A stretch of DNA of 64,000 nt from Vreelandella profundi (GTDB lineage Bacteria; Pseudomonadota; Gammaproteobacteria; Pseudomonadales; Halomonadaceae): positions 1,240,001 to 1,304,000 of the forward strand of contig NZ_CP077941.1 in NCBI RefSeq assembly GCF_019722725.1, in the 5' to 3' direction. Of this stretch, positions 1-64,000 are shown one piece after another. Made by a program: the position numbers and the translations under genes. How positions within the stretch are numbered: the first letter of the stretch is position 1; each line of letters begins with the position of its first letter. Below the pieces are notes generated by a model. The model was not told the origin of the DNA. It worked only from the letters and a program-made list of their open reading frames with translations, and searched no databases.

Positions 1-519
1 ATCGATGACGGTGATGGTATAAAACGTATAGCCGTTAGGCGTAAGCACTTTTGCTTCTTCACCGACCTGTTTACCTAGCAGCGCTTTGGCCATGGGGGCA
101 TCGATACTGATCCAGCGCTTTTTGGTATCGATCTCATCGTGGCCAACAATTCTAAGATGAACCTGCTCGCCGTTTTCATCTTCCAGGCTCACGTAGGCAC
201 CAAAAAACACTTTGCTGGTGTCGGCGGGAAGACGGTCAACAATTTGCAGCTCATCCAAACGCGTCGTCAGGTAGCTAATTCGCGCAATCACGCGATTTAG
301 CTCTTTCTTATTATAGGTGTAATCAGCGTTTTCACTGCGATCGCCCTGGGCTGCGGCTTCGCCGACTTTGGCCGAAATTTCCGGGCGTTTAACGCGTGAC
401 AGGTGATCTAAAATAGCGCGTAAGCGTGAAGCGCCCTCGCTGGTAATCAGGTTGCTCTTAGGGGCTTGACGCGGATCTTTTGCTGGATCGCGCCAGCGGG
501 TCATGTTGCGGCCTTTCAT
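1..519 (-). CDS. greB: Transcription elongation factor GreB (3' end cut by window edge)
   Basis: GreB rescues backtracked RNA polymerase by stimulating cleavage of the transcript's 3' end in the secondary channel. The reverse strand gives about 173 codons from an ATG at 519, beginning MKGRNMTRWRDPAK. The N-terminal coiled-coil half carries the Gre hallmark SENADYTYNKK, with the acidic tip residues (D, E) that hold catalytic Mg2+. The C-terminal globular half has the GreB-like stretches KVFFGAYV, RIVGHDEID and ISIDAPMAKALLGK. An alternative in-frame ATG lies at 504. E. coli GreB is about 158 residues and ends just after the point reached here, so only a few C-terminal residues are missing. The N-terminus is about 15 residues longer than in E. 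coli. GreB rather than GreA is chosen from the basic residues and the DEID segment. Confidence 0.93.
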   Translation of the reverse strand, partial: MKGRNMTRWRDPAKDPRQAPKSNLITSEGASRLRAILDHLSRVKRPEISAKVGEAAAQGDRSENADYTYNKKELNRVIARISYLTTRLDELQIVDRLPADTSKVFFGAYVSLEDENGEQVHLRIVGHDEIDTKKRWISIDAPMAKALLGKQVGEEAKVLTPNGYTFYTITVID

Positions 520-679
520 TACCGGTTCCCTATTATGTATCGAGCTATCTACCTTACGTTAATTGCGGGAAGCATACCAAGCAACATGCGACTGGCGAAT
601 CATTCAAACGTTCGTTACATTGTTGGAGAGGCCCGCCGTTGTTAGGTCTCCACGGGACAACAATAATTTAGGAGCATGT

Positions 680-1339
680 ATGCGAACTCTGTCTTTTTCA
701 CGTCTACCGTTAGCGCGCTCGTTAATGGCGATCCTCATTGGCAGCGCGCTTACGCTGTCACCACTTGCCGCCACGGCCTCTGAAGGCGAGCTGTTCTCGC
801 TCAAGAATCGCTGGGAACATACCGTCACCGACATGCCGGTGAATGAGCGGGAAAGCACCCTGAAGGCGCTGGCGGTAGAAGCAGGGCAGTTGGCTGAGCA
901 ACATCGCGATAACGCCGACGTGCTGGTCTGGCAGGGCATTATATTGGCGTCTTATGCCCGTGAACGGGGCGGTTTAGGGGCGCTGGGCACCGCGGGTGAT
1001 GCTCGTGATGTGCTTGAGCAGGCAATTGAAATTGATCCCCAGGGTAGCAACGGCTCGGCTTATGTCACCCTAGGTGCTTTATACGACCGTGCACCGGGGC
1101 GCCCCATCGGGTTTGGTAATAGCGATACCGCCGAGCGGATGTTCCAACGTGCTTTAGAGATTCGCCCCGACGGCATTGACGTTAATTATTATTACGCAGC
1201 TTTTCTAAAAGAAGAGGGCAATGAGCAGGCCGCCCGGGAACATGCGCAGCGCGCGGTAGAAGGTGCGGCCCGCGATAGTCGACAGGCGTCTGATGAAGCC
1301 TTGCGACGTGATGCACAGGCAATGCTAAGCGAGCTTTAA
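680..1339 (+). CDS. Periplasmic tetratricopeptide-repeat protein, function unknown
   Basis: A 219-residue protein. The start at 680 is chosen because TAGGAG lies 8 bases upstream and a typical signal peptide follows (basic MRTLSFSRLPLAR, hydrophobic core, cleavage near ATASEG). A longer frame reaches upstream but would destroy the signal peptide. Residues from about 100 to the end form helical TPR-like pairs, for example DVLEQAIEIDPQ and MFQRALEIRPDG, the usual A-x-x-x-DP ends of TPR units. This suggests a protein-interaction scaffold in the periplasm. Partners are not indicated: the neighbours greB (divergent) and nudF have no related role. It could be a TRAP-associated TatT-like protein, but no transporter is adjacent. 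The function is not recognised. Confidence 0.75.
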   Translation: MRTLSFSRLPLARSLMAILIGSALTLSPLAATASEGELFSLKNRWEHTVTDMPVNERESTLKALAVEAGQLAEQHRDNADVLVWQGIILASYARERGGLGALGTAGDARDVLEQAIEIDPQGSNGSAYVTLGALYDRAPGRPIGFGNSDTAERMFQRALEIRPDGIDVNYYYAAFLKEEGNEQAAREHAQRAVEGAARDSRQASDEALRRDAQAMLSEL

Positions 1340-1354
1340 CCTAGCGTCTGAATT

Positions 1355-1409
1355 GGCATTCCCAGTGGCAAGCATTGATAATAGCGTCATTATCATCACT
1401 GGGAGTGCC
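1355..1409 (+). promoter_or_regulatory. Long interrupted hairpin covering the nudF ribosome binding site
   Basis: Outer arms 1355-1367 and 1397-1409 are complementary over 13 bases with one G-U type mismatch. An inner perfect 7-base stem pairs 1376-1382 with 1389-1395 around a 6-base loop. The right outer arm contains GGGAG, the only Shine-Dalgarno-like sequence before the nudF ATG at 1412. If folded in mRNA, the structure would hide the ribosome site. It has no following T-run, so it is not a standard terminator. Regulation is an inference from the geometry. Confidence 0.5.
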
Positions 1410-1411
1410 TC

Positions 1412-2110
1412 ATGGCGACCCGCTCCAAGAACGTATCTTCTCCAGGCTCTGTACAGCCAGCCGCTCCTTTTAAGAACACCACGCTTAGCGTTGCGTTGCT
1501 AAATGGCGACGACGTTGAGCTGTTCAAGCGTGAAACGCTGCACCAGGGGTTTTTTCGTCTCGATGGGTTAGAGCTCCGTCACCGCCTCTTTGAAGGCGGT
1601 TGGAGCGAGCCTATGCGCAGAGAAGTGCACAGCCGCTTTGATGCGGTAGGGGTACTGCTTTACGATCCAGAGCGTGATTCACTGGTGTTAATCGAGCAGT
1701 TTCGTGCGGGCGCCGTTGATGATGCTTTATCGCCCTGGAAGCTAGAGTTTGTGGCCGGCTTAGTGGAAAAAGGCGAGTCGCTGGAAGACGTTGCCCGCCG
1801 AGAGGCGTGGGAAGAAGCCGGCTGTAAAGTAACGGAGCTCACCAAGCTGCACACTTATTACCCAAGCCCCGGTGCCTGCAACGAGCAAGTGACTTTGTTT
1901 TGTGGTTTGGTAGATACCCAAGGATTAGGCGGTATCCACGGGTTAGATGAAGAGCATGAAGATATTCGTGTCCACGTGGTGCCGTTTGCTAATGCTTGGG
2001 AACTATTGGGCCTGGGAAGACTCGACAACGCCATGTGTTTGATTGGGCTACATTGGTTAAACAGCCAACGAGCGTCACTGCGCGCCGCCTCTCAGCGGGC
2101 GTCGATCTAA
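1412..2110 (+). CDS. nudF: ADP-ribose pyrophosphatase, Nudix family
   Basis: Hydrolyses ADP-ribose (and probably other ADP-sugars) to AMP and ribose 5-phosphate in the cytosol. The 232-residue protein has a full Nudix box at about residues 116-138, starting GLVEKGE and ending REAWEEAGC, which provides the Glu ligands for Mg2+. The residues GACNEQ about 20 further on are typical of the ADP-ribose pyrophosphatase subfamily. It is followed 38 bases later by yqiB and then cpdA, the same order as in E. coli (nudF-yqiB-cpdA), which supports the name. The first 20 residues or so (Ser/Pro/Ala-rich) are an extension beyond the E. coli protein. The ribosome site is inside the hairpin at 1355-1409. Confidence 0.93.
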   Translation: MATRSKNVSSPGSVQPAAPFKNTTLSVALLNGDDVELFKRETLHQGFFRLDGLELRHRLFEGGWSEPMRREVHSRFDAVGVLLYDPERDSLVLIEQFRAGAVDDALSPWKLEFVAGLVEKGESLEDVARREAWEEAGCKVTELTKLHTYYPSPGACNEQVTLFCGLVDTQGLGGIHGLDEEHEDIRVHVVPFANAWELLGLGRLDNAMCLIGLHWLNSQRASLRAASQRASI

Positions 2111-2148
2111 CGTAAAATACATGCAAAAGTAAAAAACGAGGAGTGAAC

Positions 2149-2595
2149 ATGGCGAGAACGGCCTATGTCACCGATTTAAAATCGCTCCAGGGGGAGTGCA
2201 GCGCCAACTACTTACGTCTGGTGCGCCTGGTCGGCGATATGGAGGCCGGCCAGCGTCGTGATATCGCCCTGCGGGGAGATAAACAGCATTTTGGTGACTT
2301 GCATCTTTATATTCACGAGCAGGCGCCTTACACCACGATGGTGGATGTGTTTCAAAGCGGGCCGCTAGATACCGTCATGGAAAGCCCGCGTATGCGCGTG
2401 CATCTCTATCACGATGTGCGCATGGCGGAAGTGACCGACTTTCAACGTGAGCGCCATTTCAACGGCCGCTATCGGTATCCCAATGCCCGCATGCATCAAC
2501 CGGATGAAAAGCTTCAACTGAACCGCTTTTTAGGTGAATGGCTGGCTCATGGTCTTGCCCACGGCCACAGCGTTGACGTGCCGGAGATTCCCTAA
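2149..2595 (+). CDS. yqiB: DUF1249 family protein YqiB
   Basis: A 148-residue cytosolic protein of unknown biochemical function, recognised as the DUF1249/YqiB family by its place between nudF and cpdA and by its sequence: an N-terminal CSANYLRLVRL segment, then a beta-rich middle (DLHLYIHEQAPYTTMVDVFQ) and the conserved RMRVHLYHDVRMAEV. The ATG at 2149 is preferred over a GTG at 2143 because ACGAGGAG ends 6 bases before it. Its stop overlaps the cpdA start by one base (TAATG), so translation of the two is probably coupled. Family members tend to be short accessory proteins; no catalytic motif is visible. Confidence 0.85.
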   Translation: MARTAYVTDLKSLQGECSANYLRLVRLVGDMEAGQRRDIALRGDKQHFGDLHLYIHEQAPYTTMVDVFQSGPLDTVMESPRMRVHLYHDVRMAEVTDFQRERHFNGRYRYPNARMHQPDEKLQLNRFLGEWLAHGLAHGHSVDVPEIP

Positions 2596-3344
2596 TGCGC
2601 CTGGTGCAAGTTACCGATGCCCACCTTTACGCTGATATCAATGCGCGTTCTCGGGCGGGCGTGCCCTGGCGGCAATTTCAGCAGGTGTTAAGCGCGGTGG
2701 CGGACGAGCAGCCTGATATCGTGCTATTCAGTGGCGATATCAGCCAAGACGAGTCCGCTGAATCTTATGCCTTAGCGGTTCAGGCCATGGACACACTGCC
2801 GTGCCCCTGGTATTGGCTGCCAGGCAATCATGATCAGCTGGCGCTAATGACCGCCGAGCGCCCGCTGATGAATGACGTAGCGTGTGGTGCATGGCGTTTG
2901 CTGCTGCTTAATACGCGCGTGGAGGGCAAGCCTTTTGGGGAGCTGGGCAGCGAGCGATTAGCGGCATTAGACGAGCAGCTAAAAGCAGATGATCGGCCGA
3001 CGCTGATTGTGATGCACCACCCGCCAGTGGACGTTGGCGCCGCATGGATGGACGCCATTGGTCTGCAAGATAGAGAGGCGTTTTGGCAGCTGCTGAGCAC
3101 GTATCCTCAGGTTAAGGTCATCCTGTTTGGTCACGTGCACCAAGCCTATGCCCAGCGTCATGAAATAACCAGCCATGAAGTAAGCCACCATGAGATCGGC
3201 GTCTACGGCTGCCCGGCAACGGCCGACCAGTTTTTACCCGGTGCTGAGCATTTTGCTATTGATGAAGCGTCACGGCCCGGCTATCGGGTGATCGACCTAG
3301 AAGGACGCGAGTGGCAAACCTGGGTCGAGCGCGTCGCGGTATAG
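2595..3344 (+). CDS. cpdA: 3',5'-cyclic-AMP phosphodiesterase CpdA
   Basis: A class III cyclic nucleotide phosphodiesterase that hydrolyses cAMP to AMP and so tunes CRP signalling. The 249-residue protein has the complete metallophosphoesterase set: D8-x-H10, G47-D48, GNHD at 77-80, H141-H142 and GHVH at 179-182. The acid, amide and histidine residues form the dinuclear metal site. Length is close to the E. coli enzyme (275). It is the last gene of nudF-yqiB-cpdA and overlaps yqiB by one base. The stop at 3344 is followed by an AT-rich non-coding stretch that belongs to the cysD upstream region. Confidence 0.93.
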   Translation: MRLVQVTDAHLYADINARSRAGVPWRQFQQVLSAVADEQPDIVLFSGDISQDESAESYALAVQAMDTLPCPWYWLPGNHDQLALMTAERPLMNDVACGAWRLLLLNTRVEGKPFGELGSERLAALDEQLKADDRPTLIVMHHPPVDVGAAWMDAIGLQDREAFWQLLSTYPQVKVILFGHVHQAYAQRHEITSHEVSHHEIGVYGCPATADQFLPGAEHFAIDEASRPGYRVIDLEGREWQTWVERVAV

Positions 3345-3356
3345 CTATTTTACGGC

Positions 3357-3480
3357 TATGAATATCTCGATAGTCGATAAAGATATAAAAAGATAGTTAT
3401 TAATTCTTTTGGGTTATTATAAGCCCAGCGTTACCCTACCTGCATTCGAACGTACATTTTAAGAACGTACACTGTATTTA
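3357..3480 (+). promoter_or_regulatory. AT-rich upstream region of cysDN with a repeated 8-mer
   Basis: From 3357 to about 3426 the sequence is strikingly AT-rich compared with the flanking genes, and ends in a near-palindrome GGGTTATTATAAGCCC. Further on, the octamer AACGTACA occurs twice in direct orientation (3449-3456 and 3464-3471), one and a half helical turns apart. This is the expected place for the cysD promoter. In enterobacteria cysDN is activated by CysB, whose sites are AT-rich and poorly conserved; assigning CysB here is inference. Confidence 0.4.
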
Positions 3481-3521
3481 ATAGCTTGTACGATGAGCTA
3501 GTTCTTGCGAGGTATGGGCAC

Positions 3522-4514
3522 ATGACCCAATTTTCTACACTGTCCTCAGAGATACCGTCTTTAAAAACGGTCTCTTCATCGCCACTGCGCGAAGTGTCTG
3601 TTACACCTGACGCCGCGCGCTTGACCCACCTTAAACAGTTAGAAGCTGAGTCTATCCATATCATCCGTGAAGTTGCGGCTGAGTTTTCTAACCCGGTCAT
3701 GATGTACTCGATCGGTAAAGACTCTTCGGTCATGCTGCACCTAGCGCGTAAGGCCTTTTATCCCGGTACGCCGCCATTCCCGCTGTTGCACGTTGATACG
3801 ACGTGGAAATTCCGCGAGATGATCGAGTTTCGTAACCGCATGGCGGCGGAAGCGGGTATGGAGCTGATCGTGCATACCAATGAAGAAGGGCGAGCCGCCA
3901 ATATCAATCCTTTTGATCACGGCAGCGCTAAATATACCGACATTATGAAAACCCAGGCGCTCAAGCAGGCGCTGGACAAGCATGGATTTGATGCCGCTTT
4001 TGGCGGCGCGCGCCGTGATGAAGAGGCGTCGCGGGCCAAAGAGCGCGTTTACTCATTTCGCGACAAATACCATCGCTGGGACCCTAAAAATCAGCGCCCT
4101 GAACTGTGGAATGTGTATAACGCCAAGGTCAATAAAGGCGAGTCAATTCGCGTGTTTCCGCTTTCCAACTGGACCGAGCTGGATATCTGGCAGTACATCT
4201 ATCTAGAGTCGATTCCTATTGTACCGCTGTACTACTCGGCCAAGCGCCCCATCGTTGAGCGCGACGGTATGCAGGTGATGGTCGATGACGATCGCCTGCC
4301 GCTGGCGACTGGTGAAGTGCCTGAAGAAAAGTCGGTACGGTTTAGAACGCTTGGCTGTTACCCGCTGACTGGTGCGGTGGAATCAACGGCCGCGACGCTT
4401 CCGGAAATTATCCAAGAGATGCTGCTGACCCGAACAAGTGAGCGAAGTGGCCGTGCCATTGACCGCGACCAAGTCGGTTCGATGGAGAAGAAAAAGCGCG
4501 AAGGCTATTTCTAA
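3522..4514 (+). CDS. cysD: Sulfate adenylyltransferase subunit 2 (small subunit)
   Basis: Forms adenosine 5'-phosphosulfate from ATP and sulfate together with CysN, the first step of assimilatory sulfate reduction. The PP-loop ATP pyrophosphatase motif SIGKDSS is at residues 63-69, followed by [16 protein letters not shown] and the C-terminal [17 protein letters not shown], both diagnostic of CysD. The ATG at 3522 is used because GAGG lies 9 bases before it. This gives 330 residues, about 28 more than E. coli CysD, whose N-terminus aligns at [11 protein letters not shown] (residue 34). The extra N-terminus is Ser/Thr-rich with no evident motif. cysN follows after 13 bases. Confidence 0.95.
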
Positions 4515-4527
4515 AGGAGTAGGGCTA

Positions 4528-5970
4528 ATGTCACATCAATCGACGTTAATCGCTGACAATATCGATCAATACCTGCACGAGCACGAAAATAAAGACCTGC
4601 TGCGCTTTATTACTTGCGGCAGCGTCGACGACGGTAAATCAACCCTCATTGGCCGTTTGCTTCACGATTCTAAAATGATCTTTGAAGATCAGCTGGCAGC
4701 CATTACTCAGGCCTCTAAAACCAGCGGTACTACCGGTGATACCGTCGATCTGGCGCTGTTAGTGGATGGCTTGCAGTCAGAGCGCGAGCAGGGCATTACG
4801 ATCGATGTGGCGTACCGTTTTTTCTCCACCGATAAACGCAAGTTTATTATCGCCGATACGCCGGGGCACGAGCAGTACACGCGCAACATGGCCACCGGAG
4901 CCTCAACGGCGAGCCTGGCGATTATTTTAATCGATGCCCGCTACGGCGTGCAGACGCAAACCCGTCGCCATAGCTTTATTGCCGACCTGCTGGGTATCCA
5001 GCACCTGGTCATTGCGGTCAATAAAATGGATTTGGTGGGCTTCTCCGAGCAGCGTTTTAACGAAATAGTGGCTGAATACCGTGCGTTTGCCACGAACCTT
5101 CAGGCGCCGGACATTCGCTTTGTGCCTATGTCCGCGCTGAATGGCGACAACGTGGTCAATCGCAGCGAGCAAACGCCCTGGTATTTTACCGCCGACTACC
5201 AGGGAAAAACGCTCATTGAGCTACTCGAAAGCGTTGAAATTAGCCGCGATCAGAACCTGACCGATTTGCGCTTGCCAGTTCAGTACGTCAACCGTCCAAA
5301 TCTTGATTTTCGCGGCTATTGCGGCACCTTAGCGGCGGGCGTATTGCTCCCTGGGCAAGCCATTAAAGTGCTGCCTTCGGGCAAAATATCCAAGGTGGCA
5401 AGAATCGTGACCTTTGATGGCGATCTCGCGGCGGCTTATCCAGGCCAGGCAATTACCGTTACCTTGGAAGATGAGATCGATATTTCACGCGGCGACTGGA
5501 TCGTGGCCGCCGAAAGCGAGCTGCCGCTCTCAAATACCTTTAAAGCCGATATCGTCTGGATGCAGGAAGAGGCATTAACTCCCGGCAAGCTCTACGATTT
5601 CAAGTTAGCGACCCGCGATCTTTCCGGCCAGGTCAGTACCATTGATTATCAAATCGATGTGAATACGCTAGAAAAGCATGCCACGCATTCGCTAGGGCTC
5701 AATGCTATCGCTCGTTGTGACGTTGAATTGACCGCTGCGATTCCGGTTGATGATTACCGTACCAGCCCTGGTACCGGCAGCTTTATCATCATTGATCGGC
5801 TGACCAACGTTACCGTCGGTGCGGGGATGATCAGAGGCGTTGCCGGTGAAGCGAGCGATGCGGCGAAGACCACCGACTGGGCCGCCTTTGAACAAGACCT
5901 CAATGCGCTAGTGCGTAAGCATTTTCCCCATTGGGAAGCTAACGATATTAGTAAGCTGTTAGCGCGATAA
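4528..5970 (+). CDS. cysN: Sulfate adenylyltransferase subunit 1 (GTPase subunit)
   Basis: The GTPase partner of CysD: GTP hydrolysis drives formation of adenylyl sulfate. The 480-residue protein has an EF-Tu-like G domain with G1 GSVDDGKST (31-39), DTPGHEQY (110-117) and NKMD (165-168), then two beta-barrel domains. The ATG at 4528 follows AAAGGAGT at ideal spacing; the open frame extends upstream into cysD but that part is not CysN-like. Length matches E. coli CysN (475). There is no C-terminal APS kinase (CysC) domain, so APS kinase or APS reductase must be elsewhere. The transcript ends at the inverted repeat at 5996-6026. Confidence 0.95.
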
Positions 5971-5995
5971 ACTGCATGGGCGGTTAATATATAGC

Positions 5996-6026
5996 AAAAC
6001 GGCACGCCTTTAAGGCGTGCCGTTTT
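5996..6026. terminator. Bidirectional rho-independent terminator between cysN and tupA
   Basis: A 13-base perfect inverted repeat (5996-6008 with 6014-6026) around a 5-base loop has A4 at its left end and T4 at its right end, so it can stop transcription in both directions. It sits between the convergent genes cysN and tupA. Confidence 0.9.
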
Positions 6027-6041
6027 GTTTAGACGAGAGGG

Positions 6042-6851
6042 CTACTCAGCGTTAGGGAAAAACAGCTGCTGTCCATCGACTTCAAAATCGGCAATCGCTT
6101 GCTGACCTTCTTCAGATACCAGCCATTCGTGCCACTGAGCGGCCAGGTCATGCTTCAAGTGCGGGTGACGTTCTGCTGAGAGCAGCAGACTGCCGTACTG
6201 ATTGAACAGCGCCTCGTCACCTTCAAACAGTAGCGTTAAGTCCTGCGGGTTTTCAAACGCCACCCAGGTAGCGCGGTCGGTGAAAGTGTAGGCACCCATG
6301 CCCGCTGCCGTGTTGAGTGTAGGGCCCATGCCGCTGCCTAGCTCGCGATACCATTCGCCCTGCGGAGTGATGCCGGCATCTTCCCACAAGCGCAACTCTG
6401 CTCGGTTGGTGCCGCTGTCGTCACCGCGCGAGGCGAAGGGGGATTCATTCTCAGCAATCAACTGCAGAGCATCAACAACCGTTTCGCTCTCACTGATGCC
6501 GGCAGGGTCACTGCTCGGGCCAACGATTACGAAATCGTTGTACATCACATTAAGGCGCTCAGTCGCGTAACCGTCAGCCACAAACTGCTCTTCACCCGCC
6601 GTATCGTGAACCAGCAGGCTATCGGCATCGCCACGGCGGCCTATTTCGAATGCTTGACCGGTGCCTACGGCCACGACGCGAACGTCTATTCCGGTTTTTT
6701 CAGTAAAGGCGGGAATAATGGCGCCAAATAGACCCGAATTCTCAGTAGAGGTCGTCGAAGCCAGCGTAATGTAGTCATCGTCTGCTAGTAGCGTGCCGCT
6801 CCAGGTTAGGCTCAGAGCGCCTGCTGTCATCAGTGCGGTGGTCTTATTCAT
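6042..6851 (-). CDS. tupA: Tungstate ABC transporter, periplasmic binding protein
   Basis: Captures tungstate (possibly molybdate) in the periplasm and delivers it to TupBC. 269 residues from the ATG at 6851, which has AAGGAG upstream. A signal peptide precedes ADDDYITL. The mature part begins with the TupA hallmark ASTTSTENSGL, whose Thr/Ser residues bind the oxyanion, followed by VAVGTGQAF, GDADSLLVHD and MYNDFVIVGPSSDPAG. These distinguish TupA from ModA. It is the third gene of tupB-tupC-tupA, 75 bases after tupC. No tungsten or molybdenum enzyme is in the window, so the consumer is unknown. Confidence 0.92.
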   Translation of the reverse strand: MNKTTALMTAGALSLTWSGTLLADDDYITLASTTSTENSGLFGAIIPAFTEKTGIDVRVVAVGTGQAFEIGRRGDADSLLVHDTAGEEQFVADGYATERLNVMYNDFVIVGPSSDPAGISESETVVDALQLIAENESPFASRGDDSGTNRAELRLWEDAGITPQGEWYRELGSGMGPTLNTAAGMGAYTFTDRATWVAFENPQDLTLLFEGDEALFNQYGSLLLSAERHPHLKHDLAAQWHEWLVSEEGQQAIADFEVDGQQLFFPNAE

Positions 6852-6926
6852 TGTAGTGCTCCTTGAACTTTGCTCATCATTGCCAGGGTAAATCAATGTT
6901 AATGCCAGTGTGAAGCAAAGCCAGCG

Positions 6927-7673
6927 CTACCACACCAGCTCGCCGCGAATAAAGGCGCTCGCCTCACTGCAGGTAGGCGCGGAAAAAAATTGCTCGGCGG
7001 GGGTGTGTTCAAGCAAATGCCCGTTATGCAGAAACACGACGTCGTCGGCTAAGCGACGTGCTTGGTGCAGGTCATGGGTGGACATCACGATGCGTGTGCC
7101 ACGGCGATGAAACTCCAGCACCGCATCCTCAACGGCCTTGATGGCAGCAGGGTCTAGTGCAGAGGTCGGCTCATCGAGAAACAGTACCTGTGGGTTCAGC
7201 AGCCAGGCTCGCGCTAACGCTAATCGCTGCTGCTCCCCGCCAGACAGCACGCGCGCAGGGCGCTGCGCTAAATGCGCTAAACCAAACTTGTCCAATGCCT
7301 GCATCGCCTGAGATTTGCGAGAAACGCTGTGACCTGCTGTGCGACTAAGCGCTGGCCGCAACGTTTTGTTAATGGCTAGCACATAGGTGAGGTTATCAAG
7401 CGCTGAGCGGCGCAGCAGTACGGGGCGCTGAAACACCATAGCCTGCGCAGGAGGCGCACCTTGCCAATGCACAGCGCCACTGGTAGGGGTCAATAAGCCA
7501 TGTGCTAGGCGCATTAGAAGGCTTTTGCCTGCACCGTTCGGGCCCATGATCAGCGTACGCTGGCAGCCCGATAGGCGAAGCGAGATGGGCTTAAGCAACG
7601 TATGGCCGCGGTGGGTAAACGCAGCGCCTTCAAACGCAAGTGTCGCCACCGGAGGCGGTTGGCTTGCATTCAT
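6927..7673 (-). CDS. tupC: Tungstate ABC transporter, ATP-binding protein
   Basis: The cytoplasmic ATPase that powers oxyanion import through TupB. In 248 residues it has Walker A GPNGAGKS (44-51), Q-loop FQRP (81-84), signature LSGGEQQR (143-150), Walker B VLFLDEPT (163-170) and the switch His200. Its start overlaps the tupB stop in an ATGA arrangement, so the two are co-translated. It lacks the C-terminal MOP domain of ModC, consistent with a Tup rather than a Mod system. The loop between the Q-loop and the signature is somewhat long and Ser/Arg-rich. Confidence 0.9.
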   Translation of the reverse strand: MNASQPPPVATLAFEGAAFTHRGHTLLKPISLRLSGCQRTLIMGPNGAGKSLLMRLAHGLLTPTSGAVHWQGAPPAQAMVFQRPVLLRRSALDNLTYVLAINKTLRPALSRTAGHSVSRKSQAMQALDKFGLAHLAQRPARVLSGGEQQRLALARAWLLNPQVLFLDEPTSALDPAAIKAVEDAVLEFHRRGTRIVMSTHDLHQARRLADDVVFLHNGHLLEHTPAEQFFSAPTCSEASAFIRGELVW

Positions 7674-8374
7674 CCCAACCTCCTTTTGGCCGCTTCGCCG
7701 ATCATGTGCGCAATAGCGTTAATCATCGTCACCAGGGAGAGTAAAATAATCCCTAAGCCGAGCGCCATGGGCAGGTTGCCCTTGCTGGTTTCTAAGACAA
7801 TGCTAGTGGTCATCACGCGAGTCACGCCATCAATATTGCCACCTACAATCATGACCGCACCTACCTCTGCACTGGCGCGGCCAAAGCCTGCCAGAATGAC
7901 CGTTAGGAGCCCAAAGCGCGCATCCCACAGCAGCGTTGGAATCATGCGTTGGCGCGTTAGTCCTAATGACTGCAGCTGCTCGGCATACTCGCCATGCAGC
8001 GTTTCAATCTGCTGGCGGGTCAGTGCGGCGATGATTGGCAGGACTAATATGACCTGGGCGATGACCATGGCAGTAGGTGTAAATAGCAGCCCCCAGCTTC
8101 CTAATGGGCCGGCGCGTGAAAGCAGTAGATAGACGCACAGCCCTGCCACGACGGGTGGCAATCCCATTAATGCATTGAGAATGACGATAACGGCATTACG
8201 CCCCGGAAACCGCCAAAGGGCCAGGGCAGCACCTAAGGGCAGCGCTAATAAGCTGGCGATCACTACCGCCATAAGTGATACCTGCAGGGACAGCATCACG
8301 ATGGAAATGAGCGCGCTGTCCATACTCAAAATAAGAGCGAGGGCAGTGCTAAAGGCATTGTCACTGGTTAGCAT
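7670..8374 (-). CDS. tupB: Tungstate ABC transporter, permease protein
   Basis: An integral membrane permease of the tungstate importer. 234 residues from the ATG at 8374; the frame is open further upstream but that part is polar and unlike the family, so the ATG before LTSDNAFS is preferred, although no strong ribosome site is seen. About five or six hydrophobic segments are present. The EAA loop region that contacts TupC reads LGLTRQRMIPTLLWDARFG, followed by the conserved GFGRASAEVGAVMIVGGNI typical of TupB/ModB permeases. First gene of the operon; its promoter must lie in 8375-8580, shared with the divergent APP1-like gene. Confidence 0.9.
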   Translation of the reverse strand: MLTSDNAFSTALALILSMDSALISIVMLSLQVSLMAVVIASLLALPLGAALALWRFPGRNAVIVILNALMGLPPVVAGLCVYLLLSRAGPLGSWGLLFTPTAMVIAQVILVLPIIAALTRQQIETLHGEYAEQLQSLGLTRQRMIPTLLWDARFGLLTVILAGFGRASAEVGAVMIVGGNIDGVTRVMTTSIVLETSKGNLPMALGLGIILLSLVTMINAIAHMIGEAAKRRLG

Positions 8375-8585
8375 AGTGGCTGGTCGGCATGGAACGTAGG
8401 CATCATTCTTATGTGTAATTAAGCATGATGTACTGAACCGCCAATAATTGCACACCTGACGGGCATTAATTGTGCATCGTGGTTCATCAGCGCTAAGCGA
8501 TTAGCAGGAGTGCTTGACGCTGTTACCATATACGCCAAACTGATAATTGGCGGTTGCCCCCTGTCATCACGAAAAGGACTGCACG

Positions 8586-8633
8586 ATGAATCAATTACTG
8601 AATGGCTTCGTTTACGCTGGCCAGTGCGCTTGA
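8586..8633 (+). CDS. Possible 15-residue leader peptide coupled to the APP1-like gene
   Basis: An ATG at 8586 preceded by AAAAGGACT opens a 15-codon frame (MNQLLNGFVYAGQCA) whose stop TGA overlaps the ATG at 8633 of the next gene as TGATG. This is the best ribosome site in the region, while the following gene has none of its own, so translation may reach it by re-initiation. It could also be chance, or mark a different true start. No function for the peptide is claimed. Confidence 0.35.
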   Translation: MNQLLNGFVYAGQCA

Positions 8634-9757
8634 TGGGCCTAATGCGCCGGTGGGCAAGCTTTGTCAAAAGGGTAGTGCACATCATTGCCAAGCCTATTAA
8701 GGGCGATAGTGGCCGTGGTGGCATGGTGGTTCATCCCTATCGAGGTTACGGCTCACAGAGTGAAGTGTTTGTCATGGGGCGAGTCTTTCGTCAGGCTGCC
8801 TTAGGCCGCGCTATCCCACGGCATGGAATGCTGCGTGATACTGCCGACGTTGCACGCCGAATTTTTCGTCGCGGCCTGGCTAACGCCCAGGTCGAAATTC
8901 ATATTGGCGAAAACCAGCTCTGCGTTGGCACGGATCGCGATGGCTATTTTGACGTGCATTTGCCGATTAGCCACGCCCTGCCCATTGATGTGTCTTGGCA
9001 CCGTGCCGACATTTTGGTGCATTGCCCGGGCGAGAACCCGGTGCGCGCTCAGGTCGAAGTGTACGTGCCGCCGCCAGAGGCAGATTTACTGGTGATCAGC
9101 GATATTGATGATACGGTCATGTTCACCGGCGTGGCCGAAAAGCTTAAAATGCTCTATCGCTTATTCGTTAAAAAACCTCATCGCCGTACTGCCTTTCCCG
9201 GCGTAGCAGCGCTTTATCAAGCGTTACATCGTGGCGTTAGTGAGCGCGCCGAACGGCCCATTTTGTATGTCTCGCGTGGGCCCTGGGCAATTTATGAAAT
9301 GCTCGAGACGTTTTTCCAAATTAACCGTATCCCGGTTGGGCCCATTTTGTTTTTACGCGAGTGGGGGATCTCCTGGCGCCGCCCTTGGCCGCGCCGTGCC
9401 GAAGAGCATAAGCGGGATCTCATCGACCGTATGCTGACGCTCTACCACGATATGCCGTGTATTTTGATTGGCGACAGCGGCCAGCACGACCCAGAAGTTT
9501 ATATCGAGATCGTCAAGGCTTACCCGCACCGCATTAAAGCCATTTATATTCGCCGCGTAGATAAAGATCCTAAGCGGGAAGAGGCGATTCAAAGGCTGCG
9601 TGATGAGCTGGCCGGTACCGATTGTGATTTGGTGCTCGCTGCCGACAGCGTGCTGATCGCTGAGCACGCCCACTCCCAGGGCGATATCTCTGCCCATGGC
9701 TTAGCGGCGGTGAAGCGCGATGTTGAAGAGCATCGCAATGATCCTGACCCTAGCTAA
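8633..9757 (+). CDS. APP1-type phosphatase-domain protein (DUF2183)
   Basis: A 374-residue protein ending in a DUF2183/APP1 domain, the catalytic domain of yeast phosphatidate phosphatase App1. The HAD-like motif DIDDT is at residues 157-161 (nucleophile and acid Asp), followed by FPGVAALYQAL, LYVSRGPWAIYEML and, near 280, CILIGDSGQHDPEVY, the second acidic motif. The N-terminal 150 residues contain a beta-rich segment. It probably dephosphorylates a lipid or other phosphate ester; the bacterial substrate is not known. The start is uncertain: the frame is open to 8510, and the ATG at 8633 is chosen because it overlaps the stop of a short frame with a good ribosome site. GTG 8624 or TTG 8630 are alternatives. 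Confidence 0.82.
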   Translation: MGLMRRWASFVKRVVHIIAKPIKGDSGRGGMVVHPYRGYGSQSEVFVMGRVFRQAALGRAIPRHGMLRDTADVARRIFRRGLANAQVEIHIGENQLCVGTDRDGYFDVHLPISHALPIDVSWHRADILVHCPGENPVRAQVEVYVPPPEADLLVISDIDDTVMFTGVAEKLKMLYRLFVKKPHRRTAFPGVAALYQALHRGVSERAERPILYVSRGPWAIYEMLETFFQINRIPVGPILFLREWGISWRRPWPRRAEEHKRDLIDRMLTLYHDMPCILIGDSGQHDPEVYIEIVKAYPHRIKAIYIRRVDKDPKREEAIQRLRDELAGTDCDLVLAADSVLIAEHAHSQGDISAHGLAAVKRDVEEHRNDPDPS

Positions 9758-9796
9758 ACAGCCTGGGGCGGTGAGAAATCGTCAACTGCACTTATG

Positions 9797-9808
9797 CCAT
9801 GATCATGG
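9797..9808. repeat. Perfect 12-base palindrome upstream of the zinc peptidase gene
   Basis: CCATGATCATGG lies in the 110-base gap between the APP1-like gene and the peptidase gene. It could be an operator half-site pair or mere chance; no known factor is recognised. Confidence 0.25.
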
Positions 9809-9867
9809 TAAAACAATCGGCCTGTTCACGGGCCTAGAGACAGCCCCTTCATCTGCGGTGAATTGCC

Positions 9868-10542
9868 ATGGTCGTTGTGTTAATCGTGCTGGCGCTGGCT
9901 ATTTTTGTGCTCCCCAATGTATGGGCTAAATGGGTGCTCAAACGCCATACGCGTGGACGCGATGACTATCCGGGAACGGGCGCTGAGCTTGCTGAACACT
10001 TGCTTCGCCGCCTAGGCGTGGAGGGCGTCAACGTAGAGCGCACTGAATACGGGGATCATTACGACCCAGAAACGCGCTGCGTTCGCCTTTCATCAGATCA
10101 TTATGATGGCCGATCGCTCACGGCGGTGACGGTGGCTGCCCATGAGGTTGGGCATGCCATTCAGCATCATCAAGGCTATTCGCCGCTGCTTGCGCGCAGC
10201 CGTTTAGTGGGGGTCGCTCAAAAGGCTGAAAAGCTTGGCGCTATTTTAATGATGGCCGCGCCTTTTCTATTCCTATTAACGCGGCTGCCGGGCGGGCTTG
10301 CCATCGTTGTGGCGGTGGCGGTTATCAGTTTTGGCACCGCCGCGGTGGTGCATCTAGTGACGCTGCCGGTGGAGTTTGACGCAAGCTTTAATCGGGCGCT
10401 GCCGCTGCTGAAAGAATACGTGCCGCCTTATGACATGGCCGGCGCGCGGCACGTACTTACTGCCTGTGCTTTTACCTATGTGGCGGCATCACTCGCCAGC
10501 GTCATAAACCTAGGCCGCTGGCTGGTGATTTTACGGCGCTGA
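9868..10542 (+). CDS. YugP-family membrane zinc metallopeptidase
   Basis: A 224-residue membrane protein of the neutral zinc metallopeptidase family typified by B. subtilis YugP. The zinc motif HEVGHAIQH is at residues 92-100, preceded by the family's RLSSDHYDGRSLTAVTVAA. One hydrophobic segment lies at the N-terminus (2-20), two in the middle (about 125-165) and one near the C-terminus, leaving the active site near the membrane face. The third metal ligand is probably in LPVEFDASFNRA. The substrate is unknown. The ATG at 9868 has only a weak ribosome site. Downstream lies the decayed cmoB copy, in convergent orientation. Confidence 0.85.
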   Translation: MVVVLIVLALAIFVLPNVWAKWVLKRHTRGRDDYPGTGAELAEHLLRRLGVEGVNVERTEYGDHYDPETRCVRLSSDHYDGRSLTAVTVAAHEVGHAIQHHQGYSPLLARSRLVGVAQKAEKLGAILMMAAPFLFLLTRLPGGLAIVVAVAVISFGTAAVVHLVTLPVEFDASFNRALPLLKEYVPPYDMAGARHVLTACAFTYVAASLASVINLGRWLVILRR

Positions 10543-10586
10543 GCCTAGCCGTGTTACCTGACAATATTTTATTGAAAATAGCGTGT

Positions 10587-10770
10587 CTAAAAGGGCTTAT
10601 TAGCCAAAATGAGCGCTCGACGCGGTGCCAGGCGCCAAAGCCTATTTGAGCTGCTGAAGATGTTCAAGCGGTGCGGGGCGGTGATAGAGCGCGCCCATAG
10701 AGAATGCCGTGTCGAAAAAGCCCAGATTCTTGGGTACATCTTCAATACCAACACTGATGGTCAGTGCTGC
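10587..10770 (-). pseudogene. Decayed fragment of cmoB (3'-terminal copy)
   Basis: Reading the reverse strand, this fragment encodes VGIEDVPKNLGFFDTAFSMG and then LYHRPAPLEHLQQLK, nearly identical to intact CmoB encoded at 17214-18224. A stop codon (TAG) follows, then ALAPG, then, out of frame after a deletion of about 90 codons, the exact CmoB C-terminal tail APRRALILANKPF and stop at 10587-10589. The deletion joint falls at a CCTG shared by both ends. Nucleotide differences throughout show it is an old or foreign copy, not a recent duplication. Similarity fades beyond about 10755-10800. Confidence 0.85.
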
Positions 10771-11155
10771 ATTATCTAGCAGGTACGCAACGTTTTTTTG
10801 CATGTCGCTAAAGCTACTGAGTGTGGTAAAGCGCCTATCAATAGCTATTTTAGGGATACTGCTGCATTAATTAGATCGGTATTCAAATAATTTATACCCC
10901 CCTTAAAAAAACCAATTTGTTGAGCCGCGCTCTTCTATGACATTTTGTAGTACTTATTATGTGCTTAACTATGTCAATAGGATTGGACGATGGACGCATG
11001 CCTGCCGATTAATACTGTTTGTTTGTTAAATGATCTAAAGTTTATGAGAGAGCTTTTGTCTTTTGCATAATCTCTTTGGCTAATAAATTTTTATTTATTA
11101 AATTATATTCAGAGTTTTTGAATGCTCTCTTCTCTATCTTTAGAGGAAGTTCGCG
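10771..11155. other. Non-coding AT-rich stretch before the PrpD-family gene
   Basis: No credible gene is seen. The first part (to about 10870) may hold further unrecognisable cmoB-derived sequence. From 10870 the sequence becomes AT-rich and presumably carries the promoter of the PrpD-family gene. That gene has GAGG (11143-11146) as its ribosome site. No clear -35/-10 pair was found. Confidence 0.4.
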
Positions 11156-12523
11156 ATGATGTTTTCAAGGGAATTATCAAAATTAATTATATCTTTATGT
11201 GATGAAGATCTTACATTAAGTGCTCTGGATAATGCGAAGACGGTTATATTGGATACATTAGGCTGCGCTTTAGCTGGTGCGAATGAGCCAGCCGTCGAAA
11301 TGTTAGTTACCACTCCTGGTATTGCTACGAAAGGAAACGTTAGGTTAATTGGCCGAACTGAACGATTAGATGTACTCAATGCGGCGCTGGTTAATGGCAC
11401 GGCGGCGCATGCTTTGGATTTTGACGATGTAAATACAGCCATGGGGGGGCATCCTTCCGCCCCTGTACTTTCTGCATTAATGGCTTGCTGCGAACTTGCA
11501 CCATATTCTGGAAGAGAGCTGCTGTTAGCATTTATAACGGGATTTGAAACAGAGACTCGTTTGGCGCGTGCGGTTAACTTTCATCACTATCAACTAGGAT
11601 GGCACCCTACCGCCACGCTGGGAGTATTTGGTGCTGCTGCTGCCTGCGCTAAGTTAATGAAACTGAATGAGGAGCAAGTAGCAACTTCGCTCGCATTTAG
11701 TGCAAGCCTAGCCAGTGGGTTGAAAGCTAATTTTGGCACTATGACAAAGCCCTTTCATGTGGGCCATGCCGCGCGTCATGGGCTAATGGCTACATTAATG
11801 GCACGCCAAGGATGGACCGCTAGCGCAGATGCATTCGAACACGAACAGGGGTTCTTTAATGTGTTTAATGGTAAAGGTAACTATAACTTTTATCGTGCGC
11901 TTGAAGAGTGGGCAGCTCCTCTAGACATAGTATCCCCTGGTATTGGCATCAAGCTTTATCCATGTTGTGATAGTACCCATACTAGTATCGATGCCGTAAG
12001 GCTTTTACACGCTGAGCATCAGTTCAATGAGGTTGATATTGAGCGAATTGAGGTAATGATCCATCCTCTTAGGTTAACCCATATCAATCGTCCTAATCTT
12101 CGTAGCGCAACAGATGCAAAGTTTAGTGTTCAGTACTGCATTGCATGCATGTTAATTGATAAAAAGATTGATTTTAATAGCTTTTCGCCTTTGGCATACG
12201 AAAACTCTAAGGTGCAGGCTTTAATGTCAAAAATTCAAGTGTTTCCACATCCCACCCCTGAACAATCTTCGGTTGGAAACTATCTAACGGATTTTCGTAT
12301 ACAAATGAAGGACGGTATTTGGCTCGAAAAACGAATGGAACAACCGCTAGGTCGACATATTGACGAGCCTGCTCCATTAGAGTTAATCCTAGAAAAATTT
12401 GAAAGCTGTGCTTCTTTGGTATTGAAGGCTAGTGCTGTAAAGAAACTCTCCAACGCGGTCATGAATATAGAGAATTTTTCGGATGCTTCTGAACTTGTAA
12501 AGCTCTCCTCGCTAGATACTTGA
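11156..12523 (+). CDS. MmgE/PrpD family protein (dehydratase or decarboxylase-like)
   Basis: A 455-residue member of the MmgE/PrpD superfamily, which includes 2-methylcitrate dehydratase and cis-aconitate decarboxylase. Family features seen are the N-terminal helical part with LDTLGCALAGA, the conserved NGTAAHALDFDD (about 81-92) and MGGHPSAPVL, then GWHPTATLGVFGAA and TKPFHVGHAARHG, which supply active-site His and Lys residues. The C-terminal lid domain begins near HINRPNLRSATDAKFS. The exact reaction cannot be told from sequence. Since a tripartite tricarboxylate transporter follows, a di- or tricarboxylic acid substrate is likely. The start could be either of two tandem ATGs (11156 or 11159). 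Codon use is AT-rich, unlike the core genes. Confidence 0.88.
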   Translation: MMFSRELSKLIISLCDEDLTLSALDNAKTVILDTLGCALAGANEPAVEMLVTTPGIATKGNVRLIGRTERLDVLNAALVNGTAAHALDFDDVNTAMGGHPSAPVLSALMACCELAPYSGRELLLAFITGFETETRLARAVNFHHYQLGWHPTATLGVFGAAAACAKLMKLNEEQVATSLAFSASLASGLKANFGTMTKPFHVGHAARHGLMATLMARQGWTASADAFEHEQGFFNVFNGKGNYNFYRALEEWAAPLDIVSPGIGIKLYPCCDSTHTSIDAVRLLHAEHQFNEVDIERIEVMIHPLRLTHINRPNLRSATDAKFSVQYCIACMLIDKKIDFNSFSPLAYENSKVQALMSKIQVFPHPTPEQSSVGNYLTDFRIQMKDGIWLEKRMEQPLGRHIDEPAPLELILEKFESCASLVLKASAVKKLSNAVMNIENFSDASELVKLSSLDT

Positions 12524-13061
12524 AACGATCGTTAAATAAAGTCAGCTCATTGTCTTTTCGCTAAGCTAATGATTATACTCTAGCTGTATGCATATACTCT
12601 CTATCGTCCTCTGGGTAGATTGTAAAGAAATCAATAGTGTAGAAAGAAACGAAAACTCCAGTAGCAGTAGCGGCAACACAAAAAGTTCAAAAGCGGTAAG
12701 TTATTCTAAAAAGCGATGGGTTTTATATTGTTTGTTTTAATTAATTTTTTTATGCGTTATATGATTGGCTTTTGTAGTTCCTAAAGATAGCACCATGCGC
12801 TAGGAATCAAATTTAGCAGCATGCTGTGAGTGGAGCCGTGTATATGATTAATTAAAAAGATGTTAATAATTAGTCTAATAGACTTTTGTTGTAGATTGTT
12901 TTTTTAAATTATTATTTTTTAAGCTATTGTTTTTTAAGTTTTTTTTAATTATATTTTTAATTTTTTTCGGGTATAGGTCGAGGCTATATCTTTTGACAAA
13001 AAACGCATTCGATTGCCCTTGGCCTTTTATTTAAAGTGTTATTTCTAACGGAGGGGTTTTA
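12524..13061. other. 538-base AT-rich intergenic region upstream of the tct genes
   Basis: No convincing open frame is present on either strand. The stretch 12720-12970 contains repeated T-runs and TTTTTTAATT-like words. A TTGACA at 12993-12998 is a good -35 element but has no matching -10 at 16-18 bases. An ACGGAGG ribosome site (13049-13055) precedes tctB. The region probably separates the PrpD gene from a tct transcription unit and carries its regulator sites. Confidence 0.5.
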
Positions 13062-13511
13062 ATGAAAATATTTTTAAGGCGAGTCACGCCAACAGGTTGT
13101 GCATGTATAGGGTTGCTAGGAGTCGCATTGTTCTTTGTAGTGATAGGGAGTCGTTTGGATTTTGATGCTGCTTTTTTTCCTGTCACTATTTTAGTAGCAA
13201 TCTCTGCCCTTAGTATCATTCTTTTTTTCCAAGAGGGCCTTTTTAAGGCATCAGATAGTGCCGTTAAAGACTTATCAGTTCCTATTGGTAAGGTTTTGCT
13301 AGGGATTTTATTTACAGCTATATATGTATTAGCTGTTCATTTTATAGGTTTTTTCTTCTCTACCTTTATAATGATTCCTATTGTGAGCAAGGTGTTTGGT
13401 TATCAATGCTGGTCGCGAAGCATCATTTGTTCATCTGTATTTACAATAATGCTTTATCTTCTATTTGAAATTGCTATGGGAAGAAGTTTGCCCCACGGCC
13501 TATTGATCTGA
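13062..13511 (+). CDS. tctB: Tripartite tricarboxylate transporter, small membrane subunit TctB
   Basis: Small subunit of a TTT-family secondary transporter. 149 residues with four predicted membrane helices (about 13-30, 38-57, 78-100 and 115-135), the usual TctB architecture. Sequence conservation in TctB is low, so the call rests on topology and on its place directly before tctA (9-base gap) and tctC. A strong ribosome site (ACGGAGG) precedes the ATG at 13062. Codon use is AT-rich, as in the rest of the island. Confidence 0.85.
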   Translation: MKIFLRRVTPTGCACIGLLGVALFFVVIGSRLDFDAAFFPVTILVAISALSIILFFQEGLFKASDSAVKDLSVPIGKVLLGILFTAIYVLAVHFIGFFFSTFIMIPIVSKVFGYQCWSRSIICSSVFTIMLYLLFEIAMGRSLPHGLLI

Positions 13512-13520
13512 GGTTGACAT

Positions 13521-15029
13521 ATGTTTCATGCATTATGGGACGCATTGCCAGGTATTTTGGACTTAAGTAGTCTATTGGCAATTGCAGTGGGTGTTGTCGC
13601 CGGTATATTTCTTGGGGCTCTTCCTGGCCTTAGCGCTACACTAGGTATTTCTGTATTACTGCCTTTTACTTTTGGGTTAAGTCCCCAAGTTGCTTTAGGT
13701 ATGATGGCAGGGATTTATAATGGATCAATGTATGGTGGAGCTATTCCGGCTATTCTGCTTAATATTCCTGGGACGCCTTCTGCAGTAGCGACGACATTTG
13801 ATGGCTACCCGATGGCGCAGCAGGGGCGCGCAAATGAAGCTTTACGGGTTGCATTAGTTTCTTCCGCTATTGGTGGTATTGCCAGTGGCTTAGCGTTAAT
13901 GCTTTTAGCACCTCCACTAGGCAGTGCAACACTCATGTTTGGGCCTATTGAGATATTCTGGGTTTCAGTTTTTGGTATTTTGAGTATTGCGTTGTTAATT
14001 AAGGGAAATGCAATAAAAGGCCTCATTAGTGCAGGCATAGGCATTTTTGTGGCTACTGTTGGCATTGATCCCGTAAGTGCAAGTGAGCGTTTTACATTTG
14101 GTTCTATATATCTTGGTGATGGTATAAGTGTCATTGTACTTCTTATCGGTCTATACGCTCTTCCTCCAGTAATTGATACGCTAACTAATCCTTCATCTAA
14201 TAATAAACAACACCAAAATAACTATAGTGCTGGAGGTGTTGCATCTTTTATCTCAATGTTAAGATTTTGGAAAACTTGGATAAGATCTTCATTGATCGGT
14301 ATTGCAGTAGGTATTTTGCCAGGAGCAGGTGGATCATTTGGAACCTTCATTAGCTATAATGAAGCAAAACGCAACGCTCGTAATCCGGATGACTGGGGTA
14401 AGGGGGAACCAGAAGGCGTGGCTGCTGCAGAAACTTGCAACAATGCTGATACTGCTGCTTCAATGATTCCTGCGTTGACACTTGGTATACCTGGTACTTC
14501 GGTAGCCGCCGTTATGCTTGGTGGTTTTTTAATTCACGGTCTTCAGCCGGGTCCCAATTTGTTCCGAGAGCATCCAGATGCTGTTTTTGGCTTTATGTGG
14601 CAGTTCTTAATTGCCTCAGTAATGTTGATTTTTCTTGGTGGATCGGTAGCAACGAGAATTTTTTCGAAAGTTCTTTACTTGCCTAAGCAATTGCTCGCAA
14701 GCACCATTTTATCATTGATGGTTGTGGGGGCTTATTCTATTCATGAATCTATGTTCGATGTTTATTTAATGCTTGGTTTTGGCGTTATTGGATATATTCT
14801 TGATAAATTGAAATTCCCTATGGCTCCAGTAGTCCTTGGTGTTATTTTAGGTGGCTTTATGGAGTATAACTTTCGGCTATCTATGCTTATGAGTGGTAAT
14901 GATATTAGTGTCTTGTGGGGGTCTATAACATCTGTAGTTTTGATAGTATTAGTCGTCGGGCTAATAGCTTTAACTCTGCTGAAAGATAAGGTTTCGGCAA
15001 TGATCGGCAAAAAATACCAACCTAGGTGA
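13521..15029 (+). CDS. tctA: Tripartite tricarboxylate transporter, large permease TctA
   Basis: The 12-helix transport channel of the TTT system. At 502 residues it matches TctA family length. Diagnostic motifs are ALPGLSATLGISVLLPFTFG near residue 35, GSMYGGAIPAILLNIPGTPSA near 68-88 with the conserved GTPSA, and a second inverted copy with GILPGAGGSFGTFISYNEAK near 265 and TLGIPGTSVAAVMLGG near 320. The paired GIPGT/NIPGT motifs reflect the internal duplication and probably shape the substrate site. It lies between tctB and tctC (9-base gap), so the three are co-transcribed. Confidence 0.95.
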   Translation: MFHALWDALPGILDLSSLLAIAVGVVAGIFLGALPGLSATLGISVLLPFTFGLSPQVALGMMAGIYNGSMYGGAIPAILLNIPGTPSAVATTFDGYPMAQQGRANEALRVALVSSAIGGIASGLALMLLAPPLGSATLMFGPIEIFWVSVFGILSIALLIKGNAIKGLISAGIGIFVATVGIDPVSASERFTFGSIYLGDGISVIVLLIGLYALPPVIDTLTNPSSNNKQHQNNYSAGGVASFISMLRFWKTWIRSSLIGIAVGILPGAGGSFGTFISYNEAKRNARNPDDWGKGEPEGVAAAETCNNADTAASMIPALTLGIPGTSVAAVMLGGFLIHGLQPGPNLFREHPDAVFGFMWQFLIASVMLIFLGGSVATRIFSKVLYLPKQLLASTILSLMVVGAYSIHESMFDVYLMLGFGVIGYILDKLKFPMAPVVLGVILGGFMEYNFRLSMLMSGNDISVLWGSITSVVLIVLVVGLIALTLLKDKVSAMIGKKYQPR

Positions 15030-15038
15030 GGGCTTGAA

Positions 15039-15986
15039 ATGAATTACAATAAAACTTTATTAGCAACGATGTTTGCATTGTTAGCGCCAGTGGCAGCCCA
15101 GGCTGATTTTCCTCAAAAAAATATTACGATTGTTGTTGGATATGGTCCAGGAGGAGGGTCTGACATAACCGCACGCGTGGTTTCTCAGTATCTTGAGAAA
15201 TACCTAGATGGGAATGTCAGTGTTGTGGTGAGAAACGTTCAAGGTGCTGGCGGAGTCATTGCATTAACTCAAGTTTCTCGAGCCGAGCCTGATGGCTATA
15301 CCATCGGTGCATTTAATGTGCCTGCATCTAACGGTAGGATGAAAGATCGCTCTGTTTCATATGGACTGGATAGTTTTGATTTTCTGGCAGGTGTAGCATC
15401 AGACCCGAATACGTTAGTCGCATTGAAAGGAAGCGGTATAGAGACCCTTGATGAGCTAGCAGAAGCATGTGCTAGTGAAGAGCGTCTGACATTGGGTGTT
15501 GCTGGGTTCGGTGGTGAAGACCATTTTGCCGCCCGGCAAATTGAAGATAAACTAGGGTGTAGCTTCACCTATGTTCCGTTGGGTGGGGATGGCCCAGCTC
15601 GAACAGCCGTAATGGGGGGGCATGTTAACTTGGCCGTCGTGAATGTCAGCGCGGCTTATAATTACCAGGAGGCGCTCAGTTTCCTTGGTGTGATGGATCA
15701 ATCTCGTTCTCAATATGTAGAAGAAGTGCCAACTTTTATAGAGCAAGGTTATGATATTGAGATGGCTTCTACTCGAGGCTATGTGTTGCCTGCCGGAACA
15801 CCGCAGGAGATTGTAGAACAGTATCTTTCTGCATTTACAGAGATGTTTAATGATCCTCAGTTTATTCAGGATATGGGACGTGAGGCGGTGCCTGCGATTT
15901 ATTTCGATGCAGTGGAATGGACAACGTTAGCTGAAGCTCAGGATAAAATAGTCACAGAGCTTTGGGAAAACTCTCCATGGAAGTAG
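15039..15986 (+). CDS. tctC: Tripartite tricarboxylate transporter, periplasmic binding protein TctC (Bug family)
   Basis: A 315-residue extracytoplasmic solute receptor. A signal peptide (MNYNKTLLATMFALLAPVAAQA) precedes FPQKNITIVVGYGPGGGSDI, where the GPGGGSD turn is the Bug-family loop that contacts the ligand carboxylate through water. The second loop region reads VNVSAAYN. Bug proteins bind mono- to tricarboxylates and other small acids; the ligand here is unknown. It is encoded 9 bases after tctA. The partner PrpD-like enzyme upstream and LysR downstream suggest one inducible catabolic unit. Confidence 0.93.
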   Translation: MNYNKTLLATMFALLAPVAAQADFPQKNITIVVGYGPGGGSDITARVVSQYLEKYLDGNVSVVVRNVQGAGGVIALTQVSRAEPDGYTIGAFNVPASNGRMKDRSVSYGLDSFDFLAGVASDPNTLVALKGSGIETLDELAEACASEERLTLGVAGFGGEDHFAARQIEDKLGCSFTYVPLGGDGPARTAVMGGHVNLAVVNVSAAYNYQEALSFLGVMDQSRSQYVEEVPTFIEQGYDIEMASTRGYVLPAGTPQEIVEQYLSAFTEMFNDPQFIQDMGREAVPAIYFDAVEWTTLAEAQDKIVTELWENSPWK

Positions 15987-16074
15987 TCCGAGAGGTCTTA
16001 AGGTTTAAGTGAGGATGCTGTGGGTATGGTGCGGTCGGCTCTAATGAGGGTAGGCCGAAAGAGAAGGAGGAAAT

Positions 16075-17010
16075 ATGAAAGCCAGTATTCGCAGTCTTGA
16101 AGTATTTCGTTCAGTGATGCATACGGGGTCTGTCAGTAAAACAGCCATTGAATTAAATGTATCTCAGCCAACAGCCAGCGGGATTATTAAACGCTTGGAA
16201 GACATTATCGGCGTACCGCTTTTTAACAGGTTAAATTTCGGTCTATCTCCGACGCCAGAAGCTGTTCAGTTGCTGCCAGAGGTAGAGAGAATATTTGATC
16301 ACTTTGCACACATGCAGGCCAAAATTGATAACATCGTCCAGGGTGGCGATGCCTTTTTAGCGGTTCAGTCGATTCACTCAATGTCCAAGCGTTTTGTTGC
16401 ACCAACGATTAAAATATTCACTGAATTGCACCCCCGTGCTCGTATATCAATTCACGCTGGGCAGTCTTCCCAAGTTATTGGTAATGTGGAAGTAGGCTCA
16501 TTTGATGTTGGATTTATTTATGGCACTAAAGCGAGTGAAGTGCTTGAAGCGTTGCCGCTGAAAAAAATACAGTATCGTTGCATCGTACGTGAAGACAGCC
16601 CCTTGGCGTCAAAATTAATGTTAGATATTGATGATATCCTTACTGAAAAGCTAATACTTAACCGGAGTGGTACTTATTTGCGCCAAGCAGTAGAGCGTAC
16701 ATTTCAAGCGCAAGGGATTACTTTAACACCACAAATTGAAGCAGGTACGATACAAGCCTATGAGTTGATCAGTAATGGTGTTGGTATAGGTATTCTTGAT
16801 GATTCACTCATTTCAGAGGGATATTACAAGGGGTTGGTGTCCTTGCCCACAGCGTTTGATATTAGCGTTCAGGCATCGCTAATCTATAATAAGAATATCT
16901 CGCTATCCTATTTTGCTAAACAGTATATTGAGTTGGTTTGTAATTATTTTCATGATGACGAGGGGGTTGAGGTAAGTGCACTAAAAAATGTGCTGAATAG
17001 CTCACCTTAA
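16075..17010 (+). CDS. LysR-family transcriptional regulator
   Basis: A 311-residue regulator with an N-terminal winged helix-turn-helix (residues about 4-60, containing TGSVSKTAIELNVSQPTASG and IKRLEDIIGVPLFNR) and a C-terminal effector-binding fold with two alpha/beta lobes (for example LAVQSIHSMSKRFV and SFDVGFIYGT). AAGGAGG gives a strong ribosome site at 16075. It lies downstream of, and on the same strand as, the tct genes rather than divergent from its target, which is less usual for LysR. It probably senses the transported acid or a derivative and controls the island genes. This role is inferred from neighbourhood. Confidence 0.9.
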   Translation: MKASIRSLEVFRSVMHTGSVSKTAIELNVSQPTASGIIKRLEDIIGVPLFNRLNFGLSPTPEAVQLLPEVERIFDHFAHMQAKIDNIVQGGDAFLAVQSIHSMSKRFVAPTIKIFTELHPRARISIHAGQSSQVIGNVEVGSFDVGFIYGTKASEVLEALPLKKIQYRCIVREDSPLASKLMLDIDDILTEKLILNRSGTYLRQAVERTFQAQGITLTPQIEAGTIQAYELISNGVGIGILDDSLISEGYYKGLVSLPTAFDISVQASLIYNKNISLSYFAKQYIELVCNYFHDDEGVEVSALKNVLNSSP

Positions 17011-17213
17011 TATGAAGTACGATGAGTTGAATAAATTGTCGAGTAATTTGCTCTTGCTATGTTTGGGGACCACGTTTGAGTGCAATAATGAGCCCTATCA
17101 TCGGTGAAAATGTGGTCATGAACTACATAGAACAGACGATTAAAAAACGTGCCATCATCCAGCCCTGTCTAATAGCGCGATTCATTGAAAATGGCTTATC
17201 GACAATAGTATGC

Positions 17214-18224
17214 CTAGAAAGGCTTATTGGCCAAAATTACTGCCCGACGCGGTGCAGGGTAGCCTTCTATGGTTCGGGTGCGGTCGTCAGGGTCAAGAAA
17301 ATCAGCCAGCGACTGATAGGTCATCCATTCGGTTGAGCGCTGCTCTTCGAGCGTGGTGACGGCTTCATCGACCACTCGCACGTTGGTGAAGCCGCAGCGC
17401 TCCAGCCAGTGGCAAAGCGCTTTTGATGAAGGCAGAAAATAGACGTTGGGCATCGCGGCGTAACGCTCGCCGGGAACAAACACCGTCTGCGCATCGCCTT
17501 CAACGACTAACGTTTCTAAGACCAGCTCGCCGCCAGGCGCCAACGCCGCTTTTAGCTGCTGTAGATGTTCCAGAGGGGCAGGGCGATGGTAGAGCACGCC
17601 CATGGAAAATACCGTATCGAAAAAGCCAAGGTTCTCCGGCACATCTTCTATGCCGACGGGTAAAAACTGCGTTCTCCCGCCGTCGGCATCGCCCACAAAG
17701 TGGCGAACCGCCTGAAACTGCCAATAAAAACGCGGTGATGGATCGATCACTAGTACGAACGCTGCGCCGGCGCCGGCCATTCGCCATGCGTGATAACCAC
17801 TGCCACCCCCGACATCAAGCACTTTACGATACTTTAGCGGCGCCAAATGCGGTAAGACTCTTTGCCACTTCCAGTCTGAGCGCCACTCGGTATCAATATG
17901 AATGCCGCCCAGCTGAAAAGGGCCTTTGCGCCAGGGCGCGAGCTTTTTGAGCAGATTAAAGCATTGGCGCTGTTGGCTATCATTGAGCGCCATATCAACG
18001 CTGACGGTATCGCTGTTTAAATCTACGCGGCGCTCAGCTGTTAGAGGCGGAAGCTTGGCCACGGCTTTTTCCCAGGCGGAAAGGTCGCCGTGGCGGTTGC
18101 GGTCAAGCCCATGGGCCAGTTGTTCAGGAAGCTTCGCTAGCCAGGGTGTTAGCGAGGCATCAAGCGTTGCTTGATCTAAAAAAGCCTGATAAATCGCGCG
18201 ATGATCGTCGGATAACGGCGCCAC
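17214..18224 (-). CDS. cmoB: tRNA U34 carboxymethyltransferase CmoB
   Basis: Transfers a carboxymethyl group from carboxy-S-adenosylmethionine to 5-hydroxyuridine at the tRNA wobble position, forming cmo5U34. The 336-residue protein has the Rossmann SAM-type motif DVGGGSGYH (137-145), then PVGIEDVPE, the conserved FSMGVLYHR and a C-terminal EGYPAPRRAVILANKPF. Length matches E. coli (323). The start is GTG at 18224: AAGGAGG lies 7 bases upstream, inside the end of cmoA, and the genes are 2 bases apart, so they are translationally linked. A broken second copy of its 3' end lies at 10587-10770. Confidence 0.95.
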   Translation of the reverse strand: MAPLSDDHRAIYQAFLDQATLDASLTPWLAKLPEQLAHGLDRNRHGDLSAWEKAVAKLPPLTAERRVDLNSDTVSVDMALNDSQQRQCFNLLKKLAPWRKGPFQLGGIHIDTEWRSDWKWQRVLPHLAPLKYRKVLDVGGGSGYHAWRMAGAGAAFVLVIDPSPRFYWQFQAVRHFVGDADGGRTQFLPVGIEDVPENLGFFDTVFSMGVLYHRPAPLEHLQQLKAALAPGGELVLETLVVEGDAQTVFVPGERYAAMPNVYFLPSSKALCHWLERCGFTNVRVVDEAVTTLEEQRSTEWMTYQSLADFLDPDDRTRTIEGYPAPRRAVILANKPF

Positions 18225-18226
18225 CT

Positions 18227-18970
18227 TTAACCCTCCTTAAACGCAATCAGCGAGGCAAAATTCAGGTACTGAAACCACGTCATTGAGCGGGGAAATCCTG
18301 CTTTTGCTAAACGCCCATGAAGCGCATCTAGCGTGTCGGGTACCAGCACGTTCTCAAGCGCGGTGCGCTTCTGGCTTATCTCTAAGTCGCTGTAACCGTT
18401 GGCGCGCTTAAAGTCGTGGTAGCGTTCAACGCGCCAGGCATTGTCGCGTTCGTCAGCGTCCACGGTTTTTTCTGAGAGGATCAGCACGCCGCCGGGCTCC
18501 AGCGCGGCATACAGTTTCGCCAACAGGGCATCGCGATCAGCGGCGGGAAGAAACTGCAGCGTAAAGTTGAGAATGATCAACCCAGATGGCGCATACTCAA
18601 GCGTGCGAATATCGGCCTCTTCCACCTGCATGGCGTGATCAGAACACTCTGCAAGGAAGGTTTGGCGCGCCTGGCTTACCATGGCGGGTGAAAGATCGAC
18701 CCCGGTATAGCGAAAAGCGTCTGGTGGCAGCGTGCCTGCCAGGGCAAGCCCTGAGGCACCAAGCGAGCAGCCTAAATCATAAACGTGGGCGCCATGGCGC
18801 AAGTGACGCTGGGCAATCAGGCTCAGCATGCCCAGAATTTGCCCATAGCCAGGCACCGATCGACGAATCATGTCAGGGAAGCACGCGACCACCTTTTCGT
18901 CGAATGAGAACCGCGCTACTCGGTCAAGGGGTGTCGAAAAGATAGCGTCACGGTAAGATGCATCACTCAT
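18227..18970 (-). CDS. cmoA: Carboxy-S-adenosyl-L-methionine synthase CmoA
   Basis: Converts S-adenosylmethionine and prephenate to carboxy-SAM, the donor used by CmoB. 247 residues from the ATG at 18970, with YDLGCSLGASG (64-74) as the cofactor-binding glycine loop, VEEADIRTLEY, ILNFTLQFLP and ILSEKTVDADERDN, all typical of CmoA. An in-frame TTG two codons earlier is a less likely start. No strong ribosome site is visible. cmoB follows directly. The divergent neighbour pgi begins 98 bases away, so the short gap 18971-19068 must hold two promoters. Confidence 0.95.
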   Translation of the reverse strand: MSDASYRDAIFSTPLDRVARFSFDEKVVACFPDMIRRSVPGYGQILGMLSLIAQRHLRHGAHVYDLGCSLGASGLALAGTLPPDAFRYTGVDLSPAMVSQARQTFLAECSDHAMQVEEADIRTLEYAPSGLIILNFTLQFLPAADRDALLAKLYAALEPGGVLILSEKTVDADERDNAWRVERYHDFKRANGYSDLEISQKRTALENVLVPDTLDALHGRLAKAGFPRSMTWFQYLNFASLIAFKEG

Positions 18971-19068
18971 GGGCAAGCCGGGATCATGGATGGGGCGTCA
19001 TAGTTTACCCGCCCTGATATGTCTATAACAGACCCTGCTGCACGGATCGACGCCACTGGAGATGTGAA

Positions 19069-20751
19069 ATGGCCTCAGCATCAAGCGCTACCCCCGATAT
19101 GTTACCCGCTTGGCAGACGTTGAAGCATCATGCGCAAGCGCTGCAGAACGTTCACTTGAAAACGCTGTTTGGCACCGAGCCTTCGCGTTGGGAAAGCTTT
19201 ACTCGCCAAGTGGCGGGCTTAACGCTGGATCTTTCCAAGCAGCGCTGGGATGACGATACCCTAGAGCACCTCTTTGCACTGGCCACTGAAGCGGGCGTCC
19301 CGTCAGCGATTGAGGCATTACTTAGCGGCAAGCGTGTGAACGTCAGTGAAAATCGGCCCGCTTTGCATACGGCGTTGCGCCTGCCCGCCGATGCAACGCT
19401 GGACGTTGAAGGGGACGATATCGTTGCCGCGGTGCAGGAAAGCCTTGCCCAAATGGAAAGCCTGGTCAGCCGTTTACACGCCGGGCAGTGGCGTGGCGCG
19501 ACCGGTAAGCCAATTCGCGATGTCGTCAATTTAGGTGTGGGTGGCTCTGACCTAGGCCCTTTGATGGTGACTCACGCCCTGGCCGATTTTCGCCCCAAGG
19601 GTATTCATCCTGTAGAAGTGCACTTTGCTTCCACGATGGATGGCTCGCAGCTGGCCGACTGCTTAAGCCGTTTAAATCCTGAAACGACCATTTTTGTTTT
19701 GTCATCTAAATCGTTCACAACGATCGATACGCTGTCTAACGCCAACACTGCCCGTGAGTGGCTCTTAGGCCGGTTAACGCAGCATGGCTCGGCGCCTATT
19801 AGCGCTGAGATGGTTGTGCGCCAGCACTTTATTGGCGTTTCGGCGAGCCCGGACAAAATGACCGAGTGGGGTATTACGCCAGACCATCAGTTAACCTTCT
19901 GGGAATGGGTCGGTGGCCGCTATTCACTGTGGGGCACCATTGGGCTGCCGATTGCGCTCGTGGTGGGGATGGAGAACTTTCGCGAACTCCTAGCCGGCGC
20001 CCATTCCATGGATCGGCATTTTGCCGAAGCGCCCATGGAAGATAACTTGCCCATACTGCTTGGGCTGGCCGGTATCTGGAACGTCAACTTCCTGGACATT
20101 CGTGCGCACTCAATTCTGCCCTATGACGGGCGGCTGGAATATTTCGCGGCCTATCTCGAACAGTTAGAAATGGAATCCAACGGTAAGTCGGTCACCCGCC
20201 AAGGCCAGCCGGTTAACTATTCCACCTGCCCGGTGCTTTGGGGTCAGCTGGGTCCTAATGCTCAGCATGCGTTTTATCAATTGCTGCATCAGGGCACTCA
20301 GCCTGTCGTTTGCGACTTTATTGCGCCGCTTAAACGCTACGATGAAGTCGAAGATCCGGATACCCGCCGTGATCTTAAAACCCAGCACCGCTTATCGCTG
20401 GCCAACTGCTTTGCTCAGTCGCGTGTGCTGATGCTCGGTGACGACGCCTTAGAAGACGATGGGCCGCGCCCGGAGCACAAACGCTATCGTGGCAACCAGC
20501 CTTCGACCACGGTGCTGCTTGACCAGCTGACGCCGTCCACACTGGGGGCGCTCATCGCGCTCTACGAGCACAAAGTATTTGTCCAAGCGGTGATTTGGGA
20601 TATCAATCCGTTTGACCAGTGGGGCGTAGAATTAGGTAAGAAAATTGCCACGGATACGCAAAAAATTATTGATCATCAAGGTGATATTTCACTTATGGAT
20701 GCCTCTAGCCGCGGCCTGATCGAGGCGTTTTGGGCCGCTGAGAAGGAGTAG
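19069..20751 (+). CDS. pgi: Glucose-6-phosphate isomerase
   Basis: Interconverts glucose 6-phosphate and fructose 6-phosphate in the cytosol. The 560-residue protein has the SIS-domain phosphate-binding loop NLGVGGSDLGP near residue 155, the substrate-binding SSKSFTTIDT near 212 and the second family signature FDQWGVELGKK near 515-525. Also seen are GGRYSLWGTIGLPIAL near 284 and ESNGKSV near 366. Length and motifs match the bacterial type I enzyme (about 550). Transcribed alone, followed by the inverted repeat at 20758-20780. Confidence 0.96.
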   Translation: MASASSATPDMLPAWQTLKHHAQALQNVHLKTLFGTEPSRWESFTRQVAGLTLDLSKQRWDDDTLEHLFALATEAGVPSAIEALLSGKRVNVSENRPALHTALRLPADATLDVEGDDIVAAVQESLAQMESLVSRLHAGQWRGATGKPIRDVVNLGVGGSDLGPLMVTHALADFRPKGIHPVEVHFASTMDGSQLADCLSRLNPETTIFVLSSKSFTTIDTLSNANTAREWLLGRLTQHGSAPISAEMVVRQHFIGVSASPDKMTEWGITPDHQLTFWEWVGGRYSLWGTIGLPIALVVGMENFRELLAGAHSMDRHFAEAPMEDNLPILLGLAGIWNVNFLDIRAHSILPYDGRLEYFAAYLEQLEMESNGKSVTRQGQPVNYSTCPVLWGQLGPNAQHAFYQLLHQGTQPVVCDFIAPLKRYDEVEDPDTRRDLKTQHRLSLANCFAQSRVLMLGDDALEDDGPRPEHKRYRGNQPSTTVLLDQLTPSTLGALIALYEHKVFVQAVIWDINPFDQWGVELGKKIATDTQKIIDHQGDISLMDASSRGLIEAFWAAEKE

Positions 20752-20757
20752 TCAGCA

Positions 20758-20780
20758 GCCCTGCCAAAGCGCGGCAGGGC
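20758..20780 (+). terminator. GC-rich hairpin after pgi
   Basis: GCCCTGCC (20758-20765) and GGCAGGGC (20773-20780) form a perfect 8-base stem with a 7-base loop just after the pgi stop. There is no T-run, so it is either a weak terminator or a 3'-end stabilising structure. Confidence 0.5.
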
Positions 20781-20889
20781 GACTCTGACACTTTGCCAAT
20801 AAGCATGGCTAGATATACAGCTTTTTGCTTTTCAGCTATCCTGTGTTCCTTTGCTAGCTGCCAGCACTTTTTTCAGGAATCGACGTTAC

Positions 20890-22785
20890 ATGACCCAGTT
20901 TGATGCCTCTCAGTACGGTGCGAGTTCCATCGAAGTCCTGTCCGGGCTCGAACCGGTACGTAAGCGTCCCGGTATGTATACTGACACCTCACGACCCAAC
21001 CATCTTGTTCAGGAAGTCATTGATAATAGCGTCGACGAAGCGCTGGCAGGTCACGCCTCAGTCATCAACGTTGTGCTGCATAGTGATGGCGGGATTGAAG
21101 TGCAGGATAACGGCCGGGGTATGCCCATCGACCTGCATCCCGAACACGGCGTGTCGGGCGTTGAACTGATATTTACCAAGCTTCACTCAGGGGGAAAGTT
21201 TTCTTCCACAAGCTATCGCTTCTCGGGCGGCCTGCACGGCGTTGGGGTGTCAGTGGTTAATGCGCTGTCGCGACGGTTAGACGTGGAGGTTACCCGTAAT
21301 GGCGCACGCCACGCCATGGCTTTTGAGTTTGGTGAGAAGGTCGAAGAGCTGCATGAAATTGGCAAAGCGCCAAAGCGTGCGAGTGGCACCCTAGTGCGTT
21401 TCTGGCCAGATGAAAGCTATTTCGATAGCCCTAAATTAGCGCTAACGCGGCTGAAACATTTGCTGCGTGCCAAAGCCGTGCTTTGCCCAGGGTTAAAAGT
21501 CACGCTGGTAGAGCCCGATGGCACGTCCTCCGAGTGGGAGTTTGCCGACGGCCTGCGTGATTATTTGGTAGAAGCAACGGACGGCTATGAAGTGCTGCCC
21601 CGTGAGCCTTTTGTTGGCCACTTCAATGACGACGAGCACGGCGTTGACTGGGCGATTCAGTGGCTACCCGAAGGCGGGGAGGCGCTGTTGGAAAGCTACG
21701 TCAATTTGATACCCACGCCCCAAGGCGGCACTCATGTGAACGGGTTTCGTTCCGGCCTGCTGGACGCGCTTCGTGAGTTTTGCGAATACCGCAGCCTGCT
21801 GCCCCGTGGTATCAAAATCACCGCTGATGATTTGTGGGAGCGCACCTCGTTTGTACTCTCGGTGAAAATGCTCGATCCGCAGTTTGCCGGACAAACCAAA
21901 GAGCGGCTGTCTTCGCGAACCATTGCAGGCTTTGTATCGGGCGTGGTCAAAGACGCTTTCTCACTGTGGCTAAACCACCACGTCGATCAAGCCGAAGCGA
22001 TTGCTGAAATGGTGATTAGCGCGGCGCAAAATCGGCAGAAGAAAGCCAAAAAAGTACTGCGTAAAAAGGTCACGTCTGGCCCGGCTTTGCCCGGTAAACT
22101 GGCCGACTGTTCCGGCCAAGACCCCGCGCAAAGCGAGCTGTTTTTAGTGGAAGGGGACTCCGCTGGCGGCAGTGCCAAACAGGCACGTAACCGTGAAACC
22201 CAGGCGATCCTGCCGCTGCGCGGTAAAATATTAAACACCTGGGAAGTCGAGACCCACGATATCTACAGCTCTCAGGAAGTTCATGATATTGCGGTCGCCA
22301 TTGGCGCCGACCCAGGCAGCGACGGCCTTGATAAGCTTCGTTATCACAAAATTTGTATTCTCGCCGATGCCGACTCCGACGGCCTGCACATTGCCACGCT
22401 GCTGTGCGCGCTTTTTGTGCGCCACTTCCCAAGCCTGGTAGACGCTGGGCATGTCTATGTCGCGATGCCGCCGCTTTACCGCATTGATCTAGGTAAAGAA
22501 GTGCATTACGCCCTAGATGAAAGCGAAAAAGCCGCGATTCTCAAGCAGCTGGCCAACAAGCGCGGTACGCCTAACGTGCAGCGTTTTAAAGGCCTGGGTG
22601 AAATGAACCCGCTACAGCTTCGTGAAACGACGATGGCGGTGGAAACCCGTCGACTGGTTCAGCTCACGTTGACCGAAGGCGACGGCACCATGGAAATTAT
22701 GGATATGCTGCTGGCCAAAAAGCGTGCCGGTGACCGCAAAAAGTGGCTGGAAGATTACGGCAACCTCGCAGACATTGAGGTATAA
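20890..22785 (+). CDS. parE: DNA topoisomerase IV subunit B
   Basis: ATPase subunit of topoisomerase IV, which decatenates daughter chromosomes. 631 residues from the ATG at 20890. The GHKL ATPase half has VIDNSVDEALAG (about 46-57), VQDNGRGMP and SGGLHGVGVSVVNALS. The TOPRIM half has EGDSAGGSAKQARN (from residue 421) and the DADSDG metal site near 492. ParE rather than GyrB is indicated by the 630-residue length (no 170-residue insertion) and by the adjacent parC 6 bases later. An AGGA element lies about 11 bases before the start. Confidence 0.95.
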   Translation: MTQFDASQYGASSIEVLSGLEPVRKRPGMYTDTSRPNHLVQEVIDNSVDEALAGHASVINVVLHSDGGIEVQDNGRGMPIDLHPEHGVSGVELIFTKLHSGGKFSSTSYRFSGGLHGVGVSVVNALSRRLDVEVTRNGARHAMAFEFGEKVEELHEIGKAPKRASGTLVRFWPDESYFDSPKLALTRLKHLLRAKAVLCPGLKVTLVEPDGTSSEWEFADGLRDYLVEATDGYEVLPREPFVGHFNDDEHGVDWAIQWLPEGGEALLESYVNLIPTPQGGTHVNGFRSGLLDALREFCEYRSLLPRGIKITADDLWERTSFVLSVKMLDPQFAGQTKERLSSRTIAGFVSGVVKDAFSLWLNHHVDQAEAIAEMVISAAQNRQKKAKKVLRKKVTSGPALPGKLADCSGQDPAQSELFLVEGDSAGGSAKQARNRETQAILPLRGKILNTWEVETHDIYSSQEVHDIAVAIGADPGSDGLDKLRYHKICILADADSDGLHIATLLCALFVRHFPSLVDAGHVYVAMPPLYRIDLGKEVHYALDESEKAAILKQLANKRGTPNVQRFKGLGEMNPLQLRETTMAVETRRLVQLTLTEGDGTMEIMDMLLAKKRAGDRKKWLEDYGNLADIEV

Positions 22786-22791
22786 CACCCG

Positions 22792-25044
22792 ATGACCATG
22801 GATATTCAAGTAGCAGAGGGCGACGTCGAACGCTTGTCCCTGCGCGACTATACCGAAAAAGCCTACCTCGATTATTCGATGTACGTGATTCTCGACCGTG
22901 CGCTGCCCAATGTTGGCGACGGCATGAAGCCCGTGCAGCGGCGCATTATTTACGCTATGCGCGAGCTGGCGCTGCACGCAAGTGCCAAGTATAAAAAGTC
23001 GGCGCGTACCGTCGGCGACGTGCTGGGTAAGTTTCACCCCCATGGCGACAGCGCTTGCTATGAAGCCATGGTGCTGATGGCGCAGTCGTTTAGCTATCGC
23101 TATCCGCTGGTGGATGGTCAGGGCAACTGGGGCAGCCCCGATGACCCTAAGTCGTTTGCCGCCATGCGTTACACCGAAGCGAAGCTTTCCAAGTTTGCCG
23201 AAGTGCTGTTAGGTGAGCTAGGCCAAGGCACCGTTGATTGGGCGCCCAACTTTGATGGCACCATGCAGGAACCGCTGGTACTGCCCGCCAAGTTGCCGCA
23301 CGTATTGCTAAACGGCGGTACGGGCATCGCGGTGGGTATGGCCACCGATATTCCGCCGCATAACGTAGCTGAAATTGTCGAGGCGACCTGTCATCTGCTG
23401 CGTAACCCAAAGGCGACCACCGCTGATTTAATGGAGTTCGTGCCCGCGCCCGATTTTCCTACCGACGCGGAAATTATCACCCCGCCTGCGGACCTGCGTA
23501 AGCTCTATGAATCAGGCCGTGGCTCGGTGAAGCTGCGCGCGCGCTATATTCGTGAAGAAGCCAACATCGTTATCACCGCGGTGCCGTATCAGGTTAGCGG
23601 CGCCAAGGTGCTTGAGCAGATTGCCGCTCAAATGCAGGCTAAAAAGCTGCCTATGGTGGCCGACCTGCGCGATGAATCGACCCACGAAGAGCCAACGCGC
23701 TTGGTGATTGAGCCGCGTTCCAGCCGTATTGACGTTGAGTCGCTGATGGCGCATCTGTTCGCCACGACCGATTTAGAAAAGAACGTGCGGGTCAACATGA
23801 ATGTGATCGGCTTAGACGGCCGGCCACGGGTAATGCCGCTGCCTGAAATGCTGGGTGAATGGCTGCAGTTTCGTCGCAGCACCGTACGCCGCCGCTTAGA
23901 GCATCGACTAGGTAAAGTTGAAGACCGCCTGCACATCTTGGAAGGCCTGCTGACTGCCTACCTGAATCTCGACGAAGTGATCCGCATCATTCGGGAAGAG
24001 GATGATCCTAAGGCTTCGTTAATTTCCACCTTTAGTCTTTCTGATCGCCAAGCAGAAGCCATTTTAGAGCTGCGCCTGCGTCATCTTGCCAAGCTCGAAG
24101 AGATGAAAATTCGTGGCGAGCAGGATGAGCTGGAAAAAGAGCGCAAGCACTTGCAGGGTTTGCTGGGCAGCGAAGCTAAGCTCACCACGCTAATTGAAAA
24201 AGAAATTCGCGCCGCCGGTAAAGAGCACGGTGATGCGCGCCGCTCACCGCTGGTTGAGCGCGAAGAATCCAGGGCGCTTTCAGAAGTAGAGCTGCTGGGC
24301 GCTGATCCCATTACCGTAGTGCTATCAGACAAAGGCTGGATTCGGGCGGCCAAAGGGCACGATATCGACCCCGAGGGGCTTTCCTATAAAGCCGGTGACA
24401 GCTTCCAGCTCGCGGCGCGGGGCAAGACCAATCAGCCGCTGGTACTGTTGGATGATACCGGGCGTGCCTATACGCTTTCAGCGCATAATCTTCCTAGTGC
24501 ACGGGGCCAGGGTGAGCCGGTGACTGGGCGCGCCAATGTGGCGGCTGGGGCGAAAATGGCGGGGCTGATGTTTGCACCACCCGAGCGGCGTTTTGTGCTG
24601 GCCACTGACGGCGGCTACGGTTTTGTCGCTAGGCTCGACACGCTCACCGGCAAAAATAAAGCCGGTAAAGCGGTATTGAGCCTGCCCAAGGGCTGTAACG
24701 TGATGGCACCTATTGAAGTACCGGAAGGCGATGAGCTTTGGGTCGCTTCGGTATCAAATGAAGGGCGTTTACTGCTGTTCCTCTTGGCTCAATTGCCTGA
24801 GATGTCCAAGGGCAAAGGCAATAAGATGCTCGATATACCTGGCCCTAGAGCGGCACGCCGGGAAGAGTTTGTAAGTGGCATTGTAGTGTTAGCTTCCAGC
24901 GATGCACTGGTGCTGCATGCCGGTAAGCGCAAGCTGACGCTTAAAGCCGATGACTTGGCCTATTACCGCGGTGAGCGCGGCCGACGCGGCAGTAAGCTAC
25001 CGCGCGGTTTCCAAAAAGTAGATCGTTTAGAGGCAGGGGAATAA
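22792..25044 (+). CDS. parC: DNA topoisomerase IV subunit A
   Basis: Breakage-reunion subunit of topoisomerase IV. In 750 residues the catalytic tyrosine is Y127 (context [10 protein letters not shown]). The quinolone-resistance region reads [12 protein letters not shown], with Ser87 and Glu91 at the sites equivalent to E. coli Ser80 and Glu84, that is the wild-type, sensitive residues. The C-terminal third is the beta-pinwheel DNA-wrapping domain. The start may be ATG 22792 or ATG 22798. It directly follows parE and is followed by serB after 3 bases, so parE-parC-serB may be one transcript. Confidence 0.95.
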
Positions 25045-25047
25045 GTA

Positions 25048-25977
25048 ATGGCACGCGGTGAATTTATTCTAACCGTCTTAGGATCGCGTTTGACTGCGGA
25101 TACTCAGTCGCAGGTAGATGCCTTAGTAGCGCAATTTGGCCTTGAGCAAAAAAGTACCCAGCGGCTTGCCGATGCCTCATTGCCGGGTGGCGATGGAATT
25201 GACTGCATTGAACACCGCTTGGTCGGTGACAGCGTTGACCTTGAGGCAGTACGCAAAGCGACATTAGCCCTGGGTGAGACGCTGGGCGTGGATGTTGTCA
25301 TTCAGGATGATACCCGTGACCGAGTTCAACCTCGCTTGATCTGCTTTGACATGGATTCCACGCTTATCAAAGCGGAAGTGATTGATGAGCTTGCGCGTCG
25401 TCACGGGGTAGGAGACGACGTCGCTGCGATTACCGAGCGTGCCATGCGCGGTGAGCTCGATTTTCAGCAGAGCTTTCGCGAGCGCATGAGCAAGCTAGCC
25501 GGTTTGGATGAGTCGGTGTTGGCTGACATCGCTAAAGAATTGCCGCTGATGGATGGCGTTGAACGCTTGATGGCCAACCTAAAGCGCTTGGGTTATCGCA
25601 CGGCGATTCTCTCCGGCGGCTTTACCTACTTCGCTGGCTACTTGCAGGAGACGCTAGGCTTTGACGAGATCCATGCTAACGAGCTGGTGATTGAGCAGGG
25701 CAAGGTGACCGGTGACGTTCGCGAGCCGATTGTCGATGCCGAGCGCAAAGCGGAGCTACTAGCCGCCATTGCAGAGCGTGAAGGCTTTAGCCTGAATCAA
25801 ACCATTGCGGTGGGCGATGGTGCGAACGATCTTAAGATGCTCGCGAGTGCCGGCTTGGGCGTCGCTTTTCATGCTAAGCCCGTGGTGCGTGCCCAGGCGC
25901 GTCAGGCAATCTCAACGCTAGGCATTGATGCGTTGCTGTACGTGATGGGCTATCGTCAGCAGGATTTAACGCCGTAA
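25048..25977 (+). CDS. serB: Phosphoserine phosphatase
   Basis: Last step of L-serine synthesis: removes phosphate from 3-phosphoserine. The 309-residue protein has an N-terminal ACT-like part (about 1-90) and a HAD phosphatase with motif I DMDSTLI (101-107), motif II AILSGGFTYF near 187-196 and motif III GDGANDLKML near 255-264. Cap-domain residues include ELARRHGVGDDV and FQQSFRERM. Length fits E. coli SerB (322). It starts 3 bases after the parC stop, with AGGGGA upstream, and ends before a strong inverted repeat at 25983-26016. Confidence 0.95.
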   Translation: MARGEFILTVLGSRLTADTQSQVDALVAQFGLEQKSTQRLADASLPGGDGIDCIEHRLVGDSVDLEAVRKATLALGETLGVDVVIQDDTRDRVQPRLICFDMDSTLIKAEVIDELARRHGVGDDVAAITERAMRGELDFQQSFRERMSKLAGLDESVLADIAKELPLMDGVERLMANLKRLGYRTAILSGGFTYFAGYLQETLGFDEIHANELVIEQGKVTGDVREPIVDAERKAELLAAIAEREGFSLNQTIAVGDGANDLKMLASAGLGVAFHAKPVVRAQARQAISTLGIDALLYVMGYRQQDLTP

Positions 25978-25982
25978 AATAC

Positions 25983-26016
25983 ACATAAGGCGGTGCTTTT
26001 CAGCACCGCCTTATGT
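25983..26016. terminator. Hairpin terminator between serB and the mrp operon
   Basis: A perfect 15-base inverted repeat (25983-25997 with 26002-26016) and a 4-base loop lie between the convergent serB and mrpG. The minus-strand side is followed by a short T-rich stretch (GTATTTTA), so it may serve both operons, better for mrp than for serB. Confidence 0.8.
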
Positions 26017-26042
26017 CGTTGTTACGAGACGCTTTGGAACTG

Positions 26043-26094
26043 CTTTCAACCACTGCTTTTAACCACTGTTTTTAAAAACGGTTTTTAACAACTT
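26043..26094. repeat. Four degenerate 13-base tandem repeats
   Basis: Four consecutive 13-base units: CTTTCAACCACTG, CTTTTAACCACTG, TTTTTAAAAACGG and TTTTTAACAACTT. The first two differ at one position; all share a T-run followed by AA. The array fills the gap between the serB-side hairpin and the mrpG stop codon, so it would be in the 3' end of the mrp transcript. Purpose unknown. Confidence 0.75.
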
Positions 26095-26097
26095 ATA

Positions 26098-26484
26098 TTA
26101 GCCATGGCCCTTGTCGGGATGTGGTACAGGCTTTTCGCCGATTTCTTCGGGCTTAAGCTCCAATGGCTTACCCTGGGTTTTATCGGTATGCTTTAAGCAC
26201 ATGTGCAAGCCGGACTTAGCCAGCAAGTGGGCGCTCACGGGGGCGGTGATAAACAGAAATAGCGTAATGAGCAGCTCTTGAATATCCGGCTTACCGTCCA
26301 CACTCCAGAAATACAGCATCGAAGCAACCAGCATGCAGCCGATTCCCAGCGTGGTGGCCTTGGTAGGGCCATGCAAACGCATATAGAAATCTTTCAGATG
26401 CGCCATTCCCAGCGAACCGATAAAGACGAAGATACCGCCAGCGATCAGCAGCAGTGAAATAAGCGCTTCAATGATTACTGACAT
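26098..26484 (-). CDS. mrpG: Mrp-type Na+/H+ antiporter subunit G
   Basis: Small membrane subunit of the multi-subunit Mrp antiporter. 128 residues with three hydrophobic helices: an N-terminal segment (about 5-27) followed by GMAHLKDFYMRLHGPTKATTLG, the conserved cytoplasmic loop of MrpG, then two more helices. The tail after residue 95 is hydrophilic, Lys/Glu-rich, and ends in HPDKGHG. Last gene of mrpACDEFG, 22 bases after mrpF. Confidence 0.92.
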   Translation of the reverse strand: MSVIIEALISLLLIAGGIFVFIGSLGMAHLKDFYMRLHGPTKATTLGIGCMLVASMLYFWSVDGKPDIQELLITLFLFITAPVSAHLLAKSGLHMCLKHTDKTQGKPLELKPEEIGEKPVPHPDKGHG

Positions 26485-26506
26485 AGTGTCCCCTGGCTCA
26501 TATTCA

Positions 26507-26776
26507 TCATTCGATAATATCTCCGCGCAAAATATATTTACACACTGCCACGGTGCTAATGAAACCTAGCATCGCGATCAATAGCGCCGACTCGAAATAC
26601 GTTTTGCTGTTAAGCCATAGCCCCAAGAGCACAATGAGCGCAATTGAGTTTACGTACATTGTGTCCAACGCTAATACCCGATCAGGCAGACTGGGGCCGA
26701 TGGTGAGCCGGTAAAGGTTCAGCAGCAGTGCCATCACGACCAGGGTTAAGGTGATGTACAGCGCTATGCTTAACAT
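26507..26776 (-). CDS. mrpF: Mrp-type Na+/H+ antiporter subunit F
   Basis: An 89-residue subunit with three membrane helices. The conserved loop RLTIGPSLPDRVLALDTM after the first helix is characteristic of MrpF and contains the Asp residues often linked to bile salt or Na+ handling in MrpF. Its ATG lies upstream of the mrpE stop, a 7-base overlap, so it is translationally coupled. Confidence 0.92.
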   Translation of the reverse strand: MLSIALYITLTLVVMALLLNLYRLTIGPSLPDRVLALDTMYVNSIALIVLLGLWLNSKTYFESALLIAMLGFISTVAVCKYILRGDIIE

Positions 26777-27267
26777 TCGTAAATCTCCTTTAATGGACGC
26801 TCGTAGCGCTCACGGATCTGGTTAATTAGCTCCTCTTCATCATCCACGTCTAGGGCGTGAATCAGCAGCGACTTACCGTCCAGACGTAAGTTAGCCGAGA
26901 CGGTGCCCGGCGTAAGGCTAATAGTGCTGGCCAGTAAGGTGATGGTGAACCGCTCTTCGAGTATTAGCGGGTATTCAATAAAGTGGGGGCGAAGCTTACG
27001 CCAAGGATTGGTAATTAAATAAGCCACTTCAAAGTTGGCAACGACGATATCGCCAAGAACGCGAAAGAAGAAGCGCAGCAGAGCGAAAGGCTTAGAGATG
27101 CGTGGGCGTGCATCCCAAAAGCGATGCGTCAGCAGGGGGATCAAAATGGCTAAGGAGCCACCTAGTACAAATTGACCAATGGCGTAGCTGCGCACTAACA
27201 ACAGCCAAACCACCAGCAGTAATAGGGATAAAACAGGCGTGGGCAGCCAGGCGCGCGGGGCAATCAT
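26770..27267 (-). CDS. mrpE: Mrp-type Na+/H+ antiporter subunit E
   Basis: A 165-residue subunit needed for assembly and activity of the Mrp complex. Two or three N-terminal hydrophobic segments are followed by a cytoplasmic domain with TLLASTISLTPGTVSANL and LLIHALDVDDEEE, both diagnostic of MrpE. The start overlaps the mrpD stop as ATGA, and the end overlaps mrpF. Confidence 0.93.
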   Translation of the reverse strand: MIAPRAWLPTPVLSLLLLVVWLLLVRSYAIGQFVLGGSLAILIPLLTHRFWDARPRISKPFALLRFFFRVLGDIVVANFEVAYLITNPWRKLRPHFIEYPLILEERFTITLLASTISLTPGTVSANLRLDGKSLLIHALDVDDEEELINQIRERYERPLKEIYEC

Positions 27268-28775
27268 TGAGCTTCTCCAGCGTCAGGTAGTAGCGTGCGA
27301 ATAAGCACCTGCGGGTTAGCTAACTGCTCAGCCGTGGCTTGTGTGTAGGTGCTCACCGGCCCCGCAAATGCCACTAACAGCGGAGCTGCGCTAAGCAGCC
27401 AGATAACGCCAAACCACTGGCGATACGGTAACGGACTGCCGCTAATGTTACCGCGATAGCTGCGCCAAAACAGCGTAGATCCAGCGCGCGCCAGGGCGAC
27501 CATGGAACACAGTCCTGCTATCAGCAACAGCGGCCATAGCCATAGGCGCTGAGTGCCTACTGCTGAATTGAGCATTAACGCTTTACCAATGGCGCCCGAC
27601 AGCGGCGGCATGCCCGCTACGGCGATAGCCCCTAGAAAAAATAGAATTCCCAGCGCGGTGCCTTGTACCATGGGCCGACCCTTGACTAGGCGAGTGCCGG
27701 CTTTGCCACGCTGCAGGCCAATCATTTCTGCTAGCAAAAACAGCCCGCCGGTAATCAGCGTCGTATGTATCAAGTAGTACAGTAGTGCCGAGGTCGCTTG
27801 AGGCGTGCCTATGCCGATGCCGGCTAGCAGCGTGCCCACTGACACCAGCACTAAATACGCAACCAATAGCCGCAAGTCCCGTGCAGCCATTACGCCCGCG
27901 CCCGCGGCTGCAATAGTGGCCAGCGACAGCCACCAAACCCAGGGCTGTTCAAGCGCTTCCAGGGCACCGGCACTATCGCCAAAAATCAGCGAATAGACGC
28001 GTAGGATCGCGTAGATGCCCACCTTCGTCATAATGGCGAAAAGGGCGGCGACTGGCGCCGGCGCTGATGCATAGGCTTTGGGTAGCCAAAAGTAGAGCGG
28101 CAACATAGCGGATTTTAAGGCAAAAACGACCATCAGCATCAGTGCGCCAGCCGTGACTAAGCCTTCGCGCTCAACCGGCAGGTCAGCCACCCTAATAGCC
28201 ATGTCGGCCATGTTGAGGGTGCCCGTTGCGCCATAGAGTATTCCCACTGCGATCAAGAACAGCGAAGAACCTGCTAAATTGAGCACCACATAGTGCACGC
28301 TGGCTTGAATGCGCGCTTTACCACCACCGTGCAGCAGCAGGGCGTAAGACGCCAGCAGCAGTACTTCGAAAAAGACGAAAAGGTTGAATAAGTCGCCGGT
28401 TAAAAAGGCACCGTTAATCCCCAACAGCTGCCATTGAAATAGGCCATGGAAATTGCTGCCCTTTTCGTCGTCACCCGCGCAGGCAAATACCACCGCACCC
28501 ACTGCTAGCGTGGCGGTTAACAGCACCATTAACGCAGAGAGACGATCCAGCACCAGTACGATACCAAAGGGTGCCTGCCAATCGCCCAGCGCATAGTAAG
28601 TGACGTCGCCGCTGGCGGCTTGGCGTACTAAGCCTATCGCCACCAGCAGTAACAGCAGCGTAGCCGCCACGCTAACCGTGCGCTTATAGCGCACTAAGCC
28701 TTGGCGCTGATAGAGCATTAAGATGCCCGCGATCAGTGGCAGGACAATAGGAAAAACAATCAGGTGCTGCATCAT
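27264..28775 (-). CDS. mrpD: Mrp-type Na+/H+ antiporter subunit D
   Basis: One of the two large proton-channel-like subunits, homologous to complex I NuoM/NuoN. 503 residues with about 14 membrane helices. Motifs include GINGAFLTGDLFNLFVFFEVLLL near 125, SAMLPLYFWLPKAYASAPAPVAALF near 226-250 (the conserved Lys and Pro helix break) and GMPPLSGAIGK near 393. Two tandem ATGs (28775, 28772); the first overlaps the mrpC stop as ATGA. Confidence 0.95.
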   Translation of the reverse strand: MMQHLIVFPIVLPLIAGILMLYQRQGLVRYKRTVSVAATLLLLLVAIGLVRQAASGDVTYYALGDWQAPFGIVLVLDRLSALMVLLTATLAVGAVVFACAGDDEKGSNFHGLFQWQLLGINGAFLTGDLFNLFVFFEVLLLASYALLLHGGGKARIQASVHYVVLNLAGSSLFLIAVGILYGATGTLNMADMAIRVADLPVEREGLVTAGALMLMVVFALKSAMLPLYFWLPKAYASAPAPVAALFAIMTKVGIYAILRVYSLIFGDSAGALEALEQPWVWWLSLATIAAAGAGVMAARDLRLLVAYLVLVSVGTLLAGIGIGTPQATSALLYYLIHTTLITGGLFLLAEMIGLQRGKAGTRLVKGRPMVQGTALGILFFLGAIAVAGMPPLSGAIGKALMLNSAVGTQRLWLWPLLLIAGLCSMVALARAGSTLFWRSYRGNISGSPLPYRQWFGVIWLLSAAPLLVAFAGPVSTYTQATAEQLANPQVLIRTLLPDAGEAQ

Positions 28776-29104
28776 TCTCGGTCTTCCTTATTGCCGTCGA
28801 CGTGGTCGTTGCCCACTTCGCTGCGTGCCCGCATGGCCAGGATCACTACAAAGGCCGTCATCGCAAAGCCGATAACGATGGCGGTAAGCACCAGCGCTTG
28901 AGGAAGAGGGTCGGCAACGTTTCCGCCCTCGGACACAATCGCGGCGCCGTCAGTGGTCAGTCCGCCCATCGAAAACAGAAACAGGTTTACCGCGTAAGAC
29001 AGCAGCGTAAGACCCACCACGACGGGAAAGGTACGGCCCCTCAACGTGAGATAGAGACCGGAAGCGGTTAATACACCGGTGGTCATCGCGTAAAGCAATT
29101 CCAT
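28772..29104 (-). CDS. mrpC: Mrp-type Na+/H+ antiporter subunit C
   Basis: A 110-residue, three-helix subunit homologous to complex I NuoK. The conserved parts are LTASGLYLTLRG, VVVGLTLLSYAVNLFLFSMG and DPLPQALVLTAIVIGFAMTA, where the last includes the buried residues shared with NuoK. Its start overlaps the mrpA stop by one base (TAATG), and its stop overlaps mrpD. Confidence 0.94.
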   Translation of the reverse strand: MELLYAMTTGVLTASGLYLTLRGRTFPVVVGLTLLSYAVNLFLFSMGGLTTDGAAIVSEGGNVADPLPQALVLTAIVIGFAMTAFVVILAMRARSEVGNDHVDGNKEDRE

Positions 29105-31953
29105 TAACGAGGCTCCTGAGTTACTGAAGAGGCAGGGGGCGCGTCGATATCTTTTTCCGTCGCTTCGGTCACCGGGCGATGCGCGGTGGTGACTTTACCA
29201 AGGTTGGCAAGAATCATCAGCGTGGCACCGACGACGGCCAAGTAAACGCCCAGATCAAATAGCAGCGCGGTGGCCAGCTCAAACGTGCCTATCAGCGGAA
29301 GACTAAAGTAACCGAAGGCGGACGTTAAGAACGGATGCCCAAACAGCCAGCTGCCTAGGCCGGTGAGCGTGGCCACGGCCACCCCGATAACGGCCACCGG
29401 TTGGAATGGGAAATCCAAACGTTCTTGTGCCCACGCCACGCCACGCGCCATATACACCAGGATAAGCGCGACGGCGGTAATTAATCCGGCAATAAAGCCG
29501 CCGCCTGGCTGGTTATGGCCGCGCAAGAAAATAAACGCAGATACCAGTAGTGCCAGTGGAAGCAGCGTCATTGATATGGACGTAAGCACCGCGGGGTAGC
29601 GGTCAGGTGACCAAACGCGTCCTTCGCCGTCGCTATGTGGCATAAACAGACGCAGGCGATTCAATAGCTTAAATATCGCTAGGCCAGCGATGGCCAGCAC
29701 GGTAATTTCACCGAGGGTATCGAAGCCACGAAAGTCGACCAATATAACGTTGACCACGTTATAGCCACCGCCGCCAGGCTTACTGTTTTCTAAAAAGAAG
29801 TTGGAAATTGACTGCGTCTCATGGGTCATGACCGCGTAGTTAAGGCTGGCAACCACTAAGCCTAGCGAACCCGCCAGTAACAAATCGCGGATATTACGCA
29901 GCGGGCTGGATTCTCTGGGTGTTTTCTGCGGTAAGAAAAATAGCGCCAGCATCAGCAAAATCATGGTCACAACTTCGACCGACAGCTGTGTTAAGGCAAG
30001 GTCCGGCGCTGAGAAGCGTGCGAAGGTGAGCGCGACAAAGAGGCCCACTACCGACAGCATCAGCAGAGAAATAAGCCGATAGCGGTGAGTGGCAGCGGTA
30101 GCTATGCCACCGAACATCAGCATTCCCGCACCTAAAATGAGCACGCCGTCTAAGGGTTGATTGCCCGCCGCGCCGGTTAAGTCGGGTATTTGAACGAGGC
30201 CGATGCCGCCCATCAATAGCGCCGCTAACCATAGCCAGCCCACATAGCGCTGTAAGGAGTTACCGTCGAGCGCTGTAATAAGCTGTTCAGCACGGAAGCT
30301 AATGGCGATAAGGATACGTTCAAATATACGGCGAGCATCCACGCCCTTAAACTGCTGAGTAAAACGATGAACGTTGCCGTAGCGCCAATAAAGCGTGATG
30401 CCGGCCACCAACGCGAGCATGCTCATCAGCAGTGGCAGATTGACGCCATGCCAGATCGCTAGATGGATTTCCAGGGGGCTACCAATCACGGCCCGACTGG
30501 CAAGCGCTAGGATGTTGGTGGCCATCACTGCGGGAAATAACCCGACCACCACGCACAAGGCAACCAGTATTTCCATCGGCAGGCGCATCAGGCGAGGCGG
30601 CTCATGAGGCGACTTAGGCGGTGCTTCGCGAGCGGGCTTGAAGAAGACTGCGTGGACCAAGCGCAGCGAGTAGGCCACCGACAGAACGCCGCCGATCGTT
30701 GCTAGCGCGGGTAATAGCCAGCTTATTCCGCCTAGTACGGGGGTTGCCAGCGTCTCGGTAAAGAACATTTCTTTAGATAAGAAACCGTTTAACAGTGGAA
30801 CCCCCGCCATGGACGCTGCCGCCAACGTGGTTAGCAGGGCCGTGACAGGCATCGCTTTTCTCAGGCCACCCAACTGCTTAAGTTCGCGGGAACCGGCTTC
30901 GTGATCAATGATGCCCGCACTCATAAACAGCGCGGCTTTGAAAGTGGCATGATTGAGAATATGAAAAAGGGCCGCCAAAATTGCCATTGGGCTGCCAATA
31001 CCCAGCAGCACGGTAATTAAGCCCAGATGGCTAACCGTAGAAAACGCTAATATGCCTTTCAGGTCGCTCTTTATAAGCGCAAACCAAGCGCCATACAGCA
31101 TCGTTACGATGCCGACCAGCGAGACAACCACGCTCCAAAGCTCGCTGCCAGCAATCGCCGGATGCAGCCGTGCCATCAGGAAAATGCCCGCTTTAACCAT
31201 GGTGGCGGAGTGTAGGTAGGCCGACACCGGCGTGGGAGCGGCCATCGCGTGGGGCAGCCAAAAATGAAAGGGAAACTGCGCTGATTTGGTAAAAGCGCCG
31301 AGTAATACTAAGCACAGCATCAGTGGGTAGCGCGGGTCGGCAAGAATCGCATCGCCGCTTGCTAATACGTCGCCCATGCTGAAACTGCCCGCCATATTGC
31401 CAAGCAGTAGCAAGCCCGCTAACAGGGCAAGCCCACCGGCGCCGGTGACCGTTAGCGCCATGCGGGCGCCTTTACGAGCATCCGATTGATGTGACCAATA
31501 ACCAATCAGTAAGAATGACGAGAGGCTGGTTAATTCCCAGAAAAACCACAGCAGAATCAAATTATCTGACATTGAAATGCCCACCATTGATGCCATAAAT
31601 AGCATCAAGAAGGCGTAAAATCGGCCAAAAGGCTCATCTTTGGCGAGATAGTAATGGGCATAAAGAATAATCAGTAGACCAATGCCCAGGATCAGCAGGT
31701 TAAATAGTAGCGATAATCCATCCAGCCGAAACGCTAAGCTTAGCGCCAGCTCGGGCATCCAGGTGGCTGAAAAACGCAGCTGCTCGCCATCTTGTAGCGC
31801 CGGCACGTTGAGTAGCGTCATTGCTAGGGCGGTCGCTGGTAGCACCGCGGTCATCAGTGAACAGGCACTGCGACCAAATCGTGCGGTGAGTAGCGGCACC
31901 AGTACGCCTAGCAAAGGCAACAAGGCTATCCAAAGCAATGTCATGGGTGTCAT
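29104..31953 (-). CDS. mrpA: Mrp-type Na+/H+ antiporter subunit A with fused subunit B domain
   Basis: The largest subunit, homologous to NuoL, fused at its end to MrpB. In 949 residues the NuoL-like part (about 1-500) has [44 protein letters not shown] and [17 protein letters not shown], carrying the proton-path Lys/His/Glu residues. A middle helical region (600-770) follows. From about 790 the MrpB domain is present, marked by [14 protein letters not shown]. This gives the six-gene form of the operon, so the lack of a separate mrpB is not a loss. First gene of the operon; two possible ATGs (31953, 31944) with no strong ribosome site. Mrp exports Na+ in exchange for H+ and supports pH and salt homeostasis. 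Confidence 0.94.
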
Positions 31954-32051
31954 CCAGCGGCTAAGTTAAAAAAGTCAAAAGAACACCACCAGAGCGCCTG
32001 GAGAGGGTTCTGGTCGTGCAGGATACATCAAGTGGAACAAGAGGATATCAC

Positions 32052-32079
32052 TTGTGCAGTAGCTGTGTAATTTTAGTAT
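32052..32079 (+). promoter_or_regulatory. Candidate promoter of the sodium channel gene
   Basis: TTGTGC (32052-32057) and TAGTAT (32074-32079) are separated by 16 bases, resembling sigma-70 -35 and -10 elements, 38 bases before the channel's ATG. It is one of the few recognisable promoter pairs here; unproven. Confidence 0.35.
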
Positions 32080-32117
32080 AAAGTGTGACGGTCAACCGAT
32101 GAGAGATTTTTTGTTCC

Positions 32118-32993
32118 ATGAGTGAGCCCTTTAATACCTGGCAGGCCCGTTTTGAAAAGCTACGGTCGAACAAGCTTTTCGAAGCCGTCGTGATTGCCAT
32201 TATCGTTGTTTCTGCCTTAGTGATAGGGGCTAAAACCTACGAAGAAACCTCACGGATTGAGCAGTGGCTGCTGTATTTAGATGTCGCCGTCACTATCTTC
32301 TTTTTGATAGAAATTTTAATCAGGATGGCCGCTGAGCGCACTCTTCTGAGCTTCTTCAAAAAGGGCTGGAACGTTTTTGATTTTCTGATTGTGACCGCCA
32401 GTTTAATCCCTATGGATGATTCTGAAATGGTCCTGTTGGCGCGGCTGCTGCGTATTTTTAGAGTGCTGCGCTTGGTGTCGATGATTCCTGAACTGCAGAT
32501 GCTGCTCAATGCCCTGGTGAAGTCGGTGCCGCGGATGGGCTATGTCGTTCTGCTGATGTTTATCATTTTCTATATTTATGCCGCCATTGGCAGCTTTCTA
32601 TTTCATACCGTTGATGAGGGGCTGTGGGGCAATATTTCGCTGGCAATGCTAACGCTGTTCCAGGTGGCGACCTTTGAAAGCTGGGCGACGGCCGTGCTTT
32701 ACCCCACCATGGAAGTTTATCCCTATGCCTGGATATTCTTTTTAACGTTTATCTTTCTGAATGCGTTTATTTTTCTCAACATGATGATTGGCATAGTGCT
32801 GGATGTGATGCAGAAGGAGAGCGCGCAAATGGCGCTGGACAGCGGCGAAGGCGAAGAAGCCGAGCTGCACTCACTGCGCAATGATGTTCGCGGACTGAAA
32901 GCACAGCTTGATCGCATGGAGTCAGTCCTCGTTCAGCGCGATGGAAATTCGCCACAGCAGGCCGCTGATAGTAATAAAACCAGCCACGAATGA
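32118..32993 (+). CDS. Voltage-gated sodium channel, NaChBac family
   Basis: A single-domain six-helix voltage-gated ion channel subunit that would form a homotetramer. In 291 residues the voltage sensor S4 has four arginines spaced by three (R109, R112, R115, R118). The pore loop has FQVATFESWAT (181-191): the Glu187-Ser-Trp filter is that of bacterial Na+ channels, whose usual motif is TLESW; here Phe replaces Leu. S6 is rich in Phe/Leu with NMMIGIVLDVM, and a coiled coil from about 245 to 275 should hold the tetramer together. It is divergent from the Mrp antiporter, fitting a Na+ cycle. Ca2+ or non-selective conduction cannot be excluded. Confidence 0.9.
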   Translation: MSEPFNTWQARFEKLRSNKLFEAVVIAIIVVSALVIGAKTYEETSRIEQWLLYLDVAVTIFFLIEILIRMAAERTLLSFFKKGWNVFDFLIVTASLIPMDDSEMVLLARLLRIFRVLRLVSMIPELQMLLNALVKSVPRMGYVVLLMFIIFYIYAAIGSFLFHTVDEGLWGNISLAMLTLFQVATFESWATAVLYPTMEVYPYAWIFFLTFIFLNAFIFLNMMIGIVLDVMQKESAQMALDSGEGEEAELHSLRNDVRGLKAQLDRMESVLVQRDGNSPQQAADSNKTSHE

Positions 32994-33020
32994 TGTTTTT
33001 CGGTGGGCGGCTTGGCTATT

Positions 33021-33060
33021 AAAGGTGTCAGAAGAAATGTAAAGGTATCAGAAGACATTC
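33021..33060. repeat. Two 20-base imperfect tandem repeats after the channel gene
   Basis: The unit beginning AAAGGTGTCAGAAGA at 33021-33040 is repeated at 33041-33060 with four differences. It lies in the 169-base gap between the channel gene and the convergent PQQ dehydrogenase gene. Confidence 0.6.
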
Positions 33061-33090
33061 GCTGAGCGTTTTTTGGCGATCGAAAGCAGA

Positions 33091-33127
33091 ACGGGGCGGC
33101 CCTTTGCAAAGCAAAGAGTCACCCCGT
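33091..33127. terminator. Inverted repeat between the convergent channel and PQQ dehydrogenase genes
   Basis: Arms 33091-33107 and 33111-33127 pair over ACGGGG/CCCCGT and CTTTGC/GCAAAG with an interrupted middle and a 3-base loop. The position between two convergent genes suits a terminator, though T-runs are weak. Confidence 0.5.
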
Positions 33128-33162
33128 CGGACTACGCGACTTTAGCGTAGGCTTTACTGGCG

Positions 33163-35196
33163 TTATTTAGGCAGTGCGTAGACCGCGACTTGATCGCCGA
33201 CCTGATCCTTGAGAATGGAGTTGCCGCCGGCGATAAAGGCAACGTATTGACGGCCTTCATATTCGTAGACGGCAGGAATGGACACCGACGGTGCCTGTGC
33301 TTGGTCAGACCACAGCTCTTCACCCGTTTCCAGAGAGTAGGCACGCACCTTGGCATCCATCGACGCGCCGATGAAGATAATACCGCCAGCCGTTATTGCC
33401 GGGCCGCCAATCGTAGGTGAGCCCCAGCTCTCTGGCATGAAGAAACCATACTGTTGCGTTACACCCACTGGCCGGCGCCATTTGACGTCGCCGGTGGTCA
33501 TATCCAGCGCCACAAGCTCACCGAAAGGCGGTTCCCAGCAAGGCATGCCAAGCCAGTTACGAGCTACCTCAAGACGCATGCCGTAGGGCGCGCCTTCCTG
33601 GGGTGAAAAACCACTCTCGTTGCCTGAACCGCTATCCGCTTTATCGTAATCTTCCCGGCTGTAAAGTTTCACGTATTGCACGATGTGAGACGTGTTGACC
33701 ACCGCAATCTGGTTCTCAGGGTCAAAGGCAACGCCTCCCCACTGAACGCCGCCGGAGCTGTCTGGGTAGGTGAGTGCCCCTTCGCCTTGCGTGGTTGGCG
33801 GGGTGTACATGCCTTCATACCAAAGATCTTCCCACAGCGCCGAACATTGGCCAAAGCTAACCGCGTCGGCAAGTGCCCATATCTTAGGCTTCTCTGACTG
33901 GTCTAGCAGCGGTGCGGGCTTGGTTGGGAAGGGTTGAGTAGGGGCGTAAACCTCGCCTTCAACCGAGCCATCGCCGCCTGGCACCGGACGTTCCTCAATA
34001 GGCCAAACGTCTTCGCCGGTTTCACGGTTTACGACGAACAGGAAGCCCATTTTGGTTGCCTGGATCAGAGCCGGAATCTCTTCGCCGTCCACGGTAATAT
34101 CCATCAGCGTGGGGGCGGAGTTAATATCGTAATCCCAGATGTCGTGATGCACCCATTGACGCGACCACACTACCTCACCGGTTTCGATGTCGAGTGCCGT
34201 CGTCGACGTCGCTAGTGGAGCACTCTCAGTGCGATTGCCGCCCCAGTAATTGGGTGAAGGCGAAGAGACGGGCAGATAGACCAAACCAAGCTCTTCGTCC
34301 GCGGACATGTGCGTCCAGATGTTTGCTGTGCCGCTTTGCTCACGCACTTCTTCGGGCAGTACCTCAAACGTCCACTCACGCTCGCCGGTACGCGCGTTGA
34401 TCGAGAACACGTTGCCTGGAGGCGCCTGCTCAAATGCCCAGTCTTTACCTGCCCAGCCGAGTATCAGATGATCACCGACCACGGTCGGCGGCTGAAGCAG
34501 CGAAAGCGGCCACTCAGCGTTGGTGTTATTCCACTGGTTGACATCCAGTACGCCATTGTCGGCAAAGCTTGCACACGGCTCGCCGCTATCGGCATCGACT
34601 GCGAACAGCTGCGCATCCATGGTGCCCAGGTAGACTATTTTCTGACAGGCTTCGCCAGCGTCAGGTTCAGCGGCCTCCCAGTAAGCAACGCCACGGTTTT
34701 TTAAGGCCGGCTGGGTCAAGGCCTCGAGCGTGGACTGCGTATCAAAGCTCCACTTTTCTTCGCCAGTGCCAGGGTCAAGCGCCAGAATGCGGTAGAAGGG
34801 CGTACCGATATAGAGCGTATCGTTGGCGAATACCGGCGTTGCGGACCAGACGGTCGGCGGCAGATCACCGTGGCCATCTGACACATCGCCGGTATGCACT
34901 TCCCAGACCTTCTCTAGGTCACCCACGTTGTCGGCATTAATTTGCTCAAGCGGGCTGTACTTTTGTGCATTGAGCTGGCCGTGAAAGCTATCCCAGGTCG
35001 GCTCGCCGGGTACTAGTGGAATCGGGGCAGCGTTAGTCTGTGGACCTTGTTCCTGGGAGCCGGTCTTCTGCGGGCTTGGCTGATCTTGTGCCAGCAGCGT
35101 GATCGGCGTTAGACAAGCGGCCAGAGCGGTGGCTGTGCCCAGCACCGATGTAACAGATCTAAAGCGAGGATGGGTAGCAGGTAAAAAAGTTGGCAT
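33163..35196 (-). CDS. PQQ-dependent dehydrogenase, membrane glucose-dehydrogenase type, lacking its own membrane domain
   Basis: A periplasmic quinoprotein that oxidises a sugar or polyol and passes electrons to ubiquinone. 677 residues from the ATG at 35196 (AGGAG 8 bases before). A signal-like N-terminus is followed by WDSFHGQLNAQKYSPLEQIN, the start of the eight-bladed beta propeller; blade repeats with the tryptophan-docking motif recur (for example GTGEEKWSF, TGEREWTFE, TGDVKWRR, TGEELWS). HHD-x-WDYD (350-357) and Lys382 match the PQQ and catalytic Asp/Lys region of E. coli Gcd. Gcd has an N-terminal five-helix anchor that is missing here but seems to be the preceding gene. Substrate could be glucose, quinate or another polyol. 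PQQ synthesis genes are not in the window. Confidence 0.88.
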   Translation of the reverse strand: MPTFLPATHPRFRSVTSVLGTATALAACLTPITLLAQDQPSPQKTGSQEQGPQTNAAPIPLVPGEPTWDSFHGQLNAQKYSPLEQINADNVGDLEKVWEVHTGDVSDGHGDLPPTVWSATPVFANDTLYIGTPFYRILALDPGTGEEKWSFDTQSTLEALTQPALKNRGVAYWEAAEPDAGEACQKIVYLGTMDAQLFAVDADSGEPCASFADNGVLDVNQWNNTNAEWPLSLLQPPTVVGDHLILGWAGKDWAFEQAPPGNVFSINARTGEREWTFEVLPEEVREQSGTANIWTHMSADEELGLVYLPVSSPSPNYWGGNRTESAPLATSTTALDIETGEVVWSRQWVHHDIWDYDINSAPTLMDITVDGEEIPALIQATKMGFLFVVNRETGEDVWPIEERPVPGGDGSVEGEVYAPTQPFPTKPAPLLDQSEKPKIWALADAVSFGQCSALWEDLWYEGMYTPPTTQGEGALTYPDSSGGVQWGGVAFDPENQIAVVNTSHIVQYVKLYSREDYDKADSGSGNESGFSPQEGAPYGMRLEVARNWLGMPCWEPPFGELVALDMTTGDVKWRRPVGVTQQYGFFMPESWGSPTIGGPAITAGGIIFIGASMDAKVRAYSLETGEELWSDQAQAPSVSIPAVYEYEGRQYVAFIAGGNSILKDQVGDQVAVYALPK

Positions 35197-35206
35197 GGAC
35201 GGCTCC

Positions 35207-35572
35207 TCAGAAGTGGGCGGGGCGGGCGTGGGATGATGGGCGGGCGATATCAATAATAAGGCCAATCAGGCCGACCACCATTGCCGCGTCGATCCACCTC
35301 TGGTGCAGCAGTAATCCAGCGAAAAAAGTACCGGCAATGCCAATCAGAATCAGCAACCGTAATGCGATAGTGGCGCCGCGCCCCGTGACCAGCATAAGAA
35401 GTAGCGCCATGACTGCCAGGGCAAAACAGGCCGCGCCGGCAACGAGCGCGCCGAGCGTGCCGGTGACCCCGGTCAGCGGCGTGAAATAGGCATAGAGGGC
35501 GATGGCGAGCCCGACGAGCGAAGCTATCAACAGCACGATAGCGCCCATTTTAGCCCTGAGTGGTTGCGACAT
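35207..35572 (-). CDS. Small membrane protein resembling the membrane domain of quinoprotein glucose dehydrogenase
   Basis: 121 residues from the ATG at 35572 with four or five hydrophobic helices, including one with TGRGATIALRLLILIGIAG. It ends 10 bases before the PQQ dehydrogenase start and is clearly in the same operon. In E. coli Gcd the first 150 residues form five helices that bind ubiquinone, so this gene probably supplies that part as a separate chain. Similarity was judged from topology and context only. TGGAGA about 10 bases upstream is the ribosome site. Confidence 0.7.
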   Translation of the reverse strand: MSQPLRAKMGAIVLLIASLVGLAIALYAYFTPLTGVTGTLGALVAGAACFALAVMALLLMLVTGRGATIALRLLILIGIAGTFFAGLLLHQRWIDAAMVVGLIGLIIDIARPSSHARPAHF

Positions 35573-35756
35573 GGCGTTCTGGTCTCCAGGTGGGGAATGC
35601 CTTAACACGAATTCAATATTGAGAATAAAGTTAGCCTGGTAACTTTACCATAGGGCTATGTTTATTCGTATCTAATTTGCCATAGCCCGCCAGCGTGTTT
35701 TGTGAATGAGTGAGCGCGTTACAATAATAGTCACTGCCCAATAGGAAGAGCTAAGT

Positions 35757-36899
35757 ATGCGTATCTTTTTTACAATGCTGGCACTAGCGACCATGTTGGC
35801 GGGTGGTCTATCGGCGCTGGCCTCGAGTGAAGCCTTTGAGCCACGACTAGTGCGGCTTGAGGTGCAGCGCGCACTCCCCAGTATTGAAGCGTCACTGGCT
35901 CAAGAGTCCGCGGATATCAACGCCGTTTTTCTTCATTACGCCAACGACCAGGCGCTTTGGATGAGCGCCCATTTAGCCATCTTGCGTTATGGCGATACCG
36001 CCCGTGTTACGTTACTGGAGTATGCCGCACTGCCTGAGTTTCAGCAGCTGCTCGTGCGTTTTGGCCCCGATGCCATACTGCCGATTATCTACTATCGCGA
36101 TAATGATATCGCCACGCTGCGTGCTCAGGCTTGGGTGGGTGAGCACTACCAGCAGCTGAGCCGCTGGTGGAATGAGGACGCTGAGCAGGCGCAGCGCCAA
36201 GGCGAGGCAACAGAAGTATCCGAGTGGAGCCCATATCGGCGAGGCCAAATAGGCATTGCCTTACTGGACGCTGAAGGGCATGGCTTGCTCAATCAGTTTG
36301 TGGTGGATAGCGCGGGCGATGTGCATTGGCTCCAAGGTGAGCGTGTCGTCGCAGGACTCAGCGATTTCTTTACCAGCGGTCTTCGTAATCTGGAAAATCA
36401 ATGGCGCCGCGACGAAGCGATTGGTACCGCGGACGTGGGTTGGGCGGGTGTCGATCTTTTATTGATGGCCAGCACCGTTAAAGTGCTGCGGGTGGGGCGT
36501 TTTGCGAGAGGCGCACGGCTAGGCAGTGTTGAGGCCCAGGGAGCGCGCACTGGATTACGCTCAGGCATAGCGGCAGGCGGCGGGCGGTTTGCCAGTCTGC
36601 CACGTATGGCCAAAGTGGCAGCAGTTGCTGGCACTGCTTATGTGGTGGTTCGCCACCCGTCGCTGGTAAGCGCACTGGGCGCCAATGTAGCTAAATGGTT
36701 CAGCTTGCCAATATGGCTGGGGCAGTTCGCACTCTGGCTGCTGGTGCTGCTGCCGGTTCTTCTGATGGTGCGCTTTGTTTGGCGCTGGGTACTGCTACCT
36801 GTTTTATGGCTTCTACTGCCGCTTATTCGTCGTTTTGACAGGTTAGCTCGCAAACCTTATCAAACAGCGCGACTGAGCCCATTTGGCCGCCCTTCATAA
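35757..36899 (+). CDS. Unknown protein with signal peptide and C-terminal membrane helices
   Basis: A 380-residue protein that I do not recognise. It starts with a signal peptide or anchor (MRIFFTMLALATMLAGGLSALAS). The middle (25-230) is soluble and mixed alpha/beta, with QFVVDSAGDVHWLQGERV. A segment near 230-310 is rich in Arg, Gly and Ala (for example RFARGARLGSVEAQGARTGL). Two or three strong hydrophobic helices follow near 310-365, and the tail is basic. Its last 77 bases overlap antisense to the end of the kinase gene on the other strand. No homologous domain could be named, and the neighbours do not suggest a role. Confidence 0.7.
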   Translation: MRIFFTMLALATMLAGGLSALASSEAFEPRLVRLEVQRALPSIEASLAQESADINAVFLHYANDQALWMSAHLAILRYGDTARVTLLEYAALPEFQQLLVRFGPDAILPIIYYRDNDIATLRAQAWVGEHYQQLSRWWNEDAEQAQRQGEATEVSEWSPYRRGQIGIALLDAEGHGLLNQFVVDSAGDVHWLQGERVVAGLSDFFTSGLRNLENQWRRDEAIGTADVGWAGVDLLLMASTVKVLRVGRFARGARLGSVEAQGARTGLRSGIAAGGGRFASLPRMAKVAAVAGTAYVVVRHPSLVSALGANVAKWFSLPIWLGQFALWLLVLLPVLLMVRFVWRWVLLPVLWLLLPLIRRFDRLARKPYQTARLSPFGRPS

Positions 36900-38034
36900 T
36901 GACTGGGAGGCGGTGGCCATTGGCAAAGTTTGCCGCACAAACGGGGACGCCCGCTTCCAATGGGCCGATATAGTCGATGCTCTGTGGCTGTAAATGATGG
37001 ATCGCCAGGCTAGACGTATCCCCACCGGCGATCAGCAGAGTGCCGATGTTGCCGGAACGAACCAGCTTTGCAATCAGCGCTGCAGCATACTGAGCGACCT
37101 CTAGCGCGGTTAGCCCATGCGTCGTATCGTCATCCAGCACCGCAAGCGTTGCTTTACCGTCTTGCAGCGGTGCCGTTATTTGCGCATAGAGTTCTTGCGG
37201 TTGGCTGGCGAGCTGGCGTGCCGATACCGTCACGATTGTCATGCTATGAGAAGCCGCAACCTGGGCAGCGGTGACAGAAGACCGGCTGCCCGCAAACACA
37301 AGCAGCGGGCCGGGTAGGCTGCTAGGCATCTCGATCGTCTGATGATTGGGATAAAGCGCTTCTGCAACGCTGCTGGCACCCACCCACAGCTGGGGCGCAG
37401 GGGCATGACGAAACCGCTCGCCAATGCGTGTTAAATCACTAGCGTCAAGCGCATCGCATAGCACCGGCGCGTTGGGCAGGGCTACATCAGTGTGCAGCGC
37501 GACCCTATCTAAGCCGTGAACGTTGGTAAGACCCATATCGCTAAAGTGGCGGCGTAGGTCGGCTTCCTGCATGGGCGTGACGGGGTGGCGATGCATCACT
37601 GGGTGGCGGTCGATGCGATATACCTGGCCATCAGCGCCCTTGGCAAACAAATTGCCAAATAGGCAGTAGCGACCCAGGCTTGGCTGGCCCCCTACGATCA
37701 GCGTGGTGGCTGGCTTTAGCTGAGTAGACAGCGCGTCCATAGCTATCGCAATATTGCCGGTGTGGACGCTGCTATCAAAGGTAGAGCACACCTTTAAATG
37801 CACAACGTCGGGCGCGTGCACCTGTAATTGATGACCTATACGCTGCATTTCTGAGCGAATCGCCTGCTGATCCATACTGCGTGCCGCGGTGGCTATCCCA
37901 AAGGCATCCAGATCGGCCACTTCATCGCAAGAAGGAACCGTCAGGTAGAGCCGGGCGTTTAAGCCGGCGCGGCGTAGGGTTGCCAACGTATCTGAAGCGC
38001 CGGTGAAGTCATCCGCGACAAATATATAGCGCAT
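36823..38034 (-). CDS. DUF1537 sugar-acid kinase (four-carbon acid sugar kinase / 3-oxo-isoapionate kinase family)
   Basis: A 403-residue ATP-dependent kinase of the DUF1537 (SLI) family. The N-terminal domain starts MRYIFVADDFTGASDTLATL, where the DDFTGA motif binds the acid-sugar substrate. The C-terminal nucleotide domain has LLIAGGDTSSLAIHHL, IGPLEAGVPVC and LPVIMKGGQMGS, the ATP-binding loops. Family members phosphorylate D-threonate, D-erythronate or 3-oxo-isoapionate. The RuBisCO-like gene lies 2 bases upstream, which favours a 3-oxo acid-sugar kinase (OiaK-like) over a threonate kinase, since threonate kinases pair with PdxA2-type dehydrogenases. Start ATG at 38034; the stop is antisense to the unknown membrane protein. 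Confidence 0.85.
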   Translation of the reverse strand: MRYIFVADDFTGASDTLATLRRAGLNARLYLTVPSCDEVADLDAFGIATAARSMDQQAIRSEMQRIGHQLQVHAPDVVHLKVCSTFDSSVHTGNIAIAMDALSTQLKPATTLIVGGQPSLGRYCLFGNLFAKGADGQVYRIDRHPVMHRHPVTPMQEADLRRHFSDMGLTNVHGLDRVALHTDVALPNAPVLCDALDASDLTRIGERFRHAPAPQLWVGASSVAEALYPNHQTIEMPSSLPGPLLVFAGSRSSVTAAQVAASHSMTIVTVSARQLASQPQELYAQITAPLQDGKATLAVLDDDTTHGLTALEVAQYAAALIAKLVRSGNIGTLLIAGGDTSSLAIHHLQPQSIDYIGPLEAGVPVCAANFANGHRLPVIMKGGQMGSVALFDKVCELTCQNDE

Positions 38035-38036
38035 GC

Positions 38037-39284
38037 TTAACGTCCGCCGTAGAAGTCGAGAGCCTTGGCAAGCGCCGGGCGGTTGGAGCACTCCAGCGGC
38101 GTACCGGCTTCAATGCTTTGCCAGGCTTCCTGAAGGCTGGCAACCCCCGCGGCGACACCGTCTGGATGCGCAAGAATGCCGCCGCCAGCCAGGAACATGA
38201 AGTCAGCGCTTTGGGTTTTCTCGAGCGTCAGCGGCAGGGTGCCGGCCCATTGCCCGGAGGAAAATACCGGCATCACGCGATCATCCGTAGCACTTAGCGC
38301 CGTGAGCGAAAGCTTGGCCGCATTGGCCACTTCTTCGGTCAGGTCAGCAAATTTTCCACCCATGCCGTGCACGTGCATATGGTCGATGCCGGCTAAGCGG
38401 TACAGCGTTTGATAGGCGGAAAAATCAATACCTAGCGCCGGGTGGCGTGCGAAGGCGCCAAAACCGTTACGGTGGCCGTGAATGGCCAGTGGCGTAGAGG
38501 CGCGCAGGCTTTGCATTGCAGACAGCCCGCACCAGTTTAGGCTCGCCATCACGCAGCTGCCCCCCTCGGCCTGGACATGGTCGGCGTGACTGCGCATGGC
38601 ATCCAGTTCATCGGTGATATTAAACGCGATCATAACGTCGCGACCACTGCGTTCTCTAAACTTTCTAACGCGTTCCATCACGGCGCTGACGCGCTCTTTA
38701 ACCGGCGCGTAAGGGTGATTGCCCGCAATTTCATCATCTTTAATGAAATCGACGCCGGCTTCGCAAAGCTGTTCGACTAAATCGGCCGTTTCCGCCGGAG
38801 TCATACCAATATTAGGCTTTAAAATAGTGCCAAAAAGCGGACGTTTACTAACGCCGGTCACCGCACGGGTGCCCGAAACGCCGTGAGCGGGTAGCGCATA
38901 GCGATCTCGATATTCGGGGCGCAGGTGCAGGTCCATCAAGCGCAGCCCGGTGAGCTCGCCTAAATCGAAAAGGTTACCGGCCACGGTAGCGGCAAGGTTC
39001 GGTAGGTTCACCCCGACGTTGTCTTCCGGGTACTCAATCTCTACCGCCACTTTTTTCCAAGGGCCTTTAATTTCTTTACGTTCCAGGTAGGCGCTGCGCA
39101 GGCTGGGTGAGTCCAGCTCCTCCAATACTTCTAAATGCGTCACTCGGGCGCCAAATCGATCTCTGATTGCTTGGGTCTCGCCTTGTACTTTGACGAACGT
39201 GCCTGAGCTTTGCTCACCGGCCATCATTTCTGCTACAAGCGATGGATCTAACGGCGTTTCTATCTGATAAGCAGCGCGAATCAT
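38037..39284 (-). CDS. RuBisCO-like protein (type IV large-chain family)
   Basis: A 415-residue RuBisCO large-chain homologue. The C-terminal barrel keeps K156 (LKPN, spinach K175), K182-D184-E185 (KDDE, the carbamylated lysine and metal ligands K201/D203/E204), H271-R272 (H294/R295), H302 and H304 (H325/H327) and K311 (K334). The second lysine of the KPK motif (K177) is Asn158. This suggests an enolate-forming enzyme that still uses Mg2+ and a carbamyl-lysine but not ribulose bisphosphate carboxylation. RuBisCO-like enzymes with this kinase partner act on 3-oxo-isoapionate 4-phosphate (decarboxylase or transcarboxylase/hydrolase). It overlaps the upstream VOC gene as ATGA and is 2 bases from the kinase. 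Confidence 0.9.
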   Translation of the reverse strand: MIRAAYQIETPLDPSLVAEMMAGEQSSGTFVKVQGETQAIRDRFGARVTHLEVLEELDSPSLRSAYLERKEIKGPWKKVAVEIEYPEDNVGVNLPNLAATVAGNLFDLGELTGLRLMDLHLRPEYRDRYALPAHGVSGTRAVTGVSKRPLFGTILKPNIGMTPAETADLVEQLCEAGVDFIKDDEIAGNHPYAPVKERVSAVMERVRKFRERSGRDVMIAFNITDELDAMRSHADHVQAEGGSCVMASLNWCGLSAMQSLRASTPLAIHGHRNGFGAFARHPALGIDFSAYQTLYRLAGIDHMHVHGMGGKFADLTEEVANAAKLSLTALSATDDRVMPVFSSGQWAGTLPLTLEKTQSADFMFLAGGGILAHPDGVAAGVASLQEAWQSIEAGTPLECSNRPALAKALDFYGGR

Positions 39285-39826
39285 GCTTCTGCCTCACTTA
39301 GATTCGGGAAGGGGCGCACCGGATCACTGCCGTCCCAGTTCTCTGATGCTTCGCGAATCATGCGAAACATTTTGCCTTTTGGGCCAAGCACTTCAGAAAG
39401 CTCAATCACGGTGCCGGGGTGGTATTCGCGATCAAAATAAGCAAAGCGTCCGTTGGTGCCTACCTCACCGCTCATTTTGACGTGATAGCCACGTGCCTGC
39501 ATGTTAGCCAGATCGGTATCGTAGTCTTCAGTCCAGAAGGCGACATGCTGCAGCCCCGTGTTACCCGCTTGCATAAAGTCACGGTACATCGAGGGGGCAT
39601 CATTGCGGGTTTGAATCAGCTCAACCTGAATGAAGCCAGAGTTAGCCAAGGCCACCGAGTTGTGCACATCGTACTGCTTACCGTCATAGGTGTAGTTCTC
39701 AATCGGCACCCGCGGGTTGTAGAAAAAAGGCCCCACGCCCATCACATCGGTCCAGTACTTCATGGCCGCTTCGATATCGTTGACCACATAACCTAACTGA
39801 CGAATAGCTCCAAGATATTGGCTCAT
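39281..39826 (-). CDS. VOC-fold (glyoxalase-like) metalloprotein
   Basis: A 181-residue vicinal oxygen chelate protein with two beta-alpha-beta-beta-beta halves. The first begins IRQLGYVVNDIEAAMKYW and has FIQVELIQ; the second has GLQHVAFWTEDYDTD and TVIELSEVLG. Putative metal ligands are Q10, E in VELIQ, H in LQHVAF and E in VIELSE, a Gln/Glu/His/Glu set as in epimerases or glyoxalases of this fold. The role in the operon is unknown: isomerase, epimerase or C-C cleavage of the sugar-acid intermediate are possible. It starts 8 bases after the dctM stop, and its end overlaps the RuBisCO-like gene. Confidence 0.85.
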   Translation of the reverse strand: MSQYLGAIRQLGYVVNDIEAAMKYWTDVMGVGPFFYNPRVPIENYTYDGKQYDVHNSVALANSGFIQVELIQTRNDAPSMYRDFMQAGNTGLQHVAFWTEDYDTDLANMQARGYHVKMSGEVGTNGRFAYFDREYHPGTVIELSEVLGPKGKMFRMIREASENWDGSDPVRPFPNLSEAEA

Positions 39827-39834
39827 GACATTTC

Positions 39835-41109
39835 CTACATGACAAGGTTAGGCAGCCAAGTGGACAGAGCGGGTATTAGAGTAACCGCTGCCAGGGCTGC
39901 AAAAAGAGAAAGATAGAAAGGGGCGACGCCGCGGATAATTGACGATAACGGCATCTTGGTAATGATCGATACCATATAGAGACTCATGCCCACCGGCGGT
40001 GTTAGCAGCCCCAGCATTAGATTGAGTACGAACACGACGCCGAGCTGCTCAGCAGGCACGCCTGCCTGTAACAGAGCGGGCGCGACAATCGGGGCGATAA
40101 TCAGTATTGCCACGATCGCTTCTAGAAACATGCCCACCACTAGCAAAAGTACGTTCAGCAGTAACAGCAGCACCAAGGGGTTGTCCGACACGCTTAGCAA
40201 CCACTCGCCTGCATGGGCAGGCACACGGTCCATTGTGAGTACCCAGGCAAATAAGGCAGCGGACGCGACAACAAACAGTACGTTGGCGGTCGACAGCACG
40301 GTTTCTCTCGTGCAGCTCAGGAAGGATCGCCACGTTAGCGAACGATAAATGGCCAGGCCAATGAGAATGGCATAGGCGGTCGTCATTCCAGCCGCCTCAG
40401 TGGGGCCAAAAAAACCGCTGATCATGCCGCCCACTAGAAGTACAGGGGCGAGTAGGGCAGGCAACGAGATCAGCGTCTTTTTACGAAAGGCTTTGAAGCT
40501 TGGCTGGGCATCGTCGCGTGGCAGCTTATAGTGCCTTGCCATCACGGCGACTTGGACCATCAGCGCAATCGCTACGACGAGCGCAGGAACGACCCCCGCC
40601 AGCAGCGCACGGATGGTGGAAACTTCCGCGGCGGTGGCGAAGATGATAAGCGGAATAGACGGTGGAAAGATCGGCCCGATAGTGGCGGCGGCAATCGTCA
40701 GCCCAGCAGCAAATCGCTTGGTGTAACCCTGTTGCTCCATCTGACGAATTTGAATGCCACCCAATGCGCCGATGTCAGCGAGTGCCGCGCCGGACATGCC
40801 TGAAAAGATCAGGCTGGTGAGTACATTAACGTGCGCCATGCCCCCGCGAATGCGGCCCACCACCATGCGCATTAATTCAAATAGGTGGGTGGTGACTCCC
40901 GTCGCACCTAGCAGAGACGCTGCCAGTATAAACAGCGGTACCGCCAGCAAGGGCGTGCTGTCCAGGGTGTTAATAGCCCGCTGGGCCATAACAGTGAACG
41001 GCAGATCGTAGAGAAAGATCACCAGTCCAGCCGATAAGCCCAAGCTAACAGCAACCGGCGCACCAATCAGTAGGCTGGCTGCAAAGAAGAGCAATAACGT
41101 TAGGGACAT
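39835..41109 (-). CDS. dctM: TRAP transporter large permease subunit (DctM family)
   Basis: Large membrane subunit of a TRAP transporter that imports acids with Na+. 424 residues from the ATG at 41109 with GGAGGG just upstream; the open frame extends further upstream but that part is polar. Family motifs include FSGMSGAALADIGALG near 105-120, AATIGPIFPPSIPLIIF near 140 with the conserved PPS, FFGPTEAAGMTTAYA and GLLTPPVGMSLYM near the end. About twelve helices. The start overlaps the dctQ end by 10 bases. Confidence 0.93.
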   Translation of the reverse strand: MSLTLLLFFAASLLIGAPVAVSLGLSAGLVIFLYDLPFTVMAQRAINTLDSTPLLAVPLFILAASLLGATGVTTHLFELMRMVVGRIRGGMAHVNVLTSLIFSGMSGAALADIGALGGIQIRQMEQQGYTKRFAAGLTIAAATIGPIFPPSIPLIIFATAAEVSTIRALLAGVVPALVVAIALMVQVAVMARHYKLPRDDAQPSFKAFRKKTLISLPALLAPVLLVGGMISGFFGPTEAAGMTTAYAILIGLAIYRSLTWRSFLSCTRETVLSTANVLFVVASAALFAWVLTMDRVPAHAGEWLLSVSDNPLVLLLLLNVLLLVVGMFLEAIVAILIIAPIVAPALLQAGVPAEQLGVVFVLNLMLGLLTPPVGMSLYMVSIITKMPLSSIIRGVAPFYLSLFAALAAVTLIPALSTWLPNLVM

Positions 41110-41600
41110 ACTAAAGCCCTCCGGCGCATTATCCGTCCTAGACGATAGAGTGATATAAGCGCGAGTAATCCGATGCTGATAAGTGCCGGCATGTATAGCC
41201 ACAGATTAGGGATGCCAAGTGCCGGTGAAGAAAAGCGTGCTGCTCTGAGTAGAAAGCGATAAAAGCCGTAAAGCGTCAGCACACAAAAGCCGAGCGTTGC
41301 CAGTTCTGCAATGGCTAAACACAGCGTGCGCTTAATACCGGATAGCGCATCGGCTAGCATGGTTACTGCCACATGTTGGCCATGAAACAGTAAGTAGGGC
41401 GTCGCCAGATAGACCATCGCAATGCCGGCAAACCGGGAGGCTTCATCCGCCCATGGCAGGCCAACGCTGAAAAAGTTTCGGGCCAGCACCTGCGAGACGA
41501 CTAATGCGGTAATAACAATCAGCAGCAGCATCGCAATACCAACACAAACTTCAGACAGCCGACTAAGACTGCGCCCTAGCAGGGATTCATGACCGTTCAT
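41100..41600 (-). CDS. dctQ: TRAP transporter small permease subunit (DctQ family)
   Basis: A 166-residue subunit with four membrane helices and the DctQ signature NFFSVGLPWADEASRF near residues 42-57, whose acidic pair and Trp-Ala-Asp/Glu motif help bind the large permease. Other segments include YLATPYLLFHGQHVAV. It starts 3 bases after dctP and overlaps dctM by 10 bases. Confidence 0.92.
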   Translation of the reverse strand: MNGHESLLGRSLSRLSEVCVGIAMLLLIVITALVVSQVLARNFFSVGLPWADEASRFAGIAMVYLATPYLLFHGQHVAVTMLADALSGIKRTLCLAIAELATLGFCVLTLYGFYRFLLRAARFSSPALGIPNLWLYMPALISIGLLALISLYRLGRIMRRRALVCP

Positions 41601-41603
41601 GGC

Positions 41604-42608
41604 TTAACGCGTTTCGCTGATGAGTTGATAAAGATCGCCGTACTGATCGTCGAATTCTTCGGCAATTCTTGCTTGGACGCGGGTACGGAAAGCATCAACG
41701 TCGAGCCCTTCGTCAGGACCGATAATCTGCATGCCCGACTCCCTAAGCTGAGCAAGATCACTCGCTTCCGCTTCCAGCATGGCCGTTGTGGCACGTTCAC
41801 GTACTTCTAACGCGGCTTCAGCAATCGCGGCTTGGTTCTCAGGAGATAGTGACTGCCAGGTGTCATCGTTAATCACTATGACCTGGGCGGCACTGATGTG
41901 GCCGGTCAGCATTAAGTGACTTTGTACTTCATTCAATTTTGCAGTCACCACCACGTTGACCGGGTTTTCCTGCCCTTCAACCACACCGGTTGCCAATGCC
42001 GTTGGCACTTCTGACCAATCAACGGGAACAGGAATAGCGCCCATTCCTTCAACGGTCGCCATGTAAATAGGGAAAGGGATCGAACGGATCTTGACACCTT
42101 CTAGATCTTCCGGAGTGTGGATTTCCTGATTGGCCGTTAGGTGGCGAGTGCCGAAGTAGAACGCATACAGCAAGCGTACGCCTGACGCATCGGCTAACTC
42201 TTCGTTCAGTGTGCTCATGACCGGAGAGTCAACGTCCATCACGGCCATGAGGTGGTCAACGTCGCGATAAAGATACGGCGTGTCAAAGGCTGCAAAGGGG
42301 GCATAAAGTGAGCCAATGGCGCCCGCAGTGTTGTGGGAAAGCGCGATGGACCCGGTCGAGACGGCCTCAGCAAGTTCTTGCAAGCGGCCAAGCTGTGAGT
42401 TGGGATATATCTCAACGGCCACGTCGCCATTGGTTTTTTCTTCAATCGCTTCAGCCAGCCATTCAGCCTGCATGCCGGCAATTGAGTTAGGCGTATGCAT
42501 ATGACCATAGCGAAGCGTGACTTCCTGCGCAGCCACACTGCCTGCGCTCAGTGCGACAGTGCCTGCAATTAACGCGAGATGGCTATTACGGAATAGTTTA
42601 ACTAGCAT
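41604..42608 (-). CDS. dctP: TRAP transporter periplasmic substrate-binding protein (DctP family)
   Basis: First gene of the operon, a 334-residue extracytoplasmic receptor. A signal peptide (cleavage near VAAQEVTL) precedes a two-domain binding fold. The ligand-contacting region has LEGVKIRSIPFPIYMATVEGMGA (Arg that grips a carboxylate, near residue 176) and TGVVEGQENPVNVVV near 207-221, both classical DctP motifs. The ligand cannot be read from the sequence; members of this family bind sugar acids, including aldonates and apionate-like acids. ATG at 42608 with GGAG 8 bases before. Divergent to the LacI-type gene. Confidence 0.93.
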   Translation of the reverse strand: MLVKLFRNSHLALIAGTVALSAGSVAAQEVTLRYGHMHTPNSIAGMQAEWLAEAIEEKTNGDVAVEIYPNSQLGRLQELAEAVSTGSIALSHNTAGAIGSLYAPFAAFDTPYLYRDVDHLMAVMDVDSPVMSTLNEELADASGVRLLYAFYFGTRHLTANQEIHTPEDLEGVKIRSIPFPIYMATVEGMGAIPVPVDWSEVPTALATGVVEGQENPVNVVVTAKLNEVQSHLMLTGHISAAQVIVINDDTWQSLSPENQAAIAEAALEVRERATTAMLEAEASDLAQLRESGMQIIGPDEGLDVDAFRTRVQARIAEEFDDQYGDLYQLISETR

Positions 42609-42719
42609 TGTTGTTCTCCAGACTATGATTGTTTTTTATTGTTTTGTAGCCAAGTGACTTCCACCTGCTACGAGCTAATAGGCTAGGGCAGGGCTGCTCC
42701 TTTAGGCAATGAGGAATTC
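42609..42719. promoter_or_regulatory. Shared divergent promoter region of the TRAP/RuBisCO-like operon and its LacI-type regulator
   Basis: The 111-base gap between dctP and the regulator gene must hold both promoters and the operator. An inverted repeat GTAGC (42646-42650) with GCTAC (42667-42671) is a candidate binding site. TTGTTTT occurs twice nearby. No complete LacI-family consensus palindrome is obvious. Confidence 0.4.
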
Positions 42720-43751
42720 ATGATGGTTTTTGATGTAAAGCGACCGTTAATACCTGATATCGCAGCCGCCGCCGGCGTGTCGACAGCAACCGTTGACCGT
42801 GTGCTCAATCGACGCCCCGGCGTGCGTAAAGTCACGCTTCATCGCGTGCTGGAAGCCGCGGTAAAAGTGGGCTACCTAGGTGAAGATGAAGTCAAAATGC
42901 GCCTTGGGCCGATCTTTTCCAAGGTTGTTTTTCTATTGCCGCAGGGAACCAATCCTTATTTAACGGGGCTGAATTCTTATGTGCGGGCCTTGGCGGAACA
43001 GTCAATGGAGCCGCTTAAAGTGCGCAGTCACTTTATTGAAAGCTTCAATCCGGAGGCGTTAGTTCGCGCACTTCGGCGCTATGGAAAAACCTCAGATACC
43101 GTCATTTTCATGGCTATAGAGCATCCAAAAGTGCGCCAAGTGATTGATGAGCTGATTATGGCGGGCAAGCGGGTCATTACGATTATTTCAGACCTGCCCA
43201 CGTCGAACCGGCATGCCTATATTGGTATCGATAACTTCGCCGCAGGGCGAACGGCGGCGAAAGTCATGGGCGGCTTTTGTCATGTGCCAGCAGGGAAGTT
43301 GGCCCTCGTGGCTGCCAGCCGTGCCTATCGCGCCCATATGGAGAGGGAAATGGGGTTCTTGGCATTGGCCGAGGAGAGTTTTCCGCATCTTACGGTGATT
43401 GGCCCCCATGAGGGGCACGACAACCGAGATGAGAACTATCACAACACCTGTCGCTTGTTGGAACAGCATCCTGATCTCGTCGGTATCTACAACGTGGGCG
43501 GCTCGTCCGATGGCATTGGCCGCGCACTGCGTGAATCAAAGCGCGACAAAGAGATATGCTTCATCGGCCATGGGCTAACCCCCGATACCCGGGGCATGTT
43601 AATCGAAGGCGTGATGGATATGGTGATCACCCAGAGCCCACATAGCATCTATGCACAGGCCATTGAGATAGCCAGCGGCGAGAAGAAAGAGCCCGCCCCG
43701 ACGACAATGGCGATCTATTTTGCAGAAAATCTTCCCGCTGTGAGTGGGTAG
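42720..43751 (+). CDS. LacI-family transcriptional regulator with sugar-type sensor domain
   Basis: A 343-residue regulator. The N-terminal LacI helix-turn-helix reads PDIAAAAGVSTATVDRVLNRRPGV (about 12-34) with the hinge helix after TLHRVLEAAVKVGY. The rest is a periplasmic-binding-protein fold with VVFLLPQGTNPYL, VITIISDLPTSN, YIGIDNFAAGRTAAKVMGGF and GIYNVGGSSDGIGRAL, like ribose/xylitol-type effectors. Divergent from the TRAP/RuBisCO-like operon, it is the likely repressor of that operon, induced by the imported acid sugar or an intermediate. Starts at ATG 42720 or 42723; GAGG lies upstream. Confidence 0.9.
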   Translation: MMVFDVKRPLIPDIAAAAGVSTATVDRVLNRRPGVRKVTLHRVLEAAVKVGYLGEDEVKMRLGPIFSKVVFLLPQGTNPYLTGLNSYVRALAEQSMEPLKVRSHFIESFNPEALVRALRRYGKTSDTVIFMAIEHPKVRQVIDELIMAGKRVITIISDLPTSNRHAYIGIDNFAAGRTAAKVMGGFCHVPAGKLALVAASRAYRAHMEREMGFLALAEESFPHLTVIGPHEGHDNRDENYHNTCRLLEQHPDLVGIYNVGGSSDGIGRALRESKRDKEICFIGHGLTPDTRGMLIEGVMDMVITQSPHSIYAQAIEIASGEKKEPAPTTMAIYFAENLPAVSG

Positions 43752-43792
43752 TAATGCGTTAAAAGTCGATCCGGCAGATGAGTGCCGCGATA

Positions 43793-44803
43793 TTAAAGCG
43801 GCGTTTTGCTCCCTTTGCCGGGGATTTCCCGCACTAGGCGTGGCATTAAAAAACCGGGCAAGTGATCACGAAGCTCGGCGATCAGTTCCTTTGCTTCATT
43901 GTCCGCCACATCAAAATGCGCCGCGCCCTGTACCGGGTCCAATACGTGCAGGTAGTAAGGCAGTATGCCTGCTTCAAACAGGCGCTCGGAAAGAGTGGCC
44001 AGCGTCGTCACATTATCGTTCACGCCGCGCAGTAGCACGCTCTGGTTAAGTAGCGTCACGCCTGTTTGCTTCAAGCGCGTGCAGGCATCTATCACGGCTT
44101 GGTCAATTTCGTTGGCATGGTTGATGTGCAAAACGATCACTTTCTGTAGCCGCGTATTGCTTAGCCATGCCAATAAGGTGTCGTCAACTCGGTCAGGTAT
44201 TACCACCGGCAGGCGGGTGTGAACGCGTAGTCGTTTAATGTGCGGGATGCCTTCAAGCTGATCAACCAGCCATGCTAGCTGGCGGTCATTGGCAGCCAGC
44301 GGGTCGCCCCCGGAAAGAATCGCCTCATGGATCGACGTATCTGTTCGCAGGTAGTCGAGCGCTTCTTGCCACTGCGCCCGCGAAGGGGCGTTGTCGCTAT
44401 AGGGAAAGTGACGGCGAAAGCAGTAGCGGCAGTTGATCGCGCAGGTCGGGCTGGCAATTAACAGTACACGGTTAGCGTATTTGTGGATTAACCCTTTTGC
44501 CGGTTGATGGTCGCTCTCTTCCAGCGGGTCAGCCACATAGCCTGGGGGCGTAAGCGCCTCTTTATCGACGGGCAGAACCTGGCGTAGCAGCGGGTCGTTT
44601 AGATCGGCATACGCTATTCTGTTGAGATAAGCATCGGGCACGCACACGTCAAACAGCGCATGCCCCGTCTGGGCGCCTGCTAGCCACTGGCTGCTTAATC
44701 CTAGCCGGTCACACAGAACCTGCGGGTCGCGAATGGCCATAGAAAGTTGCTGTTGCCAAGTCAGGGGCGTCTTAGACGCGGCAATAATGATGTTCTCCTG
44801 CAA
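43793..44803 (-). CDS. epmB: EF-P (R)-beta-lysylation protein EpmB (lysine 2,3-aminomutase-like)
   Basis: A radical-SAM enzyme that turns L-lysine into (R)-beta-lysine for attachment to EF-P by EpmA. The iron-sulfur motif CxxxCxxC is CAINCRYC (C121, C125, C128), preceded by LHKYANRVLL-like IHKYANRVLLIAS; the PLP lysine lies towards the C-terminus. The protein ends SKTPL like E. coli EpmB. I use a TTG start at 44803 because AGGAGG is 6 bases upstream and the N-terminus then aligns with E. coli EpmB; an ATG at 44827 is the alternative. Divergent from efp, 99 bases away. Confidence 0.93.
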   Translation of the reverse strand: MQENIIIAASKTPLTWQQQLSMAIRDPQVLCDRLGLSSQWLAGAQTGHALFDVCVPDAYLNRIAYADLNDPLLRQVLPVDKEALTPPGYVADPLEESDHQPAKGLIHKYANRVLLIASPTCAINCRYCFRRHFPYSDNAPSRAQWQEALDYLRTDTSIHEAILSGGDPLAANDRQLAWLVDQLEGIPHIKRLRVHTRLPVVIPDRVDDTLLAWLSNTRLQKVIVLHINHANEIDQAVIDACTRLKQTGVTLLNQSVLLRGVNDNVTTLATLSERLFEAGILPYYLHVLDPVQGAAHFDVADNEAKELIAELRDHLPGFLMPRLVREIPGKGSKTPL

Positions 44804-44902
44804 AAAAGCCCTCCTTCGGGTTATCATGCGACGCACTGATCATAAGCGTGAAGCCGCGGCTTCGCAGACCACGTAGCTAAGAATAGGTAATTGAGAGGCG
44901 AT

Positions 44903-45469
44903 ATGGCGAACTATTCTACCAATGAATTCAAAGCCGGTTTGAAAGTAATGCTCGACGGTGACCCTTGTTCGATTGTCGAGAACGAGCTGGTCAAGCCCGG
45001 TAAAGGGCAGGCGTTTAACCGCGTTAAAATGCGTAACCTGATGACTGGCCGTGTGGGTGAGAAGACGTTCAAATCTGGTGACTCGCTGGAAGGCGCCGAC
45101 GTCATGGATTTAGAGATGGAATATCTCTATACCGACGGTGACATGTGGCACTTCATGAAGACCGATGGCTCCTTCGAGCAGTATGCCGTGGAAAAGAAAG
45201 CCCTAGGCGATACCTCAAAATGGCTTAAGGAGCAGGTGCCTTATACCATTACGTTGTGGGACGACAAGGCTATTTCTGTTACGCCGCCCAACTTCATTGA
45301 GCTGGAAGTCGTCGAAACAGACCCTGGCTTGAAGGGCGATACGGCCCAGGGCGGCTCTAAGCCTGCAACGCTTACCTCGGGTGCCGTGGTACGCGTGCCG
45401 CTGTTTATCAACCGGGGCGAAGTGCTAAAAATTGATACGCGCAGTGGTGATTACGTCTCGCGCGCTTAA
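44903..45469 (+). CDS. efp: Translation elongation factor P
   Basis: Relieves ribosome stalling at polyproline. 188 residues from the ATG at 44903 (GAGAGG upstream). The modified lysine is K34, in the loop [10 protein letters not shown], the site for (R)-beta-lysylation by EpmA. The three OB-like domains and the C-terminal GDYVSRA ending are as in E. coli EF-P. epmA follows 81 bases later and epmB is divergent upstream, so the modification set is complete except for EpmC. A rho-independent terminator follows (45501-45527), so efp is probably transcribed on its own. Confidence 0.96.
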
Positions 45470-45500
45470 ATCAGTTTTGCTGCCGATGATATGATTTAAA

Positions 45501-45527
45501 GGCCACGCAACGAGCGTGGCTTTTTTT
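45501..45527 (+). terminator. Rho-independent terminator after efp
   Basis: GCCACGC (45502-45508) pairs with GCGTGGC (45514-45520) over a 5-base loop and is followed by seven T's (45521-45527). It ends only 23 bases before the epmA start. Confidence 0.92.
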
Positions 45528-45550
45528 CGTGCTTTGCCCTAGGAGTCGTC

Positions 45551-46531
45551 ATGGCCATTGATTGGCAACCCACAGCGTCTATCGAAACATTGCGCGAGCG
45601 TGCGCGTTTAATGGCCAGCGTGCGAGCATTTTTTGCTGTGCGTAATGTGCTAGAAGTCGAAACGCCGGTGTTAGGGCAGGGCGGCAGCACGGATGTGCAT
45701 CTGGTCTCACTGAATACCCTGGCACGCACTGACCGAGGTCAGCGCAGTCTCTGGCTGCAAACCTCGCCTGAGTTTCATATGAAGCGGCTGCTGGCTGCCG
45801 GCAGCGGGCCGATTTTTCAGCTAGCCAGAAGTTTTCGCGATGGTGAAGTGGGTGCGCGGCATAATATCGAGTTCACCATGCTGGAGTGGTATCGGCCTCA
45901 GTTTTCGCTCAATGAGATGATTGCTGAAACGGCGGCGCTGGTCATGGCCCTGCTGCCAGCGGCGCCTGGCGACATCGTGCATTATCGTTACCGCGAGCTA
46001 TTTCATACCCATCTGGCGGTTGACCCCTTTACATCGTCGCTGGAAAAGCTGCGGGCGCTGGCCTCAGAGCGGGGGCAAATGTCTGCCCATGCCTTGGCCG
46101 ATGAAGGGCGTGATACCTGTTTGGACTTATTGATGAGCATGGTAATTGAGCCTCAGCTTGGCCAGCAGGAGCTGAGCGTGGTCACCGATTACCCTACCAG
46201 CCAAGCGGCGCTGGCTCGACGCCATCAGGATGCGGATGGCGAGTGGGTGGCGTCTCGTTTTGAGCTTTATGTAAACGGTATTGAGCTTGCCAACGGCTAC
46301 GATGAGCTAACTGATGGGGAAGAACAGCGCCAGCGCTTTAATGATGATAACGCCGAGCGGCGGCGTCTAGGTTTGCCGGAAGTGGACATTGACGAGAACC
46401 TGCTGGCAGCGCTTGAGCACGGCATGCCCGAGGGGGCTGGCGTGGCGCTGGGTATTGATCGTCTTATTCAGCTGGCGCTGGGGAAGGCGCGCCTGGAAGA
46501 CGTGCTCGCGTTTTCAACACCTAACTGTTAG
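45551..46531 (+). CDS. epmA: EF-P lysine34 lysyltransferase EpmA (PoxA/GenX)
   Basis: A class-II lysyl-tRNA-synthetase paralogue that attaches (R)-beta-lysine to EF-P. In 326 residues it keeps motif 2 (SFRDGEVGARHNIEFTMLEWYR) and motif 3 (AGVALGIDRLIQLALG), and WLQTSPEFHMKRLLAAG, but lacks the N-terminal tRNA-binding OB domain of LysRS, as expected. Length matches E. coli EpmA (325). It starts 23 bases after the efp terminator, with GGAGTC upstream, so its promoter may lie inside the terminator region or transcription may read through. Convergent with the efflux-pump gene. Confidence 0.95.
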   Translation: MAIDWQPTASIETLRERARLMASVRAFFAVRNVLEVETPVLGQGGSTDVHLVSLNTLARTDRGQRSLWLQTSPEFHMKRLLAAGSGPIFQLARSFRDGEVGARHNIEFTMLEWYRPQFSLNEMIAETAALVMALLPAAPGDIVHYRYRELFHTHLAVDPFTSSLEKLRALASERGQMSAHALADEGRDTCLDLLMSMVIEPQLGQQELSVVTDYPTSQAALARRHQDADGEWVASRFELYVNGIELANGYDELTDGEEQRQRFNDDNAERRRLGLPEVDIDENLLAALEHGMPEGAGVALGIDRLIQLALGKARLEDVLAFSTPNC

Positions 46532-46545
46532 AAGTGGCATAAGCT

Positions 46546-48096
46546 TTATGCCTTGATGCGCTTGAGTAGAAACACTAGCGGTACCGTGGCGATATAGATC
46601 AGGCCCATCCACGTAAAGATATCGTTAAAGGCCAACACCTGGGCCTGCTGTGAGACTCGCTGCGCCAGCAGGGCAACGGCCGCGTGATAGGCATCAGGCA
46701 CCGATCCGCTGAGCATGGCTTCATACTTGGCGATTTCCGTCACCACCACCTCGCGGCCGGTGTCGATGGCTGGGATTAGCTGATTCCAGTGATAGTCTTC
46801 GCGGATGTCGCGTACCGTATCAAGCAGCGCAAGCCCCATGGCGCCGCCTAAATTGCGCATCACGTTAAACAGCCCGCTGGCATTGCCAACTTCGCTGGGA
46901 GGAAGGGTGCCTAGCGCGATTCGCGAGGCCGGAATGATGCACATGATCAGCCCCATCCCACGCACAATTTGCGGCACGCAGAACTGCCAGAACCCTGACT
47001 CCACGGTGAGGTTGCTGTTCATCATGGTGCCCACGCCTACCAGCAGCAAACCAAAAAATAGCATCACGCGAAGGTCTAGATGATTAGTGGCCTGGCCGAC
47101 GATTGGCGCACACAGGAACATCGTTACCCCGGTGACAAACATGACTTGGCCAATCTGTAGGCTCGAGTAGCCGCGTACGTAGCCAAAGAACAGCGGCATG
47201 ATATAGACCAGCCCATACAGCGCGATGCCGATAATAAAGCCCATGCCGGCGCCGATCGCAAAGTTACGGTTGGCGAAGGCGCGCAAGTCGACAATCGGGT
47301 GAGCGCTGCGCAATGTGCGAGTGAAAAACCATACGCCCGCCAGTAGACATACCAGGCTGAAGATAATGATGCGGTCACTGGCGAACCAGTCATCGCCCGG
47401 GCCCTCTTCAAGAACGAACTCAAGTGAGCCTAGAAACACCGCGATCAGGGCCAGGCCGATAAGATCAAGGTTGCGGGCCAGCGCGTGATTTGGTTTGTCG
47501 ATATCTAAAAATTTCCATGCTGCCCAGCACACCAATATTCCCGGAATGATATTGGCTAAGAATAGCCAGTGCCAGCTCTGGGTTTCGGTGATGTAGCCGC
47601 CCACCGTGGGGCCGATTGAAGGCGCCATGGTCACGACCATACCAATCACTGCCTGTACGCTGCCCATCACTCGGCGGGGAAAGATCGAGAAGCTGACCGC
47701 TTGCGTAATCGGAATCATCGCGCCACCCATGAAGCCCTGAATGGCGCGCAATACGATAAGTTGTTCGATTGACGTGGCCATGGCGCAGCCAAGGCTTGCC
47801 AAGGTAAAGCCCGCGCAGGAGAGGGTAAAGGCTACGCGGGTCGAAAGAATCCGCATCAGCATACCCGATAGCGGAATCATCACTATCTCTGCAATTAGAT
47901 AAGAGGTTTGCACCCAGGATATCTGATCTGCGCTAGCCGAAAGACCCGACTGGATCTCGTTTAGCGAGCTGGCGACGATCTGAATATCCAGAATCGCCAT
48001 AAACATGCCAAACACCGCGGCAATGAAGCCGACTCGCTGGCGCCAGGACGGCATGTCGCTGACGCCTACTGTCGGGCTTTTGGCCGCTTCGCTCAT
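46546..48096 (-). CDS. emrB: DHA2-family drug efflux permease (EmrB type)
   Basis: A 516-residue, 14-helix major-facilitator exporter. After a short cytoplasmic N-terminus, FGMFMAILDIQIVASSLNEIQ is the first helix with the LDxTIVN-like family motif, then ISWVQTSYLIAEIVMIPLSG (DHA2 motif C region) and a loop MGSVQAVIGMVVTMAPSIGPTVGGYI resembling the antiporter motif. It should export drugs or toxic organic anions by proton antiport through EmrA and an outer-membrane channel. Start overlaps the EmrA stop as ATGA. Substrate unknown. Confidence 0.92.
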   Translation of the reverse strand: MSEAAKSPTVGVSDMPSWRQRVGFIAAVFGMFMAILDIQIVASSLNEIQSGLSASADQISWVQTSYLIAEIVMIPLSGMLMRILSTRVAFTLSCAGFTLASLGCAMATSIEQLIVLRAIQGFMGGAMIPITQAVSFSIFPRRVMGSVQAVIGMVVTMAPSIGPTVGGYITETQSWHWLFLANIIPGILVCWAAWKFLDIDKPNHALARNLDLIGLALIAVFLGSLEFVLEEGPGDDWFASDRIIIFSLVCLLAGVWFFTRTLRSAHPIVDLRAFANRNFAIGAGMGFIIGIALYGLVYIMPLFFGYVRGYSSLQIGQVMFVTGVTMFLCAPIVGQATNHLDLRVMLFFGLLLVGVGTMMNSNLTVESGFWQFCVPQIVRGMGLIMCIIPASRIALGTLPPSEVGNASGLFNVMRNLGGAMGLALLDTVRDIREDYHWNQLIPAIDTGREVVVTEIAKYEAMLSGSVPDAYHAAVALLAQRVSQQAQVLAFNDIFTWMGLIYIATVPLVFLLKRIKA

Positions 48097-49232
48097 AGGT
48101 CGGAGTGTTCCTGGGTGCTGTCAGGGCTATTCACACGGGCAAACTCTGCTTCATTGCCTGGCTCAAGATCGCGAGTGTCGATTTCCGGCACTGCCGAAAG
48201 ACCTGCACGCAGCAGATTTAGCGCATTTTCTGGGCCGGTAAAGCGAATCTTGACGGGCACTCGCTGCACGATTTTATTGAAGTTGCCGGTAGCGTTATCT
48301 TGAGGCAACAGGCTGAACTCAGTGCCCGTGGCCGGAGACAGGCTGTCGACCACGCCCTGATACGTGATATTCGGGTAGGCATCTAAATGAATATTGACCG
48401 GCTGACCGATGCGTATCCGCTCAAGCTGAGTTTCCTTGAAGTTAGCCGCCACATAGGCTGATTCAATGGGCACCAGCTGCAGCAGCGTTAGCGACGGCTG
48501 AGCCAGCGCGCCGGCCTTCACCTGCAGGTTGCCGATGATGCCCGCCCGCGGCGCGACGATACGCGTTTTGTCGAGCTGATGCTGGGCGTAGTCGAAATCG
48601 GCGCCTGCGGCATCCAGATTGGCTTCGGCGCGAGTCACGTCGCTTTCGGCCACTTCCAACTGACGCCTGGCCGAGACAGCCGCGGCGCGGCTCTGGGCTA
48701 GATTGGCCTCAGCAACCCTGAGCGTGGTCTGGTCGTCCTCGTTTTGCTGGCGAGAACCATAGTTGCTGGCGGCAAGAGAAGACGAGCGTTCAAGATGCTG
48801 GCGAGCCTGGCCGACATCGGCTTCGGCGGCATCCACCTGGGCGTTGGCCTGGTCGATAGATGCCTGCTGTAAGGCTATCTGACGCTGTGACTGAACGATT
48901 GACGCCGCGGCCACCGCCTGTTGCGCTCTAGCTTGAGCCAGCTGGTCGCGGTAGCTGGCATCGTCCAGACGTATGAGTAGATCACCTTGGTTTACCGTTT
49001 GGTTGTCATGCACGGCCACTTCCACGACGCGTGCCGACAGCTCTGCACGCACGGCGACGCTATCGGTGCGCACATAGGCGTTGTCGGTTTCTGCCATGAA
49101 TCGCCCGGTCTGCCACCAGCCGACGCCCCACCAAATCAGCGCCCCTAGCGCGATTAAGCCGATGATGACAGCCATTATCTTGCCCTTGGATTTTTTACCG
49201 GGATGAGCTTCTTGCTTGCCATCTTCCGACAT
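48093..49232 (-). CDS. emrA: HlyD-family efflux adaptor (EmrA type)
   Basis: Membrane-fusion protein that links EmrB to an outer-membrane channel. 379 residues from the ATG at 49232 with AAGGAG 5 bases upstream. A basic N-terminus and one membrane helix (about 18-40) are followed by biotinyl-lipoyl-like beta parts (VAVHDNQTVNQGDLLIRLDD and later LDKTRIVAPRAGIIGNLQVKAG) around a long Ala/Gln-rich helical hairpin (about 95-215). The beta-barrel end has NLLRAGLSAVPEI. Paired with emrB (ATGA overlap); both are divergent from the TetR-type gene. Confidence 0.93.
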   Translation of the reverse strand: MSEDGKQEAHPGKKSKGKIMAVIIGLIALGALIWWGVGWWQTGRFMAETDNAYVRTDSVAVRAELSARVVEVAVHDNQTVNQGDLLIRLDDASYRDQLAQARAQQAVAAASIVQSQRQIALQQASIDQANAQVDAAEADVGQARQHLERSSSLAASNYGSRQQNEDDQTTLRVAEANLAQSRAAAVSARRQLEVAESDVTRAEANLDAAGADFDYAQHQLDKTRIVAPRAGIIGNLQVKAGALAQPSLTLLQLVPIESAYVAANFKETQLERIRIGQPVNIHLDAYPNITYQGVVDSLSPATGTEFSLLPQDNATGNFNKIVQRVPVKIRFTGPENALNLLRAGLSAVPEIDTRDLEPGNEAEFARVNSPDSTQEHSDL

Positions 49233-49344
49233 GGACACTCCTTAACGATGTCATCCCTAAGAAACGCTATCACCCCGAAGAGACTGCTCAATGGTGAGAA
49301 GTGACATGCTGAACGTAGGCGGGAATGGTTGTGAAGACACATAG

Positions 49345-49365
49345 TGTAATGAATGCTACATTACA
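49345..49365. promoter_or_regulatory. Candidate TetR-family operator between emrA and its regulator
   Basis: TGTAATG (49345-49351) and CATTACA (49359-49365) are perfect inverted arms around 7 bases, inside the divergent 212-base region. A second pair CTACA (49356-49360) and TGTAG (49373-49377) overlaps its right half. TetR-family proteins bind such palindromes next to their own promoter; binding by this regulator is inferred. Confidence 0.7.
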
Positions 49366-49444
49366 TGGCTAGTGTAGAAAATAACTGTTTACGGCAGCGT
49401 CTGTATAATTAACGCTCTTTTAGCCTGCCTCTATAGGAGTGTGG

Positions 49445-50113
49445 ATGTCTCTTCCAATCATGAAAGATCCGGCCGATAGTGCTAAAAAAACCGATGCGAC
49501 GCCGACGGCGCGCGGCGTGGCCCGTCGTGAGCGCTTGCTAGACGCGGCGCGAGATGTGTTTCTCGAGCAGGGTTATGCTGGCGCCAGTGTTAATGAGGTG
49601 GTTGCCCGTGCGGGCGGCTCATTGGCAACGCTCTACAAGCAGTTTGGTAATAAAGAGGGGCTGTTTATGGCGGCGATGGAGCGTCATATCGCTACCGCTT
49701 GGACGGTGCTAGAAGAGGGGCGGCGTGATCAGCAGGCCCCCGAGCAGGTGCTTTACGAGCTGGGCCGCCGCATGCTGATGCTGGTGTTCGATGCCGGCGT
49801 GATTCGCTTGGTGCGAGGCCTAGCGTTTGAGGCCGAGCGAGCCCCTGAACTTGGCGAGATGTTCCTGACCCGTGGCCCAGATCACACCCGCCAAGCGCTC
49901 GCCAACTACCTTCGTGATCAGGTTGAAAGTGGCCGCCTGGCGCTTGAAGAGCCCCGTGAGGCTGCCGGTATTTTCATGGGCATGCTGCTTGGCGAGTGGC
50001 ATATCGACGCCTTGCTCGGCCGCGAGCTGCGGTTTGACGAGGCAAAGTGTAATGCCCGCGCACGGCGCTGCGTGGAAATATTTCTCGCTGGTGTGACCCG
50101 CCCGCAGGCTTAA
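49445..50113 (+). CDS. TetR-family transcriptional regulator
   Basis: A 222-residue repressor. ATG 49445 is used since AGGAG is 5 bases before. After a short tail the TetR DNA-binding domain occupies about residues 25-70 (RRERLLDAARDVFLEQGYAG, then VNEVVARAGGSLATLYKQFGNKEGLF), where the recognition helix is ATLYKQF. The C-terminal all-helical domain binds an inducer, probably a substrate of the adjacent pump, which it should repress through the palindrome at 49345-49365. The C-terminal half matches the AefR-like/TetR_C group in general shape. Confidence 0.9.
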   Translation: MSLPIMKDPADSAKKTDATPTARGVARRERLLDAARDVFLEQGYAGASVNEVVARAGGSLATLYKQFGNKEGLFMAAMERHIATAWTVLEEGRRDQQAPEQVLYELGRRMLMLVFDAGVIRLVRGLAFEAERAPELGEMFLTRGPDHTRQALANYLRDQVESGRLALEEPREAAGIFMGMLLGEWHIDALLGRELRFDEAKCNARARRCVEIFLAGVTRPQA

Positions 50114-50138
50114 TGCCAATGATTATTCCGTGAGCTCT

Positions 50139-50972
50139 TCAGCAGTGGCCCAGGGATTGACCCATCTGAACCGCAGTGGTTTGAGCCGATTCGTCAAAGC
50201 TCACGGGCTTGGCAAAGCACATCACTACCGTAGAGCCGAGTTTGAAGCGCCCCATCTCGGCACCTTTGGCTAACGTGATAGGCTGACCAAATTGCATGCG
50301 CTGTGGCTTGCCCGACAGCGGCGTGACCTGCCCGGACCAAACGGTTTCAATCGCCGCAACAATCATCGCGCCGACTAAGACCATCGCAAGGGGCCCGTGT
50401 TCGGTGTCAAAAATACACACCAAGCGTTCATTCCGTGCGAATAGCCCCGGCACGTAAATGGCCGTCGCTTGATTCACGGAGAACAGCCTCCCCGGGACAT
50501 AAATCATTTCCCGCAGCGTGCCGGTGACCGGCATATGTACGCGGTGATAGTCCCGCGGTGAAAGATAAACGGTGGCAAAGCTGCCGCCGAGAAACTCTTC
50601 AGCCAAAGCGGTATTGCCACCCAGCAGCGTCTGAGCCGAGTAAGTGTGACCCTTGGCCTGCACTAGCTGACCCGCTTGCAGGCGCCCGTATTGCGACAGC
50701 GCGCCATCGGCCGGGCTTAGTATGCCTTCACCCAGAGGGCGAGCATCTGGCTTTAAGGCGCGGGTGAAAAAGTCGTTGAACGTTGCGTACGCGCTAGGAT
50801 CGGGCTCTAAGGCTTGGCTCATATCCACATTAAAGCGCTTGATAAAGGCTTTAATCAGGTTGTTTTTCACCCACGGATTGTCGCATTGAGCAAAATGCCC
50901 CGTCAGGCGCGAAAGCGCGTGGTGGGGCAGCGGATATTGAAGTAGCGAAAAAGCTTTTTGGGAAACGGTCAC
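50139..50972 (-). CDS. psd: Phosphatidylserine decarboxylase proenzyme
   Basis: Makes phosphatidylethanolamine from phosphatidylserine at the inner membrane. The self-cleavage site is KLGSTVV, where Gly-Ser breaks to give the pyruvoyl alpha chain, about 30 residues from the end. Other conserved parts are the catalytic [16 protein letters not shown] and the PADG motif ([11 protein letters not shown]). The start is uncertain: GTG 50972 gives 277 residues and avoids overlap; a TTG at 50993 overlaps the rhodanese end. Neither has a good ribosome site. The order rhodanese-psd is on the minus strand. Confidence 0.93.
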
Positions 50973-50982
50973 GGTCGTCGGT

Positions 50983-51825
50983 TCACTTCTCAATCGGTGT
51001 GTCGTCGCGGTTGCCCCACTCGCCCCAGGAGCCAGCGTAGCCGCGCATATTAAAGCCCAGCGCCTTGCCTACCAGCCACGTAAAGCTGCTGCGGTGATGG
51101 CTTTGGCAGTGGGTCGCCACTTCCATATCCGGCGTTAGGCCCAGGGCGCCCAGCTCAGTGATGAGTTCGGCATAATCACGGATACGCAAAGCGCGATGGC
51201 GATCCATGACCTGCAGCCAATCCATGTTGACTGCTCCCGGTATATGGCCCAGGTGCTTGTTGTTACCCCGCTCGCCGTCGTATTCACCCTGCGAGCGAGC
51301 ATCCCATACGGCGAACTGCTTATCGTCGAGCTTTGACTTGATCTCTTCACACGTAATAAGGGCGTGCGGGTTAAGAATGTCAGCCTGGTAGTCGCTGGGA
51401 GTAGGGGCGTTGGATTCGCTGCTTTCCTCAAGCCCTGCGTCACGCCAGGCATGAATGCCGCCGTTTAGATAGGAGTAGCGGGTATGGCCGATCAGGTCTA
51501 GCGTCCACAGAAGGCGTGCTGCCCAGCCGCCACCTTCATCGTCATAAGCCACGACGTGGGTGTCGCGTGTCAGGCCTAGCGCACTAAACAGGCGGGACAG
51601 CGCTTCAACGCTGGGGACGTCGTTGGGCACCGGCCCTTCGCCGCGCATTAAATAGCGAAAATCGAGGAAAACAGCCCCCGGCACGTGGCCCTGACGATAG
51701 CTATCGCCATTAACGGGCACGTCGATAATCAGCAGCTGGGGATCATTTAAGTGTTCCTGAAGCTGCTCAGGCTCTACGATCAGCGAAAAAAGATTGGCTT
51801 CTGACGATAGGCTTTCAGTGCTCAT
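50983..51825 (-). CDS. Thiosulfate sulfurtransferase, two-domain rhodanese
   Basis: A 280-residue sulfurtransferase that transfers the sulfane sulfur of thiosulfate to cyanide or another acceptor. Two rhodanese domains: the N-terminal inactive one (about 15-130, with [20 protein letters not shown]) and the C-terminal catalytic one (about 155-278), where Cys240 lies in the active-site loop CQSHHRSSF. An extra FDGERG-like loop ([20 protein letters not shown]) precedes it. rsgA is upstream (18-base gap) and psd downstream, so the three may form one operon. Mercaptopyruvate is a less likely substrate because its loop is usually CG[S/T]GVTA. Confidence 0.92.
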
Positions 51826-51843
51826 GGGTAACTCCTGTAAACG

Positions 51844-52863
51844 TTAGCCATCCAGGCTATCAAGAATGCGTCGATAGCTGGCAAAACGGGCGGGATGAAT
51901 CTTGCCGGCCTCAACCGCTTCGAGCAGCGCGCAGCCGGGCTCGGCGCGGTGACGGCAGTCACGAAAGCGGCAGTGGCCAATGAAGGCATGAAACTCAATA
52001 AAGCCGTCGGTGACTTCCTGCTCATTAAGGTGAATCAGGCCAAACTCACGAATGCCCGGTGAGTCGATTAAATCACCGTCGGCCACTTCTTCACGGCTCA
52101 TCGTATAAAGGCGCGCCGTCGTGGTGGTATGTGTGCCTTTACGAGAGTCTTCCGAGAGCGCGCCAATGCGCAGGGTTTCATCCGGCAGCAGCAGGTCAAT
52201 CAGCGATGACTTGCCCACGCCGCTCTGACCAACAAATACCGACGTGCGCCCCTCAAGCTGGCTACGCAGCTCATCAAGCCCCGTCTCTGTGGCGGTGGTG
52301 GTGCGCACGACCGGGTAGCCCAGAGCGCGGTAGCGCTCCAAAAGTTTGCCCAGTTCGCCGCCATCCTCGGGCAGTAAGTCGGTTTTGTTGAGGACCAAGA
52401 CTGGCGTAATGCCGGTGGCTTCGGCAGCGACGAGATAGCGGTCGATCAAATTAGCATGGGGCGCGGGCTCCACAGCAAACACAATCAGCAGCTGATCAAT
52501 GTTAGCCGCAACCGGTTTTAGCAGGCCCCGGGCGTCGGGGCGCTTAAGTACGCTGTCGCGTTCTTCTCGCGCTACCACAACGCCTGAGCCTTCTTGGCCG
52601 GCGCGCCAGATCACGCGGTCACCGGTGACCAGACCGTCTAGGTTGGCGCGTAAGTGGCAACGCACCGGTTCATTATCGCTATTGCGCACCTCTAAGGTGC
52701 GCCCAAAGTGAGCAACGACTCGGCCCGGTTGTTCGGCACCGTATTCGCCAGCAGAAAGCTTTTCAGCGTCTTGCACATCGCGCTTTTCAGCACGCTGGGC
52801 GCGTTCCGCCTGAACCTTGTCGACTCGCCACTGCTGCTGGCGACTTAATTTGCGTTTGCTCAT
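51844..52863 (-). CDS. rsgA: Ribosome small-subunit biogenesis GTPase RsgA
   Basis: A circularly permuted GTPase that checks 30S maturation. 339 residues from the ATG at 52863. An OB domain (about 45-115) is followed by the GTPase with G4 NKTD (159-162) before G1 GQSGVGKSS (212-220) and G3 DSPG (267-270), the permuted order. The C-terminal zinc ligands are C298, C303, H305 and C311. The N-terminus is a basic Lys/Arg/Gln-rich helix. Length fits E. coli RsgA (350). Divergent from orn. Confidence 0.95.
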   Translation of the reverse strand: MSKRKLSRQQQWRVDKVQAERAQRAEKRDVQDAEKLSAGEYGAEQPGRVVAHFGRTLEVRNSDNEPVRCHLRANLDGLVTGDRVIWRAGQEGSGVVVAREERDSVLKRPDARGLLKPVAANIDQLLIVFAVEPAPHANLIDRYLVAAEATGITPVLVLNKTDLLPEDGGELGKLLERYRALGYPVVRTTTATETGLDELRSQLEGRTSVFVGQSGVGKSSLIDLLLPDETLRIGALSEDSRKGTHTTTTARLYTMSREEVADGDLIDSPGIREFGLIHLNEQEVTDGFIEFHAFIGHCRFRDCRHRAEPGCALLEAVEAGKIHPARFASYRRILDSLDG

Positions 52864-53030
52864 GTCCACCTGATGCTAAGTACAATAGCGGCCATTGTAC
52901 CTACCAAGTAGCCAAGCTGTCCTGCATGGGCTGCTTGGCAATGCGATTTAAGGCACTATTCTGATTTTAAACTGACTTTACGCCATAATTGCACGCTGAT
53001 AACGGCTATTTTGGCAAAGGAATGAACGCA

Positions 53031-53624
53031 ATGAGCAATGATACGACCGAGACCGACGTGCCCCGCGATGACTTATTGATATGGATAGACCTGGAAATGA
53101 CCGGTCTAGATCCTAATAAGGAGCGCATTATTGAAGTGGCAACGCTGATTACCGATGCGGATTTGAACGTGGTGGCAGAAGGGCCGGTCATGGCCGTGAA
53201 GCAGCCCGACAGCCTGCTGGCGCAGATGGATGATTGGAATCAGAAAACCCACGGCGAATCGGGTCTGGTTGCTCGGGTGAAAGCCAGTCAGGTGGAAACC
53301 GCAGAAGCTGAGCAGAAAACCTTGGCGTTTTTAAAGCAGTACGCCGTGGCCGGGTCGTCACCGATGTGCGGCAATAGCATCCATCAGGATCGGCGTTTTT
53401 TAGAGCGTGAAATGCCTGAGCTTCTCAACTTCTTTCACTATCGCAATCTCGATGTATCGACGTTGAAAGAAGTGGCGAAACGCTGGAACCCAAGCGCGCT
53501 GGCAGGCTTTAGTAAGCGCAACGTGCACCTAGCAATGGACGACATTAAAGAGTCTATTGCCGAACTTGCCCACTATCGAACGACTTTTTTACGCGTTGAT
53601 CAGGGCCGCGACGAAGAAGAGTAG
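53031..53624 (+). CDS. orn: Oligoribonuclease
   Basis: A 3'-5' exonuclease that degrades 2-5-mer RNAs and pGpG. The 197-residue protein starts at ATG 53031, nine bases after AAAGGA; an ATG at 53022 is too close to that site. The DEDDh residues are visible: [11 protein letters not shown] near 17-27 (first Asp and Glu), [11 protein letters not shown] near 110 and [10 protein letters not shown] near 165 with the last Asp/His pair. Length and order match E. coli Orn (181). Convergent with queG, only 3 bases apart. Confidence 0.95.
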
Positions 53625-53627
53625 CCA

Positions 53628-54749
53628 TTAGGCGGTGGCAATACGCTCGCCACGTTTGAGGCGCTGTTCCTCCAGCGCCCAGGCCACGTGCTCGCGCACC
53701 AGTTCGCTGGGAAAGCCGCGCCGCGCCCACAGCGCCGCTTCCGTGGCCTCGCTCCATGGAGCGTTGCCAAGGCCAATGGCGATGTTGCGCAGCCAGCGCT
53801 CGTAGCCAATGCGCCGGATGGGGCTGCCCGCGGTCTTGTCCAGGAACTCCTCTTCGCCCCAGGCGAACAGGCTGATAAGCGCTGCGCGGTCTAAATCATG
53901 GCGCGGTGCAAAGTCATCTTCCTGGGTAATGCGAGTGAAGCGAGTAAAAGGGCAGACTAGCTGGCAGTCGTCGCAGCCATAAATCCGGTTGCCCATGGCG
54001 CGGCGAAACTCAATGGGTATTGCGCCGTGGAGCTCAATGGTGAGATATGAAATGCACTTGCGCGAGTCGACCACTTTGTCGTCAACGATGGCGCCGGTGG
54101 GGCAGGCGGTACGGCAGCTGTTGCAACTTCCGCAGTGCTCATGCTCAAAGGGCGCATCAATAGGCAGCGGTAGGTCGGTGTAAAGTTCGCCAAGAAAAAA
54201 CAGCGAGCCCGCTTTAGGGTTGAGCAGCATGGCATTTTTGCCAAACCAGCCTAACCCGGCCTTTTGGGCCAGGGCGCGCTCCATCACCGGCGCTGAATCG
54301 ACAAACGCGCGGTAGCCGAACACGCCGACTTCCTGCTCAATTTTTTTTGCTAATAGAGCTAACCGTTTACGGATGAGCTTGTGATAATCGCGCCCCAGCG
54401 CGTAGCGCGATACGTAGGCTTTGCTGGGCTGGCCAAGCACTTTGGTGGTTTCTACCTCGGGGGGCAGGTAATCCATTCGGACGCAGATAATGCGCTGAGT
54501 GCCGGGTTCCAACTGCGCAGGCCGCGTGCGTTTGGTACCGTGTTTGGCCATAAAGCCCATCTCGCCGTGATAGCCTTTTTCTAGCCATGCGTCGAGATGA
54601 GCCTCGTGGGCCGACAGTTCAGTATCGGTGATGCCGACTTGCTGAAAGCCGAGCTCCTGCCCCCAGGTCTTGATTAGACCAGCAAGGCGAGCAAGCTTTT
54701 CGTCAGTCAATGCATCGCTAGGGCGTTCAACGGCAGTGAAATCCGGCAT
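53628..54749 (-). CDS. queG: Epoxyqueuosine reductase QueG
   Basis: Reduces epoxyqueuosine to queuosine in tRNA (last step of Q34 synthesis) using cobalamin and two [4Fe-4S] clusters. 373 residues with cluster cysteines C206, C209, C212, C216 and C259, C262, C266 (CGSCNSCRTACP and CDDCQLVCP). The proposed acid Asp151 is in VDSAPVMERALAQKAGLGW. The C-terminal repeats are helical HEAT-like. Length matches E. coli QueG (379). Start ATG 54749. In E. coli queG also lies near nnr, tsaE and amiB, as here (divergent). Confidence 0.95.
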   Translation of the reverse strand: MPDFTAVERPSDALTDEKLARLAGLIKTWGQELGFQQVGITDTELSAHEAHLDAWLEKGYHGEMGFMAKHGTKRTRPAQLEPGTQRIICVRMDYLPPEVETTKVLGQPSKAYVSRYALGRDYHKLIRKRLALLAKKIEQEVGVFGYRAFVDSAPVMERALAQKAGLGWFGKNAMLLNPKAGSLFFLGELYTDLPLPIDAPFEHEHCGSCNSCRTACPTGAIVDDKVVDSRKCISYLTIELHGAIPIEFRRAMGNRIYGCDDCQLVCPFTRFTRITQEDDFAPRHDLDRAALISLFAWGEEEFLDKTAGSPIRRIGYERWLRNIAIGLGNAPWSEATEAALWARRGFPSELVREHVAWALEEQRLKRGERIATA

Positions 54750-54929
54750 AGTTAATCAAATCAGTCGTTCATCAAATAGATAGAGAGTTAAATAATATAG
54801 TCAGGTCGTCGTCAGTCTAGTCATGCAAGCTAAACAGTTGCCAGCACAGCGGTTGTCAGACTGCGACAAGGTTTTAAGCGCGCTATGCTAACGCATTGGC
54901 AGCCATCAAAATACGTGAAAGGAGAGATC

Positions 54930-56423
54930 GTGACGGTCCCGAATACTTCCATGCTACGCCCTCTGTATAAAGCCGCCCAGGTGCGCGAGCTTGACCGACG
55001 CACGATTGCCGGTGGTATTGATGGCTTTGCATTAATGCAGCGCGCTGCATCCAGCGCTTGGCATTGTTTCCGCTCACGCTGGCCGCAGGCGCGCAGTTTA
55101 ACGGTGATATGTGGCCATGGTAATAACGGCGGCGATGGTCACGTGCTCGCGGCGCTGGGGATGCAGTCTGGTCTTAAGGTTCAGCGGATTACGCTTAAGC
55201 CTCTTGATGAGCTAACCGGTAGCGCGGCCCGCGCCGCAGAGCTGGCAACCTCGGCAGGCGTTGGCTGCGAAGAGTGGCATGCGGGCATTGCGTTAACGGG
55301 CGAGGTGATTATTGATGCGCTGCTGGGCACCGGTTTTAATGGTGCAGTAGAAGGGCGCTTCAAGCGTGTCATTGAAATGATCAATGCCGCTGATCGACCG
55401 GTACTGGCGATTGATATCCCCTCTGGGCTGGTAGCCGATACCGGTGCCATCCCCGGTGTAGCGGTTAACGCTGCCTGCACGGTGACTTTTATTGGCGATA
55501 AAGTCGGTTTGCACACGGGCGATGCGCCGGCCTGCACCGGCGAGATCGATTTTCGCTCCCTGGGCGTTAAAGCCCAGGCGTATTTTGATATTCCCCCCGC
55601 CGCCTGGCGACTGGATGAGTCGCTGTTGGCGGGCGCTTTTACACCGCGCCTGCGCACTAGCCATAAAGGCACAATGGGTCATGTGCTGGTGATGGGGGGC
55701 GCGCCTGGATTTGGCGGGGCCGCTTTATTGGCGTGCCAGGCGGCTGCGCGCATGGGCGCGGGAAAAGTAAGTTTGGCAACGGCGCCTGAACATATCACTG
55801 CCAGCTTAGTGCGCTGCCCCGAGGTGATGGCGCATGGGGTGCGCGGTGGCGCTGAGGCAGGCGAATTGCCACGCCATGCCGATGTTGTCGTTGTGGGGCC
55901 GGGGCTTGGCCAGGCGGCCTGGGGGCAGGCCGTGCTGCAAAGTGCGTTGCAATCGGACGCGCCGCTGGTCGTTGATGCCGATGCTTTGAATCTTTTGGCG
56001 CGCCAGTGGCCTGATGTTCAACGGGATAACTGGATTTTGACGCCGCATCCTGGCGAAGCCGCAAGGCTGCTGGGGTGTACGATCGCCGATATTCAGGCCG
56101 ATCGACCTGCTGCCGTTCAAGCACTGCAGCGAGCACGCGGCGGCGTGGTGATATTAAAAGGCGCAGGCAGCTTAATCGCCGGCCCTGGCGGCTTGGTCGT
56201 TTGCCCGTATGGCAACCCAGGCATGGCCAGCGGAGGAATGGGCGACGTGCTGAGCGGCATGCTGGGAGCGTTGATCGCCCAGCGCGGTGAGGTTGAGTTC
56301 TGCGCTTGGCTTGGCACGATGGTGCATGCGTTAGCAGCTGACCGTGCGGCTGAGCAAGAAGGCGAGCGTGGCCTGCTGGCCAGTGATCTGGCATCCTATG
56401 CGCGAAAATTGATTAATCCTTGA
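54930..56423 (+). CDS. nnr: Bifunctional NAD(P)H-hydrate repair enzyme (epimerase and ADP-dependent dehydratase)
   Basis: Repairs damaged NADHX and NADPHX. The N-terminal YjeF-type epimerase domain has VICGHGNNGGDGHVLA near residue 60-75; the C-terminal dehydratase has VLVMGGAPGFGGA near 252 and NPGMASGGMGDVLSG near 427, the nucleotide and ADP-binding loop. 497 residues from the GTG at 54930, chosen because AAAGGAGAG sits 6 bases upstream; the open frame begins at ATG 54885 and an ATG also occurs at 54951. Its stop overlaps no gene; tsaE starts 11 bases later. Confidence 0.94.
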   Translation: MTVPNTSMLRPLYKAAQVRELDRRTIAGGIDGFALMQRAASSAWHCFRSRWPQARSLTVICGHGNNGGDGHVLAALGMQSGLKVQRITLKPLDELTGSAARAAELATSAGVGCEEWHAGIALTGEVIIDALLGTGFNGAVEGRFKRVIEMINAADRPVLAIDIPSGLVADTGAIPGVAVNAACTVTFIGDKVGLHTGDAPACTGEIDFRSLGVKAQAYFDIPPAAWRLDESLLAGAFTPRLRTSHKGTMGHVLVMGGAPGFGGAALLACQAAARMGAGKVSLATAPEHITASLVRCPEVMAHGVRGGAEAGELPRHADVVVVGPGLGQAAWGQAVLQSALQSDAPLVVDADALNLLARQWPDVQRDNWILTPHPGEAARLLGCTIADIQADRPAAVQALQRARGGVVILKGAGSLIAGPGGLVVCPYGNPGMASGGMGDVLSGMLGALIAQRGEVEFCAWLGTMVHALAADRAAEQEGERGLLASDLASYARKLINP

Positions 56424-56434
56424 AGGCAGCCCAC

Positions 56435-56950
56435 ATGCAGGTGCAATTAGATAATGAAGATGCCCAGGTAACCTTTGGTGAGGCGCTAGGGCATGCTTTG
56501 CAAGGCCGCGGGCTGGTATATCTTGAAGGTGAGTTAGGCGCCGGTAAAACAACGCTCTCGCGCGGCATTCTGCGTGCCTATGGTTATCAGGGGGCTGTGA
56601 AAAGCCCTACCTATACGCTGGTAGAGCCTTACGAGATTGGACCTCAGCGGGTGTATCATCTGGATTTGTATCGACTGTCTGATCCAGAAGAGCTTGAGTT
56701 TATCGGTGGTCGCGATGTGCTGGCCGACGCTGCCCTTAGTATTGTTGAGTGGCCCAGTCGTGGCGAGGGTTGGTTGCCTGCACCTGATCTTCGCTTAATG
56801 CTAGAGGTGGCTGCTCACGGGCGTTTGGCCTCATTAACGGCGTGCAGTGATAAGGGTAGGCTTGTGCTGGCATTATTACAGCGCCAAGTGGATGAAGGAA
56901 GTCAGGTTCGTTCCGACCAGCTGGAGAGTGGTGTGATTCAATGGAAATGA
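56435..56950 (+). CDS. tsaE: tRNA t6A37 threonylcarbamoyladenosine biosynthesis ATPase TsaE
   Basis: A small P-loop ATPase that works with TsaB and TsaD to make t6A at position 37 of ANN-decoding tRNAs. The Walker A is GELGAGKTTLSRG (32-44), then the conserved VKSPTYTLVEPYE and HLDLYRLSDPEELEFIG, and IVEWPSRGEGWLP, all typical of TsaE. 171 residues from ATG 56435 (GAAGG upstream). Its end overlaps amiB by 10 bases, so the two are coupled, as in E. coli. Confidence 0.95.
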   Translation: MQVQLDNEDAQVTFGEALGHALQGRGLVYLEGELGAGKTTLSRGILRAYGYQGAVKSPTYTLVEPYEIGPQRVYHLDLYRLSDPEELEFIGGRDVLADAALSIVEWPSRGEGWLPAPDLRLMLEVAAHGRLASLTACSDKGRLVLALLQRQVDEGSQVRSDQLESGVIQWK

Positions 56951-58404
56951 AAGGCGCAGTAGCACGCGCATGCCGGCTGCTGGCCACGGGTCTTTTTACC
57001 TTAGTGGCGGTCAATGTTCAGGCGGCGACTGTGGACAGTATACGTTTATGGGCGGCGCCTGATCATGCGCGCCTGGTGTTCGATTTGTCGGCTGCCGCAA
57101 ATGCCAACGTCTTCTCGTTGGAAAATCCCGCGCGGTTAGTGATCGATTTAGACGATACGCAGATGGATACTGACCCCAGCACGCTGCCGCTTCACGACAG
57201 TGCCATCACGTCGGTGCGTTCAGGGTTGCGTGACGGTGGTGGCTTGCGGGTAGTGCTTGAGCTTAATCGCGAGGTAGAGCCGCGCCACTTCGCCCTAACG
57301 CCGAACGACCAATACGGGCATCGTCTGGTCGTTGATCTTGAGTATCCCGGCGAGAGTGCCGTTGAAAATCCCATTGATCCCATTGAGGCAATGATTCGGG
57401 ATCAGGAAATTCAGTCGCAGCTTGCCATTGCTCAACAGCAGGTGCCGGGCAGTCCGCAGGTGTCTGCACCCGCCGAGCCAATAGAAGTGCAGGAAGCTAA
57501 GCCGCATCCGCGTCGAGATATTATTATTGCCGTTGATGCCGGACACGGCGGCGAAGACCCGGGCGCGATTGGCCCTTCAGGTACCCGCGAAAAAGACGTC
57601 GTGCTTGAAATTGCCCGACGTTTAGCCGCTGAGGTGAACAGCACCGAAGGGTTCAAGGCGGTGCTGACGCGCGACGGTGATTACTACATTGGCTTGCGTC
57701 AACGTACGGCGCTGGCCCGCGAACAAAAAGCCGATTTCTTTGTTTCAATTCATGCCGATGCCTTCACCAGTCCGCGCCCTCAGGGCAGCTCGGTGTATGC
57801 GCTTTCTCAACGCGGGGCAACCTCGGAAACCGCGCAGTGGCTGGCCGATAGCGAAAACCGCTCTGATCTTATTGGCGGTGTCGATGGCAGCCTTTCGCTG
57901 CGTGATAAGGATCAAGTGCTGCGCGGCGTGCTGTTAGATTTGACTATGACGGCCACGTTGAACGATTCGTTATCCATCGGCGGGCAGGTGTTAGAGCAGC
58001 TTGGGCGGATCAATCAGCTGCATAAACCGCGCGTCGAGCAGGCCGGGTTTATGGTGCTTAAATCGCCTGATATTCCGTCGCTACTGATTGAAGTTGGCTT
58101 TATCTCCAATCCTGATGAAGAGCGTCGCTTACGCGACCCGGTGCATCAAACGGGGCTGTCGCGGGCTATTTTTGGCGGTCTGCGCGAGCATTTTGTTCGC
58201 TATCCGCCGCCCGCCAGTTTGCTTTCTTGGCAGCGTGATAACCAGCGCCGGCCGTCAGGTAACGAGTACCGCATTCAGTCAGGCGATACGCTGTCGGCGA
58301 TTGCCATCCGCCACGGCGTGCCAGTGAACCAGCTTCGCCAGGCCAATGACTTAAACGGTGACGTTATTCGCGTTGGCCAAGTGCTACAAATTCCCAGCTC
58401 ATGA
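56941..58404 (+). CDS. amiB: N-acetylmuramoyl-L-alanine amidase with AMIN, amidase_3 and LysM domains
   Basis: Cleaves the peptide stem from peptidoglycan at the division septum. Signal peptide (1-29), AMIN septal-targeting domain (about 30-135), a linker rich in Gln/Pro/Glu (about 145-190), catalytic amidase_3 domain (about 193-415) and one LysM repeat (about 441-487). Zinc ligands and catalytic residues: H202 in DAGHGGEDPG, E217, H271 in SIHADAF and E384 in LIEVGFISN. The LysM end and the position before mutL identify the AmiB type. Start 56941 or 56947. Confidence 0.93.
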   Translation: MEMKGAVARACRLLATGLFTLVAVNVQAATVDSIRLWAAPDHARLVFDLSAAANANVFSLENPARLVIDLDDTQMDTDPSTLPLHDSAITSVRSGLRDGGGLRVVLELNREVEPRHFALTPNDQYGHRLVVDLEYPGESAVENPIDPIEAMIRDQEIQSQLAIAQQQVPGSPQVSAPAEPIEVQEAKPHPRRDIIIAVDAGHGGEDPGAIGPSGTREKDVVLEIARRLAAEVNSTEGFKAVLTRDGDYYIGLRQRTALAREQKADFFVSIHADAFTSPRPQGSSVYALSQRGATSETAQWLADSENRSDLIGGVDGSLSLRDKDQVLRGVLLDLTMTATLNDSLSIGGQVLEQLGRINQLHKPRVEQAGFMVLKSPDIPSLLIEVGFISNPDEERRLRDPVHQTGLSRAIFGGLREHFVRYPPPASLLSWQRDNQRRPSGNEYRIQSGDTLSAIAIRHGVPVNQLRQANDLNGDVIRVGQVLQIPSS

Positions 58405-58426
58405 GGTGCTGTTTATGAGGTGCTGT
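58401..58426. repeat. Short direct duplication at the amiB-mutL junction
   Basis: ATGAGGTGCTGT occurs at 58401-58412 and again at 58415-58426. The first copy contains the amiB stop codon (TGA), so this looks like a 14-base slippage duplication that lengthened the gap before mutL and may provide the GAGG ribosome site (58417-58420). Confidence 0.6.
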
Positions 58427-58436
58427 GTTGACTGAT

Positions 58437-60371
58437 ATGACCGCTACCGCATCGCGTATTCATGTGCTCGACCCGCGCTTGGCCAACCAGATTGCGGCCG
58501 GCGAGGTCGTTGAGCGCCCTGCATCGGTAACCAAAGAGCTGATAGAAAACGCCATTGATGCCGGCAGCCAGCGTATCGATGTCGATATTGAGCAGGGCGG
58601 TACGCGGCTCATCAAGGTGCGTGATGATGGTATCGGCATCGGTGAGCAGGACTTGCCGCTGGCCTTGGCGCGCCACGCAACCAGTAAAATTGGTAGCCTG
58701 GAAGACCTGGAGGGCGTTAGTTCGCTAGGTTTTCGGGGTGAGGCGCTGGCGTCTATCAGTTCAGTTTCACGCTTAGAGCTGATCTCTAACGCTGAAGATG
58801 ACCCTCGCCATGGCTGGCGAGTGGTGGCAGAGGGGCGTGGAATGGAGGCCAGGGTCACGCCAGCGCCGCACCCCCGAGGCACCAGTGTTGGCGTGCGCGA
58901 TTTGTTTTTTAACACGCCGGCTAGGCGTAAATTCTTACGTACCGAAAAGACAGAATTTGCTCACGTGGAAGAAGCGTTTCGCCGTCAGGCGCTGTCGCGT
59001 TATGACATCACGTGGGTGCTGCGGCACAATCAAAAGGTCATTCATCAGCTGCCTTCCGGGCACTCTGTCGCAGCCCGAGAGCGTCGAATTGCCTCGCTGC
59101 TCGGTAAGAATTTTATTGAGCATGCTCGCTACATTGAACGCGAGGCGGGCGGCCTGCGGTTAAGTGGCTGGGTAGGTCTGCCTACTCATTCGCGCTCGCA
59201 GGCCGATCAGCAGTATTTTTTTGTGAATGGACGTGTGGTTCGCGATCGGCTCGTCGCCCATGCGGTGCGCCAAGCTTACCGTGATGTGCTGTTTAATGGC
59301 CGTCATCCGGTGTTTGTGCTCTATCTTGAACTTGATCCTGACGTTGTCGATGTCAACGTTCATCCGACCAAGCACGAAGTACGCTTCCGTGATGGCCGCA
59401 TGGTGCACGACTTTCTGTATTCGAGTCTGCACCACAGTCTGGCGTCCTCTAAGCCCTCAGCTGATCATGATGCCGACGGCGATGAGGTAAACGAGAGCGA
59501 CGACGGTCATTCACAAGAGGGTGTAGCAGAAAATGCCGAGCAGCCGCGCTGGCAGCAGCAGGGGATTGCACTGACTCACTCGCCGGATCGCCACCCGGGC
59601 GCTGAGCGCGTGCGCCGCTTCATGCAGGGCTATCAGGCGCTTCATCCCAATCATGAAGAAACCCTGTTGACCCCGCAGACTAGCGATTCAAATGAGCTAG
59701 GCGGCAGCGCGATGAGCAACAGCCATGGCGCCAACCAAGTGCGCGAAGCGCCGCTGGCAATGCCGGATGACGACCCGACCGCGCCGCCGCCGCTGGGGTT
59801 TGCGCTAGGCCAGTTACACGGTATTTATATTTTGGCGCAGAACGCGCAGGGGCTCGTGTTGGTGGATATGCACGCTGCTCATGAGCGCATTGTTTACGAG
59901 CGTATGAAAACCCAGCTTGCAGCCGCGAAAGGCTTAGATGCTCAGCCGCTGCTGGTGCCTGTTTCTATTGCCGCTAGCGGGACGGAGGTGGCGACGGCCG
60001 AGAGCGAGCAGGCGGCCATTGCCAAGCTGGGTATTGAGCTTGATATTGCCGGGCCAGAGACATTGCTGGTTCGCCAGATGCCAGCGCTACTGGCGCAGGC
60101 CGATCCTGAAGCGCTAGTGCGCCAGATGCTTGAGGAACTCGCCCGCTATGGCCGTACTCACCAGGTTGAAGCGCGGCTGCATGAGCTGCTCTCCACGATG
60201 GCCTGCCATGGTAGCGTGCGCGCCAATCGGCGGCTTACCCTTGATGAGATGAATGGGTTGCTGCGCGATATGGAGCGCACCGAGCGCAGCGACCAGTGTA
60301 ATCACGGTCGCCCCACCTGGACGCAAATGGGCTTAAAGGCGCTTGATCGTTTGTTTTTACGTGGGCAGTAG
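58437..60371 (+). CDS. mutL: DNA mismatch repair protein MutL (endonuclease type)
   Basis: Couples mismatch recognition by MutS to strand removal. The N-terminal GHKL ATPase has [26 protein letters not shown] and [16 protein letters not shown], and [11 protein letters not shown]. The C-terminal domain carries [12 protein letters not shown] from Asp477, the endonuclease motif D(Q/M)HA-x2-E-x4-E, together with [13 protein letters not shown] and QCNHGRPTW, metal-site motifs. This points to a nicking MutL as in Pseudomonas, not the E. coli type that needs MutH. 644 residues from ATG 58437; a GTG at 58425 is in frame. The middle linker (about 345-445) is Gln/Glu/Ala-rich. Confidence 0.94.
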
Positions 60372-60406
60372 CCACTAGTCGCTTGATAAGTGATGTCTTG
60401 TTCAAT

Positions 60407-60428
60407 AGGCGCTAAGGCGCCTTTTTTT
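60407..60428 (+). terminator. Rho-independent terminator between mutL and miaA
   Basis: AGGCGC (60407-60412) pairs with GCGCCT (60417-60422) over a 4-base loop; the T-run continues to 60428. It lies 36 bases after mutL and 22 bases before miaA. Confidence 0.85.
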
Positions 60429-60449
60429 AATCCGGAGTTTTAACAGCGC

Positions 60450-61388
60450 ATGGCTGATACGCGCCCCTGGGCGATTTTTTTGATGGGCCCTACGGCTGCG
60501 GGTAAAACCGACGCCGCTATGGCGTTACACGAGCGCTTGGGGCACGAGCTGATTAGCGTTGATTCAGCCATGGTTTACCGCGGCATGGATGTTGGCAGCG
60601 CAAAGCCTAGTGCTGCAGAGCTTGCCCGCGCGCCGCATCGCTTGATTGATATTCGTGACCCTGCGGAGCCTTATTCAGCCGCTGATTTTCGTGAGGATGC
60701 ACAGGCGCACATGCGACAAATTAGCGCGGCTGGCAAGGTGCCCCTGCTGGTAGGCGGCACCATGCTGTATTTCAAGCAATTGATGGAAGGCGTTGCCAAT
60801 CTTCCCTCGGCGGATTCGGCTATCCGTCAACAGCTTGAGGATCAGTGTCAGGCGGAGGGGCTTTTGGTGCTCCATAAGCGCTTGGCGCAGGTTGATGCGC
60901 TGTCCGCTGAGCGCATTCATCCTAATGATCCTCAGCGCATTATGCGCGCGCTGGAAGTTTATTACGTCAGCGGACGGCCGATGAGCGAACTTTGGGCAGA
61001 GCAGCAGCCGGAAACCTTTCCATGGCGGGTGCTGTCGATAGCTTTAGCGCCTAATGATCGCAGCTTCTTGCATCGGCGTATCGAGCAGCGCTTTGAACTA
61101 ATGCTGGGCGAAGGCTTGATAAATGAAGTCGCCGCCCTCAAAAAGCGTAATGACTTACATTCAGGCTTGCCTGCTATGAAAAGCGTTGGCTATCGCCAAG
61201 TCTGGGAATATCTGGATGGCGAGTACGATTATGCCACTCTCGTTGAGCGTGGCGTCATAGCTACGCGCCAGCTTGCTAAGCGTCAATTGACGTGGTTAAG
61301 AAGCTGGCCTGAGTTAACGTGGGTAGATTCGCAGCGTGACGATGTGTTCGATAACGTGCTGAAAATCGTGCGTGAAAGCGGTGCTTAG
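60450..61388 (+). CDS. miaA: tRNA dimethylallyltransferase
   Basis: Adds a dimethylallyl group to A37 of UNN-decoding tRNAs. The Walker A is [14 protein letters not shown] (13-26), followed by [20 protein letters not shown] and [19 protein letters not shown], then [16 protein letters not shown] and the C-terminal [17 protein letters not shown] and [13 protein letters not shown] motifs. The 312-residue length matches E. coli MiaA (316). A promoter may lie in the small gap after the terminator; the hfq start is 138 bases downstream. Confidence 0.96.
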
Positions 61389-61525
61389 CGTAAGATGATG
61401 ATCTAGTGAATGTGTGTTTTCGAGCGGCCAGTTGACTAGGCCTTTCGGGCAACAAGATTGCGGCGTAGCACCAGTAGGGCACGCCATTGATAATTAACCC
61501 CAACGACAGTTTTAGGGAGAGCAAC

Positions 61526-61774
61526 ATGTCCAAAGGGCAGTCCCTTCAAGATCCTTACTTGAATATTTTGCGCAAGGAGCGCATTCCGGTCTCTATCTTT
61601 TTGGTCAACGGCATTAAGCTGCAGGGCCAGATTGAATCGTTTGACCAGTTTGTTATCTTATTGCGTAATACCGTCAGCCAGATGGTTTATAAACACGCTA
61701 TTTCTACGGTTGTGCCTTCTCGCAATGTACGCTTGCCTGCGCCAGATCTGGCAGAGCAGGATGCAGAGATTTAA
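61526..61774 (+). CDS. hfq: RNA chaperone Hfq
   Basis: A hexameric Sm-like protein that helps small RNAs pair with mRNAs. 82 residues from ATG 61526 (TAGGGAGAG upstream). Sm1 covers [23 protein letters not shown] and Sm2 has the [12 protein letters not shown] signature, with KH contacting RNA on the proximal face. The C-terminal tail is short ([12 protein letters not shown]), compared with the long E. coli tail, which may weaken RNA release control. A 138-base non-coding gap (61389-61525) probably holds its own promoters, as in other gammaproteobacteria. Confidence 0.97.
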
Positions 61775-61811
61775 CACCGCTGGAAAAGCAAGAGAATCCA
61801 CGAGGTATTGA

Positions 61812-63122
61812 TTGTTTTTCGAACGCCCAGACGCCGGTGAAACGGCAGTTCTTGTTCACGTTGATTTCCATGATGAACAAAAACGTGAAGACCCGGGTGA
61901 GTTTTTAGAGCTCGTGCGCTCTGCTGGTGCAGAGCCTGCGACTCTACTCACTGCTAGCCGACATCGTCCAGATTCGCGCACTTTTATTGGATCCGGTAAG
62001 TTGGAAGAGTTGCGGGCATTGCTTGCGGCTCATAAAGCAGAACTGGTCATCTTCAACCATAGCTTAAGCCCCTCTCAAGAGCGCAATGTTGAGCAAGAGC
62101 TCAAATGCCGAGTGTTAGACCGTACCGGTCTTATTCTCGATATCTTTGCGCAGCGGGCACGAACTCATGAAGGTAAGCTGCAGGTAGAGCTTGCCCAGCT
62201 TGAATATATGTCTACTCGCTTAGTGCGAGGCTGGACACACCTAGAGCGCCAAAAGGGCGGTATTGGCCTGCGCGGCCCGGGTGAGACACAGCTTGAAACT
62301 GACCGACGCCTATTGCGTGGTCGGATTAAATCGATTCATAAGCGGCTTGATAAAGTGCGTAGCCAGCGAGACCAGAATCGTCGCGCCCGCGCTCGCGCTG
62401 AAATCCACAGCGTCTCGTTAGTGGGTTATACCAACGCCGGTAAGTCAACGTTGTTTAACGCGTTAACCAACGCCGATGTGTATGCCGCGGATCAGCTGTT
62501 CGCAACGCTGGACCCGACGCTACGCCGCCTGGAAATTGCAGACGTTGGCCCTGTGGTTATGGCAGATACGGTTGGTTTTATTCGCCATTTACCACATAAG
62601 CTGGTTGAGGCGTTTCAGGCAACGCTGCAGGAGGCGTCCGAAGCTTCACTGCTGGTGCATGTTATTGACGCCGCGGATCCTGACCGCGAACTCAACGTGA
62701 AGCAGGTAGAGTTAGTGCTAAAAGAGATCGGTGCTAACGATGTGCCGGTGCTCAAGGTTATGAATAAAATTGATAGGCTGGGCAGCGCGCCGCGCATAGA
62801 GCGTGATGGCCAGGGCGTCCCGGAAGTCGTTTGGCTCTCGGCGCAGGAAGGGCAAGGCCTTGATTTGCTGCACGAAGCGCTCAGTGAGCGGTTGGCAAAC
62901 GATGTCATTGGCTTTTCGCTGACACTCAGTCCTGAGCAAGGTAAGCTGCGTGCAGGGTTGCATGAGCTTAATGCCGTTCGCACAGAGTCCTTTGATGAGC
63001 AGGGTCATTCTGTATTGGGTGTGCGCCTGCCACGGCGTGATTTTAATCAGCTGATGGCGCAACTGGGCGAGCGCGCCAATACGTATCTACCTAAAGCACT
63101 ACGTGAAACCGATGAGTGGTAG
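61812..63122 (+). CDS. hflX: Ribosome-splitting GTPase HflX
   Basis: A 436-residue OBG-type GTPase that dissociates stalled or heat-damaged ribosomes. The N-terminal HflX domain has GSGKLEELRALLAAHK and RTGLILDIFAQRARTHEGKL, then RGPGETQLETDRRLLRGRI. The G domain has VGYTNAGKSTLFNAL, VMADTVGFIRHLPH and VMNKIDRL. The start TTG at 61812 is the best choice: the frame has no earlier ATG, E. coli HflX also begins with TTG, and the protein then aligns from its first residue (LFFERPDAGE). GAGG lies upstream. hflK follows after 148 bases. Confidence 0.95.
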   Translation: MFFERPDAGETAVLVHVDFHDEQKREDPGEFLELVRSAGAEPATLLTASRHRPDSRTFIGSGKLEELRALLAAHKAELVIFNHSLSPSQERNVEQELKCRVLDRTGLILDIFAQRARTHEGKLQVELAQLEYMSTRLVRGWTHLERQKGGIGLRGPGETQLETDRRLLRGRIKSIHKRLDKVRSQRDQNRRARARAEIHSVSLVGYTNAGKSTLFNALTNADVYAADQLFATLDPTLRRLEIADVGPVVMADTVGFIRHLPHKLVEAFQATLQEASEASLLVHVIDAADPDRELNVKQVELVLKEIGANDVPVLKVMNKIDRLGSAPRIERDGQGVPEVVWLSAQEGQGLDLLHEALSERLANDVIGFSLTLSPEQGKLRAGLHELNAVRTESFDEQGHSVLGVRLPRRDFNQLMAQLGERANTYLPKALRETDEW

Positions 63123-63270
63123 TCTAGTTGTTAAGATATTCCGTGCACTGCCGGTTTTCTGTTTCGCATAAGAATGAGACAAGATTTATATAGCAACAAT
63201 ATCAAAACGCGACGGCTTCTCTTACCGGTGGAGTCACGTCCGTTAGTGAATTTCTTAGTGGAGACGATGT

Positions 63271-64000
63271 ATGGCCTGGAATGAGCCTGGTGGTGGGAAC
63301 AAGCACGACCCGTGGAGCAGCGGCGGCCGACGTGGTGGAAGCGACGGCGACAGAAGCCAAGATGGCAACAACGGCGGCAATAACGGCGGTGGCAACAACA
63401 ATGGTAATAAAGGGGGCAATAACCAAGGCCCGCCTGACCTTGATGAAGCGCTGAAGAAATTCCAGGAAAAGCTTAGCGGCATCTTTGGCGGTGGCAAGAA
63501 GAGCGGCGGTAAAAAAAGTGATGGGGGCGGTAGCGGTAAAAACCGTAATCCTCTTGCTTTGCCAGGTCTGCTGATTGTCGTTGCGCTGGCTATCTGGGCT
63601 GCCATGGGTTTCTACCTCGTTGACCAATCTGAGCGCGGCGTTGTACTGCGCTTCGGTGAATTCCAGGGGATTGTCGACCCAGGCCTTCAGTGGAACCCAC
63701 CGCTGATAGACGAAGTGCGTATGGTTAACGTGACGCGGGTGCGTTCGCTGACACAAATGCAGTCGATGCTGACGCGTGATGAAAATATTGTAGAAGTGGA
63801 AATTTCGGCGCAGTACCAGGTCGCTAACCCTCGCGATTTTGTACTAAACGTGCGTGATCCCGCCATTTCGATTGAAAACGCGCTGGACTCTGCACTGCGT
63901 CACGTGGTCGGCGGTACCGATATGATCGATATCCTTACCTCTGGGCGTGAAATTTTGGGCAGCTCTGTGTCAAGTCGTCTGCAGTCTTACCTCGACAACT
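63271..64000 (+). CDS. hflK: HflK, SPFH-domain subunit of the FtsH regulator (3' end cut by window edge)
   Basis: Forms with HflC a membrane cage that controls FtsH protease. The frame starts at ATG 63271 and continues past the window end, with 243 codons seen. The N-terminus (about 1-90) is cytoplasmic and extremely rich in Gly, Asn and Lys. One membrane helix (about 98-117, LLIVVALAIWAAMGFYLV) is followed by the SPFH/band-7 domain with QSERGVVLRFGEF and PGLQWNPPLIDEVRMVNVT, then VEVEISAQYQVANPRDFVL and ALRHVVGGTDM. Likely followed by hflC outside the window. A long antisense frame over the Gly/Asn-rich part is not a gene. Confidence 0.93.
   Translation, partial: MAWNEPGGGNKHDPWSSGGRRGGSDGDRSQDGNNGGNNGGGNNNGNKGGNNQGPPDLDEALKKFQEKLSGIFGGGKKSGGKKSDGGGSGKNRNPLALPGLLIVVALAIWAAMGFYLVDQSERGVVLRFGEFQGIVDPGLQWNPPLIDEVRMVNVTRVRSLTQMQSMLTRDENIVEVEISAQYQVANPRDFVLNVRDPAISIENALDSALRHVVGGTDMIDILTSGREILGSSVSSRLQSYLDN

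Follow-up and report, generated by a model that had tools for sequence, protein, structure and literature searches.

A conserved operon of Vreelandella profundi that couples a VOC-fold protein to a RuBisCO-like protein, proposed to degrade a branched acid sugar

In the window, a stretch of 64,000 nucleotides of the V. profundi genome, the genes for a TRAP transporter, a VOC-fold protein, a RuBisCO-like protein (RLP) and a DUF1537-family kinase form an operon that is a discrete conserved system. It is somewhat more probable than not that this operon is a self-contained catabolic unit, related to yet distinct from the D-apionate route, in which a branched acid sugar would be imported, isomerised by the VOC protein, phosphorylated and cleaved by the RLP; the substrate and every reaction are what we infer. 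RLPs illustrate the re-use of RuBisCO chemistry, and the reaction is known for few of them. The RLP of this operon identifies a large clade of RLPs that has sharp limits and a first enzyme of its own. The VOC step, once found, would give functions to this clade and its kinases together, would be a redox-free counterpart to ApnO and may also fill a gap in what is known of the microbial use of odd branched pectin sugars.

Results

The preliminary description of a six-gene minus-strand operon with a divergent LacI-type regulator was borne out, all seven genes being present and open. The run dctP-dctQ-dctM-VOC-RLP-kinase lies head to tail at 36823-42608 (-), with homologues of DctP, DctQ and DctM all present, as in a TRAP transporter:

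42720..43751, plus strand: LacI-type regulator, divergent (LacI HTH and periplasmic-binding domain, Pfam PF00356/PF13407)
42609..42719, no strand: lacI-dctP intergenic control region, 111 bp
41604..42608, minus strand: DctP, TRAP solute-binding protein (TIGR00787, 199 bits, cut-off 175)
41100..41600, minus strand: DctQ, TRAP small permease (PF04290, 81 bits)
39835..41109, minus strand: DctM, TRAP large permease (TIGR00786, 368 bits, cut-off 268)
39281..39826, minus strand: VOC-fold protein, proposed metal-dependent ketol isomerase (PF13669, above cut-off)
38037..39284, minus strand: RLP, proposed C-C cleaving enzyme acting on a phosphorylated 3-oxo acid (PF00016, 203 bits)
36823..38034, minus strand: DUF1537-family acid-sugar kinase (PF07005 and PF17042)

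The start of the kinase was corrected to the ATG at 38034 (a longer GTG reading from 38091 would overlap the RLP gene), and that of DctM to the ATG at 41109. The transporter genes are spaced by a gap of 3 bp (DctP-DctQ) and an overlap of 10 bp (DctQ-DctM), followed by a gap of 8 bp (DctM-VOC), an overlap of 4 bp (VOC-RLP) and a gap of 2 bp (RLP-kinase). A convergent ORF at 35757-36899 (+) overlaps the 3' end of the kinase gene by 77 bp. When CG-centred palindromes were sought by a simple scan as LacI operator candidates, none was detected in the 111 bp between lacI and dctP, and none was shared.

The conservation of the operon was followed in several sets of genomes. In two order-wide samples (499 genomes), counted without regard to relatedness and each including one centre genome picked for its VOC-RLP pair, the VOC gene adjoined an RLP of the focal type in 15 of 16 places, whereas for RLPs of 37-53% identity the figure was 1 of 69, among the matches listed (in Burkholderiales, at E < 1e-60 for the RLP and < 1e-40 for the VOC protein) and excluding a 163-residue fragment (G323) and matches of 31% identity or less. 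By count, 13/14 and 1/67 places were left without the two centre genomes. The linkage thus counted goes beyond chance. In a family survey of 30 loci, the VOC gene was next to the RLP in 16/16 loci of the focal type, our own included, against 0/14 of the others, and on plasmids both genes adjoined in 18/18 records of at least 54% identity, among the best 60 of 365 RLP records. The RLPs of L105 and G520 were exceptions with no VOC neighbour. RLPs of 37-53% identity were present in 9 of the 14 VOC genomes versus 36 of the 235 others, an excess that large catabolic genomes may explain. Viral copies were also sought, and none of the 84 pattern matches was confirmed.

The survey of gene order across genomes that had been suggested at the outset revealed a LacI-VOC-RLP-kinase core that is kept while the importer varies, and the earlier caveat that the VOC-RLP-kinase neighbourhood might not be conserved elsewhere did not materialise, this neighbourhood being highly conserved. 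Two TRAP types or amino-acid-type ABC genes were found beside the core, the latter in at least five loci that lack any homologue of DctP. As the core is constant while the importer varies, the VOC protein belongs to the pathway and not to the transporter; a role as transporter accessory was dropped because the VOC protein persists where the TRAP system is replaced. A divergent LacI homologue was present in 79/80 related named loci, which do not form an even sample because they were chosen with the alignment of VOC-linked RLPs.

The fold of the VOC protein was supported by a structure model and by fold matches, in which dioxygenases appear at Z similar to that of epimerases, a point against the proposed isomerase role. 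The Gln/Glu/His/Glu ligand set of the preliminary description was recovered by alignment as Q10, E69, H94 and E142, which are invariant in 50/50 aligned sequences and are predicted to bind a metal; human glyoxalase I presumably has the same set. The fold is common to the branch of glyoxalase I and methylmalonyl-CoA epimerase, but the protein scores only 28.3 bits on the model of the epimerase (TIGR03081, cut-off 114.95), and it would act on a free acid sugar rather than on a thioester. VOC relatives of 49-53% identity occur in other settings (six inspected, two more listed), so the wider VOC family has other uses, which also weighs against our reading.

The RLP belongs to form IV of the RuBisCO superfamily, with PF00016/PF02788 domains and the carbamate and metal residues kept. 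All 62 aligned rows of the VOC clade keep E24, T29, N104, K156, K182, D184, E185, H271, R272, H304, K311 and S342 together with the GGG loop. N158 stands at the position of RuBisCO K177, and the signature of the VOC clade (N158, H306, W346, T349) is replaced in the ApnO clade by S158, N306, T or S346 and Q349. Identification as OiaX or MtnW was dropped, since the RLP scored under both cut-offs: 379 bits on the OiaX equivalog model (cut-off 700, exceeded by the RLPs of L200 and L204 with 780 and 772 bits) and 131.8 bits on the MtnW model TIGR03332 (cut-off 513.6). The clustering with methionine salvage enzymes that had been named as a threat to the first description did not occur.

As for the comparison with characterised relatives proposed in that description, the 62 VOC-linked rows cluster together with support 94, apart from the ApnO-linked clade, in a quick tree with many open forks from which characterised OiaT is absent. 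The sole VOC-linked RLP inside the ApnO-linked (probable OiaT) clade of this quick tree is that of G414. Judged from its sequence, the RLP is neither an OiaX nor a member of the ApnO-linked clade, to whose members it is about 44-52% identical. Its closest PDB sequence and nearest solved relative, 3nwr (558 bits over residues 2-415), is a RuBisCO-like protein whose listed molecule name carries no function. The clade spans alpha-, beta- and gammaproteobacteria, and its members are mostly named for the RuBisCO large subunit, apart from P0022 and P0036, relatives at 63% identity that JGI labels OiaT. Protein records of Halomonas elongata include relatives of both the RLP and the VOC protein (P0013 and P0197).

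The kinase scored 177 bits on the OiaK model, whose cut-off of 700 is too strict to decide membership because the kinases in two clusters with above-cut-off OiaX reach only 455 and 476 bits. On the model of 3-oxo-tetronate kinase (OtnK, NF043035) it scored 136 bits, under the cut-off of 350.

The catabolism of D-apionate and D-apiose is reported by Carter et al. (2018) to proceed via ApnO, OiaK, OiaX and OiaT. This route likewise combines an RLP having the same catalytic residues with a DUF1537 kinase and an importer, but it uses ApnO where the operon has the VOC protein, and the operon further differs by its LacI regulator and by an RLP that falls under the OiaX cut-off and has its own clade. 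ApnO is missing from the operon, as had been noticed; the only strong homologue of the genome (C1:2696194-2697030) lies outside the window in a separate apionate-type cassette, and ApnO occurs in this genome solely beside a second RLP. Among the 19 named genomes that carry both VOC and RLP as a pair, 14, mostly drafts, lacked an ApnO homologue at E < 1e-90, and two of these 14 gave weak partial matches; in the other five, the gene shares its cluster or region with another RLP, distinct from the first. Both systems co-occur in six genomes (our own and 5/20 named). Therefore, completion of the route by ApnO encoded elsewhere was rejected, and the variant apionate route that was one of the two initial readings is, as worded, not supported. 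The other one, a different imported acid sugar with a VOC step not described for these pathways, is supported. The downstream chemistry is likely to be common with the apionate route.

Exchanges of modules were found around the VOC gene. In G414, LacI, TRAP and VOC genes stand with an RLP of the ApnO clade and a kinase resembling OiaK (551 bits), while the 18 kb examined at this locus contain no ApnO; in G426, the VOC and TRAP genes are alone, with ApnO-RLP-kinase at another place. An alternative module beside the VOC gene consists of a kinase, a homologue of PdxA and an LsrF/ADHS-like aldolase, resembling the LsrF and PdxA2 routes. In the loci of the family survey, no PdxA homologue was detected at up to 1.5 kb from the RLP.

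Discussion

In the pathway that we propose, the TRAP transporter would import a branched acid sugar, and LacI would control induction. The VOC protein, at the position of ApnO, would carry out a 1,2-shift via a metal-bound enediolate, with no need of a redox cofactor, and turn the substrate into a 2-hydroxy-3-oxo acid of the 3-oxo-isoapionate type, whose C2 is tertiary. The CH2OH adjoining the ketone would be phosphorylated by the DUF1537 kinase, and the resulting phosphorylated beta-keto acid would be split by the RLP, either in a decarboxylation or in an OiaT-like transcarboxylation/hydrolysis. No further operon gene would be needed, as the products would enter central metabolism.

The branched acid found in the rhamnogalacturonan II of pectin, aceric acid (3-C-carboxy-5-deoxy-L-xylose), would fit all the enzymes of the operon, and its degradation by this pathway is possible, albeit doubtful. 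The VOC protein would be an aldose-ketose isomerase giving HOCH2-CO-C(OH)(COOH)-CHOH-CH3, the kinase would make the 1-phosphate of this product, and the RLP would form 3-phosphoglycerate and lactate by an OiaT-type transcarboxylation/hydrolysis. With the alternative module, PdxA would oxidise and decarboxylate the same phosphate to 3-hydroxy-5-phosphonooxypentane-2,4-dione, a known substrate of LsrF, and the LsrF-like aldolase would split the dione into DHAP and acetyl-CoA. To our knowledge, neither a VOC enzyme that isomerises sugar acids nor a RuBisCO relative that releases lactate has been described. Neither a VOC-RLP-kinase operon nor aceric acid catabolism was found in the open-access literature, among the matches listed (titles and starts of abstracts).

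A C5 substrate, 3-oxo-isoapionate or its alpha-ketol isomer 2-oxo-apionate, would require that the VOC protein perform just the hydroxymethyl shift, which ApnO couples to oxidation, and that the RLP be a divergent OiaT yielding 3-phosphoglycerate and glycolate. The VOC protein does occupy the place of ApnO, and the arrangements of G414 and G426, the OiaT names of P0022 and P0036 and the six genomes with both systems are consistent with such a substrate. However, a single genome would hardly need two complete systems for the same acid, the RLP signatures at 158, 306, 346 and 349 differ between the VOC and ApnO clades, and a C5 acid would offer PdxA no secondary beta-hydroxyl to oxidise in the alternative module; a C5 acid is an unlikely substrate. 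The VOC protein might also be an epimerase which, like methylmalonyl-CoA epimerase, salvages a single stereoisomer of the 3-oxo acid without being a committed step. This is decidedly improbable: its linkage to the RLP is near-absolute, its score on the epimerase model is 28 of 115 bits, and a tertiary C2 would have no movable proton.

A linear C4 route would turn the VOC protein into a 2-oxo- to 3-oxo-tetronate isomerase (an OtnI analogue), the kinase into an OtnK-like enzyme and the RLP into a 3-oxo-tetronate 4-phosphate decarboxylase producing DHAP. The OtnI-OtnK-OtnC route for four-carbon acid sugars follows the same logic of isomerase, DUF1537 kinase and decarboxylase, but with a TIM-barrel isomerase and its own decarboxylase where the operon has the VOC protein and the RLP. 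The 136 of 350 bits obtained with 3-oxo-tetronate kinase argue for this route, as do 4p9k, 4pdh and 4nq8, presumably binders of erythronate or pantoate, which together with 4pc9 are the closest solved sequences to DctP (148-151 bits). However, the kinase falls short of the OtnK cut-off and matches the OiaK model better, and the LsrF/ADHS-like aldolase of the alternative module would be unneeded if DHAP were already formed. Moreover, those relatives of the RLP whose reaction is known use a branched acid as substrate, according to PMC6302742, and the linear route is very unlikely.

The structure model of DctP is of low confidence (pLDDT 67), and its tree is a quick one with many open forks. In VOC operons, type-B TRAP binding proteins show strong matches to the solved binding protein 4oan (405 and 448 bits); the ligand of 4oan is presumably 2-acetolactate, with a skeleton near that of 3-oxo-isoapionate, and this match may lend weak support as to the substrate. 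No paper naming 4OAN was found in the open-access literature; a review (PMC5812351) states that some TRAP protein bound 2-acetolactate. The identity of the substrate was not taken from 4oan, as it clusters with paralogues that are not part of VOC operons (86% to L211). The three paralogues of this group that were examined lie close to acyl-CoA synthetase-like genes, assigned from reading of their sequences.

Gene layout and flanks of the focal operon

The genome forms one contig of 3,643,760 bases, and the window covers its positions 1240001-1304000. Within the window, neighbouring genes of the six-gene operon lie 2 to 10 bases apart or overlap by that much, with a divergent regulator at the operon's head.

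Genes of the focal operon
36823-38034, minus strand, DUF1537 kinase
38037-39284, minus strand, RuBisCO-like protein (RLP)
39281-39826, minus strand, VOC protein
39835-41109, minus strand, DctM
41100-41600, minus strand, DctQ
41604-42608, minus strand, DctP
42720-43751, LacI-type gene, divergent from the six minus-strand genes

Close to the operon lies a large minus-strand ORF (33163-35265), PQQ-dependent dehydrogenase-like by the look of its sequence. A homologue was detected in only one (L048) of 89 operon loci, flanks of at most 9 kb included; therefore, this ORF is probably no part of the VOC-RLP system. A 380-codon ORF on the plus strand (35757-36899) is convergent to the kinase gene and shares 77 bp with the 3' end of that gene; homologues were found close to the operon in loci L044 and L048, and searches of Pfam and NCBIfam gave no match.

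The VOC gene marks one type of RLP operon

Named RLP relatives at 76-84% identity belonged to Halomonas, Billgrantia and Vreelandella. In the Halomonadaceae survey, an RLP match was present in 47 of 201 genomes, and among the 30 loci retrieved a VOC gene was located within 1.5 kb in 16 of 16 with an RLP of at least 66% identity (focal locus included) and in 0 of 14 at 50% or below. Among 249 Hyphomicrobiales genomes, ten encoded an RLP of at least 58%, all with an adjacent VOC gene, compared with one (in genome G414) of the 53 places with an RLP of 37-53%, as counted from the listed rows. In Burkholderiales (n = 250), VOC was adjacent in five of the six genomes with an RLP of at least 57% and at none of 16 other RLP places; the sixth RLP (G520) is on a contig of 3,025 bases, with no VOC gene in the 1.7 kb upstream. 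Pooling both orders, VOC adjoined 15 of 16 focal-type RLPs versus 1 of 69 others (Fisher P = 1.4e-14, kinship ignored). As each order sample contains its centre genome (G207, G201), selected for the VOC-RLP pair, the comparison without these two was 13 of 14 versus 1 of 67.

Among the best 60 of 365 plasmid RLP records, all 18 at 54% or more had an adjoining VOC gene of at least 64%, and two more carried such a VOC gene (one match partial) without an RLP of at least 54%. VOC, LacI and kinase genes were all present in 79 of the best 80 named loci, which were selected by VOC-linked queries; L105, the remaining one, had an RLP and an OiaK-like kinase only. Among the RLP/DUF1537 pathways for acid sugars, the focal operon is thus a genuine and conserved variant, marked by its VOC enzyme. 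No description of this variant was found in the open-access literature searched; a VOC step new to such pathways had been one of two readings offered by the preliminary description.

That description had also raised conservation of the six-gene order. This held for the LacI-VOC-RLP-kinase core and not for the importer, which is exchanged between loci while the core stays constant. VOC operons carried either DctPQM or DctP with a fused DctQM, and a DctP homologue was not found in 7 of the 80 named loci, L105 included. Amino-acid-type ABC importer genes were seen in five of the other six, L120 being unclear; L077 encoded an ABC binding protein. In a Neorhizobium plasmid locus (L040, 5159-5965), a short-chain dehydrogenase gene heads the VOC-RLP operon and perhaps channels a reduced substrate variant into the pathway.

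A second, ApnO-type cassette is a different system

The second RLP of the genome lies at about 2.70 Mb (locus L003, C1:2690500-2710400), in a cassette (4761-12073 of the locus) with the order GntR-type regulator, 279-residue NAD-binding enzyme, DctP, DctQ, DctM, RLP and DUF1537 kinase. The NAD-binding enzyme scored 434 bits against PDB 5t57, which we take to be the D-apionate oxidoisomerase ApnO, and it was named on that basis. The name is supported by homologues that share a cluster with an RLP scoring above the OiaX cut-off of 700 bits in two loci, about 8 kb from the RLP in L200 (780 bits) and adjoining the kinase in L204 (772 bits). In P. graminis (L201), ApnO, RLP and kinase genes lie beside apparent apionolactonase and apiose dehydrogenase genes, judged from first residues only. 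For strain LCG007, a cluster with ApnO, OiaK and OiaX and growth on D-apiose have been reported (PMC11747546). The L003 kinase is OiaK-like, and L003 is apparently a D-apionate cassette coexisting with the VOC operon in one genome.

According to the preliminary description, the focal operon might be an apionate variant completed by genes elsewhere, ApnO being one of those missing from it. Twenty genomes picked from the named RLP loci were surveyed for ApnO (E < 1e-90). Homologues were detected in five, each with another RLP (39-51% identity) in the cluster or region of ApnO; 19 of the 20 had the VOC-RLP pair, and 14 of these 19 were without ApnO (weak partial matches in two of the 14). Therefore, ApnO has no role in the focal operon, which is a different system from the apionate cassette, and the proposal of completion by ApnO was abandoned.

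In a quick tree of 111 RLP rows, the VOC label required two changes, one for a main group of 62 rows and one for G414; the ApnO-linked rows and OiaX fell outside the 62-row group. The catalytic positions (E24 to S342 and the GGG loop) were intact in all 62 VOC-clade rows and all 32 ApnO-clade rows compared; in the tree, 20 of the 34 rows of the ApnO clade had ApnO within reach. At position 158 (K177 in RuBisCO numbering), the VOC clade carries N, the ApnO clade S and five RuBisCO rows K, and loop 6 reads HVHGxGGKF in the VOC clade versus HVNGxxNKF in the ApnO clade. The G414 RLP has ApnO-type letters despite its place behind a VOC gene.

A third operon type was observed in Halomonadaceae (L222, 8085-11884 and 4187-5140; L223, 3771-13518), in which an RLP is accompanied by a TRAP importer, an epimerase/dehydratase-like SDR, a divergent LacI (SDR and LacI by sequence reading) and a DUF1537 kinase, with neither ApnO nor VOC. 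The seven RLP rows of this type formed a separate clade.

Other partners of the VOC gene

VOC homologues of at least 55% were found in 19 of the 249 Hyphomicrobiales genomes, eight of them without an RLP beside VOC. Seven of the eight had a PdxA homologue in the retrieved locus, in six cases together with an OiaK-like kinase, a DeoR-type regulator and a class I aldolase; in the seventh (G339), these three are encoded at another place. In the eighth (G426), VOC is accompanied by LacI and TRAP genes only, and an ApnO-RLP-kinase set lies at a separate site. Azospirillum thermophilum also has a LacI-TRAP-VOC set with the PdxA module alongside.

Loci with the module of PdxA, OiaK-like kinase, DeoR-type regulator and ADHS/LsrF-like aldolase
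L189, 4452-8678
L183, 9523-13766
L041, 477-4721

Two kinases of PdxA modules scored 474 and 479 against the OiaK model, and three of ApnO clusters scored similarly (455-476). By family, the aldolase is an ADH-synthase/LsrF protein, with scores of 191 and 133 bits (under the cut-offs of 241 and 297); its nearest PDB sequences are MJ0400 and LsrF. The PdxA module takes the place of RLP and kinase beside VOC and perhaps provides another way to degrade the same acid. Beside one solitary LacI-TRAP-VOC set, an isopropylmalate/tartrate-dehydrogenase-like gene with another TRAP importer was observed (L190, 14427-15536).

Putative pathway and substrate

The importer and regulator of the focal operon are ordinary, and its first step is unusual. 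3-Oxo-isoapionate 4-phosphate is a tertiary-C2 2-hydroxy-3-oxo acid phosphorylated next to the ketone, and the enzymes of the operon would fit this one class of intermediate. The two characterised RLPs of the same branch are reported to act on that compound (PMC6302742). The VOC enzyme, with its glyoxalase-type ligands, would form the 2-hydroxy-3-oxo acid without redox, and the RLP would then split the phosphorylated acid. Against this isomerase role, the VOC fold alone would also permit an epimerase or a dioxygenase; the remoteness of the focal kinase from OiaK and the two RLPs without VOC also weigh against the pathway.

In the PdxA module, the shared phosphate would have to carry a secondary hydroxyl in the beta position relative to the carboxylate, the type of group that PdxA oxidises, its product then losing CO2. 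With a CHOH-CH3 side arm, the compound left after this loss would be exactly the substrate of LsrF, and aceric acid is a natural acid with this branched skeleton. Aceric acid and apiose are both described as constituents of rhamnogalacturonan II (PMC6353982). An RLP acting like OiaT on the aceric-derived phosphate would yield 3-phosphoglycerate and lactate, and this would account for the operon requiring no further gene. The chain from aceric acid through VOC, kinase and RLP is inferred solely from the chemistry of the enzyme families and from the genes present; the wide marine and soil range of the operon, however, may indicate a commoner acid. RLPs of 37-53% were present in 9 of 14 VOC genomes versus 36 of 235 others (P = 1e-4), a co-occurrence that suits a shared plant source and also large catabolic genomes.
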